In this document: piece by piece, positions 1 to 64,000 of the stretch
How the letters are laid out: the number at the start of each line of letters is the position of its first letter
Position numbering within the stretch: position 1 is the first letter of the stretch
Origin: Branchiostoma lanceolatum
Taxonomy: Eukaryota; Chordata; Leptocardii; Amphioxiformes; Branchiostomatidae
Direction of reading: 5' to 3'
NCBI RefSeq assembly: GCF_035083965.1
Contig: NC_089729.1
Coordinates: 16,170,964-16,234,963, forward strand
DNA: 64,000 bases
The notes under the pieces: generated by a model
Databases searched by the model: none
What the model was told of the DNA's origin: nothing
Seen by the model: only the letters and a program-made list of their open reading frames with translations
Made by a program: the position numbers and the translations under genes

Positions 1-190
1 ATTGTCAAAGTAGTCACATTGGCCAGGTGGTCCCTACATAGAAGTGGTCACTTGTACAGGTCTGACTGTTAAACCTTTAGGCTTATGCAAATATTCGATG
101 ACAATCATACATTCCCCATGAATGCTGTGAGTGTGAAAGCCTTACTTTAGCTCAAACTATTTTCCTTTTCTCAAGATATACCAATCCTAC

Positions 191-3100
191 CTTTTGTACA
201 CAGGGATGTCCAGCCCCAGTTTCTTCATCAGAAGTACCATCAGTTCATCACACTTCCCTGGACACAGAGAGAGAGCAAAGTAAGGTAAGGTAAAGCAGTC
301 ATCCTCAATTGAGGTGAAGCATAATGCTTTTTCAAGTAGCTATTGGTAGTGCAATGCGGCTTCGCCACGGCTCGCGGTTTTTGGGCAAGCACACCGAGTC
401 ACCCCTACTCTTCTCGATAAGTGTGTTGGGTTCTTTTACGTGCAGAGGTTTGACGCTTGAGGCTTACACTTGAAGCTACCTCATACACGGGGATGCCGGC
501 TTTACGTCACCATCCAAAATGACGAATGCAATCCCTTACAACATGTCCAAGCTCGAGAGTCGACCCTTAGGATTGAACCCGGGCCCCTAGGATCCACGGA
601 ATTTGATCCAGATGGCGAAGCAGCGGGGTTGCGCTACCGCTTGCGCCACGGGGACATGAGAGAGCAAACAATACATCATTCCCTTGTAGTCCAGTTTTTT
701 TGTCAATCAATGTTTAAAGGTACCTTTTTAAAAGATATTGAAAAGGTCTTTGAAGGGAGGAAGACACAGAAATCATGCAACACTTACCATTAATCTTAAG
801 TGTGGCGTTGTCATCCTTAGGTGTCCACTGTAGGTTGACAATGAAGAGTTTGGGCCTCTTGTGTAACACCCTAGTCTTACCCCACAGACAGCTGTATCTT
901 TTGAGCACCTGATGACAAGAAAATACACCTATCCATGAAAATCTTAAGGTTCACAATGATAGAGAGAAAAGTTTTTTACGACTACTCAAGATCTGGTCCA
1001 TGTCCAGGAACAACTCATGTGCTGTAAATCTTGAAATCTCTGCGGTGATTTTATTTTTGTGGTGATCTCTAACTGTTAATTCAGGATACCGTGAATATGC
1101 ATTTCCAATGTATCACTGTACTACTGTTCTATAGAATCATTTCAACTGCAGACTAAAAACACTACAAAATCTTCTATTCCCCTCCTACTGTGAAATTAAG
1201 TCCCTGTAATTTGTAAAAGTAAGTGAGTTTACAGTACACACTCTCCTAATTCAAACTTACTTAGAACAACTGTTTTGGAAAACATGGAGAGGGTGATAGC
1301 CTGCATTTGCTGGCAAATATCTTAGAGGCCTTTGTCATCACAAATACCTTCAAACTGGACCCAAGGCACAAAATGGCGTCTGCTTTTTTGGCGTTTTCCA
1401 TGGCGTCCTCCCAGTTGTGCGGACGCTCCAGACAGCTCCGCTCACCGAAGTGCACGATACTGTCCCTGAGTGGCTCGCCGCAGGAGTGACAGTTACGGTC
1501 GGTCACGTGTCTGTGTAACGACGTACGCTCCGTCACGTCAAACAGCCTGTGGTACTCCACCTCAGGTTCACACTCCGCACATACCTGCAGAGGGAGATGG
1601 AATTGCTTTGTTACATGTAAAGGGAGCACAACCCAGTTTATTTGGGGTTTCAATTGGAGGCTGCGTACCCTTAAGTCTAGGTATTGTCTCTTCCAGGGAA
1701 TTATTTCGAAGTAAATCAACTGTGTATGGGTGAAAGCCTATCGCTTCCACTACAAGACCAACTGAGTTTTGTTTGTTTAACCTCTCTAATTTTGGTAAAT
1801 TACAAGAAAAATCATAACTTTCACGTCAAAAATGATGCGCAAAATTTGGCATTTTCGCGTAGGATAAAACTCGTAGAAAAAAATTTGTAGCAGTAACGAC
1901 TGATGTTGTCAGAAAGAGGAAAACCTACTGTATAATTGAGCTAATTACAAAGAAAATTCTAGTATTTAAATTTCTTTAATCATCCACGGCGCGAGGCATG
2001 TCAACATCACCCACAGAACGCAACAAAGGTCAATCTCGGGTCTGGCGACACCTCACTATCAACGCGGATGGATATCCGGAAGTACGGCTCGGACCGAAAC
2101 GCAATTTTCACCAAAAACACACGTGCACCAATTCATACGCTTTTCAGCCATGCCAGTATCTAACATCAGTTCGAAGGGCCAATCAGAGGGCCACTGATGG
2201 TTATTGAATACCGGCTGGCCCTTTTGATACCGTCTTACCTCCAGTAGATCTGCTTGGGGCTAGGTCAAAGATGAACCACAAAAACAAAGAACTAGGGATT
2301 GCAAATATCTGTCAAGTTTTCTTTATATATTGGGGGAGCCCTAACTTGAGTCAGTTTTTTTTTCAAGCACTCTAACTCATGGCATGGCACTCCATAACTA
2401 GCTGCCAGAATATGGCAGGTCTTCATGAATGGAATTTGGACACCTTATTAATCTTGAGTGTTACAAATACATTTCAGTAAGAAATGCATTGATTCATACT
2501 TTTAAGGCCTGCTTTCCAACCTATAAACGCTGCGAACCGTTTTAGTTAATGTAACGTTTAATTTCATGCTATGCTTGAGAGTGTGCCCTAACTTGGGACG
2601 CTTCTGTATTTTTGCTCTCTTCAGCAGTTGGTGATGAATTTAAGTAAACAGAGAGAAGAATTGGATAGATGACTACATAGGAAAGATGACTAATACTGTA
2701 GTACATGTATCATTATCTCCATGAAAAATGGAGATATAGTTTTGGGTGTGTCTGTCTGTCTGTTTGTTTGTCTACCTGTTTGTGTTTCCGGACTACTCTA
2801 GTCAGCATAACTCAAGAACCTCTTGATGGATTATGAGGATATTTGGTATGTGGGTGGGTGTTGTCAAGCTGAACATTGAGGTCGATTTTGGGACCCCTGG
2901 TATGTGACCTTGGTACTGCAGCAGAACTTCAGTTTTTGTATCTTTTTACCTGGACGTGCTATGGTCTTAATTTTTTGGTGGCAGATAGCTTGTGATGTAA
3001 TAAAGAAGTGGTGTAGGTTTTGCCCCCTAGTTTTGTGTTTGTATCTACTCTTACCTCAATGTACATGTTCCCGTGAACCTCAGACAGAGCCTCCCTGGGT

Positions 3101-5662
3101 AAGCCACTCCGCAGGTGCAGACCATCGCAGTTCTGGGACACCACATGTTTCACCTGCCATGGCAAGAAACAGCCGTAAGACAAATATTTCAATATCACAG
3201 TCACAAACACAATCTTACAATGGACTGAATGGACAACTTGAAAACTGTTTAAAGCCTGCATTGAAATTTAAAAGAATGTCAACATTTATTTATTTATCGA
3301 GATTTACCACAATTGTGGAAGGATTGACATAACAGGAGACAATTAATCTCCAAGCAGATCAATAGGTTGCGAAGACCATATCAAACTAGCAGAAGAAGTA
3401 TATTCCAAGCAGATCTATAGGTTGCGAAGACCGTATCAAACTGGCAGAAGAAGTATGTTTTGCAACCTTGGATTGCTATACAAGCTCCTTCTTCCAGTTG
3501 GATACAGTCTTTGCAATTTCCATTGGGCCTGCCTGGAGGCTAGGAGACAATCATCTTTTTCAAGATGTCAACCTGGAACCTGACTGTAAGGGTTGAACCA
3601 CTCAAACCGTGATGGACCCCAGTTCTTTTTGATAAGTGTGGTGGGTTCTTTATCATGCTCGAGGTGTGACTCTCCTCAAACACGGGACCTCCAGCCTTAC
3701 GTCCCATCCGAAAGGACGTCCCTAACTGATGCTAGACACTCATTCTTACCTGAGCTGAGTGAGGAAATAGAAAAGTCTACTCACATAACCTTCCTGGTGT
3801 AGCCTGGCCAGCGCCATGTGAGTTACAGTAGGCTGAGCATCAGTTAGACTCCTGGTTCTAAAACAAAGAAATGTAGACCTAACTCAGGAACATATGACAT
3901 GTACATTGTAGAAACATGTTGTAGTATACGTTGATGAACGAACAACATTTAGTTACTGTACTGAAACAACAGTAGCTAATTATCTTGTATTAGCATACAA
4001 CCTTGTCTTGAATTAATCTTCTTTTGAAAACTTCGTAAAGACATGCTAAATTGTCTTAACCTCATTAACATATCTATTCAGAGTTTTGGTATAAAACCTC
4101 AGGTTCTCCAGTCCTATCCTTAGTAACTGACGAAATAATAGCAAAATATCACCTTTCTAAAATTTTCTGCTGTCTTGGCCAAATGGAATTCCAGATTTGT
4201 ATGGCAACATTTTTGTCATTTCATAACGTTAGGACAACTGCATAGACATTCTGGTAATATGTTATAATAACAGAACATGCAATATTGAATAGGATGAGCA
4301 CATACTCTACTGGTCTCCCCTGCTGTAACAGTGTCCACACACCGTTGGGTCCCCTGTAGTCAGGGATAGAGGCAGCCTGGAAAGAGGAAGTAAGGTTTAC
4401 CCATCAGAGAGCAGTACTCTATGACATATTAATCGTTAACTAACTTACTGCATAGGATGACTAACTAAGGGACTGTACGATATTTACTGGGTCAAAATTT
4501 TTCTCCTAGGCCCTCCCCCCCAGACGACCGGACCGGTAAATATCGTACAGTCCCTAACTAGCTTGCTACTTAACTAACTAGTTAACTCTGCCAGTGTACA
4601 AATGTATATTCCAAAATGTCTTGACTGGTGAATAGATATGATCAGCCTTACTTTACAGGTTAACTTACCAGTCAACTAGATAATTAACTAACTAAAGATA
4701 TCAAAACATTGCTCCAGTGAAGGCTACCTGTTGCCTTATCTGCATGTAGCGGTGGCCAGCTTACACATCTTACTTAGCCGTGGCGACTAACGAAGGGAGT
4801 TTTTGCTTGATATTAACGTTACATATACTACCAAGCAAAAACTCCCTTCGTTAGTCGCCACGGCTAACATCTTACTGTACAGGTTAACTAACTAGTTAAG
4901 TGATAACTAACCGTGCTGATGCCTGCTCCAGTGTACACTACCAGGTGCCTGGCCTGTAGTATAGCTGTGGCCAGCTCACAGGACTTCCTATACAGAACTT
5001 CGGGTGGGTCTTCCACCTGCCATAATAATGATAATTAAAAAAAAAAAAGATGCATCACAAAATATGAATACATTCTAGTATTATTGACTTAAAATTATGC
5101 CCTGTGTTGACTGATGTTGAAAATACAAGTTTTTGGAGATCGATGAGTGCACTACTGAATGGATATGGACCTCCTTTAGTTGCTCTTTCAGTTTCTCTCT
5201 CCGGCGAGCTCTCTTCTGCATGTCAGCAACGACGTCTGGCGACTGTTGTAAAATCTGCACCTCTTCCTCGGTTCTGACTTCCGCTGGTTTCTTCAGAATT
5301 TCAGAGATCTGGAGCAGAATAACAACAGAAATTAGTCTTTATTGCTTGACTTTATCGGTAAATTTGTACATGAGGCTGGTTGGGAGGTTAATAAGCAGCG
5401 TCTGCGCTTACACAACGTAAAATTCAGCAGCAGAACGTGGGTTGTTTCCAGGGGGTGCAACATGTCATACTCGAAACTGCACTCGTTTTTCGACAAATCT
5501 TACGAATCAACCGACAATAAAAACATTTCAACAATTTCAGAAGTATCCTCGAACCTTTTTCACCCGTGCACGAGTCTCCGCCTTCACGAGAAGCTGGCAT
5601 TTCTGGGCAATCTTCCGAGCTTCCCTGGAGCTTGTCTCTTCCGAACCCTGGGGTTCCGCCAT
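191..5662 (-). CDS. SIRT7: SIRT7-type NAD-dependent protein deacylase, 9 coding exons, 3' end outside window
   Basis: Minus-strand gene with coding exons 5662-5555, 5308-5171, 5016-4912, 4376-4306, 3857-3785, 3153-3055, 1584-1348, 908-788 and 257-191; every junction has GT/AG and matching phase, giving about 339 residues. The start is the ATG at 5662 ([12 protein letters not shown]). Visible signatures are the NAD-binding YTGAGIST at the end of exon 3, [12 protein letters not shown] in exon 4, the catalytic-His block [18 protein letters not shown] in exon 6, a four-cysteine zinc site (CAEC and CHSC) in exon 7, IVHFGER, CLGSSLK, and [11 protein letters not shown] in exon 8. The basic N-terminal segment [14 protein letters not shown] and these blocks fit SIRT7 better than other sirtuins. 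In vertebrates SIRT7 is a nucleolar/chromatin H3K18 deacetylase promoting rRNA transcription; that role is by homology. The last visible exon ends IPVYK at donor 190-185, so the basic C-terminal tail lies to the left. The exon 2 donor (GTCCAT) is weak. Confidence 0.93.
340..660 (-). mobile_element. tRNA-derived SINE copy, antisense, in SIRT7 intron
   Basis: The reverse complement shares the body of the better copy at 23735-24185: the 'actcttctcgataagtgt' / 'gggttctttTACGTGC' block and a tRNA-like head with a B-box-type 'ggttcaatcc' and a 'tggcgcaag' A-box-like end near 580-650. It lies in the intron between SIRT7 exons 8 and 9. The 3' tail end is poorly preserved. Confidence 0.6.
2716..2990 (+). 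repeat. Dispersed repeat family starting 'atctccatgaaaaatggaga'
   Basis: Near-identical to 18376-18650, and related to 16268-16740, 25600-25860 and 44290-44830. It begins with a short hairpin (atctccat/atggagat) and a TGTCTGTCTGT run. It continues with 'actcaagaacctcttgat', 'gatatttggtatgt' and 'ctgcagcagaacttc'. No coding capacity was seen. It lies in the SIRT7 intron between exons 6 and 7. Confidence 0.7.
3281..3770 (-). mobile_element. Antisense SINE copy, split by a MITE
   Basis: The tail end (3281-3343, 'tttatttattta' then 'ggaaggattgacataaca') and the body (3543-3770, 'tttttcaagatgtc' ... 'acgtcccatccgaaag') match the reverse complement of the SINE at 23735-24185. The two halves are separated by a 199-bp insertion (3344-3542) flanked by a 9-bp duplication. 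Confidence 0.7.
3344..3542. mobile_element. MITE, 9-bp target-site duplication, TIR 'taatctccaagcagatc'
   Basis: The insert starts taatctccaagcagatc and ends with a diverged inverted copy (cattgggcctgcctggaggcta). It is flanked on both sides by ggagacaat (3335-3343 and 3543-3551). It contains an internal partial duplication of 'ggttgcgaagaccgtatc'. The same family is at 18743-18860, also with a 9-bp duplication; single ends occur near 2250, 9127, 13997 and 19661. Confidence 0.8.
4468..4555. mobile_element. Short palindromic MITE in SIRT7 intron
   Basis: Inverted arms of about 20 bp (agggactgtacgatatttac and its complement) surround a loop containing a C-run. Both sides carry the flank aacta. 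It lies between SIRT7 exons 3 and 4. Confidence 0.6.
4775..4866. mobile_element. 92-bp perfect-hairpin MITE with 10-bp target duplication
   Basis: Two 35-bp arms (4775-4809 and 4832-4866) are perfect reverse complements around a 22-nt loop. They are flanked by identical 10-bp sequences acatcttact (4765-4774 and 4867-4876). It lies in the SIRT7 intron between exons 3 and 4. Confidence 0.85.
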
Positions 5663-5782
5663 GTTGTTGCTCCACCTTCCCAAAGCCGTGGAGTAGAAGC
5701 GCCGACTAGCGGTCGCTATGCAAAATGTACGCGGCTCTCTGAAAGGTGTACTAGTAACTCCGACGGTGCGTGAGCACGACTG

Positions 5783-5982
5783 TACTGTCCAAGCAGAAGA
5801 GTGGTTGCGGCTAGTTTTTGACGTGTTTTTAGGCGTTTTTAAATTGTCGGCCTTTCTACTTTGTGATGTTTTTTGTGTCTCTATAGTTAAACCTTTATAG
5901 AGAAAAACCATGACAAAGTAGAAAGCCCGACTGAAAACGCATAAAAACACGTCAAAAACCAGCCGGAACCATTCCTCTGCTT
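5783..5982. mobile_element. Inverted-repeat MITE just upstream of SIRT7
   Basis: The left arm (ccaagcagaagagtggttgc ... gacgtgttttta) is matched, imperfectly, by the reverse complement of the right arm ending 'ttcctctgcttgg'. Arms are about 50 bp, with a second inner inverted segment (ctttctactttgt / acaaagtagaaag). It lies about 120 bp upstream of the SIRT7 start codon. No clear target duplication was identified. Confidence 0.6.
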
Positions 5983-6130
5983 GGAGAGTACGTTGACTGA
6001 TGGTAATGATCCATAGACAGTAGAAGCTGTGCCACCATAAAGAGTGTTTAGACATTGAGAATTCCACCAAAGACTGCATACATATTTAGTCTGAAGTTGT
6101 AGAGTAGGTTAGTTTCCTACTATCTTTAAC

Positions 6131-7017
6131 TTGCCACTCGCACTGCTAATATATCTTAAACCAACAAAAAAATCCTTTCAGTGTAATAACATTACTAATA
6201 GTATCATGTCAGTGTGTTCAATCCTACAGATAATACAAAACCGTGCAGCTCGCTTAGCCACAAACACTACTTTTGATGCCAGACTAGACAACCTTCACAC
6301 CCAGTTAAACTGGCAAACAGTCAAAGAAAGACTTTTCACCAGCACCATCTGTTCATTCCATAAAATTGTAAATGAGAATCAACCGAAATGTATTTTCAAA
6401 GAATTGCAAAGAATAGAATCGACGCACACACACAACACGAGACTGTCACAAAGAGGGGCGTTCACACTAGCCAAACCAAGGACTAAAGCTAAAACCAGGA
6501 CATTTGTATACAGGAGCATAAAAACATACAACACCCTACCTTCTCACATCACAGCTGGAAACGCTCGCACATTCAAAGTACACATCAAGCAATTGAGTAA
6601 TGGAAAGAACAAGCACATGCGTCTTGACACATGGTGGTAATTTTTGTATATGATTAGTATATTGAAGTTATTATATTATGTTATCATTATGATTACCTTT
6701 GTTTATATTTATGTACAGTTCACTCAATTATGTTGAACAATTTTTGGTATTAGTTCTGGGTTTCCTTATATACTATTATCTATACAATGATTCCGTTTTT
6801 TATGTTGACCTCTGACCACTCCGCTCATTTTTAAGTTCATCATATTTGATTTTGTATGATTTTCTATCTAACAATTGTTTTCGTTCTTCCTGTATTTGAT
6901 TTAATTGTATTGTTATTGTTATTGTATTGATAAAATTGTATTTAATTAGGCGGACTCCAGGAAGATTAGTGTATAAATTGTTGTACACTAATGGAGATCT
7001 TAATAAAACAAACAAAC
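6131..7017 (+). mobile_element. 5'-truncated LINE (L2/CR1-like), reverse transcriptase C-terminus plus 3' end
   Basis: An open frame of about 150 codons ending at 6640 contains IQNRAARLATNTTF, LNWQTVKERLFTS, FTLAKPRTKAKTRTFVYRS and IKTYNTLPSHI. This is the typical tail of non-LTR retrotransposon ORF2 downstream of the polymerase domain. It is followed by a roughly 370-bp T-rich 3' region ending 'ggagatcttaataaaac' and an (AAAC)n-like tail. No endonuclease or catalytic YxDD region is present, so the copy is a dead fragment. Confidence 0.75.
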
Positions 7018-7238
7018 ATATATCTCCATTTTTAGAGACAATGAGTGTGGTATAACCTTATACATTCTTCTTGTCTGTTTGGTGGAGGGGGTAGAGCTAC
7101 GGAAATTTGATCAAAACCGTTTTTTGTTAATTTCGTGAAACATTATCCAGAACTCTGTTCAAGTGGAGTTGTTTTGCTTGAGGAGACACCGAATTCTTTC
7201 CAGGTCATTACATATAGACATTACTAAATGCCATGTTG

Positions 7239-7268
7239 TGTTGTGTGTGTTGTGTTGTGTTGTGTTGT
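7239..7268 (+). repeat. TGTGTTGTGT simple repeat
   Basis: A run of TGTTG/TGTGT units about 30 bp long, without unusual context. Confidence 0.7.
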
Positions 7269-7480
7269 TCATGGCTTAATCTTTAAGATTCCTTCATATG
7301 AGTGGGAGTCTTTCCCATCAACTTCACCGTATGTTTCTTTTGTGTATGAGCCTTGCTTTTACTCACTTGTCTAAGAGCGCCTCCAAGCGATTGAATACCA
7401 ACCTGCAGAGCTCAGCGCTCTGTGAAGTATAACATCTGTATCTATTCAATTTTCCAAGTTTGCCAACGTGAGTTATCTCA

Positions 7481-7551
7481 GCATCGGTGGTTCAGTGGTA
7501 GAATTCTCGCCTGCCACGCGGGAGGCCCGGGTTCGATTCCCGGCCGATGCA
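7481..7551 (+). tRNA. tRNA-Gly (anticodon GCC)
   Basis: A full cloverleaf is visible: acceptor stem GCATCGG/CCGATGC, D arm with GGTTCAGTGGTAGA (A box), anticodon stem CTCGC/GCGGG with loop CTGCCAC (anticodon GCC at 7513-7515), and a T arm with GGTTCGATTCC (B box). No intron. An A plus TTTT (7557-7560) follows closely and would serve as the polymerase III terminator. All stems pair, so this looks functional rather than SINE-derived. Confidence 0.95.
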
Positions 7552-7867
7552 AAATATTTTAGTTGAGCTTGGCATTAAACTTACTGTCATACTAAGACAT
7601 CAACAATATTTTTTTGGCAACAACAGATCGATCAATTTGTACGCCAGCTGAATTCCCGCATCATGTTACGTCCATTGGGAAAATGGTGTTGAAGAATCCG
7701 TAGGGTACCGGGTCCACTGTCAAGCCTGTTACACAGTCCACGACCTCCAGCCGTACTTGTTGATCGCCAGAAGATCGTCGAAATTAAAAATCACCCGAGA
7801 CTTAACTTGTTTTTCGCCTGAAAATCTACCCCATCACATTAGACGGGGCTCGGGGACCTACCCGCGT

Positions 7868-8490
7868 AGCCTGGAATCCGAACCGACAACAAAGGTGGGG
7901 CTGCCAAAAATAAGTTAAGATCATATAGATTATTTAAAACTACATATAATGCAAATATGAGGGACAGAAATGCAGTCACAAGATTAAGAATCATCAGCTG
8001 CCACAAACTACATATTGAAACGGGAAGACATACCCACACTCCTCTAGAACAACGATTATGTAAACATTGTACTTTGAATAGAATAGAAGACGAATGTCAT
8101 TTTGTGGTAGAATGCAGATTATACACCCAAGAAAGAAATGAATTGTATAAGCTTGTACAAAACCTATTTCCCTACTTCACACATTTAAGTACTGGACAAA
8201 AATTTATAAGCGACTAGACAAACCTCCCATTGAAAAACATATCTGTTCTTTCATATCTACTATAGCCGAAAGCGAGGAGAAGGAGAATTTATCTAAAGAT
8301 AGTCATATTCCTTTTGTATCCGTTAACTGTACCTGTTCTTTTGTTTTGTTGTGACCTGTACTTAGCCAAGTGTGGCAGAAATGTGCAGTATTAAAAGGTA
8401 TTCAGTCATTACAGCCCCGAGTCTCCTCTCCGCAAATAGCTATTCGCGGAGAGGAGACTCGGTAGCTACAATAGGTTCGGATTCCAGGCT
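7868..8490 (+). mobile_element. TIR element carrying a LINE C-terminal fragment
   Basis: A 17-bp perfect inverted repeat (agcctggaatccgaacc at 7868-7884; complement at 8474-8490) bounds 623 bp. Inside, the frame 7957-8217 reads VTRLRIISCHKLHIETGRH ... RLCKHCTLNRIEDECHF ... CRLYTQERNEL. This resembles the Cys/His-containing ORF2 C-terminus of LINEs ('RLC..C....IEDE.HF...C..Y'). A 17-bp perfect hairpin (8417-8433 / 8446-8462) lies near the right end. Either a LINE fragment was captured by a DNA element, or the inverted flanks are independent MITE ends. Confidence 0.55.
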
Positions 8491-8614
8491 GCTACCTGCG
8501 ACCATCGACAGATCTCTAAAAATCGCGCGATGCCGCCGCCGTGAGTAACCTGGCGTATAACTGCCGAAAATTTCATTTCAAATCGGGAGTGGCTACTAAC
8601 AGGGTGATCCTGTC

Positions 8615-8665
8615 AGCAGCGCACATTTTTCTACTGCTGACAGGATCATCCTGTCAATAGCTTTG
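8615..8665. repeat. Palindromic 'atcctgtcagcag' element
   Basis: The unit gatcctgtcagcag occurs with its inverted partner ctgctgacaggatcatcc. The same palindromic unit recurs at 11578-11670 in gene A's intron, indicating a dispersed short inverted-repeat family. Confidence 0.6.
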
Positions 8666-8756
8666 GGCTTTTAAATCTTGTAGACTAGATGGCCGATCGA
8701 TTTTTCTGCTGTGTGACAGCCGGGTCAGAAACCGTTACGATTTTGCCCCCCTAAGC

Positions 8757-9125
8757 TTAAAGGCAACCAAAGCAATATAAGGGCCCAAAAAATGGAAATC
8801 AAAAAAATGCTGAAATCTTAATGATAGTGACATTTACTAACATCGTTTAGCACATTTGCGTGATACCTTAATACTTTGAGCATTTTAAAACCGCGCAAAA
8901 ATCGTGCCGTACTATGATCCCCTTACATCCACGAGCCTACAAAAACTCCGGCCACGATTTTCAGTGAGTTCTAACATCACAACGAATTCGTATTTTTTTG
9001 CATCATGGACGTTGCTATACATTGTAATAGTGTTGTTTGAACTAATCATGTATAGAAATAACTAAATGAAATCGGACTTTCAAAATCCGATTTTTGGGCC
9101 CAAACATTGCTTGGGTTTCCTTTAA
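8757..9125. mobile_element. TTAA-flanked MITE, TIR 'aggcaaccaaagcaatat'
   Basis: The left end ttaaaggcaaccaaagcaat and the right end attgcttgggtttcctttaa are inverted copies with a few mismatches; TTAA lies at both extremes. A shorter, internally deleted relative sits at 10830-11025, sharing 'atgctgaaatct', 'catgtatagaaat' and the right terminus. Confidence 0.7.
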
Positions 9126-9688
9126 GATCTGCTTGGGGAACCTTACACCTAGTACCTGGTGAGGTTTCCCCGAAAGGTAACATTTCACACCGTGCCGTTA
9201 CGTGTCAGGTTTTGCGCACAGAGGTCTTCCATTGAAAAGCCATTTTCGACGGTTAATCCTTAATCACCCCCTTAAGTCCAAAGCGCAACAAAGCGTCACT
9301 AATGAAAACCACGTACCGGTCTCGAACTTCAAGTAGTCATCTTAGCAACTGTTATACTCCTTAAGCCTCTATATCGGGGATCAAGGTTTCTAACTTAAGC
9401 TGCTGGAACCACTTTCTGACAGGTGTGTAAACTACAGGTAATGATGCGATCATAGCCCTTAAGAAAGTCCTAACATTCTTCCTTGAACCCCACAAAAAAG
9501 GTCATTTTAAGACTACCCCGTAACCTCGGCATGGCCCTGTTGCTAAATACAAGAGAAAACACTTGGCTATTTCTAGCTTGGTAACTTTGAAGCCGTGTAA
9601 CTTTGAAGATGTAGAGATGAAGTAGACGGTCGTTGTGCACACGGACATAGCAGCGTTTTTCTCCAAGCCTAGCCATGCAACGTTCGAC
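9126..9688. other. Intergenic, no gene recognised
   Basis: Unique-looking sequence upstream of gene A. A fragment of the 'agatctgcttgg' MITE end lies at 9126-9140. I see no credible coding exon or promoter motif. Confidence 0.5.
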
Positions 9689-12600
9689 ATGAATATTTTG
9701 GTATCTGGATTTTTAGTAGTATTGTGTTTCAGAGCAGTCCAGGCTATGGTGGTTAGATATTCAACAAGTAAGCTGAAGCGTTTTTGTTACCCCTACATAT
9801 TTCGTAGACTACGCGACAGAGCTTTGTTCCATGTGTTGTTGTTGTTTTTTTCTGCTTTTATTTTCTTTGTTTGTTTGTTTGATTGTTCCTTGGCTAGACC
9901 TTTACATCTTGATAACGGTAGCAAACCACGAGATAGCTGACGTCCAACGATTTCCTTCTTTTCGATCAGATCTCCATGAATTCAGACGTTGTATTTTCAC
10001 CTTTTTTATAAGACATAATTATACATATAACGTTACACGGATTCTAAGTATTTGAAAACCGGTTGGGCAATTCGGTCAGTTAATCCAAGGAGGTTATATA
10101 GTCTATATAACCTCCTTGGTTAATCATAGTAGACATGTGCTGTCGTACCAATGTTACCGTGTTTTACACAGTTGACATGTTCACCTGGTGTTCTCTACCC
10201 ACCGATGTCGCGCCCAGGGTTCACCTGGCCGGATTCATCCGGTTCGAGTACTGGCCGTCAGTCAACTGTCAAGTCAGAGTAAGTCGAACACAAAGTAAAA
10301 CACAAAACTTCCACGATATACAACTTTATATTGGAATATGAAACTGTTGACTTATGCCGCGTTTGCTGACTAATCTGCAGCATACCACAGTTTGTACCAT
10401 AATGTTGTCTCACATTGTGAACCTCCTTGTTCTATGCTAACGTTACATATAGCCAAGGCCGTGAAAAAAAATTGTTGTCGGTTTCAGGTTACCCGACAGA
10501 CCTAGCTATGCTAACGTTACATAGCTAAGGCCGAGAAAAAAAATTGTTGTCGGTTTCAGGTTACCCGACCGACCTAGCAAAAACCTGCCTGATGATAACC
10601 TTTTTGGTCGACAGCTGGCAAGGGACAAAAAAAAATTCTGATTGATGAAAACGTTTTAGAATCCTTTTGAAACAGAAAAGGTTATAAGACCACACTCACT
10701 AAACCCAAGTACTAGTGCTTGTATGATGTGTATCTGTATGATAAATATGCGATGTTGAAAATACCAGTCGCCTGATGCATTTCAGTTTTACGTTGTTAAA
10801 CTGTATTGGTTGGATGATCACTTCAGCTTAGCAAAGCAATATTGGGGCCAAAAAACGGAAATGAAAAAAATGCTGAAATCTTTATGGTCGTATTTTTGCA
10901 TCATACACGTTGCTATACATTGTGATAGTGTTGGCTTAACTAATCATGTATAGAAATTACTAAATAAATTGACTTTCAAAATCCGATTTTTCGGACCCTA
11001 ATATTGCTTGGGTTTCCTTTAAGTCTTAGATCCTAGATCAACAACACAGTATTTCAAGCGTCTATATTCCCACAAAGTGCTGATATTCGCTTGTCAACAC
11101 AATCTCTGACGTTGGTAGGGTAATTTCCGCCCTTTTTGGAAATTCAAGGGTCGATATGTCAGTACGTCACCAAAGCTATGCTTACGTAAGTACGTCACAT
11201 AACATAACAAAAGTGCCGATATTTCCTGCCAACATCAGACATTGTGTTGGTAGGGGAATACCGGAGTTTTGTGGGAATATCGGATGTCTGACGTTGGCAT
11301 GGGAATTTCCACACTTCTTTTGGGCATTCTACATGCAAAGGTCGGATGACTATGTTAGTACGTTACCAGAGCTTGTCAGTACGTCACATGACAAAAGTGC
11401 CGATATTCCCCTTAAAAAACAATCATCGTCCTCGTTTCAGTTTTCATATTGGCATAACCAGTTTCCTCCTAAATCCTAAGCTCTAATTAGTACGAAAATT
11501 TTCTAGTTGTACGTCTCTAACATAGGGAGGAATAGCAGGCAAAGACATGCATTTATCAAGAAATTTAGAATGTAAGAATGATCCTGTCAGCAGTAAAAAA
11601 AATGGTACTGTTGACAGAAAAAATCCTGTCAGCAGTAGACAAATTTGCACTGTTGACAGGATGATCCTTTAAATAATTTTGTGTACAGACAAACGGGAAG
11701 AAGTTTTGTTTTTAATCCCCAGATTATCAGCGAGCTCGAAAACAGCCGTATTTCTCTGAGATTCCTGGACTTGAACATCGAGTCCACCAACAGCAGACGG
11801 TGCATCGACTCTCTCTCTATTTACGACGGCACCTTCCAGGAGGGCGTGGTCCTGGCGACGGTTTGCGGCAGTGACGTCCCGCCTGAAGTTCTGTCAAGTG
11901 GGCAGCAGTTGGTGTTGGTGATGACGTCAGATAACAGTGGGAACGGCAGTTTTAGAATTCTTTACAGCGTTTTTGTGGACTCAGTGGCAGGTATGTATTT
12001 ATTTATTAAACTTCACAGAATGAAATCTGGGAGGTGTTGGCAACAGGATCGATGCATCCTTTACAAGGCCAACGCCTCCAGAGTACATTTAAAAACAAAT
12101 AAAGAATCATCACTAATATCACAATACATTCAAGAAATTACAATAATAACAATAATAATGATAACAAAAAATGACAATAATGGTGGTAATAACCAAAATA
12201 TTGAAAAAGGACGGTTTGACTATCTTATACAGCATTAACAGGACATATGTTGTTGATGTCAAAGTGTGTTGTCAGAAGAGATGTGTAATGTTCTGAAACG
12301 GATTGCTTAAAGCGTTTGGTTGAAGAGTTCGGAATTAGCCTGAGGTATCTAATCTCTGTTGGGAGGGCATTCCATATTCGGACAATTCTTGAGAAAAAAG
12401 AGTGCTTGAAGGTCGCTGTATGACATTTTCTTGGGGTCAATTTGGCCAGAGAGAATGCTCTTAGGAAAGGGTGTGGAAAGGATAAGTAATCGTTGACGTC
12501 TATTTCGTAATAACCTAAGGATCATTTAAAAATGAAAACGAAATCTAGCATTTCACGTCTATGTAGCTACAAACGCAGCGCTAGCGCTACTATATCTCGT

Positions 12601-13639
12601 GCAATACCGAATGTCGTCCACTTTGTGTTTTGTTCAGTCACTAACTGGAAAGACAGTGGATACCGTTTCCAAATTCTATTCAGTTGCTTGACGAATTGTT
12701 ACCTTGCGTACTGCCATGTACATGAAGTATTTTTCCATGTGAAGTTATCGTCGCTTTTTCAAAATTCCCAGATCATTTGTTCCTCAGTATGTCATCAACT
12801 TTTCCATCATATATTTCCAGGTTCTTGTCCAACGAATGGTAACTACAGCGCATGCGCTGATGGCAGGTGCATGCCGGGAGACCTGGTGAACGATGGGCAC
12901 GAGAATTGCCCGGATGGAGAAGACGAGGATGGCTCGGGTGGGTGTTTAGAATTGCGCATGCGTTTAAAGGTCAAGACCTGTAAAAGTCCTAGTTTCAAAG
13001 ACTGAAAGTATTTTTGAAGGCCGATGAAGGTTCACATATTAACTAAATCAGTCGTTTTGTTCTTTTTTGGCTGGCAATTATTGAACACGGCTTGAAATTA
13101 TGTTGTAATGCCTTACAGCTTTGCTAGAAGAGTCCGCTTCCAACGGGCAAACTGACGGCACAAATGGTAAGCTTGCGATGTAATCTTTATTTGCGTTTTT
13201 ATGCCAAGATGCTGTATGTTAAAATTTTAATTCTACAGCAACAAAAAAGCAGTTCTGAACAATGCTAGCGTTATTTGTATGCTGATTTTGAATTACTGAA
13301 TTATAAAATCATTTAACACAGTAGTTTTGCAAAGTACGTTAATTCATTTTCCCGCAGCTGTCAATTTTTTTCTTCACAGATGACGACGAACAAACGAACG
13401 AAGACCCGAACAATACCGAAGACCCGAACACCATGGGAAAATTCGTGTTCCTTCTCAGCGGCGGCGACATCGCGGGGATATGTATTGGGGGACTAATCAC
13501 TATTGTTTTCGTGGGGGTCGCCTGCAAACAATGTAACAAACCGGGGAGGGTTTCCTCAGAAAGGATGGGAGGGACGGGGCTACACGCCGTTAACGTCGGA
13601 GAGGAGGTAGGGGAAAATACTCTGTTGGAAACAGTATAG
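9689..13639 (+). CDS. Single-pass membrane protein: signal peptide - CUB - LDLa-like - TM (gene A)
   Basis: Six exons join in phase: 9689-9767, 10172-10278, 11723-11990, 12821-12937, 13119-13166 and 13380-13639, encoding 292 residues. Residues 1-19 form a signal peptide (MNILVSGFLVVLCFRAVQA). Residues about 32-152 are a CUB domain (AGFIRFEYW, VNCQVRI, LRFLDLNIE, CIDSLSIYDG, LATVCG). The next exon is an LDL-receptor class A module (SCPTNGNYSACADGRC ... NCPDGEDEDG) lacking canonical Cys4 and Cys6. An acidic Asn-rich stalk (TNEDPNNTEDPN) precedes the TM helix (IAGICIGGLITIVFVGVA) and a tail of about 40 residues ending LLETV. The order recalls NETO-type co-receptors, which have two CUB domains, so orthology is not claimed. 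The ligand is unknown. Gene B is a tandem paralogue. Exon 1 is the least certain; phase and signal peptide support it. Confidence 0.8.
10080..10124. repeat. Palindrome 'ccaaggaggttatatag'
   Basis: ccaaggaggttatatag is followed almost immediately by its reverse complement, forming a 45-bp near-perfect hairpin. It lies in gene A's first intron, about 50 bp before exon 2. Confidence 0.75.
10830..11025. mobile_element. Deletion derivative of the 8757-9125 MITE family
   Basis: It shares the termini (aaagcaatat ... gcttgggtttccttt) and internal blocks with the longer copy but lacks its centre. It lies in gene A's second intron. Confidence 0.65.
11578..11670. repeat. Repeated 'atcctgtcagcag' inverted units
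   Basis: Two 'atcctgtcagcagta' units alternate with inverted partners 'actgttgacag'. The segment ends 'gacaggatgatcc', matching the palindromic element at 8615-8665. It lies just before the CUB exon at 11723. Confidence 0.6.
12010..12520 (-). mobile_element. Antisense LINE 3' fragment in gene A intron
   Basis: The minus frame 12440-12225 contains HSFFSRIVRIWNALPTEIRY and STKRFKQSVSEHY, typical of the 'R..RIWN.LP..I......FK' ORF2 C-terminus of non-LTR elements. Its 3' end (12026-12085 on plus, 'ggtgttggcaac ... ctttacaagg') is shared with 33040-33110. It is fully contained in the intron between the CUB and LDLa exons. Confidence 0.65.
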
Positions 13640-14052
13640 CTTTCGACAACAGAAGGCACCTGGTACGATACAGTACACTGGGTACCATCCTTGTGACAGT
13701 TTCAGTCTGGCAGACTGACTATAACTTATATATGGAAAAAAACAATGATTTGTCAACGTATGTAATAGACAAAATCTCCCATTGGGATTGATATGTATAT
13801 ATATATATATATGATGAACGCATTCTAAGCGTATATTTTAGCTTACTTCTAATAGAATAATTTGCAGTACTGCTATCTGTAAATATAAATACATGTAACA
13901 ACATACTAGTTCAAAATTATTGCTAGATATTTGGCAAGGCATGAGGTACACAGGTGCTCAACTCGACTCATGAAGACGAGCATATGACAAGCTGACGTCA
14001 GACATCTGCTTGGAGGTTAGTCAAGATGTGAACCACGTCTGTGTCCATCCGT
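13640..14052. other. 3' region of gene A, no gene
   Basis: No canonical AATAAA was seen close to the stop codon; AT-rich variants occur near 13850-13885 (aatagaataat, aatataaat). An (AT)n run lies at 13796-13812. A MITE end (catctgcttggaggtta) is at 13997-14016. Confidence 0.4.
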
Positions 14053-14334
14053 ATTTTAAGCCCCTGTCACAAAAAGCCGACCATGGCCTCCCGACCTTCT
14101 CCAGACCATGTCGTGAGCAAGGTCATCTGTGGCGGGGGTTGGTCGGTTGCCTACCGTGAGTCTATAACAGTCGCCAGCACCAGCCAAATATGAACTGTGG
14201 AAAATCAAAGTCTGGAAAGTCATCATCTGCTCGGTAGCGGTCAGCTAGAGGAGCGAACTGGAGCTAGAATAGGTTGGATTCCATGCTACTCCCAACCCAG
14301 CGAAGGTCCTGGATGCGTGACAGGGGCTTAAAAA
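14053..14334. mobile_element. MITE with TIR 'ttttaagcccctgtcac'
   Basis: ttttaagcccctgtcac at 14053-14069 is mirrored by gtgacaggggcttaaaa at 14318-14334. The internal sequence has no ORF. The TIR core cccctgtcac resembles that of the element at 21402-21630. Confidence 0.7.
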
Positions 14335-15421
14335 GTTGATTATTGTTTTCATGTTTTCGTTCATTCGTTCATTCTTGCAATCACTCATTTCTGCGTACAG
14401 TCATGAACCACTTCAAGGTTTCCAACTTTATTGCCAGCAAGTATTCTTGACTGTTCATCGACGACAACAACTCAAGAATTCCTTGAAAAGAAAGTGTTCA
14501 AAAGTCAAGATCTTGATCAGTCAAACTTATATATATATACACACATGTATTACGTACTAGCAAATATTTAAAGGTTAGATTTCCAAGTAAAATACTACAT
14601 TATACAAAATCATTCGAACAAGTGGATAAGGTCTCTACCAGGGTCAAACGATTCAGATAACATCCACTATCTTTCATCAGCGACTGGCTCATTCTCAGTC
14701 AATGATGAAAGATAATGGAAGCTATCTAAAAGGTCTAACCCTTTCAGAGACTTGATGAAGTTGTTTGGATGATTTTTTATCAAAGACCCATCTTGTAAGT
14801 TTGCAAATACAACTAGATATCCGGCTTGAATGGTCCTTGTTGACTTTTTCTAGTGTCGTTCTCACCCTAGTTAGGACACACCCTTCGCGTATCCGTGCCA
14901 GTCGGCGCTAACACGTTACAACAACAAGTAAACATCAAGTATCAACATTTCCAAAGTTTCTGTTATGTTGACACATAACACGACCTTCACACAACAGGAG
15001 TCCAGAAGGTGAGGGTCTGTAAGGGTTTTGTCGAGTGCTCTCTGAACCTTCAGCCGCCATGAAGAGCCCTTACACCATTGTTATCGACCCTGCCACCACC
15101 TGAAAGCGGGATATTGGATCCCATACCGTAACCCTAACTTCAAAGACTGTGGATCGACGCTGTCCACACCTAAATTGAAAATGGCACAGCCCACCTTGAT
15201 GAACTTTCTGCTGAACTCCCATGAGACTGGTCTACTTTACGTCAACATATAGGGGTAGTATTCTACATCAAAGGCAATTTTAGCCCCACTTGACAGGAAT
15301 GCTCTGCTGAAGTCGCTAACAGGCAGTGACCGAACAGAAAAGTAGACAGTATTCGATCATTAAAACCTGTGCGATAGACATCTTAACAGTTCGGTGAGAC
15401 GAACATTACGGTGAAGTAGCC
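14335..15421. other. Intergenic between paralogues A and B
   Basis: An imperfect inverted motif (ctttcatcagcgac / ttgatgaaagataatgg) occurs at 14680-14730. The rest is diverged sequence in which I recognise no gene. The last 60 bp before 15422 should hold the gene B 5' UTR; no TATA box is evident. Confidence 0.4.
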
Positions 15422-18400
15422 ATGGGGGAAAGGATTCGTCGTTTGCAGCGGGGATTTCACTGCGTGGTCGCGCTGTTGGCTGCCTTACTCCCGATGACGC
15501 ACGGAGAGCGTTACCAAACCTGTGAGTTATGTTATCTTAAAAAAGTCTTATCAGTTTACAGGATATGTGACTATCGCGCATCAGAAAGTTCGCCAAAGTT
15601 CATGTCTACATGTCTCGTTATCACTTGCAGGAGTTCTAGAAGTATGCAGGGGAATATATCAACTTCACCGCGTTGATTTCCCTTGGTAGGAGAATTCGGC
15701 GTCTTGCTGAAGTGATGTTTTGTCATTTGCTTTGTTTGTTTGTTTCAAACGGTTTGCCGTATATAATGACGTACATATAGTAGGATGGGAGAATTATCAT
15801 GCTATCATTAGTGAAATGCTCTGTCAAAAGACACAGAAGATATTCTTAAATCGGTAGAATCCGATTTAAAGTCTAAAACAAGCAACAAAGATTCGAATTA
15901 CATGCTATACTTTATCGACGAAAGACAGAAAGAAAGCTACGATAATGTATGCACGTTTCGGTTAAAGTATTGAAAGCAATGTTTTTTTTATTTCCCCCCA
16001 CTAAAGTTGCGATGGAATGTGGCGGTACCGTTGAACTGGGTGACATCGAGGCTGGGTATGTATCGTACTCGTACGATCCCGGACAAGACTGTACCACGAC
16101 ATTCACTGGAACATCAGGCAAGAAATTCCTGCTGCACTTCGTGACCCTTGACATGGGACCCGATGACTCCTGTGATGACCACGAGTTACGGATCTACGAT
16201 GGCGAGCAAGGTTGTTATTTCCACCATTTTGATTCAAAGAAACCATTCGTCCTTTAATAAAGTTTTTATCTCCATGAAAAAAGGTTTGTGTCACCGGATG
16301 CTTAAAGTCAGTATAACTGTAAAACATGTACATGGATTGTAATGATTTTTGGTATGTGGGTAGGTGTTGGGAGGAGAAAGGTCAATGTCGATTTTGGGCC
16401 CCCTGGCATGTGTCACTGAAACTGCAATGGCGTATTTGTTAAAATCTTTTAAGAAGAATAACTGAAGAAAGGAGTGACAGATTGTCATGTTATTTACTGT
16501 GCAGGTAGCTTAGACAGAGACATATACAATGAACTGCAAATTATGCAAATTGGACTTAATTTGCATAAGTAATGAGGAAAATCTATATTTGCAATGTTGT
16601 CCATTGCATATTGTGGGACATCTGTTAGTAGCTATTTATAGCGAAAGTGGGTCACTTCTCCTGGGCACGACAGGTGGGGGTCATACCATTGAGCGATATA
16701 GAATGGGGGGAACTGGTTTAATAAAAAACAAAGTTTCATGAAGATTTTGGGTCCTAAGACTCTTGTTCTCTTTTGTGTTTGAGCAGCAAATTACAGGTAA
16801 AAGTTGCAAAATAATTTCCTGACGGTCAGCTTCTTGGCATGGTACACGTCACGGTGCTAACAGAACGAACGAATCGAAATAAGGGACAGAATTGAAAGAA
16901 AGAATCTGAAAGATAGTGAAAGGGGACATAGGAAATATGACGGAATAAAAACAAAATGAAATGCGTTGTGTGAGTATGGTAGAATGTTGCCAAATATCAA
17001 CGATGCTTGAATCGGCATTATAAAAAAAACACTTTATGGCTAATTCGGCACAAGAAAAATGCTGTTTTTTGTAAAGCTAAAGTATAGTGTAGTGATAAGC
17101 CTGTTCATTGTTTCAACTGCGAATTTGCAGAGCGATGCATTTGAAGGCTACGGGACTTAAATGAATAGCGTCTTGACTTGTACAAAACATGGTTCAGACA
17201 AGAACTGTTTACAACAAGGGGCCTTCACGTTTGACATATTAGCCACAATGGCATGCGCAGTAGGAACCCTGAACCAGCTTATTCGTGGTTTATCAAACTA
17301 TGTACATATGATTACAGCTTCTGGTGACCTGCTGGCATCGGTATGCGGGAGCGAACAGGAAGACGTCACCGCTTCGTCTAACGTCGTGACGCTTCGGCTG
17401 ACTTCGGGCGATGACTCGGCAAGGGGCGATGTTAGGATCCAGTACACGATGTTCTACGACTCCCAAGGTATACATTTGACATGTTGTGAAAACTTTCGGA
17501 CAATGCAACAAAAGGTTTATACTAGTTCTTAGCTTATGCGTTATGATAGTTTTTAAAGCTCTTTATAACCAACTACATCTCTAACTTCGAACATTTAGTT
17601 TCCGCGTCCGGCTTAGTAAAGAAAAACTTTGAAAAATCTTTACACCATTTTTGGCCAAATATCCACAGATGATGCATGTCGGGAAAGTGAGGACTTCCGG
17701 TGTGATGACGGCAAGTGTATCCGGTCCGAGTTACAGCAGGACGGATATTGTAACTGTCCCGGTGGTGCGGACGAACCCGACGGTTGTGAAGGTAACTTCA
17801 TTTATTTTTGCTTCCTTTCTCTGCATTGTACTCATATTTACACCTTCTGAGGGAAAAAGATTTGACCGAATCGAACCACTCACTACCCCCTGGCGGATTC
17901 AATTGGCAGTGCATATCATAGTAGGACAGATTCATTCTGAAATCATAAATTGTAACAAATGTCAAGTACGTCCCAAGAATTGAAATACATCCGTCTAAAA
18001 AGATTGAAGTACTCTAAAATCTCTACACCAAATGAGTTGAGTTCAGTATGGAATTTTCCTTTTAATGAGAAACATAACAATCTTTTGACGTCATTTTTGA
18101 TTCACATTCCAGCTGGCGTGTCGGACAGCGGCGAAGCAGAGCCGGAAGGGGAACCGGAATCTGAACCAGAACCAGAACCGGAATCTGAACCGGAACCGGA
18201 ATCAGAATGGATTCCGGAACTCGGGATGACCATGTGGGCACTAACCGGAATCATCATCGGGATTGTCGCCTTCCTTATTTTCACAGGGGTTGCTGTTTAC
18301 TTCGCGATCAAGGTGATTTCAGAGGTTACAATGACTGTTGGGATAGAATGCGTCAAAGTATCACCCATCGATTAGTTATCTCCATGAAAAATTGAGATAT

Positions 18401-19136
18401 AGGTTTGGATGTGTCTGTATGTGTGTCTGTTTGTCTGTCCGTTTGTGTTTCCGCACTACTGTAGTCAGCATAACTCAAGAACCTCTTGATGGATTACGAT
18501 GATATTTGGTATGTTGGCAGGTGTTGTGAAGCCGAAGTTCAAGGTCGATTTTGGGCCCCCTGGTATGTGACCTTGGTACTGCAGCCGAACTTCCGTTTTT
18601 GTATCTTTTGACCTGGGCGTGCTATGGTCTTGTTTGTCATGGCGGTCAGCAGTTCTCATTTCATAATCTCATTTCATAATTTTAAACAAAAAAAAAAAAC
18701 GGTTTGCATATAGATATTAAAGAAATATTTGACTGTAAAAGATAATCTCCAAGCAGATCTAATGGTTGCGAGGACCGTATCCAACTGGCAGAAGAGCTTA
18801 GGTTGCCATAAAGACTTGTTGGATACGGTCTTCGCAACCATTAGATCTGCTTGGAGATTATGTAAAAGAGAGGGGGACAAAATGAAATATAACTTAACCA
18901 CATTTGTATTTTTCTCGATTGTTTCATTCTCTGCCCATTTTGTACAATCATAGTCAACGCAAAACCATACTCATAGCTTTTGAGAATGTTTGACAATGTC
19001 AAATCTCTTATTTTCTTAGCATTGCAAGAAAGGCAGCATTGGTGGAAGCCCTGGACCGACAACAACCATACCCATGGGACAACCACCCGCCTATTCACCT
19101 CAGTCCAAAACTGGACCTACACCTATCAGCGCTTAG
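15422..19136 (+). CDS. Single-pass membrane protein: signal peptide - CUB - LDLa - acidic stalk - TM - PPxY tail (gene B)
   Basis: Six phase-matched exons: 15422-15521, 16007-16210, 17318-17467, 17669-17791, 18113-18312 and 19020-19136, encoding 297 residues. The N-terminus (RGFHCVVALLAALLPMTHG) is a signal peptide. The CUB domain spans exons 2-3 (ECGGTVELGDIEAGY, DCTTTFTG, CDDHELRIYDG, LLASVCGS, VRIQYTMFYD). The LDLa exon reads DACRES-DFRCDDGKC with CNCPGGADEPDGC. It has six cysteines, but Cys4 is displaced to a C-N-C arrangement. Next come an E-P-E/S repeat stalk, a TM helix (MWALTGIIIGIVAFLIFTGV) and a 43-residue tail containing QPPAYSPQ, a PPxY motif. It is a tandem paralogue of gene A with the same domain order and LDLa exon phase. 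Probable cell-surface receptor or co-receptor; ligand unknown. The exon 2 donor (GTTGTT) is weak. AATAAA lies at 19378. Confidence 0.85.
16268..16740 (+). repeat. Dispersed repeat copy in gene B intron
   Basis: It contains tatctccatgaaaa, tttttggtatgtgggt, ttttgggccccctggcatgt, and the later 'tgcaaattatgcaaattgg ... taatgaggaaa' block. These match 2716-2990, 26380-26860 and 44290-44830. Confidence 0.6.
18376..18650 (+). repeat. Dispersed repeat copy in last gene B intron
   Basis: Closely matches 2716-2990 over its length, from 'ttatctccatgaaaaattga' to 'gcgtgctatggtctt'. Confidence 0.7.
18743..18860. mobile_element. 118-bp hairpin MITE, 9-bp target duplication
   Basis: Begins taatctccaagcagatct and ends agatctgcttggagatta; the arms extend through 'ggttgcgaggaccgtatcca'. 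It is flanked by tgtaaaaga on both sides (18734-18742 and 18861-18869). Same family as 3344-3542. Confidence 0.9.
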
Positions 19137-19377
19137 ACGAGTCAGCAATGTTTGTGATATTCTGAAAATAATAGATACTTAGGACTCGACTATAAGTACG
19201 TTTTCAATCTTCAGTGGGTAGCGTATGTTGCATTTTGCTTCTCTTTAAGATTTCGGTACTGTAAGTTTCTTTCCTGTCATACACGCTGTAATATAACAGA
19301 AAGTTTTTCATTTGATAATGAAAATAATGAAGACGTACATCAACAAGGTCCTCTACCACGATAGATCCGATAAGGTG

Positions 19378-19383
19378 AATAAA
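19378..19383 (+). terminator. Candidate polyadenylation signal for gene B
   Basis: AATAAA 242 bp after the gene B stop codon and the first canonical hexamer downstream. Cleavage-site evidence is not available. Confidence 0.4.
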
Positions 19384-21401
19384 AGATAGTTCTGTGTGAT
19401 TGTAACGGCGTATCACTTTGTAAATCAAGTGTCTATCTTTAGCTCGTATCATTTTGGTTATTTGCCATATCCAAGTGTATGCACAGACTGTATTATCTGG
19501 TAGATCGAAACACCTTCGTGGCCTTTTCTCCAGACAAAAAAAAGATGTCATCTAGAAGGCACCTGATCGGCGTTATCATTATCATATCTCCACTGTACAA
19601 ATCCAGTTTAGTCCTGATAAATTGTTCTTGTTGCCATATGATCGAAGTGTTGGCGTTCTAATCTCCAAGCAGATGTTTTGGTGGACAGATAACAATTGAT
19701 AAAACTTCTTCAGGATTTTGCGGACATTAATTCTACCTTTTAAGTCATATCACAATTGTAGAGAGTGCAGGTATCATGATCGTTGATGTCACTATTTCTA
19801 CATGGTTATGGGCCGGACGGAAAAAAAATGACTCACCTAAATTTTGATTGAATCGCTCAATCCTCTTCAGCTAACTAACCCAATTGCTCTGGACACGAGA
19901 GTTTATGCGCTCCTCTTCCCGAGAAGAGTAAAGGGGGCTATCTACATTAGGGCCCACCAAACATTTTAACCGGGAGGGGTGGTCGATACCGACTTCCAAC
20001 AACCTTTGACCGATTGCTGACGTCATACGCCCATTAAGTCTCTTCGCCAGATAGTCGATAGAGCATTGAGCAATTCCCGTGAACCCAATTCTTTTTTTAG
20101 TTGGCGAACAGGTAAGCTTTTCCATGACCAGTTATTGTACAGTGTACAAATAGCTGCATACTTCCTGTTTCAAGGCCTACACGAAATGATGCCAATATGA
20201 TAGTGTACCCTGGAGTGGACAAGGCATTATCCGCAGCTCGATATCTTAAGCGTCAGGATACAGGTACCTATAAATCTTTAACAGCCCACAGCAAGACAGA
20301 AGCTTCAGGAATTAGCAAAAAGCCTTGACGGAATCAGAATATCGTGCACGGAAATCTCATGGTAAGAACATCTATTCATAGCTTGTCTCGGATGGAAGAA
20401 AAACTACTTTGAGCATAAACTGCCAAAAGTTTAGAAACTTAGGTCCTTTTTCCTTCGCTGAGCCTTTGTCCAATCAACGTCCGTTTCTGTCAAACTAATT
20501 ACTTGGAACGACTGGTTTATGTTAAATGGGCAATCAAAAGCTCAAGCTAAAGTATTCTGCTGGTTATTGTGTACTTTGAGGTAAAGGTAACTCCGAGCTT
20601 ACGACAAGAATTCATAATTAGAATCTGGCATAATTGTTCCCTTTGTGATGTTCTTCCTTTTATTCATGATCATAAGTACATGTACCTACGGAAAGTAAGC
20701 TCTCCTATAGCCAGGAGTAGGCGGTTGAACGGAGTTGCTGCTGTTTTGTTACGTCAAACTGAGGCTCATGCCAATTTCAATTGTCCCCCCAGGATTTGAT
20801 TTGTCGTGGCATAATGTATTTTTGATTTGCGCGAAATCCGTTAAGCCTCTGACCTCGAGGACTGATTTTGTCACATCATCAGAGAGGTTCTTGAAACATA
20901 TTGTGGAGGATTTTCAAACCGTTTTAGCAAGGCCAAGTACATTGTAATGGCCTTGGTTTTAGACACCCATGGGATTTGGTCGCGTTGCAGTACGTTTTAA
21001 AGTTGAAGTAAATTATGTCACTGTCGTCTGTCGTGACTCTGTCGTGATAATTGAATACATTGTTTCGAATAGCTGAAAATGAAGTGAAGTTGAGACCGAT
21101 AGTCGTCAGTTTTAGTAACAGCCTCCACTGCGTTAAAGTGATATATAATTGTGTCAAACTGCGTTGCTGCAGAGGTTATAATTATCACTTTTAGTGGTGA
21201 AATCCTCGGCCATGACGAAACATAGTCATAATTTTCCCGATCGCGGACTTTGTGACCAAGTTCAGTTTATGATCTTCACCAGTAAAAGAGTTCAATTCCA
21301 CGGACGGTCTCTGGATATAGCTCTAGCCTGAGATGTACCTGGCTGATGCACATGTTCTCAATATAAATAGCTACCGTTTCGATGTCTTGATAGCTTTAGG
21401 G
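19384..21401. other. Intergenic, no gene recognised
   Basis: Contains one end of the 'taatctccaagcagat' MITE at 19661-19676. Otherwise it is AT-rich, apparently unique sequence with short spurious open frames only. Confidence 0.5.
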
Positions 21402-21630
21402 CCCTGTCACACTTGTGCGTAAGTTCAAGTTCGTATGAGTTGCGCATTAACATTTCTTAGGTTTAAGGAAAGTTTGCGGGGAAGAAGTTGTTTTCTGCGT
21501 TGACCCACCGTTGTGCAGCCTAGTTATCGAACCAAGGAAATGACTTCTTGGGCTGAAAACTCAATCTTGACCAAAAACATGTTAATACGCAACCCATGCG
21601 GGCTTGTTTATACGCACAAGTGTGACAGGG
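21402..21630. mobile_element. MITE with TIR 'ccctgtcacacttgtgcgta'
   Basis: ccctgtcacacttgtgcgta at the left end is mirrored by tacgcacaagtgtgacaggg at 21611-21630. Homology continues inward, imperfectly, to 'gcgcattaac / gttaatacgc', giving arms of about 50 bp. Confidence 0.8.
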
Positions 21631-22374
21631 GATTTACATTGTAGATGTAGGTTGTGCTGTCATTCATGAAAGGTCATCGTGAAAGGTCATCGTTTCAGAC
21701 GATACATTTGTTCTGCTTGCGACAAAACAATGGATGCATGTCAGATCTAGAACTGAGACCCGGGAACAGTAATTCAGAATGGTAATACTATTTGAATTTA
21801 TTCAAAACTACATGCATGTATAATTGATAATGACTCAATTGTGAGATCTGCATAAATTGTCGTGTTGCAATAAGATGTCCATACTTAACTACAAATGATA
21901 TTTTTCAGAACACCTAAAATGTCCTCAGCTACCCCGAAAAAGACCCTTCAATACTGCCTTAGGGACCAAAAGGAATTAAAATAACAATTTAGCCTGGTTC
22001 TAGAATCATATAAGCAGAACCAAATGGAAAATAAAACCTATACAAAGAACTAGCTCCGTTGTGGTAAGACTCTGTGGGGCAAACTGTCCTCTGGGATAAA
22101 TTATCTTTAACAATCGCTGAGATTTAGCGTTTATCCGCTCCCGGGGGTTGGCATGAAAAGAAACAATAAGTGATTGACAATTGTTCATAAATCACTCTTA
22201 TCCCTTTGAAAATTTGACCCTCACAAGCCTGACGCCCCCAGGCTAAACACAAAGACGCCAAGACGATATAACCATTAAAAGCAGATTCTGATGGCGGCAA
22301 TTAAAGATAAGCCCGTATGTCTTGAAGTTCCGGTACGGAGCAGCGTGCAAAGCGTGGGTAGGAAAGTCTTTCAT

Positions 22375-22486
22375 GCATACATATAGAGAGGAGGGACACG
22401 AAGAAAGGTAGAAGAAACCCAGCCGTGCCCATGTGTGGGTCTTTTACTTGCTCAGACTGTCGGCGACATCCCGTTCTCAACACTCC
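22375..22486 (+). promoter_or_regulatory. Possible promoter and 5' non-coding exon of the RDxMG precursor gene
   Basis: A TATA-like acatatagag (about 22379) is followed by roughly 100 bp ending in a strong donor, ctccg|gtaagt at 22486/22487. The first coding exon downstream is preceded by a clear acceptor (tctttcag at 24661-24668), so an upstream 5' UTR exon must exist. This site is the best candidate seen but is not unique. Confidence 0.3.
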
Positions 22487-23734
22487 GGTAAGTTTTTCTT
22501 CCCTCAACAATGTCTTTAGACATTGCACAAACACATATTGTCGCTCATCAGACAGTAATGTGTGTTTAACTGATATGTTACGCCAGAACAATGACATTTA
22601 AGGCTATTTCACAGCACTTACAGATCATTTTATGAAATCGTTTGACCGTATGCGTACGTACTTTCGAATTTTTGCATCGCATGCCTTGCTAGTGTTTACA
22701 CAATCATGCTTAGTGTCTTTGAGTAGTTCTTGGTATAGATCTACAACAAAGAAGACAGTTTTTGTCCTTTTTTGATAATCTATTTTCTTTTACATAATTG
22801 TTTTCTTTTTTTAGTAAACGTAGCCTCGCGTTGGGTGTGGACTGTGGTATGGATTAATAGTGATGGTAGTCCGTTTTCCACAAGGATTGAAGATGCCTCT
22901 ATGGACCTAATCATGTGGGATAGTATTTGAAGTTGAGTGCGCTTCCTTAGACATTGTCTGAATATTCTTAGGGAAAATATTCCTCCTAGACACCCTTTTT
23001 ATCACATCGGGATCATATGCACAGATCTTGTATGGCAAATGGCTTCGTATATATACACCACGACGTCACCAACAAAAATTCAGTAGCAACCACAAGGTAT
23101 GGGATCCCAACTCTTGTTCGGTCATTGCGGTACTCTGAGGCACCTCTTTTTAGCCTTTTCTTTAGAACATTATATGTTTCTACTTCCTCATTTCCAGCAC
23201 TCATATTCTTATTAGATAACGCCTTATTTCATGAAGTAGGAGACAAGCATAGGCTTTGTGCTGTTTCTCCTTATTTTCTGTTTCTGTTTCTGTAACCTAC
23301 ATATCTGAGTTAATCAAATAGATTGATGGATGGAACCGATTGATCTTTATCAAATAGACTACAATGTTTGAAAGCCCATTGGTGGACATAATCACTCGTA
23401 AACCTTAGTTACACAGTGAAGATGACCACTTAGATACGTCAAGACACTAGTTAAACTTACCTTTCTGCCCACACTAATAAGTACATTGGAGCCTTTGAGA
23501 GATACCAAGAGGCTTTAGTTTGTACATGTACAATTAATTATTGCATGCACCCTCTACTACCAACGTTGACATTATCTAATTTCAATTGTACAGGCGTTGC
23601 GTCCAGTGGATGAGTAGAGGCGTCGTTGCCCTGCAAAGATCTTGATAAGAGATCTTTATCAAATCAAAGGCCATTTTGCTTTGATTACATGTAACGTTTT
23701 ATGGATTAACTTTCCTCCGTTTGCAAAAAAGTTT
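22487..23734. other. Putative first intron, no features
   Basis: No repeat or coding exon recognised; AT-rich unique-looking sequence. Confidence 0.35.
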
Positions 23735-24185
23735 CCGACCATACTCAGTGGCGTCGTGTGGCGCAACTGTAGAGCATACGGCTGTCAAACAATGGGTCCC
23801 GGGATCTAATCCCAGGTGCGCCCAGAGACATGTCCGAACTTGCGCCCCGACGTTGTGCCCTTGGGAAAGGCACTTAACACGACTTTCCTCACTTCACTCA
23901 GGTGTAAATGAGTACCTAGCTTATCTAGGGTTAGGGACGTCCCTCGGATAGGACGTTAAATGGAGGTCCCGTGTTTGGGGAGAGCAACACCCCGCGCACG
24001 TTAAAGAACCCATCACACCTTTCGAAAAAGAGTAGGGGCATGCCCCGGTGTGCGATGGTCCAAATCTTACAGTCCGGTCTGGGATGACATCTTGAAAAGG
24101 TGATAGTTCACCTGTTATGTCAATCCTTCCACAAAATGTGGTAAATCAAAATAAATAAATAAATAAATAAATAAATAAATACTGT
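23735..24185 (+). mobile_element. Full-length tRNA-derived SINE with (AAAT)n tail
   Basis: The head has A-box-like 'gtggcgcaactgtagag' and B-box-like 'gggatctaatccc'. The body has 'cccttgggaaaggcactt', 'cctcacttcactcaggtg', 'ggacgtccctcggatagg', 'cgttaaagaacccatcac' and 'tcacctgttatgtcaatcc'. The tail is (aaat)n at 24150-24180. It is the best-preserved member in the window and the reference for copies near 340, 3281, 37275, 38800 and 49420. Confidence 0.85.
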
Positions 24186-24709
24186 AAATCGTACAAAGCA
24201 AAATGATCAAATATTTGCCGTAAAATGCAAACAAATTGGAAAAGAATACTACTATCGTAGAATGCCAAAATCAATTATGACATCAAAGAAGAAGGTGAAA
24301 GAAAATGAAGGATCTATTATTCGCTATACCATGCTTTGTGTGTTTAATCATTTGTTCAACCTTCCTGACCATGTAGATTTCATAATGAAGACAACTTTTT
24401 TTGCCAAACTTTGTTTTTTATTCGTACGCTCGCATCAGTTTTGAGGTTCCCAGAGGATGCCATTCATATAACCAAATCATCATCATATCAGGCAGCTTGC
24501 CCGGACTAAGGCTGCTCTCTCCCTCCAGGCGTCACGGTCCGCCATTGACCAAATCAACATGGCCTATTTAACGACTAGCATGTGGCAAAACTGCAGGGTA
24601 CCCTTCTAGCTAGTTAAAGGTAGTTAAAGAGGACGGAGTGATGTCAAAATTCTCTTCCATTCTTTCAGGATTTTACCAGCTGTGTAAGATTCTGTGGCAG
24701 AACGTCAAC

Positions 24710-27700
24710 ATGGTGAGGCCCCGGCCTCTGGTCCTGATGTTGGCGGTGTTAGGCTGTGTGTGCGCCGCCCCAGACCTCACACACGACCCGGGCAATGCAC
24801 GAGCGCGCATTGAGACGTTGCACTTCGGGAGAACACTGCAACACCACAAGGTGGGTCATATCGCTTGATGCATTGAATGGCATGATTAACAACTTTCAGT
24901 ATGGTTACGACAGGGAGGAAAAGAATAAAGACAGAAAGGCATAAAAATGAAGGAAGGAAGGAAGGAAGAAAATGGAAGTAGAGATGGAGTAGCAATCTTT
25001 TATAACGATGTCTGTCATTTAAAATGACCACATAACCTGTCTTTTCTCATTCACTGTAAGGTGCATGCACTAAGTATATTGATATTTTCCGCTTTAGTAG
25101 CACTAGAACACTCAAAACCTGCGTCATATATGAAGATTAGACAAAACAACTAATCATATTGAGGAAAGGCTACGACAAGAGTTTTTTTTTAATTTCCTCC
25201 TATACTATATGTGTAATTTCAAATTTGTAATATTGGTCTTGAAAGACATCGAAATATGAGCAGATCAAAGTATGAGAGATATGCGGGCGAACAATTACAA
25301 GTTGTAACTAGTCCTGTAACTTGTCCCTGTGAGAATTTTCATGGTTTTTCCTTTGATCCATGCTTTGTACTACAGAATGCCTTTATAACAGCCTGATTTA
25401 ATTGCCTAATATAATCACTTTCCCAGCTGCACACTAGAAAATGGTATATGGCACAATGAAACCCCGGCTGAACATGCATAGAATTTGTAGTCTCTACCAG
25501 ACTAGACCTGATTATGTATCACATTTATTTAGTTCAGAGACGTATTCTACGCTTAAGAACCTGATAATCTAAATAGTGGCTATTGTAATATTTTGATGGT
25601 TTATAACCTTCGCCGAGAAGGTTATATTTTCGTCAGCGCTTGTGTGTATGTGTGTTTGTGTGTCCGTCTGTAAACAGTATAACTCGAGAATGCCTGAATG
25701 GGTTGTCTTCATACTTGGTATGTGGGTAGTTCTTCTTAAGACCTCAAATTGATTAGATTTTGCCCCCTCTAGTGGCTTGTTATGGTACTCCAGCAGAACT
25801 TCCGGGTTTGATATCTCGTGTTCTAGACATGCTATGGTCATTCATTTTTAAAGTACCACTGAAGGGTGGGATGTTATTGAAAAAAAACCTTTATTATCGT
25901 TTATAAACCTGTTCCTCAACCTTGATTTTTTTCAGGTAGTACCTTATAGCAAGATGATAATTTATGCAAATTGGTATGACGTCATGATTACGTCATCAAG
26001 AGTTACAAGGCCACACACATGACGATTTTTGGCGAATTTTTATTGTTATTTTGATAAAAATTCGCCAAAAATTGTCATTTCAAAATATAAACGTAGACTC
26101 GCGTAGTCCTTTATATATTACTATCATGTACATTCCTGCAAAGTAATATTGATAAACATCGAAGAACAAGCCAAGGAGAGCCTTTTTTCTAACAATGGGC
26201 GTGGCTCTTGATGACGTAATCATGACGTTATACCAATTTGCATAAATTATCATCTTGCTATAAGGTACTACCTGAAAAAAAAACAAGGTTGAGGAACGAT
26301 AATAAAGGGTTTTTTTCAATAACATCCCAAAACTCCTCAGCCACCCTTCAGCGGCAGCGGTACCTTAAGCGGCAGATAGCTCTTGAGAGGAAGAGTTAGT
26401 TGTGTTGGTTTTGGAACTGCAGGGACCGATTTCGTTTCAAACTTTGAATGGGGTTGACGGATCGTCATGATATTTGGTATGTAGATAGCTCGAGTGATGA
26501 TTAACAAGATCAAATACTAAGTATGCAAATCAGTAGCTAATTTGCGTAATCAATGAGGAAAGATTATCAATCCGTTGCACTCCTTTATTATGGCAGCACT
26601 TAGAAGTTAAGTAGACATGTGGACATGATCAGACAGAAATCATGAAAATGAGGTCCTCACTTACCTAATATATGTGGGAATGCTACAATAGCCTTCTTTG
26701 CAAATATACTTTGAACAACTTGTGTAATTTGGGTAGAGAAGATGGTCAACTGACAGATTTCATGCGAATTGGGTCCTTATTTGCATAATAGATTGAAAAC
26801 ATTTATGATATGCCACTCGAAAAGGTCAACATCAGTCGGCGAAGGTATGGGGTCGTGGACCTCTAGTTTCATTTGTTATCAGATAAAAGTCACCTTATTC
26901 TGGTGAAAACGAGATAACGCACACTCTATCTATTTTTTTCACGGGTATCATTTCTTCAACATACTAGGAAGACTTCTTTAATTCTTCTCGTGAAAAGATG
27001 GGGTTGATGGGGTGTTATCTCAAATCTTTCCACTGGAGGAAAATTTCTTGATTCTATTTCTGGTGAAAGAAGTAAATACAGGGGACGTTATTACATTTTC
27101 ACTGAATACGTTTTGCTGGTGAGATAATTCGACGAAATTTGTACTAATCCTTATCGAATATCAATGCAGTTATCACGCTTTTCCAAGACAGTAGTTTGCG
27201 GGAAGTATGATATAAAAGACAACAAAACACACTAAACGTTTCAAAAAGATAGTCATGAGTATGATTTGTATACATTTCTTTACATACACCTTTATTTTTC
27301 GTTCCTGCAAATAACCCGGCCGGGCCCCGGTCTGGAGATGTGACCCTGGCATAACCATTCATCTAGTTGCAATGTTTCCATGCGCTCCTAAGGCTAACGT
27401 GTCCGCGTGTCTATGTTCCCAGTTGATGGCAGAAAATACCATACGTTCCCAAAACGTGGCTGCCGGTGTTGACGACAAAGACACGCGTCTATCCATACTC
27501 CACTCCAACAGGTAAGTCTACTTCCGATACTCAGCAAAGAGTTGAGACATATGTTGAAAATAATATCAGGTGTTTCAACATCAGCCAGTCCACGTGGACT
27601 AGCTCTGTACGTGCTGCATGCGCACACTAAACGTGGTCCACGTGGACTGGCTCTGCGCTACCGTGACACACAATCATTTTCACGTGTTCCAATTACCAAG

Positions 27701-30700
27701 GCTCTATACTTGGAATATCGATCTCAATGGGTTATCCCCGAAAAATTTTTTTAGGCATCACTGGGGACACTAGTTGGGTTTCAAGGAATTGAAAATTGAA
27801 AACTATACCCAAACTCACACACACGTATGCACATAGCCCGAGTACCAGCCTCCGTAGTGACCGCTGGCTCAAAAGAATTCGCTTGCTAACCACCGTTGGC
27901 TCAAACAATTCGCTTGCTAACCACGTTAGCAAGCGAATTTTTTGAGCCAGCGGTCACTTCGGAGGCTGATACTCAGGCTAGTACGCACACGCATACACAC
28001 GAAGAAAGAAGCAAACAATTCCATTCTTCTGGAATGTCAAAGATTTCTTGTTCTTGTGTTCTTGTTCCAACTCTGACATTGGCTTTACATGTAAAACTGT
28101 AACAAATGCTTCTGAATATCAATCATATCTGCTATCTATTAACTGCCGGCTATAGGTACGGTGGTGACCAACGTGACCCAGATCTGCATCCAAAGCGTCC
28201 TGGATCAAGTCCATGGAACAGTGGTGACGTCAGTGGATCCACAAGAACACCACAACCATTTCAACCACCAGACTACGTCACAGAAAGCGACACGAAAGGA
28301 GCTGCACCCTTCACGGTGTGGACTCCTGGAGAGAAAGGTAAGGCCATTAGAGAGGTGCATGGTGGACAGAACCGAAATGTACAAATCAATCCGGCCCTCA
28401 CACACAGTCCCGGAACCGCCCGAAGTCACCAAAAAGATCTAAAGAACTTGTCCCCGGACTCAGAGATGTTGGAGGAAAACGTCCACCGTAGGGATATGAT
28501 GGGTAGTTCCCTACGAAAGGTCATCCTCGGACGCAGCAAGCGAAGTGCAGGTGGATTCTGGTCAGCTGCACCACGCAAATGGTCAGTTCAGGTACAGCGC
28601 CGAGATCTGATGGGAAACGCCTTGCGTAGATTCCATAAAGTCACTGAGGAAACTCGCAACAGTGGAAAACGAGATGACAAAGGTTGGGGAGTAGGGGATA
28701 TAAATATCCACCACTACAAAACACTTGATGGTTGGTACAAGATGGGAGAGTACAAGTCAAGTAGTTTCAAACATCTCGACGTAACGTCGCCCAAGGTGAC
28801 AGTGACATCCCATCTACGTCGTTTGTTCCTACAAAAGCTCCGACGAATCTCAGAACTGAATCAAAAGATTGCAGTAATGGTCAAAGATGGTGCAGTCCCA
28901 GATGTACCTTACAACGTGGACAATAACAATCGCAACAAAGTGGGAATGGAAGGGGACGAAAGTGACCAGATGAGGTTCTTCGTCGGAAGAAAACTACTTT
29001 TCGAGGACAGTAGTCAAGAAGACGAACATATAGAAGATGAGAAGCAACGGGAGGTGAAATCCGAAGAATCAACGACGGATGCACGGCGAGATATAATGGG
29101 AAACAGTCTACGAGGTACCGCTAGGGCATATAGATTCTGGAATCTAGTCAGACAGAAGGGCCAAATGGAAAAACCTATCTCAAGATTAGATACTCTAGTG
29201 CGAGATTTAGTAAGAAATTATTTCCAAAAATCTCCTACGGAAGGGAAACTTACGGATGAAGCTATAGGGAAACTCAAAGTGTTGAAAAACCAAAACACGA
29301 TGCTTAGCCTGGCAAAGGGTCAAGCAGGAAAGAAGCCTCCTCCAGAGGCTGTAAGAGCCATGGACGTCTTAGCATTAGGGCAGCAGAATGGACAGATAAA
29401 GCGAGGTGGCTTAATGGTGGGTTCCCTACAGTCAAACCTGACGAAAAAAGTTCATCGACTGTTCGTCAACAAAACGAAGCACAGCTTATTCAATACGACT
29501 GATCTCAAAGCAGATAGCAATTCAGGACATGTTCAAACAAACACCCTGGTCGACCCTGAAGAAAATCCGCACGATACTGGGAGAAACATTGAGAATAGCA
29601 ATTCAGGTGTGAAGCCTTCTGTAAGTACCACGGAAAACTCGATTGCAAGCGGTTTGAAGTCGCTCTCGGCAGAGACAAGCGTAGTACAACATCGTGACGT
29701 TATGGGAAGCTCGTTTCGACGTGTCATGTCGTCAGGCAAACGCAGTAAACAGGAAACACGAGAAGGTTCACACCCCACAAGTGACGATAGCAATTCAGGA
29801 CATGTTCAAACAAACGTCCTGGTCTACCCTGAAGAAACTCCGCACGATGCTGAGAGAAACAGTGAGAATAGCAATTCAGGCGTGAAACCTTCTGTAAGTA
29901 CGACGGAAAAATCGATTGCAAGCGGTTTGAAGTCGCTCACGGCAGAGACAAGCGTAGTGCAACATCGTGACGTTATGGGAAGCTCGTTTCGACGTGTCAT
30001 GTCGTCAGGCAAACGCAGTAAACAGGAAACACGAGAAGGTTCACACCCCACAAGTGACGTGAAAACGACGTCAGGTACACATCATCATCGGAATCCCATG
30101 ACAACAACCAACCCACACACTGCGGCTGATGCGGATCATATAACATCCGACGACGTCAACAATCAGATCAAAGGCAGCGTAAGAGTCCCTAAGCGTTCAT
30201 CAATCTACAAAGAATCTGTAGAGTCACGCAAATTAAAGCATGTTGCAAAGAAGACATTAGTAGAAAATATCTCCCTCGGGAGAAAGTCTCCAGCAACCAC
30301 AACAGCAGAAGATTACCGCAGAAATTCGTCGAAAAATACTTCGAAAGATCTCCACTCCACTAAAAGAGGATCGCCAGGAGCTTCCGTAAAAAAAGACAGC
30401 TTCCAGAAGAAAGATATACTGGGAGACTCCCTACGCCGCCTCATAAGTGCAAGAGATGGAAAGCGCGCTTGCTCATTTTCGAGTAAGGATCTAGACACTC
30501 GGGGACAAGCCAGCTCTGCCGCCATTCCAAAACCAGAAGCAACGGCAAACAGTCCTGAAAAAGCTTTTACCATTGAACGTCGATCATTCAACACGGCTGT
30601 CAAGAATGACACACTGACATCTCTCTCCACTGCACAGGTAACCGTGCCACATCACGACCATACAAGTGAAAACGCCAATGGTCAGGTTATTCCAGACAGC

Positions 30701-31849
30701 ACGGCCGACAATTCAAATGAAGAAAGCAAGTCAACAACTGCTGCACCGAAACAAACATCAAGCGATGGCGTTGTCACCAATGGAGTTGACACACTGAACA
30801 TGAAGAATAATGAAGACAAAAATGATCGAAATGTCAGTATCGACAACCCACCATTCAAGCATCGAAGAGTCAGGAGAGAAGTAGACGACTCGGTCCATTC
30901 TATCTCGCGTTATGGGAGAAGAGAAAAAGACGTACAGTCGAAGCTAACTCGTGAAATGGCCGAAGAAGGACAGAAGCACGACATCATACATGTATTTCGG
31001 AGCACCCATCATCCAGAAGGTCATCAAGCCTATGGCCATCTTACTGACGATAAAACTGTACTTCCTTTATCCACAAAAGACACAACAGACAGACACGAGG
31101 ACGTGATCGAGAACGTTCTAGAGGACCTGGCTCCCCGAGACATAATGGGGAACATCTACCGAGGCAGAAGGTCGTATGAGAACATTCAAGACCAACCACA
31201 GGTGGATAGAGCCTACCCAATAAGAGCATCTTCATCTGCAGGTTCCAAACGTCGTAACATGGGCAGTCTACGGCCAGATTTGGACATCAGGTTTGGGTCC
31301 AAAACAGGCCGGAAATACTCTAAAGTTTTCCTCCCACACGACAAGGAACCCATTAACGTTTACAACAGTGAGCAAAGAGGGAATAACAAAGGCAATGCAG
31401 GCTATACCGTAGCTTTTCTACAGGACCAGCACAGCTCACCTACCAAACGGCCGTCTCAGAATAGACAGGGGACTTTAACAAGGGGAGTCCGATCGTTCGA
31501 CAAGATCATGTTGGAGATTCGCAAGCCCCGTGACGTCCTTGGAAACATGTTTCGAAATGTGATGATAGAAATGATGTCGATTTCCAAGAGAAACGAACCG
31601 GTCTTGGACATGTCCATCACGGTTGGGATCTCCGAGGACAGTTCGGACAAAAGCGATCCAGAGGAGATGATCAAAGAAGAGCGTCCAGATTCAGTAGGGT
31701 TGCCATATGAAGACGCGATGACTTCTCCTTGGTACACTAAGGCACGTCAAAGCGGAAGGAAACAGCTGATAGAACCGGTCACTAACCAGAACACAGACGG
31801 ACCAATGACACGTCAATACGTCGTGGTAAAAGCAGCTCCATTTAATTAA
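24710..31849 (+). CDS. Multi-copy amidated neuropeptide precursor with repeated R-D-x-M-G-x-x-L-R motif (unrecognised family)
   Basis: Three exons join in phase: 24710-24850, 27423-27511 and 28156-31849, giving a 1307-residue secreted precursor. Residues 1-20 are a signal peptide (MVRPRPLVLMLAVLGCVCAA). Motif copies begin at residues about 190, 227, 389, 494 (weak), 591, 682, 830, 1072, 1111 (weak) and 1203: DMMGSSLRKVIL, DLMGNALRRFHKV, DIMGNSLRGTAR, GGLMVGSLQ, DVMGSSFRRVMSS (twice), DILGDSLRRLISARD, DIMGNIYR, NMGSLRPD and DVLGNMFRNVM. They follow RR, KK or single R; copies 2, 5, 6 and 7 end in Gly-Lys-Arg and copies 1 and 8 in Gly-Arg type sites, implying C-terminal amidation. Spacers are acidic, hydrophilic and almost Cys-free. 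The start is the ATG just after acceptor 24668. I cannot place the peptide in any known family. Secretion and processing are inferred. Confidence 0.85.
25600..26875 (+). repeat. Dispersed repeat copy interrupted by a MITE
   Basis: The 5' part (gtgtgtccgtctgtaaac, tacttggtatgtgggtag, ctccagcagaacttcc) parallels 2716-2990. The 3' part after the MITE (catgatatttggtatgt, gcgtaatcaatgaggaaa, cgaaggtatggggtcgtgg) parallels 44333-44830. The element ends in CTCTAG followed by T. Confidence 0.6.
25868..26328. mobile_element. 461-bp long-inverted-repeat MITE
   Basis: gggatgttattgaaaaaaaa at the left is matched by the inverted right end ttttttcaataacatccc. The arms run about 130-145 bp, including ctcaaccttg, ggtagtaccttatagcaag and tatgacgtcatgattacgtc. 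An inner perfect hairpin (gacgatttttggcgaat type) lies at 26023-26078. No ORF. Confidence 0.8.
27583..27672. repeat. Inverted repeat 'gccagtccacgtggact'
   Basis: gccagtccacgtggactagctct is followed by ccacgtggactggctctgcg. The cacgtg-centred palindromes form a compact inverted pair in intron 2 of the precursor gene. Confidence 0.5.
27838..27975. mobile_element. Hairpin MITE in intron 2 of the RDxMG precursor
   Basis: Arms of about 52 bp (left: ccagcctccgtagtgaccgc ... ttcgcttgctaac; right: gttagcaagcgaa ... gcggtcacttcggaggctg) are near-perfect reverse complements. Part of the left arm (ggctcaaa-aattcgcttgc) is duplicated in the loop at 27898-27920. Confidence 0.75.
29513..30058 (+). repeat. 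273-bp in-frame tandem duplication inside the precursor exon
   Basis: Units 29513-29785 and 29786-30058 begin GATAGCAATTCAGGACATG and end CACACCCCACAAGTGAC. Each is exactly 91 codons and carries one HRDVMGSSFRRVMSSGKR copy. The motif portion is identical between units; the spacer differs at a handful of codons. Confidence 0.95.
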
Positions 31850-31869
31850 GTTCCGGAAGTAACGACATT

Positions 31870-32420
31870 CTTGACGTTTCATGGCAACCGTCCACCTCAA
31901 CGTGAATTTATGCCCAAAGCCTCCTGAACGCTTTCAACTACAACAGACAGATTCCCAGCTATAATCCCAGGCAGGCTAACTTACTACACACACCCAAGTA
32001 CATTACTAGATCTGGACAGCGAACATTTGCATACAGGGCTGCTACAACCTACAACAAGTTAAATCCTAGTATCAAACAAGCTTCATCAATCACCAGATCT
32101 AAACAGGCTCTGATAAACATACAAACCTCTTAACTTTTGACAGCTAGAAAGAAATTTGACCTCTGACCCTCAGTTGAATGACCTTTGTGATTTTGAGTTG
32201 TTATTGTTTTGAATTATTCTGAGTTGTTTGATTTATTACTCCTATGTTTGATCATTCCTGTTTTATGTTATATGATTGTGAATTGATTACTCATTAAGTT
32301 TATGTTAAGTTATTCCTTTTGTATCCTGATTTGTTATGATTTGTCATGTAATGTAAGGACTCCCTTGTGAATCAGTTACAATGTTAACTGAAGGGACCAT
32401 CCTAAAGATTAATAAATAAA
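31870..32420 (+). mobile_element. LINE 3' fragment immediately after the precursor stop codon
   Basis: A frame around 32005-32130 reads RSGQRTFAYRAATTYNKLNPSIKQ ending at a TAA, the LINE ORF2 C-terminus seen elsewhere in the window. The roughly 270-bp downstream region ends 'gaccatcctaaagatt' and (aataa)n at 32411, as in L2/CR1-type tails. It begins within tens of bases of the precursor stop, so it may form part of that gene's 3' UTR and supply its AATAAA. Confidence 0.7.
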
Positions 32421-33019
32421 TAAGTCGAAGAAATGTAATGAAATCCTCGTCACGACTTTAAACGGAAATAGTCCATGGGCAAAGGTAAAATATATCAAGC
32501 AGATGGCAGGACACCAACACTACTGATATATCTAGAACACGTTCAGATCACATGCTTTGGGCAAGGAGATTCAGGCCCCAGGAGATGCGCTTTCCTGGGA
32601 TACGATCACAAATAGTGTAGTTTGACAGCATTGCCTTCAGGACATTACAGAGCAGAGGAAGGCCAGAGTCATCTGACAAAGGAAGGATCATACATTTAAC
32701 CAAGAATCGTCACAAGATGGACTCTATATCCATGGTCTTTGAAGTCAGACGGAGATAAGATTAGGTAAACAGAATGCAAGAGTTGTGAAACAGTCTGAAA
32801 TAAACAATTTGGCACTTCCAAAAGGGGTGAAATATTGTGAACAATTTAAAATTGATACATGGATAAAGCAAATGTATTTCAAACATTATGTCAATCGACA
32901 TCAAAAATGTATCTTCATTTTATAACATTTATTGGCAGTTTTGTTCCTCCGATTTGGGGTTGGGACTGTAACAATAGAAACTGCTCCACGAAAAAAAGGG
33001 GAAAAGTTGTTATTCATTT
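32421..33019. other. Intergenic, nothing recognised
   Basis: No coding exon or clear repeat boundary was seen. Confidence 0.4.
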
Positions 33020-33400
33020 ACTAGAGCTTCAAAGAAGGAAATCTATGAGGTGCTGGCAACCGAATCAATGTATCATTTACAAGAACGCCATCCCCAGGGA
33101 ACAATTAAAATCGAATTGTAACTAATAACTATATACATTATGAGAGGGCATTATATGTTGGAGTTGCGTCGGCTGAATAAAACAATAGTAAGGATACATC
33201 TGTGGAGTGAAGCTCTCTAATCTAATTAGTATAAGGTTATCATTCCATTCTTGGTGAATACGACGTGTGCGTAAGGAACAGTTACTCAAGCAAATGTGGG
33301 AAACGGTCAGACGTTCTTCAGACAGTGACTTAATCAAACCTCAGATTGATATGAAACTTCGAATCAATTTCAAATACGACGTGTAGCTCAACTTGCAAGC
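33020..33400 (-). mobile_element. Antisense LINE 3' fragment
   Basis: Plus sequence 33040-33110 (gaggtgctggcaacc, aatgtatcatttacaagaac, gccatccc) matches 12026-12090. The minus frame 33337-33122 keeps a decayed LINE C-terminal pattern. Poorly preserved. Confidence 0.45.
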
Positions 33401-34937
33401 TTATGTCTCCATTATCGGCCTCTGTCATGTAAGAAAAAGAGTTTGTAACATTAGCATTAACGTTCCCAACTTTGTTGGCGTAGCCACTTCGTGGGTATAC
33501 ATACTTAACTGCAGTTTGTTCGCATCTTGTAATGTACTGTCTTGCAAACGCAAGCATCATCCCTATATCTAGGATAATGGTATAAGACGCTGTATGGACA
33601 CCCATGTGATGTAGTATGTTCTTTGCGCTACTTTAGGTTTTTATATTTATCTATTTATTCATTTATCTATTTATTTGTGTGCCTTTTATAAGAGAAGGAT
33701 ATATTTAATGAAACTCTAGCTGCACCGTGTCGAGTATCTGAATCCAATAAAGGAAACTAATATGCTAATATGAAAATGTATCTTTGTTGTTCAAGATAAA
33801 CATGTCCATCTATGTCATTGTGTTCCTATTCCCTGACCAACAATCAACATTCTTCGATAACAATGCTTCTGATGCATTGTGATGTGGTTTGAACTATGAT
33901 AAGCTGTGTAGATAGCCCCCTTAAGTATCGTATCGCGCGAAAGAACAGTCATTCCAAATAACTTTTCTATCTGTTAGGAGATCTAGTGATTAACCATTCC
34001 CCTTACACATATTTCAATCCCATCGTCGTTTTGGTCTGCGTCATCCCATAGGACATTCTAAGCTTTAGTACTCTTATCTTGCTTATGCAAGATAGTAAAA
34101 CGCACATAGGATCAACAGAGATAGCCCATGGTGAACTTTATGGCTTTAATGGCACTCCGTTGGCTCAATGTTCAACATCTATTTTCAAAACCATATCATT
34201 AAGGATATGTACTTTTACATATCATCTCCACAGAGATATCTACGATGATCTTCAGCTTGTGTCTTCAAGTCGTAATTAAGAGGTTTCGTGCTGTTTTTGT
34301 AAAGTTTGCTACCCTTTAAACTATTAGACTTAGTTTTTTTTTTACCTGAAGCCTTGCGTTTCTTCAGTTGATAACTTTTGAATGATGGGAATAAGATTGT
34401 AAACGAGATCTAGACTATTTTACTACCAGTTTACTGCTGAGAACGGTGAGCTCTTGCATAAAGTATTTTGCACTTTAACGTCCTATTTTGTGAAATTTTA
34501 TCAACCACTACAATATTTCATTTACGTTTAGAATTCCGTAGCTCCACAAAGGTGTCTGTTTCAAACGTTGCGCGCCGTCTCTGAATCTTCAAACCTTCCC
34601 GCAAACCTATTGTTGTCTGTTTAATTGCCTACACCGTGAATTATTCATGATGACAATGCTCTGAAATGTGGGCCTTTCATTCAAGTAGCTATAGTTTCTT
34701 CCTGAGACTGATTAATGGGATTATAAAGCTTTAGCGTCTAATGAGCACTAGACGTACATATATTCTTTGATTTGAGATCGAATGAATGGATGAATGAATG
34801 AATGAATGAAAGCATTACCATCAACGTATGGCCACAGATCGCCCTTAATTAGATGGAGATGAAACCCTTATAAGTCTTACTGAATGTTCTTGTGTTTAGT
34901 CTCTACCAGGCTCCACAGGTTGCTGGAAAGATAGTAG
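33401..34937. other. Intergenic, no gene
   Basis: Simple (tatttatc)n-like tract at 33640-33680 and (aatg)n at 34783-34808. The segment 34900-34937 (ctctaccaggctccacagg) is shared with 37858-37900 and adjoins the hairpin element. Confidence 0.45.
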
Positions 34938-35067
34938 AATTTGCCAAATAGACAGATAACATGCCAGAGGAGTTAGCTGGCCAGGGAATACAGTTTGCGA
35001 CCTAGGGACCTAGGGACTAGGTCGCAAACTGTACTCCCTGGCATGTTATCTGTCTATTTGGCAAATT
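34938..35067. mobile_element. Long nested hairpin MITE
   Basis: Outer arms (34938-34967 and 35038-35067; aatttgccaaatagacagat ...) and inner arms (34981-35007 and 35016-35041; cagtttgcgacctagg) are reverse complements, giving an almost continuous 130-bp foldback. The outer sequence aaattgaccaaatag recurs at 37890. Confidence 0.8.
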
Positions 35068-37274
35068 TGTTACGGTGAAGGTAATAAATTTGCTACATGC
35101 AGTTGGTACGCAATAGTAACAGGAACGGTGAAGAGAAAGAAACGAAGAGGCAGACAACATCACAGGATGGACCCAGATTAACTTTGTCCATGACCAGGTG
35201 GTCGCACATGACAGGTAGGAGTGCAGTGAAGTGAGCAAAGCGGCAGAGTACCAGCGCAACGTCCAAACCGGTCAAGGGAAGCGGCAATGGCAGAGAAAAC
35301 TTGTCAATCAAAGTTTTGCCATAAATGCCATTCAGTAGTGCGTGTGCCAAGGTTTCACTCAAGCCTGCGTTACTTCTTCACATTTCTGTACTAAAACGCC
35401 GACCTCGTATTATGTAAAATATTTGTTCAAACGTTCGTGGAAACGAACTGTACTCGGGTGCACATCGTGAGCAGCAGCAGTCCAAAAGCGCCGCCTCGAA
35501 CTTCTGGATAGAAGTGCATGCCGCATGATACAAGGGCTGGATTGAAGTGGGCGAGCTGAACGCGTTCCTGTTAAAGTTTGAAGCACCGCTGTTACGTAAA
35601 AAATGCGATATCTCCAGACTCCTTAGAGGGCATTCAAGAAACGTTACCAAAACACCGATACTACTGGACACAAATATCCTGATTCTTCCGACTTGACTGT
35701 GAAGACAACATGTTTTCCTCAGCCTCCAACCTGTGGATAGTATTGTTGCAGTACTAACAGGTAGCGATAGGTGTCGCTCACGGTATAAACAGTATCAGCC
35801 TCCTCGTGGCGGATGCTCTTCTTGGCCCCACTAAGACTTCGCCACTCAGGTGACTCTCCTTCCTCCCTAAAGATAGCGACCCCCCCCCCCCCAAATATTG
35901 CACACCAAGTACGAGATTGATCAGGTAGCATCACTATCGAGGACCTGTCATTCAACTATGAGCCTTCAATCGTCATTTCTCTTCAAATGGGTCATTTATC
36001 GACAATTCCCCTCTTGAAATCACGAAAACAAACCTGTTATGCATCTCGAACTTAATTTAGATCTAAAACAGGTAACACTTTCTTAAGTACCCATTGACCT
36101 AGAAAACGTAGTGTAAAGAATACATCTGCCCATTAGTCTGATGTCTATCACGCTTAGAAACACGTTTCACCAAATGAAACCTGTCATTGATAGTAATCTT
36201 ATTGGCTCCATCTCATTGACTGCGTGGAAATGAAGTTGTGAATGCTCTAATGTCTTTATATTATACAATGAGTGGGTGGGCGAATTGTCTTTACCAACAT
36301 GTCTGTATGTAATGGAGATAGAAGAGAGGAAACAGGCGTCAGTATACCTCAGTAACATTCAGAACCATGAATTATAAGATGAACTCAACTGAACTTATAG
36401 CCCTCCACATTTCTTTGAGATGCACTGGAATCTCAAAAGCCATCTCAGTTTCCATGGCCCATCTTAACATTTGTAGTTTGTACAAACTGAAACTCTATGC
36501 CACTTTTCTTGCGTATCTTGCTGCTCATTAATTCTTGGAGCAGGAAGGCACAGAAATAATGATCTCATTATACTCAAGTATTGGCAGTTAGGTTAACAAT
36601 CTCCGCTGTTAGATATTTTTGCCTGTCTACAGTTGTCTAAATTTTAAAAGCTTTTACTGTGTACTATCCTGCATTGAATGTCTTTTTACCATTTTGATCG
36701 AAAGTTAGACGGAAAATCAGGAATCATTTAACGTTCTAGAGCAGTATGCCCGGATGTCTACCAGAACATTAATATTCTACTGCAATACCTGAAAGAAAGT
36801 TAAGATTATTACTTAGTCTACATTAGCGTTCGATTCGATTCAAAGTGCCTGAAATGACTCATACTTTGACGTCCAAAGTCCCGTGGCCTTACCGGTCCTG
36901 TTGGAGGACGTGCTTTACGGCCGGTAGAGTGCTCTTGAGTGGGGCAATGATATCACATATTAACGACGAAGTGCACTGAAGAGTTATGAAGTGTCTATAT
37001 ACTATAATATGTGACACCCGCAACCTGTGAGAGTTTTCATGGGAACTTTCAAGGGAACTTTCAAGTGGGCAATAGTTCGAAGACCGACAGAGACCGATAG
37101 CAAATCTTTTTGCTTCATGTTAGGTGTACCAGTCCTGTAGATTCGAGAGTCTGCCAAAGTTAAAGTCAACATATATGATTCAGATAGCGGAAGCTCTCAC
37201 TGTATATCTTTGGCGATGTATACTTCGACATCGAGTCATATTTCGACATTTTTGTGAAAGTTAGACACATAGTG
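35068..37274. other. Intergenic, no gene recognised
   Basis: Contains a poly-C run (35881-35892). I found no conserved coding frame or bounded repeat. Confidence 0.4.
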
Positions 37275-37450
37275 ATAAGCCACGGTTCGCCACGGTTTGA
37301 TAAAGCAGATGGAACATACAAAACCCAGTGGTCCCGGATTCGAGTCCCTTGGCGCCATCGATGTTATGCCCTTGGCAAAGGCATTTTACACGACTTTCCT
37401 CACTCCACCCAGGTGTAGAAATGGGTTATCATTCTCTGTACGTGGCGCTG
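37275..37450 (+). mobile_element. Partial SINE copy
   Basis: Shares B-box-like 'cccggattcgagtccc', 'gcccttggcaaaggcattt' and 'cctcactccacccaggtg' with the SINE at 23735-24185; the 3' half is missing. Confidence 0.65.
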
Positions 37451-38799
37451 TTAATATAAGTTATAAAAATTCGAGTGCAGTGCCACGTCATCCTTGTCTG
37501 TCCAAAAGCAAAAATAAATTTGAAAAACATGTGAGGTTATTTCTCCGCAAACAGCCAAAATTGCGCGCGTAGATATCATCCATTTGATCCAGTTGTGCGT
37601 GGCCTTACTTAGTATGATTTTACATTGATAGAAGAAGTGGAGACAGATATTCTACGTGCTTCAGGATACATTGTAAAAACTTCATCAGGGGCATCTGCAT
37701 ATAGATTCCATGCAAGGAACAATCTGGGATACCAGGAAAAATCTGTGACACGTCAATGATGGGAACAAAAGATCGTCTTAGTTCTTAAAATGTGCAAAGA
37801 TAAGATAGTCGACAAGATTGATGAAACATCTCGCGAAGATGTGGGTTATCTTATAGCCTCTACCAGGCTCCGCGGATCGTTGGGAAAATAGTAGAAATTG
37901 ACCAAATAGAGTGAATTGTATGGAGGGAGTCGGCTACGGAGATAGGGTCAAATATGCAATCCTAGGGCCTGCCAATGAAACCCTCCATGGCCAAAGTCCC
38001 CCGGCAAATATTCTCCCTATAGCCGGCGCGGATAGTCTGATAGAGACTAGTTATCTCAGACGTTCCGTGGTAGGTTATGGACAACATTATATAACATTTC
38101 ATTCACATATCATTCACACAATACCTAATTTTTCGGCAAATAGACATAGCTATAGATTTCACATTTATGCGCCTCGCAGTCTAAGTGCTATTGAAAAACA
38201 GGTCACACAAAATTCTTATATATTGCTATATTGTATATTGCTATCTTAAGATTACTCTTGTTGTTTCATAGTTTGTTTTCCTTCACTATATTGGTGATAT
38301 CATCAATCTATAAGGGTGAATATCAAATGCAAACTAACCAACTAAATTAATCAGAAAGGAAAAGAAAAGAATCTAAAAATGCCTTTATAGGCATCGAACA
38401 AGTAAATTTACTCCCAAATGAAATTCCACAAATGACTTTACACTATCCAACAGAATCGTGTATAATTCATCATTAAATCAAACTATTTTTCCTCTGCAAA
38501 TTATTAAGATATAGTACAATGACCTACAGTACCATTCAAATTTTCTATTCGATTGTGCTACACCGGAACTGAATATTAAAATGAGTCCTAAACTTAGAAA
38601 GGTGACAATACAAGGAAGGCTCCTGATATACTAGTACCATTTTACCATTTGACGCATTTCTATACACGTCAGTTTTTCGTCCCCTGGGGGATTTTTTTTG
38701 ATGAGCTCGTTACTAGTATCTCTTACAGAATTGGACAGAGTGACGTTGGCGGCAATTCTCATTTTTTGTCTCTTTAATTTCATATAAAATCAGCAAACA
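37451..38799. other. Intergenic, no gene recognised
   Basis: Includes a fragment at 37855-37905 shared with 34895-34950 (ctctaccaggctccgcgg). AT-rich otherwise. Confidence 0.4.
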
Positions 38800-39150
38800 A
38801 GGCTCACAGTTGGCTTTAGGAAAGGCACATCGCACGACAGGCAAACATGAGTACCTCGTTACTGGGACGGACGTCCTTTCGGATAGGATGTAGAGCGGAG
38901 GTATCGTGGTGGCCTCGAGCACGTTGAATAACCCACTTGTTGGCCCACACTTGTTGATGAGAGCAGGTGTCCATTCTGGTGTGAGTGGCAAAACCTGACA
39001 GTCCGAGTGTGTTCCGAGTGTACTTGGAAACGCGTGTGTAAGCAAATGCTATGGGTTGAAATCTTGAAAAGATGATAGTCACCTGTTATGTTACTCCTTC
39101 CACAAATATGTATCAAATCTCAAGAAATTGCATAAAATAAAATAAAAGCG
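38800..39150 (+). mobile_element. Partial SINE copy with A-rich tail
   Basis: Contains 'aggaaaggcacatcgcacg', 'gggacggacgtcctttcgg', 'gagcacgttgaataaccca' and 'tcacctgttatgttactcc', followed by (aaaat)n. This matches the body and tail of the 23735-24185 SINE. Confidence 0.7.
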
Positions 39151-39732
39151 AAGATAGTCATACAATAATCAAACGCAAATTTTCACAATTTTCACAACAA
39201 TTCAATCTTTGTTTTAGTTCATTTAGATGAGAAGTTGTGCTTGAGTGATGATAGAATGTAGCATTCTTAAATGATATTATGTTTTACATTTTGCATCCAT
39301 ATCTGTGTATTCAGCCCATCTGGACAGGAATATGCAATAAAGACTACAGTTATCAAGTTAATTATTAATAAAAGAACAGGTGACGAATGCTAGCTGCTCC
39401 TGTCTACATTATTGTTGCTGTAAATAGCATGAATTATGTTGATAATCTTCGAGTCGTGCTTTAGAAAGATTCTCTAGACGTGTTTCCTGGACTCTTTCAA
39501 TTTTCCATGTCAAACCATCTCTATATCAAGCCCGAAGTCATCTGTGCAGTCGGGCTCTAGGTGTAGTCTGTTGTTTTGACCAATCAACGGACGTTTTTCT
39601 CAAACCATGGAATTCATGAGGCAAACTGATAGTTGTTTTTTTTCACGCAGGATTCAAAAACCGGCTACATTTGACAAAACATCAAAAGGTTAGGCCATAC
39701 AAGTAACAAGTCGTATGTTTCAGGATTTCATG

Positions 39733-40230
39733 TTAAAGGCACCCAGAGCATTTTATGAGTCTTATATTCTAGTTGCTGTAATCTTAATGAAATGGACATT
39801 TAATGCCACTCTTTACCACATTTGCGGGCGGATTTCTTCTCAAAAGTGCTCAAAAGCGGCACAAAAATAAGCTACATGGTGATCTTTTAGTTTCACACGC
39901 CTAGTGTAAATAGACCGATACCATAGCCCCGCCCACCTCCGTCAAAACGTAGAAATGTAAAATTAAAACATAAAGATGCAAATATTTGACAGACGTGCAG
40001 TCACTCTCTCATTGGTCGAACCGCTAATTGTGATGGACAGTCAGATAAGTCTATTTGTGCTTGGATTTTCTATCAGTTCTCACCACACAACGACATCGTA
40101 TCTTTGCTTCTTTAAAATCGACATGTAACGGTACAGTGTTATTGAAACTTACGATGTGTAGGAATGACTAGAAATTTGAGTTTTTTTATTCAAGTTTCAA
40201 GCCTCATAAAATGCTCTGGATGCCTTTAAA
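39733..40230. mobile_element. TTAA-flanked TIR element 'aggcacccagagcatttta'
   Basis: The left end ttaaaggcacccagagcatt and the right end (reverse complement ttaaaggcatccagagcatt) form TIRs with TTAA at both extremities, about 495 bp apart. The 5' portion recurs at 55344-55565. No ORF; non-autonomous. Confidence 0.75.
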
Positions 40231-42139
40231 CATTTGTTCAGTTCAGATTACACGTTCGATAAAATGCCCTACATTACTACTAGGCCCAAAATCTTGATAT
40301 AGCTAACACGAATATTTTTGAAGATTCTCTTGTTACAACAACGTCAATCACTGTCCATTGTTACGTGTAGCTAGGTCTCCTGCGCTTCTACCGTGTACTT
40401 GCAGGGCTGACCTTTAAGTTATGGCTGCCCATAGGAAAGTATGTTACGATACACTGAAACAAGGCTTCATAAAAGTACTAACCCAAACTTCAATTTTAAA
40501 AATTCTTCTACACTGGAAAGTCACAAGGGTTTAGTTAATAACCATGCAAAGAAAACAGAGGGTTGTACAGCTCAAACTCCTAGGAAAGCTGCCAGTTTCA
40601 AGGAAACCCTACCTTTGACCCCAGATTTCTGATGTATCCCTCCGCATGACCCAACAACTCACATCTATCCTTACGCCAACTAAAATGGCAAACTAAACAA
40701 TTTTCAACCAAAATGGGAAAGCTAAGACCCTACCTGTTCCCTCTAACCAAAAATGTCTCCAGATTGGGCAAAAGATTTCAAGGAAAAGAAAGGTTTTAAA
40801 GATTTTAAGTAGTGACTATAAAGGAATTCAAATGTTTTGCACTCTACTGCGCAACGCAACTTTGGGGTCACCCCTGCAAATAGCCTTCGCGAGCGTGCAT
40901 GGACGTGGAAATGAACTGTCTATATATTAACATATACGTAACGTTATATGCATACATGCATATCACGTATATCTCGCTTACAACTGCCCAACGATGAATT
41001 CCACTTTTCTTGGAAATAACCGTCCATTCACCACTCACGTATCACATTAGCCTCATTGACGTCTTCTGTGTGTCCACTGGCACAGGCTTTCATCTGTGTT
41101 ACTTTCAATCCGTGGGTCGAGAGTATAGGATAAAGAGATTTATAGGACCATTATCATATACACGTATTATCAACATAGCCGACGTGCGAAAATAGATGGC
41201 CTATTTTATGAGAGCTGTACAACACTCTGTCCAACTATCTAGCTTTGATAACGGTCATCTTATGATCTTTATGAGATCTTTAGGAGAATTATGTCTTTGT
41301 GAAAACTCTTTCGATGAGATAAAATGATTCCGGCGTTTAATGTCATATTGGACGTCAGCACAACGACTTTACTATTTGTGAAGTTTTTCCGATTATCTTT
41401 TTTTTGAACCAAAGTCCACAAGTCCGTCAGACAAACAGTTCGCGCTTTGTGGTAGGGCATACTTATACCATGATTTGTAGTGTAAGCCTGCTTTGAACTT
41501 TCGTCCCATTACATGGCCTAAAGTTGTGAAACACCAACAGTATCTGTTCACTGTTTAATGACCTATCGGATCAACCTAACATGTCAAAACTTAAGACCTA
41601 TAGATTTCCTCTGACCCTCTTCCAGTTATCATACGTGAGTTTACGTAAGTATTAAGTCTGAAAGTCTTCTGTTTTGACATCTTAGGTCGATCCTATCTTT
41701 GCCGACGCCAACAGGCAAATCCTCAAGGCTTCACACTGTGACTTGCTATTTGCACAGGTTGCGCTTATTGAAAAAATAGTCCTTGCCTACTCTCTATTCC
41801 CGTTCCTTATAATCCTTTGCTAACATTCGTGTTCTTCAGTTAAAAATGTTCTTATATCTAACCTTCTAACGTCAGCTCGTAGGTCATACACACGTAACCC
41901 CTCGTGGTTTTACTCTTTGCACAGATTATGCTTCAATAGACCAAATATCCCATGATCATCATGTTGTTGAATCAAACAGTGGATGATTTGTTTTAGCAAA
42001 TTAAATCAGAAACAAAGCTCAGAGAATTTATTTGATGGTAGCGGCCTACATTTGTTTTCCTCGTACATCAACACCGTTTATATGTATCTCCTATTTTCAA
42101 CATCAAAGATAACACATAGTGATGCTGCACTCGAGTAAC
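40231..42139. other. Intergenic, no gene recognised
   Basis: Low-complexity stretches only; short open frames lack family features. Confidence 0.4.
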
Positions 42140-42860
42140 ACGCTTATTCAAGCGGCAACGCTTAACAGACAAAAAAAACATGTATCGAAGTATAAGACAC
42201 TACAGTTCGGGAACAATACAGTAACCGAGATATGAAAAAAAACAATGCAACATATAACAAAAACAAATCCAAAAACAAATATGTTTTTACAAACAAATAT
42301 AAACAAACACAAACAAATACAAACAAACATGTTTTTATGAAAACACTTGGTATCTGATATATGCAATTGGGCTGCAGATAAAATTTGAGCATTTGAATTT
42401 GAAGATAACAAAGGATATTTATTCAGACAAAAGATATATAATTCATCGGGTTAAGTATCAAAATCTAACATAAGAAGTTTCAAATTTTCAAGTCTGTCAC
42501 CAAATATTTAGCCAAACATTTCTTGTGCAAAGGACCGTCTAACATACGAACACAAGAATCCAGACAGTTCCATAACTGGGATAAAGGATTTCTGGAAACA
42601 ATTAGTATTAAAAACTGATAATTGGAGACTGATTTCGTTGCGAAGGTTGTACGATGTTGTTTCATAACTGGCGGTATCAGATCAGTTAGGTACTGCCGAG
42701 CTTGACCATTGACAATTTTATTAAAGAAACCAAGAGTATGAACAAATCGACGGTCAGATAACTTTTACCGGCCACGCTCGTGTAAAAGGGAAGAATACGA
42801 CGATCCCCTCAGATCACCAGATACTGTGAGGGAACATTCAAACTGAACTCGCTCAATAAT
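42140..42860 (-). repeat. Degraded retroelement-like 3' sequence, antisense
   Basis: aaacaaa-rich tract (42235-42330). A 42480-42860 segment resembles the reverse complement of a LINE 3' end (gttgtacgatgttgtttcat, cagataacttttaccgg). The assignment is weak. Confidence 0.3.
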
Positions 42861-44289
42861 GCTTCGGTCCCAATTGGAAAAAAGGGGCACCGTCGGGTAG
42901 TTCACGTGCTGTTTTTGGCACTTTCTGGCGTGACCCCTACGTGGCCCCGTGCCGGGCTTTTTTGGGGCTCGGTCGGGACCCCGAATCTTTTTAACCTGAG
43001 CTTAAAATCAACGCGGGACCCGGTAACAAAAATACGCCGTGAGCTAATCGTGAGAGCACTAGGAGGTTCAGCATAAGTCGGGAATCAGAAAATGAACAGT
43101 TGTGCCATACAACATCCGCATATTCCAACGAATTCAAATAAAAGACTTATAAATAATTAAAATATAACGTGAAGAAATTTTTTTCTTACATTCTGAAAGC
43201 TACAGGCTGTGGCATGGGGCTTCAAACGGATCCTACTTCAAAAGCCAATTATATTTTCTAGTCAGATCAACACCATTTGTATCTAGTACGCATTTTCTGA
43301 TATGACCTTCAATTAAGCTTTATGACAGATCATACAGGTACCGCAAAGCGGAAGTCAGATACGGTTTAACTTAACTAAAAGTGGGTCGAAGAGATTTGCA
43401 TAACGTGACGGGTAGAGATTTTAATTGGCTCTCACGTGGCTATGGAGACGTTCAGCATGGCTCTCATGTTTCACGCGCGGGCATCAGGCCATGTTCATTT
43501 GATTATGTGGATGACATCCGCGCGCGCATCAATTTTCGTCCGTTTCCTGAAGGAAAAAAGTTTTCGAGCATACCGTAAACCGTACAAAGCAATTGTAAAA
43601 TGAACAAACAGATGCCGTTAATTGCAAAAAATATCGGAAATCGGGTGCTAAAGTCGTAGAATGTCGAAGTCAATTCCAAAGTCAAAGAAGAAGATGCGAA
43701 ATAACAAAAATAAAGAATATATTTTTGGTAGTTATATTCGGTGTGTTTAATAAATTTTGTCTCAGAGAAACTTATCTGACCACTTAGATTTCATAACTAA
43801 CAACTTTTTTTATTCATTTGTGCAAATTGCACACTCGCATCAATTTTAGGGTTCCCAGAGGATGTTATCCATATAATGAAATCAACATGGCCTCATCATG
43901 CGTTGGAAGATAGGACCTTCAAGGTGTGAATATGTATGGCTGCACCAAAATAGTACTTAATGTATGATATTCTGCACAAGAACACGTTGCTGGGAGAAAA
44001 CTTGATAACGATAAGAATAAAGAATTGCACAAACTGGCAAAAACATGCCGACCTTTTTCACACACACTTCCCTCCAAACCCCCACACTAACCTTCCTATT
44101 CCATACCCTATCATAGATCATACCCTCTGAGAAACAACTGTCGGGAAATACGTTGCAATTGCTTGCAAATGTGTAGCATTTTAGTTCATTCTGTACGTAT
44201 AACGTAACATCTACTAACATAATTCCACCAGGGTACATAATTCCATAATTTGTCCAAACAGATCTCCAACCCAATGTCCCCCAGTATAT
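42861..44289. other. Intergenic, no gene recognised
   Basis: The segment near 43570-43880 (gtaaaccgtacaaagc ... gttcccagaggatg) is shared with 24182-24465, showing another dispersed family. No coding sequence. Confidence 0.4.
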
Positions 44290-44830
44290 ACACCGTGTGT
44301 GTATGTGTGTGTGTGTGTGAGTGTGATGATCTACATAATCATATGCTAATCATGCAAATATGGCTCAGATTTGCATATTTAATGAGGAAAGTTTCTAATC
44401 CTGCTGCATGCATTATAGGACTTTCAAACACGTGACATATGTAACTGTGAAATAGAGGAATATTGATAGAAATCAACTATGCAAATGAAGACCTAATTTA
44501 CATAATCAATGGCAAAATACTATAATACCATAGTGGTAAGTGATGAGGATTTCATCCTTGCGACAGTTAAGTACATGTGGACACCATTAGACATGCAAAT
44601 GAGGGCCTCGTTTACATAATTTATGAGGAAATGCTACAATGGTCGTTGCTAAGATAAGACTTTCATACCTTCTACAACTTGTGTTATTTGGGTAGAGAAA
44701 AGGATCACTTGATGTAATTCTTGTAAATGATGACCTTATTTGCATGGTAAATAAGAAACACTTTTGATATGTCTCTCGAAAAGGCAACATCAGTAGGCGA
44801 AGGTATGAGGTCTTGGAAATCTAGTTCACC
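44290..44830 (+). repeat. Dispersed repeat copy with (GT)n start and CTAG end
   Basis: (gt)n at 44296-44325 is followed by repeated 'atgcaaatgaggac / taatgaggaaa' blocks and the terminus 'ggcgaaggtatgaggtc' ... 'atctag'. It parallels 26380-26870. Confidence 0.6.
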
Positions 44831-45216
44831 TTATTTACCAACGAATGCTACTATGTACTTGTTTGTCTGCAATTCGCCTTCGTGCATTAACTTGCAATAA
44901 AGTTATTCAAATTTATTCAACTATCCATAAATCCCTTAGAAATCCCAGCGGAAGCTACTTGGTAAGACCAAATCCGAACAGGGTCATTTTGCCTTTCAGT
45001 TGCTACGTGTAGGTCTCTGAAAAGGTTAATTAAGCCCTTAAGACGGTTCCATTTGGCTTCTCATCTTTTCAGTCAATCAGATATGAAGCCGTTAAAACCA
45101 CCTTTACCGCCCACATTGAGTACGGTACCTCCTTGTTTACTAGGTCAAGCGTCATTATATATAAATATCACTAATTCACCGCCTATCGCCTTACAGTTAG
45201 AACACTATATCTTAGC

Positions 45217-45700
45217 ATGAAAGCTCATCTGAGTTGGTATGCCAATCACCGTCTTATATTGACCCTATATCATAATCTCACCTTTATCAAGAGATTTGTA
45301 CTAAAACATCGCATGAAAGCTAATCTGAGTTGGTATGCCAATCACCGTCTTATATAAACCCAACAATAATCTCACATTTATCAAGAGATTTGTACTAAAA
45401 CATCGTGACCTATTAGCCAGGTTAAAGCAGAATATCCATTTTTAAGTCATTAGAAACTTTTTGAAGTTTATGTCAAACAGACAAAGTAAAGGATCTGTTA
45501 GGACGCTCTATATCTTGGCATGAAAGCTCATCTTTGTTGGTATGCCAATCACCGTCTTGTATTAACTCTATATCATAATCTCACCTTTATCAAGAGATTT
45601 GTACTAAAACATCGTGACCTATTAGCCATTAAAGCGGGATATCCGTTTTTAAGTCATTAGAAACTTTTTGACGTTTATGTAAAACAGACAAAGTAAAGGA
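45217..45700 (+). repeat. Three diverged copies of a ~94-bp unit plus flanking duplication
   Basis: Units starting 'catgaaagctcatctgagtt' occur at about 45219, 45311 and 45519. Each ends 'gagatttgtactaaaacatc'. The following 80 bp (gtgacctattagcca ... caaagtaaaggatctgtt) is also duplicated, at 45405 and 45613. Confidence 0.8.
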
Positions 45701-46455
45701 TCTGTTTTGTTTGCTTTTAAAGTTCATTGGAAATAAGGATAAGATACTTTTTAACCAGCTCGACAGTTGGTTAAACTTTATCTTTAAATTGAGGGTTGAA
45801 TATTTTTTTCTTTTGGTATTTTCGTAAACATAGAGCAAAATATCTTATCCTTTTTAGGTCAGACAATGTTATATAAATGACGTGTTCTAAAGCATCGTGA
45901 CCTATCGGCTAAAGATTAAAGCAGGACATCAGCTCGTTCTTTACTCGTTACATTTACAACCCTCTTGATATTCATGTCAAACTGACAAATTAATGGACCA
46001 CTTTGCTTTTTAAGCAGGAAATCCACACATTACTCGGAAATCAGGATAAGCTATGTTTTACTAGGTCGACAGATATTATATAAATGGTACAAATCTATCT
46101 TTGGTATTTTTGATCAAAAGTTGAGACAAATCGTTTTGTATACCTAAGTCTATCCATCCCTATGATAAGTACTGTCCAATGAGCAGGATGTTATATTGGT
46201 TTTAGTCTCAGAAATCATGTTATGTAAAAAATAAAGTTAAGAAAATTAGAGTTACATAAGTGGTTTATCCAGCGCTAACTTTCTATGATTGTTTGCCGGA
46301 AAGGATTTGTGTATTACATGAATAGTATACATTTTTCACCCATCGTGAAGTTTCTGTGACAGTATACTTAAATACGGATCACGGATCGAATTTTGCGAGT
46401 CCAGTCCCGCTCGGGCACGGTGTGACCCGTTTCAATTATCATTTCGGAAGGAGGC
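45701..46455. other. AT-rich intergenic
   Basis: Further weak echoes of the preceding repeat ('catcgtgacctatcggct' at 45893). Nothing else recognised. Confidence 0.4.
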
Positions 46456-47189
46456 TTAGAGTCCATTCCAAGTCACCAAGAGGGTTTTGAATGATATTTG
46501 TAATAATTGTGAATTACTTCTAATAAAAGAATATTTGAGTAACAATAGTTCTAATTTTTTCTAAAAGATTGAATAGGAAAGTTTTAATTTATTCAAATTC
46601 AATCAGATAGTTAAGAAACATTTACAAAGCTACTGCACAAAAATCTCTTTATTTAGAATAATTTCTAAACATCTATATGATTTTTTCACTTTTACAAATA
46701 TTTACAAAAAATGGAAGAAAATGGTAGATAATGGTAGAATGGCGATTGCCCCCATAAATGTAGGTGCTAACCCGCCCCTTCTGTCTGCTTTTGTCTATCT
46801 TAAGATTTTACTGCAGGACACTGTTTGGTCCTTCATGGAGAGCATTCTTCCCTATACTTCGCAATGATGTGTGAATTACTTTCTTCCCAGCCCTCCGGCC
46901 TATCTATAAAGATGTTACAAATAATGGTAGAAAATGGTAAGAAATTGTAAATAATTGTAAATAATGGTAGAATGCTGTAACCATTATTTAGAAACTTTTA
47001 GAAATATCCTGTTCCACATGATGAATGTTTCTAAAGTTTTAGAAAACCGGAGGAATATTTATAAAGTTGAAATCACATTCAAAATATTTCTAAAGTATCA
47101 AATCTCTCCCACAAATAATTACAATAGATTGAAAACATTTGTAAATTATGACAATAACAACCCTCTTGGTGACTTGGAATGGACTCTAA
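46456..47189. mobile_element. 734-bp TIR element with 31-bp perfect termini
   Basis: The left terminus (ttagagtccattccaagtca, continuing to 46486) and the right terminus (47159-47189) are perfect reverse complements over 31 bp. The interior is AT-rich with recurring 'aatggtagaa' and 'tttctaaa' motifs. No ORF of transposase type. Confidence 0.85.
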
Positions 47190-47380
47190 TGCTGCCGGCC
47201 AAAGGAAGGTCTGGTGACAAACCTCGGCACGTAAAAGATAGTCGCTACCAGATTGACTACACTTATTATAGGAAGAATAATTTGCCAGGGGAGTTTGGCT
47301 ACGAAATGGTTTGACCAGCCGCTAAGTCATGTTAACCTTCCCGTCGACTCACTATCTTGGCTAATCATTCCTGCTATTTT
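47190..47380 (+). repeat. Dispersed repeat shared with 49620-49790
   Basis: Both copies carry 'ggaagaataatttgcca', 'gggagtttggcta', 'gtggttgaccag'-like and 'ttggctaatcattcct'-like blocks in the same order. Confidence 0.6.
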
Positions 47381-47516
47381 ACATTCGTTTGTGAACACAA
47401 TGATGGGTCATCCCCATTGAAAAATTATATCCAAAGTTATCGAAAACGTGCCAAGCTTCGCCTCGGTCTGACCGTCTCACCTTTTGCTTTTCTTCAACTC
47501 GTATTGATTCTTACAT

Positions 47517-47535
47517 TCACACGCACACGCACACG

Positions 47536-47566
<31 letters not shown>

Positions 47567-47569
47567 GCA

Positions 47570-47635
<66 letters not shown>

Positions 47636-47637
47636 TA
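47517..47637 (+). repeat. (CA)n microsatellite
   Basis: About 120 bp of CA and CACG dinucleotide runs. Its translated frames (T-H-T-H) are spurious. Confidence 0.95.
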
Positions 47638-49419
47638 TCATCATCAATTAAGATGGAGTACAACAATAATGTTTATTGCATATTCATGCCCAGAGGGCTA
47701 ATTGCACATATGACCGCAAGTGGTCCGAAAAGAATATGAAATACAAAGCATGAACAAAAAATTCTACATTCTAACGCCAAACACATGTACAATGTATGAA
47801 AACACTATGTACTATTGTTGATCTATATACCTAGTATATAAGACAACATAAACGTTAATCTAAATCGTAAGCACCGTCTCCCAGAAGTGATCGGACCGAT
47901 ACAAACACATTTTCGACTGATAATGTCGTCATATATCATCGTTAAAACGTGTCTGGTGAAGACTAGCGCGATTATATGGCGTGTGATGTGTCATTAGGGT
48001 CAAGGGTCACGGAAAGGTTACATTGTGGGATGACCTTTGGTGCTACAACCCCAATTACCATATTATCTTAATTTGTGGAATCCATCAAACTCGAAAACTG
48101 GAACGAAAACAAAGTTAACACAAGAAATAATTTCTTTCTACGACAACGAGATAGTTTCTAATGATTTTGAAATTCGTCCTTCGTACTAATTTCGAGAGGA
48201 AAGGAAAGTCAATGGTATCTTTCATATTGAAAAGTATATATGCTGGATGTATAAAAACGATGAGAGAACAACAACATAAGCGTAACCATAAACTTTATGC
48301 CGGGTTAGAAACGTTTTGAACATCTATCGTGCACTACCACATTAACGACTCCACTTATCAAGGGCGCTGCGAAAATTGGCAGTTCGCTTGCAATTTATTT
48401 CATGTAGGCAATTTATGCTGTTATGACGTCTTTTCACGGGAAGTGCGTATCGTATAATGCAATGTTCCCACTATGTGCGCTCTATCAGGCAGACGAAGTG
48501 ATTTATATCTCCACACACTATGAGACAATGTGTGTTTCTCACAATTGCAGCCGCAATATAGTCTCATGTAGAAAGGTAATACCTCTCGCGGAAGCTCATG
48601 TCAAGTTGTGTTACTCCATTTCACTTTTCAGAGTTTTGTATGATATTGTATGGGCCTCACTACAAATTATAAACTGCCCGTGTGTACCAGTTTTCTTATT
48701 TTGAAAAGTGGCGTGACCATTCATAGCAGTTGCCCTTGCTAGTTTCTAGTTGAAACTATATTACGGCTGCAACTGCTACAGATATACATGTATACTGTTG
48801 CGTCTAAGAAGAATAGTGATCAAAAATCATGTTTTTCTTCTGTACAGGCTATAGGAATGGTATTATAATGATGTGACACAGAAACGTGCTTTAGTGATCC
48901 ACATGCAATGTTGTTCATGTCCTTGGTGCGTATTGGAATTAATTCGCAATGTATTCTTTGCTATTATCACCTTTCTTCCATGTCTCAACGATACCTCTCT
49001 TTTCATCTAAGAATCATACTCGTGCAGATAACGTTTCTTTGATCTTATTCCCAATCTTTCCTTTCTTCTTGTTTTTCTCTATTTCCTCCTTACCAGGAAA
49101 CGAAGCCGTCATGTGAGACTCTATAGATTATGGTCCGAAGTAAGCTGATGATTAAAAGCTCTATGACGTCTTTCCTCGGCCTACAAAAGGGAAATTTGCG
49201 CTCTCGGCCAGTTACAGCTACTTCAACAATTCCATTAAACCAATTTGCCTCAAGGATTCTTCTCGAATGGGGTGCTCCAGGTCCAACGCTGTCTTTTCTG
49301 ATCCTAAGCGAAAGCAACGCACCACCATACCCCGCCTAGTTTCAATTAGCTCGCGTGAGGCATCTACGTCAAAGGATGTCAGCCTTTGTTCGTGAGTAAT
49401 TCTGTAGGCTGTAGACTAA
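47638..49419. other. Intergenic, no gene recognised
   Basis: AT-rich sequence with no conserved coding frame or clear repeat boundary. Confidence 0.4.
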
Positions 49420-49880
49420 TTGGATCGCTTAAACTGCTGACGTGTATCCTGGGTTCCAATCCTGAACAGGTCCCAAATTGGTGCACTTGAGAAAGGCACT
49501 TTACACGTTCCTCAGTCATTGTCAGTCAACTCACTGAGGTGAAAACTAGTAACTAGATTCGGTTAGGGATGTCCGCTAAGATGGGACGTAAAGCTGACGG
49601 TCCCCGTATTTGAGATATTCTCTACCAGACTTACTACGTTGGCTAAGTAATTGGAAGAATGATTTGCAATGGGAGTTTGGCTATCAAAGTGGTTGACCGG
49701 TCGCACAGCCCGGAGGGGGGAATGTTAACATTACCGTGGACTGACTCTCTTGGTCAATTATTCCTTTTTTTTCTACATTCTACGATCCGTACCTCCGTAG
49801 GAAGACCTGGTGGAGGGTATATTTAAGACGTTTCATACCTCGAGCACGTGAACGAGCCCACCTCACACGCCACCGATTAG
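49420..49880 (+). mobile_element. SINE copy interrupted by another repeat
   Basis: SINE-like 49420-49615 (gggttccaatcct, cttgagaaaggcacttta, ggttagggatgtccgct, gatgggacgtaaagctg). A later piece at 49840-49870 (cctcgagcacgtgaacgagccc) continues the SINE order. The intervening 49616-49840 belongs to the repeat shared with 47190-47380. Confidence 0.55.
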
Positions 49881-51018
49881 ATCAAGTTCTGGAAATGTTG
49901 AAAATAGATCGATGGTTTGAAAAGCACATCATCAGACCAAAAGTCTATCATGATGCCAACTGTACGATGATTAAATGACGGGGAATATCATTGGTACTCA
50001 TAAATTTGTTTTAGATGTCAAATACCGTAGTCAAACTTCGCTTGTTAAATTCACATGTCACAAGAACCTTCCAAGCGTTCGCACAATGACGCATTTTGAA
50101 ATAAAGTTACCGGCTTCAATGTTTTCCATGTCTATTAACAAATTGTTCCAAACTCGGCAAATCTACAGGGACCCACCAGTTGTTTTGTTTCAAGCACCTA
50201 TCCGTCATCGCAATAAGTCGATTCCAAGGGTGACACCGATTTCTTTGAGCATCGGATCGCTTGGGAGTCACCCTTCGTTACCATTAACAACTCAGTGAGT
50301 CGGAGAACTTTAATATGTGTTTAAGAGACGACTTAAAGTTTGTTTCGAAATCGAAGCCGGTGCAAGATTCAGATTGGGGTATGAGTGTCATTTTCAAGTT
50401 GCGGGTACCCATTTTTGTTGAATTCTCTGGGACAAGCATTCGGTCTTCTGGTAAGAAACATGACTCTAGAATACATCAGAACTATGGCATAGTAGCTGCT
50501 GGATACGGTTGATCGTTGTCTGTTAAAAGCTCGCTATATACAATCCCGTCTCCCTTTTAAATCTTGTTTTTCTTAAAAGATTGATTATATCCTCAGCAAG
50601 TGTTTTTCGAGTAATGAAACACAATTGAGGTCCAGGTCAGGCGTTTTCATCATTTCCTCTGTCATTGCATTTTCCGGGCTCACATATATCTCAAATCGAG
50701 TACAACAGATTTTAAGAGTCTTGATCCTACAGATAGATTTGAATATATCTTTAGATGCAACAATCACCACAATGCAAAAATAGGTAAATATATCAAAGAT
50801 TGCTTTGCCTTTAGAAAAAATACCGAAACTAATGATTAGCCCCACTCCATTGAAACACTATATGAAAGAATTATGCTAGCCCTTATTGTATTAGTAATTA
50901 GGATGTTAAGTTTTATTCTACACCTCTATTTTGTACTATGTTTAGTAGTTGTTACGATACATTGTACCGTGTACAATTGTCGTGCAATTAAGTTCTTGTA
51001 TACAATAGGAGCCGAGAC
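49881..51018. other. Intergenic, no gene recognised
   Basis: Several open frames of 65-107 codons show no family features. Confidence 0.4.
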
Positions 51019-51940
51019 ATGTATTATGAGGAAATGAAGAAAACACCTGATACTGAAGTTACGGATCCCCGTCATTGTCTTATAATGTTAATCAATAAAG
51101 AAAGGTTAACAAAAGTGAATGATATAATAGTAAACCCAACGGTCGACTGTTTTAAAGAGTTCGACGCCCATCATGTCATGCTTTACTGCAGCACAGTTGA
51201 ACGTATAACCGCAAAACATTCAACACTACAAAAACAACAACAACAACATATGATTTTTTTGCCATCAGTGAAGAAGCCATCGATATTGGTCAGATCAACC
51301 TAATCTTTAGGTAACCTTTGTACAGTAATACCATAATCAGTAGGCGCCCACATGGAGCACGTACAACACGACAACAGGTTGTTTTATACTGGTATTCAAA
51401 AACGAATTATTAACAAAAGGGAATGATATAATAGTACACCCACCGGTCGACTGTATTAAACGTATTACGAGTTCGACGCCCATTCTGTCATGCTTTACTG
51501 TAACGTGAACCTCAGCAGCACAGTTGAACGTACAACCGCAAAACACTCAACACTACAACAACAGCAACATATCATTTTTCTGCCATCAGTGAAAAGGCCA
51601 TCGATGTTGGTCAGATCGACCTAACCTTTAATTCAACTCTAGTGACATTCAAAAACCATGCCAGATTTTATGGGATGACTTCTGTGAAATCCATATCACG
51701 ATGTAACGACCACGCAGGGACTTACATTCATCCCAATTGATCCCATCATAAATCCATTTACTTACGTACAGAGTCACTTTGAGTAGGGACTATTACCTTC
51801 AAGCGTAACCTAAATGCCATGGGGATTTCTGTGCGCCTACAACCCATTTGATGCAGCTAACCTTTGTACAGTGATACTATAATCGGCAGGCGCCCACACG
51901 TACAGAGTACGTACAACACGACAACAGGTTGTTATGTTTA
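51019..51940 (+). repeat. Interleaved duplicated blocks
   Basis: Block 1 (aatgatataatagta ... cgcaaaacattcaacac) occurs at about 51117-51300 and 51420-51620. Block 2 (cctttgtacagtaatacc ... acgacaacaggttgtt) occurs at about 51312-51390 and 51858-51940. The order 1-2-1-2 indicates one duplication of a composite unit with later indels. Confidence 0.75.
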
Positions 51941-52184
51941 CATTTCCTGATTGCGACCGCGACTTGATGTTTGTGAATCGAGTAAAGCTTGGCTTGTTTG
52001 AAGTACATAATGGAGAAACATGTTGTGAACAACCATCTCAAAGAGCACAACATTGCATTACAAACTGCAACTCCGTGTGGCCCAATTATTTATATTAGAA
52101 TTAATGTTAATCTGAGGTGGTAAATTACATTATGGAACAATTAAAAGATTTGACTCACAGGAAATTTCTACTGACTCGCTCATT

Positions 52185-52572
52185 CATCTTCAGCTATCTG
52201 ATTCGATCACCGTGGACACGTGTCTTTCTGCATGCATGACGTCGGCAAAGGTTGTTGGAAGTCAATATCGACACCCGTCAGTCATCTTCAGCTATCTGAT
52301 TCGATCACTGTGGACACGTGTCTTTCTGCATGCATGATGTCGGCAAAGGTTGTTGGAAGTCGATATCGACACCCGTCAGTCATCTTCAGCTTTCTGATTC
52401 GATCACCGTGGACACGTGTCTTTCTGCATCTATGACGTTGGCAAAGGTTGTTGGAAGTCGATATCGACACCCGTCAGTCATCTTCAGCTATCTGAATCGA
52501 TCACCGTGGACACGTGTCTTTCTGCACGTATGACGCCGGCAAAGGTTGTTGGAAGTCTATATCGACACCCGT
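52185..52572 (+). repeat. 98-bp tandem repeat, four copies
   Basis: Units start at 52185, 52283, 52381 and 52479 with 'catcttcagc'. Each contains 'ggacacgtgtctttctgca' and 'ggcaaaggttgttggaagtc'. Copies differ by a few substitutions; the last is slightly short. Confidence 0.95.
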
Positions 52573-53156
52573 GATACGTTCTCAGAACTTCTTCTTCTTT
52601 CAGAACTGAGTCAACATAGGCCAGACTTCTTCCAACTTTTCAATGAATGTGCATAATCGGTCATCCCTAGAATCCTACATGTTTTACCGATTTTATTGTA
52701 ATGTCATTTCAGAAATGAAGTGTTCTATATCATACTTTACTCCACTAGCAGCTGTAAAAGAGAAACTCGTAAGAGTTCAGTATTGAAAATAAACATGTGA
52801 TCGATGGAGATGTGTGCCATTATACATCCGCAACTCCCACGGTAACTAGTATTGGGTCAAGCGAGATGAGCATTGTGATCTTATCACCCAGTGTATAATA
52901 TGTACAGGCATTTCAGCCTATAGCTGCGAGGTGAGAAGATATACTTTTTTATATTGATTGTGCTGTGAATGAACCATTGCTAAACGGCTGGATACTAGAC
53001 AAGGGCAAGGGCAACCATGGCACGCCCCCTGGCGACTACATTCGTATGTCTCTTTCACCTGTTTTCCAAGAAAAGAGGCGTGATTTGTATCGGTGTATAA
53101 AAGATGGGAAACAGTACTCGGCAACTCCCCGGAATCCTGGTACTGCAAGAGACGGC
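52573..53156. other. Intergenic upstream of the GRFamide gene
   Basis: No gene recognised; the immediate upstream region of the next promoter. Confidence 0.4.
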
Positions 53157-53164
53157 TGACGTCA
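53157..53164 (+). promoter_or_regulatory. Consensus CRE (TGACGTCA)
   Basis: A perfect palindromic cAMP-response element about 420 bp upstream of the TATA box of the GRFamide gene. CREB-type control is common for neuropeptide genes; occupancy here is inferred. Confidence 0.45.
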
Positions 53165-53490
53165 AAAGGCGGCCAGTGACTGACGGCTTATTTTATCAGA
53201 CGACAGACTAACGTATCTACGGCCACTTTCCTGTATTTCCTAAGGATTAACATGAACGATTGTCAAATTTACATTAGCTCTGAAAATAATTGCCTCTTTC
53301 TGTCTATCCTTTTAGGGTGGTAAAGTGTCATCAATTCAGCATTGATCAAGTTACATTCATTGATGACGTTACGTTCTCATTTCGCCCACTTGGAGATATG
53401 CCTTAAAAACATGGGCCACCCACCTCTGGTGTAACCGGTTTCCATGGTAATCTCAAGCACGAATCCTCGAAGATCATATCAGCGATTGGA

Positions 53491-53726
53491 CCAATGGGAT
53501 CGCGAGGATGGCGCAGGTTCTGAATTTGCCAAACGGCAAAGGGGCGGAGCCTATGCGTCATCAGAAAGCGTGCTGTCTATAAAACCCTCCGAGGACGCGC
53601 AAAGAACCGTCTTTCCACCGTCCAACCAACGAGCGTGTCTCTCTGTGGAAAGTCTACTTCATTTTCAGAGAAGACCATCGCCGCTCCGTTTCTTCCGTCT
53701 AACAAGAGCCAATATCTTCTGTAAAG
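53491..53726 (+). promoter_or_regulatory. Core promoter and 5' non-coding exon of the GRFamide precursor gene
   Basis: In order: CCAAT (53491-53495, preceded by an inverted ATTGG), a GC-rich box (ggggcggagc, 53541-53550), CRE-like tgcgtca, and TATAAAA (53578-53584). A predicted transcription start follows near 53608, with a donor aaag|gtaggt at 53726/53727. The next acceptor on the same strand that opens a signal peptide is ttatttcag at 57325-57333, three bases before the GRFamide start codon. Linking the two is an inference from spacing and splice signals. Confidence 0.6.
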
Positions 53727-55343
53727 GTAGGTCTATTCTGTTCAAAATGACGGTTGTAATTTGAAACTGAAGAGGAAGGCGACTGTTTTGTGTTCTGTGT
53801 GGATTTTTCTTTTCCTTTCCGCGCTCAAATAGAACTTACCATAGGGCAATATGCATGATATGATGACATTAATCAGAAGCAGTTTAACGTTAGTTAGTGT
53901 CTTACAAAATGTTCCATTATAGTCTGAAAGAAACGTTGCACCACATGTGTTTGTCCGGCACCCGGATCTCCGAAAACGTACGGCCCGAAAAACGTATATT
54001 TGCCAGTGAAAATCGGAATCACTCGTGACACAGTGACAAATCATGCCATAAGTATACATATAGTGCCGTTTAGCCGCCCCATTGCCTATCCTGTTCCCTG
54101 TAGTACTAATGCACTCTCACCGCCTGATTTATGCCAGCGCACATGTACAACATACGTCTGGCAGGTCAGAAAAGTAGAAGGGTTCAAAATTCAAATATTC
54201 GGGGTACTATCCATGGTAAAATTTGTACGTCTCAAGATTTTCGCGTTATTTTGAGAGAAATGTATATGCATTAGTAGGGTGTATCTCTCCCTTGCACATT
54301 AATTGTATCAACAAGTGGCAAAAAAGAGACACCAGCACTTTTCCGCTTCGTTTTGATTACTAGTGAAGGGTTCCAACTTATGCACTCATTCGGTGTGGAG
54401 CAAAATGTTGCTGTTGAAAACAAATTGGCCTGGCAGTGTTCTGACACATTTGTAAACTCATTTGGACTCAACATAGTACATTTGCCGTTCACAAACTCTT
54501 CGTTGATGTCTAGACTCGTCTTTGGACACCGTGTGCATATCCAACAATGATTCATACACACATGGCGTTTGAAAAAACAACTGGCTAAAGCCTTATTGTA
54601 CACTTTCATTTTGAAATGAGATGTACACAGTATCACTGTGAGAAGATATGAATGATTGAATGGTTTATTTGATGGACATGATCAATAAAAAGTATGTTGC
54701 AGACAAAAATGGCTGAATGGGATATTGGATATCAATCCGTCGACATGTCTAATTATACATCTGCACGTTCTGTTGAAGATTGATTTAATGGCGCTTGCTG
54801 GTCGGAGCTCATACCGCTCAAAAATGGAACACTTTCATGATTCTACTTCAGCGGCTTAACCCACACGGTTAGGGCGTGTCCTTTGGGGGAAAAGAACACC
54901 TGACAGTCTTACATGCGTAAAAGAAGTACTGACCTTTTGTGTAATGACAGTACAAGAAACGATCATTTGCAAACTGGTATCATGACTTGTCGTTTTAAGG
55001 TTTGGTTTATAAATGGTTTCAGAAGAAAGATAAGGTCAAACTCCATGGGGAGGTTTTACAATCAAGCTGGTAAATTTTCCATCAACAACTGCGATAGAGG
55101 TGCCAGTGTGGCCCCAGATAAACGGCTGGCCTACATTGGACGCCACATGGGAGAGAGGAAGAATATGAATTGTATGCAAGCTTGTAGTAGCCTGGAGTCC
55201 CGCCTTGTTAGCTTTGGTCCGCTCCCAACGTCGCTGGCCACCAACAAGGCTGGACTCCAGGCTAAGCTAGTGGCCGAAGTGGTCCTCACACCAAGCACGG
55301 AAAAAGCGCGAGAAAACAGCTATGACTAAACCTTTAAGCGTTG

Positions 55344-55565
55344 TTAAAGGCACCCAGAGCATTTTATGAGACTTGAAAACTGGAAATATTCTAGTTGCTG
55401 TAATCTAATGAAATTGACAATAAATGCCACTGTTTACCACATTTGCGTTCGGATCTGTTATCAAAAATGTGCAAAAACTGCACCAAAAAGTCTACATGGT
55501 GATCTTTCAGTATAGCTGGTGTAAATGAAACGTGAGACCCTTGGTCAGATTGTTGCAAACAGCGC
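55344..55565 (+). mobile_element. Partial copy of the 39733-40230 TTAA element
   Basis: ttaaaggcacccagagcatt, aatattctagttgctgtaat, tgccactgtttaccacattt and ctacatggtgatctttcagt align in order with 39733-39900. The right TIR is absent. Confidence 0.75.
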
Positions 55566-56023
55566 TTGGATTTATGATATGCAGGTTTCAGGCGTTATGT
55601 TGTATAGCCGAGATCTACACTTAGATATCATATGTATGGATAAAACGACAAGGATGTAAGAAGTGTGTCTCGCCCCAGTGGCGTACCGGAAATGTCGAAG
55701 CTGGTGCGTTTAACGTTACACCAATTGATGGCTATACTAATTGACAAACAGAAATATAGACAGCAATACGGCAAGCGAACTTGGAAAATCTGACGTTGAA
55801 GCAGTGGGCGACAGCAGTGCGCGACAGCCTAAGAGTTCTACAATGTGACAAATTTGATACATGAAGACAGTTATGGTACATTAAGGTCTCTTTTAGTGCG
55901 CTGCGACGGTGTTCCAGCCCTAGACAATCTAGGTTTGTCATTTTGGACATGCGTTTCATCCAGCCACATGGCTAAGTGGCGTGCATTCGTTATATGTTGG
56001 AAAATATGATGCCAGTCGGGGGT

Positions 56024-56122
56024 GTCCCTGTGGTGTAGTGGTCTGCACTTCTGTTACTAGCCACATCTGGTTCAAATTACTTGGACCAGAAGGCCCGGGT
56101 TCAAGCCCCGGGTAAGACACAA
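56024..56122 (+). pseudogene. tRNA-like element with internal insertion
   Basis: An A-box-like tgtggtgtagtgg and a canonical B box (ggttcaagccc in ggcccgggttcaagccccgg) are present. About 35 extra bases sit between them, and the acceptor strands (gtccctg versus gtaagac) pair poorly. It is a tRNA pseudogene or the head of another SINE family. Confidence 0.5.
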
Positions 56123-57336
56123 GAGGCGCTTTGAGCCATTGAGACTTTATAACAAAATGGTACATACTTCTGAAACAGTACAAGTAGTATGGAAGTTAAA
56201 CGCACTCCATTGCCAGTGGACTAGCCCCCTGTTGCAGTGATTGCACCACAGACTGCTATGAAACGGAGATGGGCACCTATACACCTTATGGTGTGGGAGG
56301 ATTTTAACTTTAATGATGCCAGCCAGGCCGGCAACGTATTCCGTGAACACGCTTCAACAGTTGGTGTGTACGTGTTATACCGACTATACAATACAGACAC
56401 AGATACGATTCAAAACATTCTTGCCCTTAAACGTCGTAAACATAAGCATCGGAGTAAAAGCCTTCCGTTTGTGATGGTAAAATCACTTGAATACAATCAA
56501 CTTCATGGGCATTTGGGCAAGCAATTGCATTTCGTAAGGACTGACTTCAAGTCCATTAGCAGACGTCATACCTGCCCTTGGTACTGAAATACTTGTTGTG
56601 TTGTACAGTGTGACAGATTGCCGATTCGAGGACCCATTCACATCTATCCGCGCTGTAAATGCTCTAGCCGACATCTTCTGATCCCGAATGTATTTAGCAT
56701 ATTTAGTGGTAAATCTAAATATATATGCTAGGAGCATTGAGACTCTTCATTGAGATCATGTCGTCTTCACATTAAGCCTTGTTCACTTTAGTATCATGAG
56801 CACAAAGGAAATTGTAAGGATATTTTCTCATCAGTTTTGTGTATGTACGGAATTGAAGGGTTCGGTATGGCCTCTTCATAACCTGGTTCTCCATCGTACA
56901 AGTACTAATTAGACATTCACGTCTTAAGGGAGCGCGTCCAAAAACGTGCAGCAGCGGATATCCCCGAGGCATCATATAGATCATATCACAACAGTGTAGG
57001 AATAGGGATATTGATTACCAAAGGACGAGTTACGACTGCTGGCATCTTAGTGCTGTGACTTAAAGAATCAAACAACCCAAATCTATCTTCCTTTTATGTT
57101 ACATTGAACTGTTAATTTTGGTATCGTTATAGTTAGATTTGAATGTATCTTAATAGTTTCAACTATACATGTGTAAACTTTTAAGTGGAATTTTTTTTAA
57201 ACGTTTCCCTTACACCAGACAGAGTAAAACAATTCAGACTTTTGTCTGCGAGTTGTTTCAAATACGTTAAAACGTGGATACCTTACCAACGTCTTGATTA
57301 TTGCAAAATTTGAATTTTTTCTCCTTATTTCAGGAT

Positions 57337-58503
57337 ATGCAGTGTGTGGGCGTGGTCGTTCTGACCACCGTGCTCATCTCGATGGGTGCAGCAGTCGAAC
57401 CACCCACCTATGTCGCAGGCAGTAACCCAATAATCCCGAAGATAAATCCCCTGCAAAGTAACATCGAAAATTCCCTTCCCTGGTATTTCAAAGGCCTTCA
57501 CCTTCAAGAGGATGCACCCAACTACCTTGAAGAACCTGCTGTCTTTTCCGAGGGAACCAAGCCCCTGTGTCAACTGAAAGAATTGAAAGACGGCGACGAG
57601 GAAGAAGGCGCTACTAAAAGGGGAGCCATGCCCATGCAAGCCTTAGCCAGCGGAAGATTCGGTCGGTCCAGCTTGGCCAAAAAAGTTCCTCTCGCAGCGC
57701 TATCGACTGGACGCTTTGGCAGGTCCCCCCACGCCTTGGAAAAGGTGCCCTTCGGAGCGTTGAAGGCAGACCGATTCGGAAGTCTCCCCATGGATGCCCT
57801 GATGGCCGGTCGGTTTGGAAGGGCAACTGGTCTTCCCAAGAAATTAACCATTGAAGCGCTGACGCCGGGTCGCTTCGGCCGGTCCGTCGGCGGACTGAAC
57901 AAGAAAGTCCCCCTGGAGGCCCTGGCAGCTGGGCGGTTCGGCAGATCCGGAAGCTTGACGAAGAAAGTCCCTCTAGCAGCCTTAGCCGTTGGCAGATTCG
58001 GAAGAGACGACCAAATGGCACCCCGGGAAGTACGGAATGTCGGCGTCGTCTCTCTAAGGATGCCCCTAGCAGCTCTGGCCACCGGCCGGTTCGGAAGATC
58101 GGCACCAACAGAGGGCAGCCCCAACACGTCACAAAAAGAGCTCGAGGCCAGAGGCAATGCAGGAGAAGAGGAAATCGAGATGGCATCAGAAAACGACGGA
58201 AGCCATCCACAGTTGGAGAAAGCATCGGAACCCAACCAGACCACTCCGAGGATGAAGTCGACGGTGTCTCGGCGCCGGTTCGACTTCAGCAAACTCCCGC
58301 TAGAAGCGCTGAGAACCGGCCGCTTCAAACGGCAACGGGAGACGTCGACCGTGGACGGCCATCGCGGCGACATGGTTCCAACAAATATGCCCAGCTTAAA
58401 GGAAGACTACGGGAACGACTCAACGGTGAGGTACAGCCCGTCCATGGCATACTCTACGGCCAATCACGGACAGGGCACCGATCAACAAGACGACTACGTC
58501 TAG
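57337..58503 (+). CDS. GRFamide neuropeptide precursor, nine repeats
   Basis: An uninterrupted 388-residue coding exon starts at the ATG three bases after acceptor 57333 (alternative upstream TTG is intronic). The N-terminus (MQCVGVVVLTTVLISMGAA) is a signal peptide. From residue 96 to 332, nine repeats follow the pattern P-L-x-A-L-x-x-G-R-F: GAMPMQALASGRFGR, VPLAALSTGRFGR, VPFGALKADRFGS (cleavage Arg lost), LPMDALMAGRFGR, LTIEALTPGRFGR, VPLEALAAGRFGR, VPLAALAVGRFGR, MPLAALATGRFGR and FDFSKLPLEALRTGRFKR (no amidation Gly). Most begin after KK or KR and end Gly-Arg, so seven C-terminally amidated GRFamides of about 13 residues are expected, acting through a G-protein-coupled receptor by family analogy. 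The VGRF end resembles prolactin-releasing peptide, but the rest does not; family assignment is open. Confidence 0.9.
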   Translation: MQCVGVVVLTTVLISMGAAVEPPTYVAGSNPIIPKINPLQSNIENSLPWYFKGLHLQEDAPNYLEEPAVFSEGTKPLCQLKELKDGDEEEGATKRGAMPMQALASGRFGRSSLAKKVPLAALSTGRFGRSPHALEKVPFGALKADRFGSLPMDALMAGRFGRATGLPKKLTIEALTPGRFGRSVGGLNKKVPLEALAAGRFGRSGSLTKKVPLAALAVGRFGRDDQMAPREVRNVGVVSLRMPLAALATGRFGRSAPTEGSPNTSQKELEARGNAGEEEIEMASENDGSHPQLEKASEPNQTTPRMKSTVSRRRFDFSKLPLEALRTGRFKRQRETSTVDGHRGDMVPTNMPSLKEDYGNDSTVRYSPSMAYSTANHGQGTDQQDDYV

Positions 58504-59007
58504 GAAGTACCGGAGAGAAATAAGAGGTGGGTGATGTTGCAAGACCTATTAAAGCACAGTCATATGAGGGTTAGTGTTAACGTACATGTAAGTGTTAGCG
58601 CATACAACTCATTCATACTAACTTTAAAAATAAGATGATCAATTAAGTAGTATTTGTTCTTCTTTGTTGATTACACGTTGTCATTGGCAATGTGCCATCA
58701 ATATTATATAATATTCTAATGGCTGTTTATTCTTCTTGTTCTCTCAGGCTGGAGAAAGGAACAGAGGTCGCGGATGCCACCATCTCTGTGATGCAAGAAA
58801 GTCGTGAAAACCAACATCACTAACAGGAGCTCGAAAATCATAGAAAAAGGACTTTAAGACAGTATTAGTTATGTATGTTTTATGGCCTCAAACTCTTATT
58901 GAAGTCAATTAAGAAATCCTATGGAAACAGTTCTGTTGGCTTGCAAAACTATTAAAGCAACTAATATTTCCGAATAAAAAGCCTACATACTTTGTTTATG
59001 AAATAAA
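58504..59007 (+). other. 3' UTR of the GRFamide gene with possible UTR intron
   Basis: After the stop codon, donor-like aagag|gtgggt (58526/58527) and acceptor ttctctcag (58739-58747) could remove a 221-bp UTR intron. Polyadenylation hexamers AATAAA lie at 58973-58978 and 59002-59007. Confidence 0.45.
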
Positions 59008-60229
59008 CACAATCACATCGTTAGCTCTGCGTTTTCTATATCACAAAAAATCTGAGATCTGAAGAAATGACAGTATTACATGGGCCTTTATGACAAATCT
59101 GGCCAATGTCACTTCCCAGCATGTTATCAAAATCATATCGACATTATTAAGAGCTATTCCATTAAGATTAAAACTGAAAAGAAGTAATACAGTTTGCCTT
59201 GTCTAGTGGGGGAGTTTTTAAGTTTTTTTTTTCTACCACTGCCATATAATCTAATTTTACTATACTTCAGGACACACCAATTCAGATAGTTGTCACTCGG
59301 ATATTTTCTGGCAAAATTTATCGGAGAACATTTGAATTTAAAAAGAAAATATGGGATAGAGACGAAATCATACAAACGGCTTTCCAAACATGGAAAAACG
59401 GAACAATGATGTTGGGAATTCGAAACTAAAACATTTATGACATTGTCTTTGGTTCATTTAAGCTCATGGTCTCACTAAGTCCCATAGCTGAGCAAGCCAT
59501 AAGAGCAGGAACATATCAACAGATTATTATCATCATCATTATCAACAGATATATCAATAACAGGAGAGTTTATGTAAGTGTGTGTGTGTCTGTGTGATTA
59601 AAATTATTTTCGAGCATTTCTTTAGAGTAGCAACTGATTCAACTGGTGTGGCACTACCTATATTTGGGGTAGAAAATGCTTTAAAGAAATTAATAAAAGG
59701 TTGTCTTTGGAAGCCTGGCAGATTCGTTGGGAGTCGTATACACAATTGAATCATTGCTATCTTAGAAATTAGCTATTAAGAAAGACATATGTATCTATCT
59801 ATATATATACATATATATATACATATACATATATATATGAATTATACAGAAAGACCTCAGGAATGAGATTTATGATATAGAGATAATCAGGAACAATGAT
59901 AGTGTGCAGCAGATTCCGAGTAGTTTCAGACAAACGTCTTTAAGGAACAGCAGGGGTTCTTTAGAAGTCTCGGAGGTGGAAAACTGTTGCCTACAGCAAC
60001 CTGGAACACTTAACCAAATGTTAATAGTTTTAGCATATGTCACTGTGACTCGAGAAGATCTTGTATTGCCTACAGGCAGAATGCTATTTTCAGTGCGAGT
60101 CACCAAAGGAGATCAAAGAGAATAAAGATGTAGATGAACCAAGAGTATGCTGTTTGGAGTGTCAATTTTATTTGAAGCTAAGTCTTTCCAGGTAAGATTA
60201 GGACCTAAAGACATTGCTTAAGGGGCAGT
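59008..60229. other. Intergenic, no gene assigned
   Basis: An (at)n/(ac)n-rich microsatellite lies at 59795-59840. An open frame at 59860-60125 on plus has no recognisable family features and is left unassigned. Confidence 0.4.
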
Positions 60230-60399
60230 TGGTGGTCACTCAGTTTCCTTGGCAAGTTGACATATTGTCTCATGTCAATGACTTAAAAAATATTCTGGAA
60301 CAAGTTTGAAGTATAATTTCCAACATGAAAATTGGACTTAACCAAATTTTCGACTGTACAGCTCCAGTCTTTGTCAAGGAGTGAGCAAACCACCGCCGA

Positions 60400-60619
60400 G
60401 ATGACGTCACGTTATGCAGATAGAACACGACTCAGTGAGCAGTGGATCATAAGTTGCAGAAAGTCTGTGGTGCCCCCCGTCTTTATTGAGGGATGGTTGT
60501 AAGGCCACGATGTAAATGGCTTCCTTAAGTCCTCTTGCAAAGAAGTCCGAGATTTTAATTCTTTTTCCAGTGAGACTGAATGTCCGGGCGACTTTATGTG
60601 ACTTTAAAACTAAATTCAT
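60400..60619 (-). mobile_element. Penelope-like element C-terminal (GIY-YIG side) remnant
   Basis: The minus frame reads ISDFFARGLKEAIYIVALQPSLNKDGG ending in a stop after LSATYDPLL. The pattern 'F.RG.KEAI.I....PSLN.DGG...L...YD' is the C-terminal end of GIY-YIG-bearing retroelements such as Penelope-like elements. No reverse transcriptase core is visible; a truncated fossil. Confidence 0.6.
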
Positions 60620-62452
60620 TTAAAAAAAATCTGCAACCCAAATCCTTCAAACATTAGATAAATCATCCCCTTTGCATAGGTGCAGTGCAGATCAGAAAGA
60701 TGTGATATTTGATTTAGGATGTCATCTACATTAATTTGTTATTCCATACGGCTATGTTTTCTATTTTAAACCAAATTCATTTACTGCCATATATGTACTT
60801 AACACAGATACATTAACAAGGTTTTGTCATAATCACTTCTTTCAACTGGCAATTTGCAAATCATTACATTTTGAACGCTGTAAAAGCCTTTATATAGCTA
60901 CAGTGCTGATGAACAATAATCACATTCAATTCTCAAGCCAAATTGATGCGCAAAGACTAAAAGGAGCAAGGCAAGCATATCCCTGGCCTTGTTGTTCTGA
61001 AATCTAAAAATGAAGTTTTCAACGCAGCTTCAAAGTACAAGTAAGTGATTCTGGCCTTTGGCGGTTGCTCTGAATACACATAATTAATGACAGGCAATAT
61101 GTAATGTCAACTCTACAACCTGGCTTTCTAAACATAGGATGGGTGTCAAGCTGTGCCCACACATAATGTACCCCTGTGTATATCATCAAACCATATAGTG
61201 GGTATCAGCCTTGATGTCTTACAGCACACCCACAGATCCCTCCAGGAGGCATGTGTATGATCAATGAAACTAACATTTGTTCAGTCTGATAAGGTCATAA
61301 ATGGTGAAGCACTGATTATCTTGGTTGTGGCCTAAGGCAACACAAAATCAATTCTATAGATAACATACTGTCAATGCATTCAATTTTGCGGGGATTTAAT
61401 TTCGCGGAAGAAAATGGCGTGTTCGCGGTGGTTTTAAGTTTGAAACGATAGTAGGGCTGCAATCATAGGTGTGCAAAACGTTTTGCGGTGGTTTAACATA
61501 AAACCATCACGGACATTTACAGTACATGCATGCACATTGGTTTCGCGCTGTTTAGACGGATTAACAGTGGTTGTTTGCAACACTTCCACAACAGTTACAT
61601 ACTGCTCTCACCAAGGAGGCTCTATCAAACACTAAAAGTCGCCATGAGCAGCAGTTATCTCAAAGTTGTGCCAAACATAAACTTGCTCTAGTAAATGGAG
61701 ATTTAAGCTACACATAGCAAAAGACAGACAACTTTATGAATCTAATTGGCTGGGAGCAACAAAACATTTGGAGTTGCAGCTTTTCCACCCAGAACCAAAA
61801 TGACAACCTTTGTAGTAACTTTTTCTCTAAAACATTATCAAAGGTCCAATATTAGGAAAAAAGTGAAGCAGGTACCTCACTGGAGTGCGGCAAATTGTGC
61901 CAACGTTTGGAATTTTCCACAATTTTTCCTTGCTGTCACACCGACGTGCGACGCATAGATTAAGTATAATATACTAACCTCTCCAAACAAAATGGCCAGG
62001 CTCCATAGTGTTACATTGTCAGTATTGGCTCACAATCAGATACAAGATAACTTTATTGGAAAACGCAGTGTTGTCACAGAATTAACAAACCAATGTAAAA
62101 TGACTAAGATTCATCAAAAAGAGGTTTTCACTGGTGTTTCACTGCACCATTTAGCTAATTTTCTTAAAAGTTAAAAAAAAAAGTGTAATATCGGGAAACA
62201 AATTGGCATCGATTCCTGCTTGTTTGGAACTACCTTTCGCAATTTAGCGCAGTTTGGTGATACCCACTTTGGGAAATTTCAAGTGATTTGCTTGTTAACT
62301 TGCTTATGTCAAGTCTTGGTTTCTCCAGTCTAGAGTTGTGATGGCTGCCCATGTGATTTAGGATGTCTTAACCAGCTTTGTAACACAGCTGGATATCATG
62401 GGATTTGCAGGGGTTAATTGCACCTATCATAATGATGAATATGAGTACTAAC
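60620..62452. other. No gene recognised
   Basis: AT-rich. It may contain further exons of the putative minus-strand gene to the right, but none could be supported. Confidence 0.35.
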
Positions 62453-63338
62453 TTGTACACCAGACCTAGCTGACTCCAAACTAGGTGCAGATTTACTAAA
62501 TGGTTCTTCCAACCTATACTCGACATTTCGGGGCATACTGATGAGAAAGTCACGAATAAAAATCTTTCCTTTCTCCCCCTCCACACGACTCCTTGGGGCA
62601 GAGGGATTCTCTGCCAATATCTGGAGGCTACAGATAGAAGCATCTTAACGTTAGGCACAAATCCTTGAAGCTGTTTCAGCTTGTGGACTACCTGAACAAA
62701 ACTGATAACGGACAAACTTTCAAAAAGGCCAAGTGAGGTGCAAAGACCCATTAACACTATCTCGCATCTAAATACCTGGTATCTTCCGTGATGTTACAAG
62801 GAAATTCTTGGGTGTAATGAAAGCACAGCTGAGCAAAAGTGATACAGCCAATATACAAGTTGAGATAAGGCGATCAGTTGAAGACATCAATTCAGGCTGT
62901 CGTAAAAGCCCTGCTGGTGCAGTTTGCGATCCCTCCTTCACTACACACAAATCCTTCAATTTATTTCTCAGAATCACTTCTTCTGCTAAATACACAAGAG
63001 ATGGGTGTTGATAATAGTGAGAGTGATGAGATCATGTGTGATAAGGGTTTGGTTTCTGTCAGGGGAGGCATAGATCTAGGCTTGTGTGTAAACCTTAATA
63101 GGGGTTTATAGATACATACTTTAAAGAATCTATTCAATACGGCTTTGTACTGACAAGAAGGGAGGCATACAAAGCCACTTGACTTCCCTTTAACAGCAGT
63201 TCAAGGTCAAAGAAAAAGATGATGAGGATTTATCTGAACATCATCTTAAGTTGTAAAGAGCAATTTTCCTACTCATTGCTATGTACTACTTTGGAAGTGC
63301 ACTGACTTACCAATAAGTACTTCCTTGGCAACACTCAT
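62453..63338 (-). CDS. Putative partial minus-strand gene, three exons, unidentified
   Basis: Phase-matched exons 63338-63311 (ATG, MSVAKEVLI then GTAAGT donor), 62985-62776 and 62610-62453 join without stops into 132 residues. The spliced start is MSVAKEVLIAEEVILRNKLK. The middle exon has a hydrophobic segment (LISTCILAVSLLLSCAFI) that could be a membrane helix. The third exon reads EGEKGKIFIRDFLISMPRN. No family was recognised and later exons were not found. Support is limited to splice signals and open frames. The opposite strand of the middle exon is also open, so this could be spurious. Confidence 0.35.
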
Positions 63339-64000
63339 TGTGTCCTGTCATTGCATGGGCAGTTTTACACTTAACCTTACCAAAGTTTGAAATGGAAGGA
63401 ACTGGAATACAGTAAGGGCATTTTGTGTGAAGAACTTCTAAACGTTGTGGATCCCGAATTCTACACATACATACAGGGACGCATACACACACACATAATT
63501 ATAATTATACACAGAGTCACACAGTAATTTTTCTTTTATCCCCTGAAAAAAATTTCCGAATGGCTCAAATTCAAGGTCAACATTTCAGTCCTGACCGTAA
63601 TGTAATAAAAACAATGACTCAATTTTACAGATGGTAAACATTTTCTATTAGCAGCAACCTCTATTATAAACAAATAACACCAAAAAATCAATATGAACAT
63701 GATCAAAATCAGAGGTACTTAATTGAAAAGCTTACTCCCTGTGATGAAAAAAAGATTTCCTTCTTTTTGCTTTTTTGAACAAGCAAACAAGTGAACAATA
63801 AAATCAAGTCTTGGGTCAACACTCTAACAAGTCTCGAGAGGATTGGTCAGGGGTTAGTTACCAGCATGTAAAATCTATATTCTCCTTCTTGTAACACAAA
63901 TCAAAGAAACAGGATGTATTTACAATAATCACACGCACTCAGAAGCATAATGGCATTGATGCTTGTTAAAATATTTCAATAAACACAACTGTGACACAAT
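63339..64000. other. Right edge, no gene assigned
   Basis: A (ca)n-like tract at 63465-63500. The minus frame 63492-63307 contains CPYC and another Cys/His cluster, but its splice phase does not fit the downstream exon, so it is not called. Confidence 0.3.

Follow-up and report, generated by a model that had tools for sequence, protein, structure and literature searches.

The 64,000-nt window analysed here, the whole stretch of Branchiostoma lanceolatum DNA at positions 16,170,964 to 16,234,963 of NC_089729.1 (forward strand; coordinates below are counted from its first letter), carries two putative repeat peptide precursors about 25 kb apart. The first is encoded on the + strand by three exons between 24710 and 31849, and the second lies at 57337-58503 (+). 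A SIRT7-like gene is found on the - strand at 1264-1737, where SIRT7 (PDB chain 9gmk_K, E 2.2e-32) was the only distinct sequence matched at E <= 0.001 and Pfam SIR2 was matched with an E of 4.1e-10; further SIRT7-like sequence was recognized by eye at 5084-5338 (-). A tRNA-Gly (GCC) gene occupies 7481-7551 (+), and CUB and LDL-receptor class A exons extend over about 11600-18400 (+), with a transmembrane segment near 18226. Tandem arrays are present at 45215-45706 (periods near 96 and 207 nt) and at 52180-52572 (98 nt). Three stretches (6113-6637, 12228-12521, and 31906-32133) resemble by eye the terminal parts of LINE-type reverse transcriptases; no above-threshold Pfam match was obtained for the first of them, and the last lies directly 3′ of the stop codon of the first precursor.

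The second precursor opens with a signal-like start (MQCVGVVVLTTVLISMGAA) and contains nine copies of the type xPxxALxxGRF, one of them with DRF and one without the proline. The copies are followed by GR in seven cases, by GS in one, and by KR in one. Given their GRF-type ends and the GR after seven of them, these copies are probable RF-amide peptides. No Pfam match was obtained for this protein, and six of its peptide strings occurred in no open paper searched. When compared with the first precursor by blastp, its best E value was 2.9, indicating that the two are unrelated.

The first precursor gene, which is the subject of this analysis, is dominated by a 1,248-codon stop-to-stop open frame on the + strand (28103-31849), whereas about 6e-31 frames of at least 1,248 codons are expected in the window from base composition. 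Three exons were assembled: exon 1 (24710-24850, +; start codon, 47 codons, donor AAG/GTGGGT, phase 0), exon 2 (27423-27511, +; 29 codons plus 2 nt, donor CAG/GTAAGT, read from both sequence and translation), and the main coding exon 3 (28156-31849, +), which holds all peptide copies and the TAA stop. Joined through canonical GT/AG splice sites of compatible phase, they form an uninterrupted reading frame of exactly 1,307 codons, which reproduces the 1,307-residue, three-exon precursor that a sequence-only reading of this DNA had proposed. The 89-nt exon 2 is required in this model, since exon 1 reaches the frame of exon 3 only through it. Intron 2 also contains an imperfect inverted repeat (41 nt, with a 30-nt pair nested in it) at 27834-27980, possibly a small mobile element.

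The N-terminus encoded by exon 1 appears signal-peptide-like (MVRPRPLVLMLAVLGCVCA/APD) according to a home-made rule combining hydrophobicity with a splice donor, and it supports the proposal that the precursor is probably secreted. Both strands of the window were scanned with this home-made rule for signal-like open reading frames with an in-frame donor that agrees with the consensus at 8 or more of its 9 bases. The scan returned four starts at only two places, exon 1 and the transmembrane segment near 18.2 kb, and no signal-like open reading frame with a donor on the - strand. The same reading had described the spacer between the repeats as acidic, which is wrong: the share of D and E is 12.8% and that of K and R 14.8%. 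Cysteine occurs only at residues 16, 18, and 849. An AlphaFold prediction for exon-3 residues 1-528, made from the single sequence, had a mean pLDDT of 39.8 and was uninformative.

Eight cores in the protein fit the pattern (R/K)-D-[ILMV]-[ML]-G-[NSD]-x-[LFY]-R, at residues 189, 226, 388, 590, 681, 829, 1071, and 1202, all encoded on the + strand. Copy 1 (RDMMGSSLR, 28490-28516) is preceded by R and followed by KVILGRSKR; copies 2 (RDLMGNALR, 28601-28627) and 3 (RDIMGNSLR, 29087-29113) are likewise preceded by R, the former with NSGKR downstream and the latter running into GTAR. Copies 4 and 5 share the core RDVMGSSFR (29693-29719 and 29966-29992) and the following RVMSSGKR, while copy 6 (KDILGDSLR, 30410-30436) is followed by RLISARDGKR, copy 7 (RDIMGNIYR, 31136-31162) by GRR, and copy 8 (RDVLGNMFR, 31529-31555) by NVMIEMMSISKR. 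Two further segments located after KR, GGLMVGSLQ (29405-29431, +) and RNMGSLR (31253-31273, +), were judged by eye to be decayed copies, the first of them not being listed in the profile scan. Of the roughly ten copies originally counted, eight are clear, two of these arising from one 273-nt duplication, but the other two are decayed and were recognized by eye.

These repeats stand far above chance. The pattern [KR]D[ILMV][ML]G..[LFYI] matches the exon-3 protein 8 times, whereas 2,000 shuffles averaged 0.001 matches and never gave more than one, and the seven distinct copies score between 15.3 and 25.3 bits in leave-one-out profile searches. A six-frame scan with a related 10-column profile gave a best non-copy score of 10.3 in the window and 13.1 in the reversed-sequence control; the scores of 24.5-30.9 obtained for the copies with this profile are high by construction.

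Copies 4 and 5 reside in two tandem 273-nt units (29513-30058, +) that are 95% identical and contribute one peptide copy each. All 13 differences between the units are confined to the first 174 nt; the remaining 99 nt, including the peptide, are identical. The duplication that gave these two copies is recent, and because their synonymous sites are identical too, gene conversion accounts for the pair as well as selection does.

Comparison of the seven distinct copies revealed where conservation is confined. The nine core codons have a pN of 0.27 and a pS of 0.69, compared to 0.73 and 0.67 for the nine codons after the core and 0.66 and 0.76 for the nine codons before it, with the qualification that choosing copies by motif lowers the core pN by construction and leaves pS unaffected. 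Three core positions, the D, the G, and the last R, are invariant (pN 0), and the C-terminal extension beyond the core is not conserved. Synonymous sites appear near random, with only about nine residues seemingly held, and since these sites look randomised the copies are probably old. A low core pN amid near-random flanks and a similar pS fits selection acting on a short peptide, in line with the original proposal, and the invariant D, G, and R suggest specific recognition.

The environment of the cores was then considered for signs of processing. The residues immediately before the core D are RR, RR, RR, HR, HR, KK, PR, and PR, as expected from the earlier description of cores following RR, KK, or R. 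A dibasic site thus stands ahead of four of the eight copies (RR three times and KK once), and the other four have only a monobasic R (HR twice and PR twice). Every D[ILMV][ML]G segment of the protein (8/8) follows R or K, so the basic residue is not a product of the search pattern. Downstream, each of the four GKR sites of the protein is found no more than 25 residues past a core (0.64 such sites expected on average under the null, p 0.015), and the clustering persists when the tandem duplicate is collapsed (3/3, p 0.016), two of the four sites stemming from that one recent duplication. More generally, the exon-3 protein has 11 G[KR][KR] sites versus 2.0 in shuffles, none of 2,000 shuffles reaching 11, and 5 of the 11 are found in that same 25-residue stretch after a core (p 0.02).

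The four GKR and two GR-type ends listed in the sequence-only reading were all found, the latter two being LGRSKR and YRGRR after copies. Their description as a hallmark of amidation held in part: GKR sites do cluster after copies, but GR sites do not (2/9, p 0.42), and the C-terminal extension varies among copies. Nor is there an enrichment of dibasic sites after copies when only sites past the core are counted (8/41, mean 6.3, p 0.26); an enrichment obtained with all downstream dibasic sites (13/41, p 0.028) was rejected, since five of them are LRR, LRK, or FRR at the core's own end. Five cores continue into RR or RK, which are possible convertase sites. In three copies, the core's last R is followed by a non-basic residue (G or N). 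Since this R is retained even there, it probably belongs to the peptide itself rather than serving for cleavage alone. Amidation of some copies only is plausible, the candidate amidated products being DVMGSSFRRVMSS-amide, DILGDSLRRLISARD-amide, and, from copy 7 with its GRR, DIMGNIYR-amide.

What the sequence shows directly is an open gene model with exons of compatible phase, peptide copies that each follow a basic residue, and a constraint that stays within about nine codons. The reading that best accounts for these features, with a probability of about 0.7, is that the locus encodes a large multi-copy peptide prohormone that would be cut into about eight related signalling peptides of a family not matched in our searches. 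According to this model, the signal peptide would direct the precursor to the secretory pathway, where proprotein convertases would cleave at the basic residue that precedes every copy. About eight peptides would be released, each beginning with a D-h-[ML]-G-x-x-[LFY]-R core and continuing into a variable C-terminal extension, and carboxypeptidase trimming could be followed by partial amidation through the GKR or GR ends. The part recognised by a target would then be the conserved N-terminal octapeptide; the likeliest such target is a G-protein-coupled receptor, and the context would be neuroendocrine.

Part of the evidence presented above is also compatible with a structural or matrix protein that is secreted and for the most part disordered, in which the RDxMGxxLR repeats would serve as uncut binding or docking motifs. 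The protein is very long, its charge-hydropathy is disorder-like (mean H 0.396 versus a boundary of 0.424), half of the copies have no dibasic site in front of them, and dibasic sites beyond the core are not enriched. However, R or K before all eight D-h-[ML]-G segments together with clustered GKR sites is what a peptide precursor predicts, and constraint drops beyond the core, making an uncut matrix protein unlikely. Cleavage could also yield defence peptides or other non-signalling products, such as antimicrobial peptides, a class that includes multi-copy precursors and cationic stretches. The overall excess of K+R over D+E (205 versus 165) would suit such a role, but the conserved part itself has an invariant Asp and a low net charge, and its invariant D, G, and R suggest specific recognition, which leaves a defence precursor improbable.

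To place the putative signalling peptides, we searched for a known family. The exon-3 protein matched no family in a Pfam scan and no sequence in a PDB search, and the three PDB matches obtained with the motif profile (best E 0.13, CTPR-rv4) are attributable to chance. The profile was also scored against a comparison panel of known peptides. Of its 81 entries, five (four peptides and one placeholder) did not reach the nine residues required, which left 76. The two top scorers were GHRH (9.5 bits, shuffle p 0.009) and MCH (7.3 bits, p 0.0105), with p values that are not notable because such values are expected among 76 peptides. When the profile columns were permuted against a 48-peptide subset, the best score was equalled or beaten in 13.9% of 1,000 trials, and nothing in the panel rose above chance. 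In the main texts of the open papers searched, none of six exact peptide strings was found, and no paper contained at least two of six shorter strings. Within Pfam, PDB, the peptide panel, and the open-paper strings, no known family appears to be supported, which agrees with the sequence-only reading that the peptide is unrecognised in the scope of those searches; no homology of the repeats to a non-peptide protein family was found in Pfam or PDB.

Individual families were also weighed on their defining features. The RFamide family was ruled out, as the copies end in variable sequences and have no C-terminal RF-amide. Pedal peptide/orcokinin was represented in the panel by two members only, neither of which was in the best 15 of 76. 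GHRH, the best panel scorer, contains AIFTNSYRK, and secretin/GHRH peptides have an N-terminal H/Y-x-D motif and a conserved long helix; this family fails, since the peptides encoded here would begin at Asp and their post-core residues are not conserved. MCH contains MLGRVYR, which loosely resembles the IMGNIYR of copy 7. Nonetheless, MCH fails on its disulfide Cys pair, which one report describes as conserved in MCH-type peptides of vertebrates and invertebrate deuterostomes (PMC4772807), as none of the cores contains Cys. Another report describes the amphioxus genome as being without the MCH receptor subgroup and as having large expansions of other peptide receptors (PMC2246102).

A divergent invertebrate relative of neuropeptide B/W with retained SIRT7 linkage was considered because the SIRT7-like gene lies about 20 kb upstream of the precursor. 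NPW also holds LLMGLRR, loosely like the LMGNALRR of copy 2. One source groups NPB, PCYT2, and SIRT7 under a single human locus (PMC8850418), which provides a lead only, linkage alone being weak. Mature NPW begins with Trp according to a further source (PMC3527818), and the neuropeptide B/W family fails on this residue, as our cores begin with Asp after a basic site and have no N-terminal Trp. In addition, NPB reached only 1.8 bits in the ungapped panel comparison (shuffle p 0.09), NPW was not among the best 15 of 76, and gene order across such distant animals could easily coincide, so that this kinship is very improbable. Finally, that the gene does not work, being a chance open frame or a decaying pseudogene with the LINE-like sequence seen by eye after its stop codon (31906-32133), is scarcely credible in the face of 1,248 open codons and of core constraint alongside near-random synonymous change.

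Returning to the peptide prohormone, a more specific proposal can be offered tentatively, at somewhat below even odds: the D-h-[ML]-G-x-x-[LFY]-R peptides may constitute an undescribed signalling family, in which the N-terminal octapeptide would be the recognised part and the receptor would be among the expanded, unassigned peptide receptors that an invertebrate deuterostome possesses. If true, this would bring a further signalling peptide family to a lineage that serves in reconstructions of the neuroendocrine system of ancestral chordates, and some eight short peptides, all sharing the invariant D, G, and R, would become available as defined ligands for testing orphan receptors.

The precursor shares several traits with known multi-copy neuropeptide precursors of the pedal peptide/orcokinin and RFamide types, namely, a signal-like start, related short peptides after basic residues, variable spacers, and some amidation-type glycines. 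It differs from them in two respects. Its D-h-[ML]-G-x-x-[LFY]-R motif is conserved on the N-terminal rather than the C-terminal side of the peptide, and the precursor is unusually long, its size being very large for the multi-copy peptide class.
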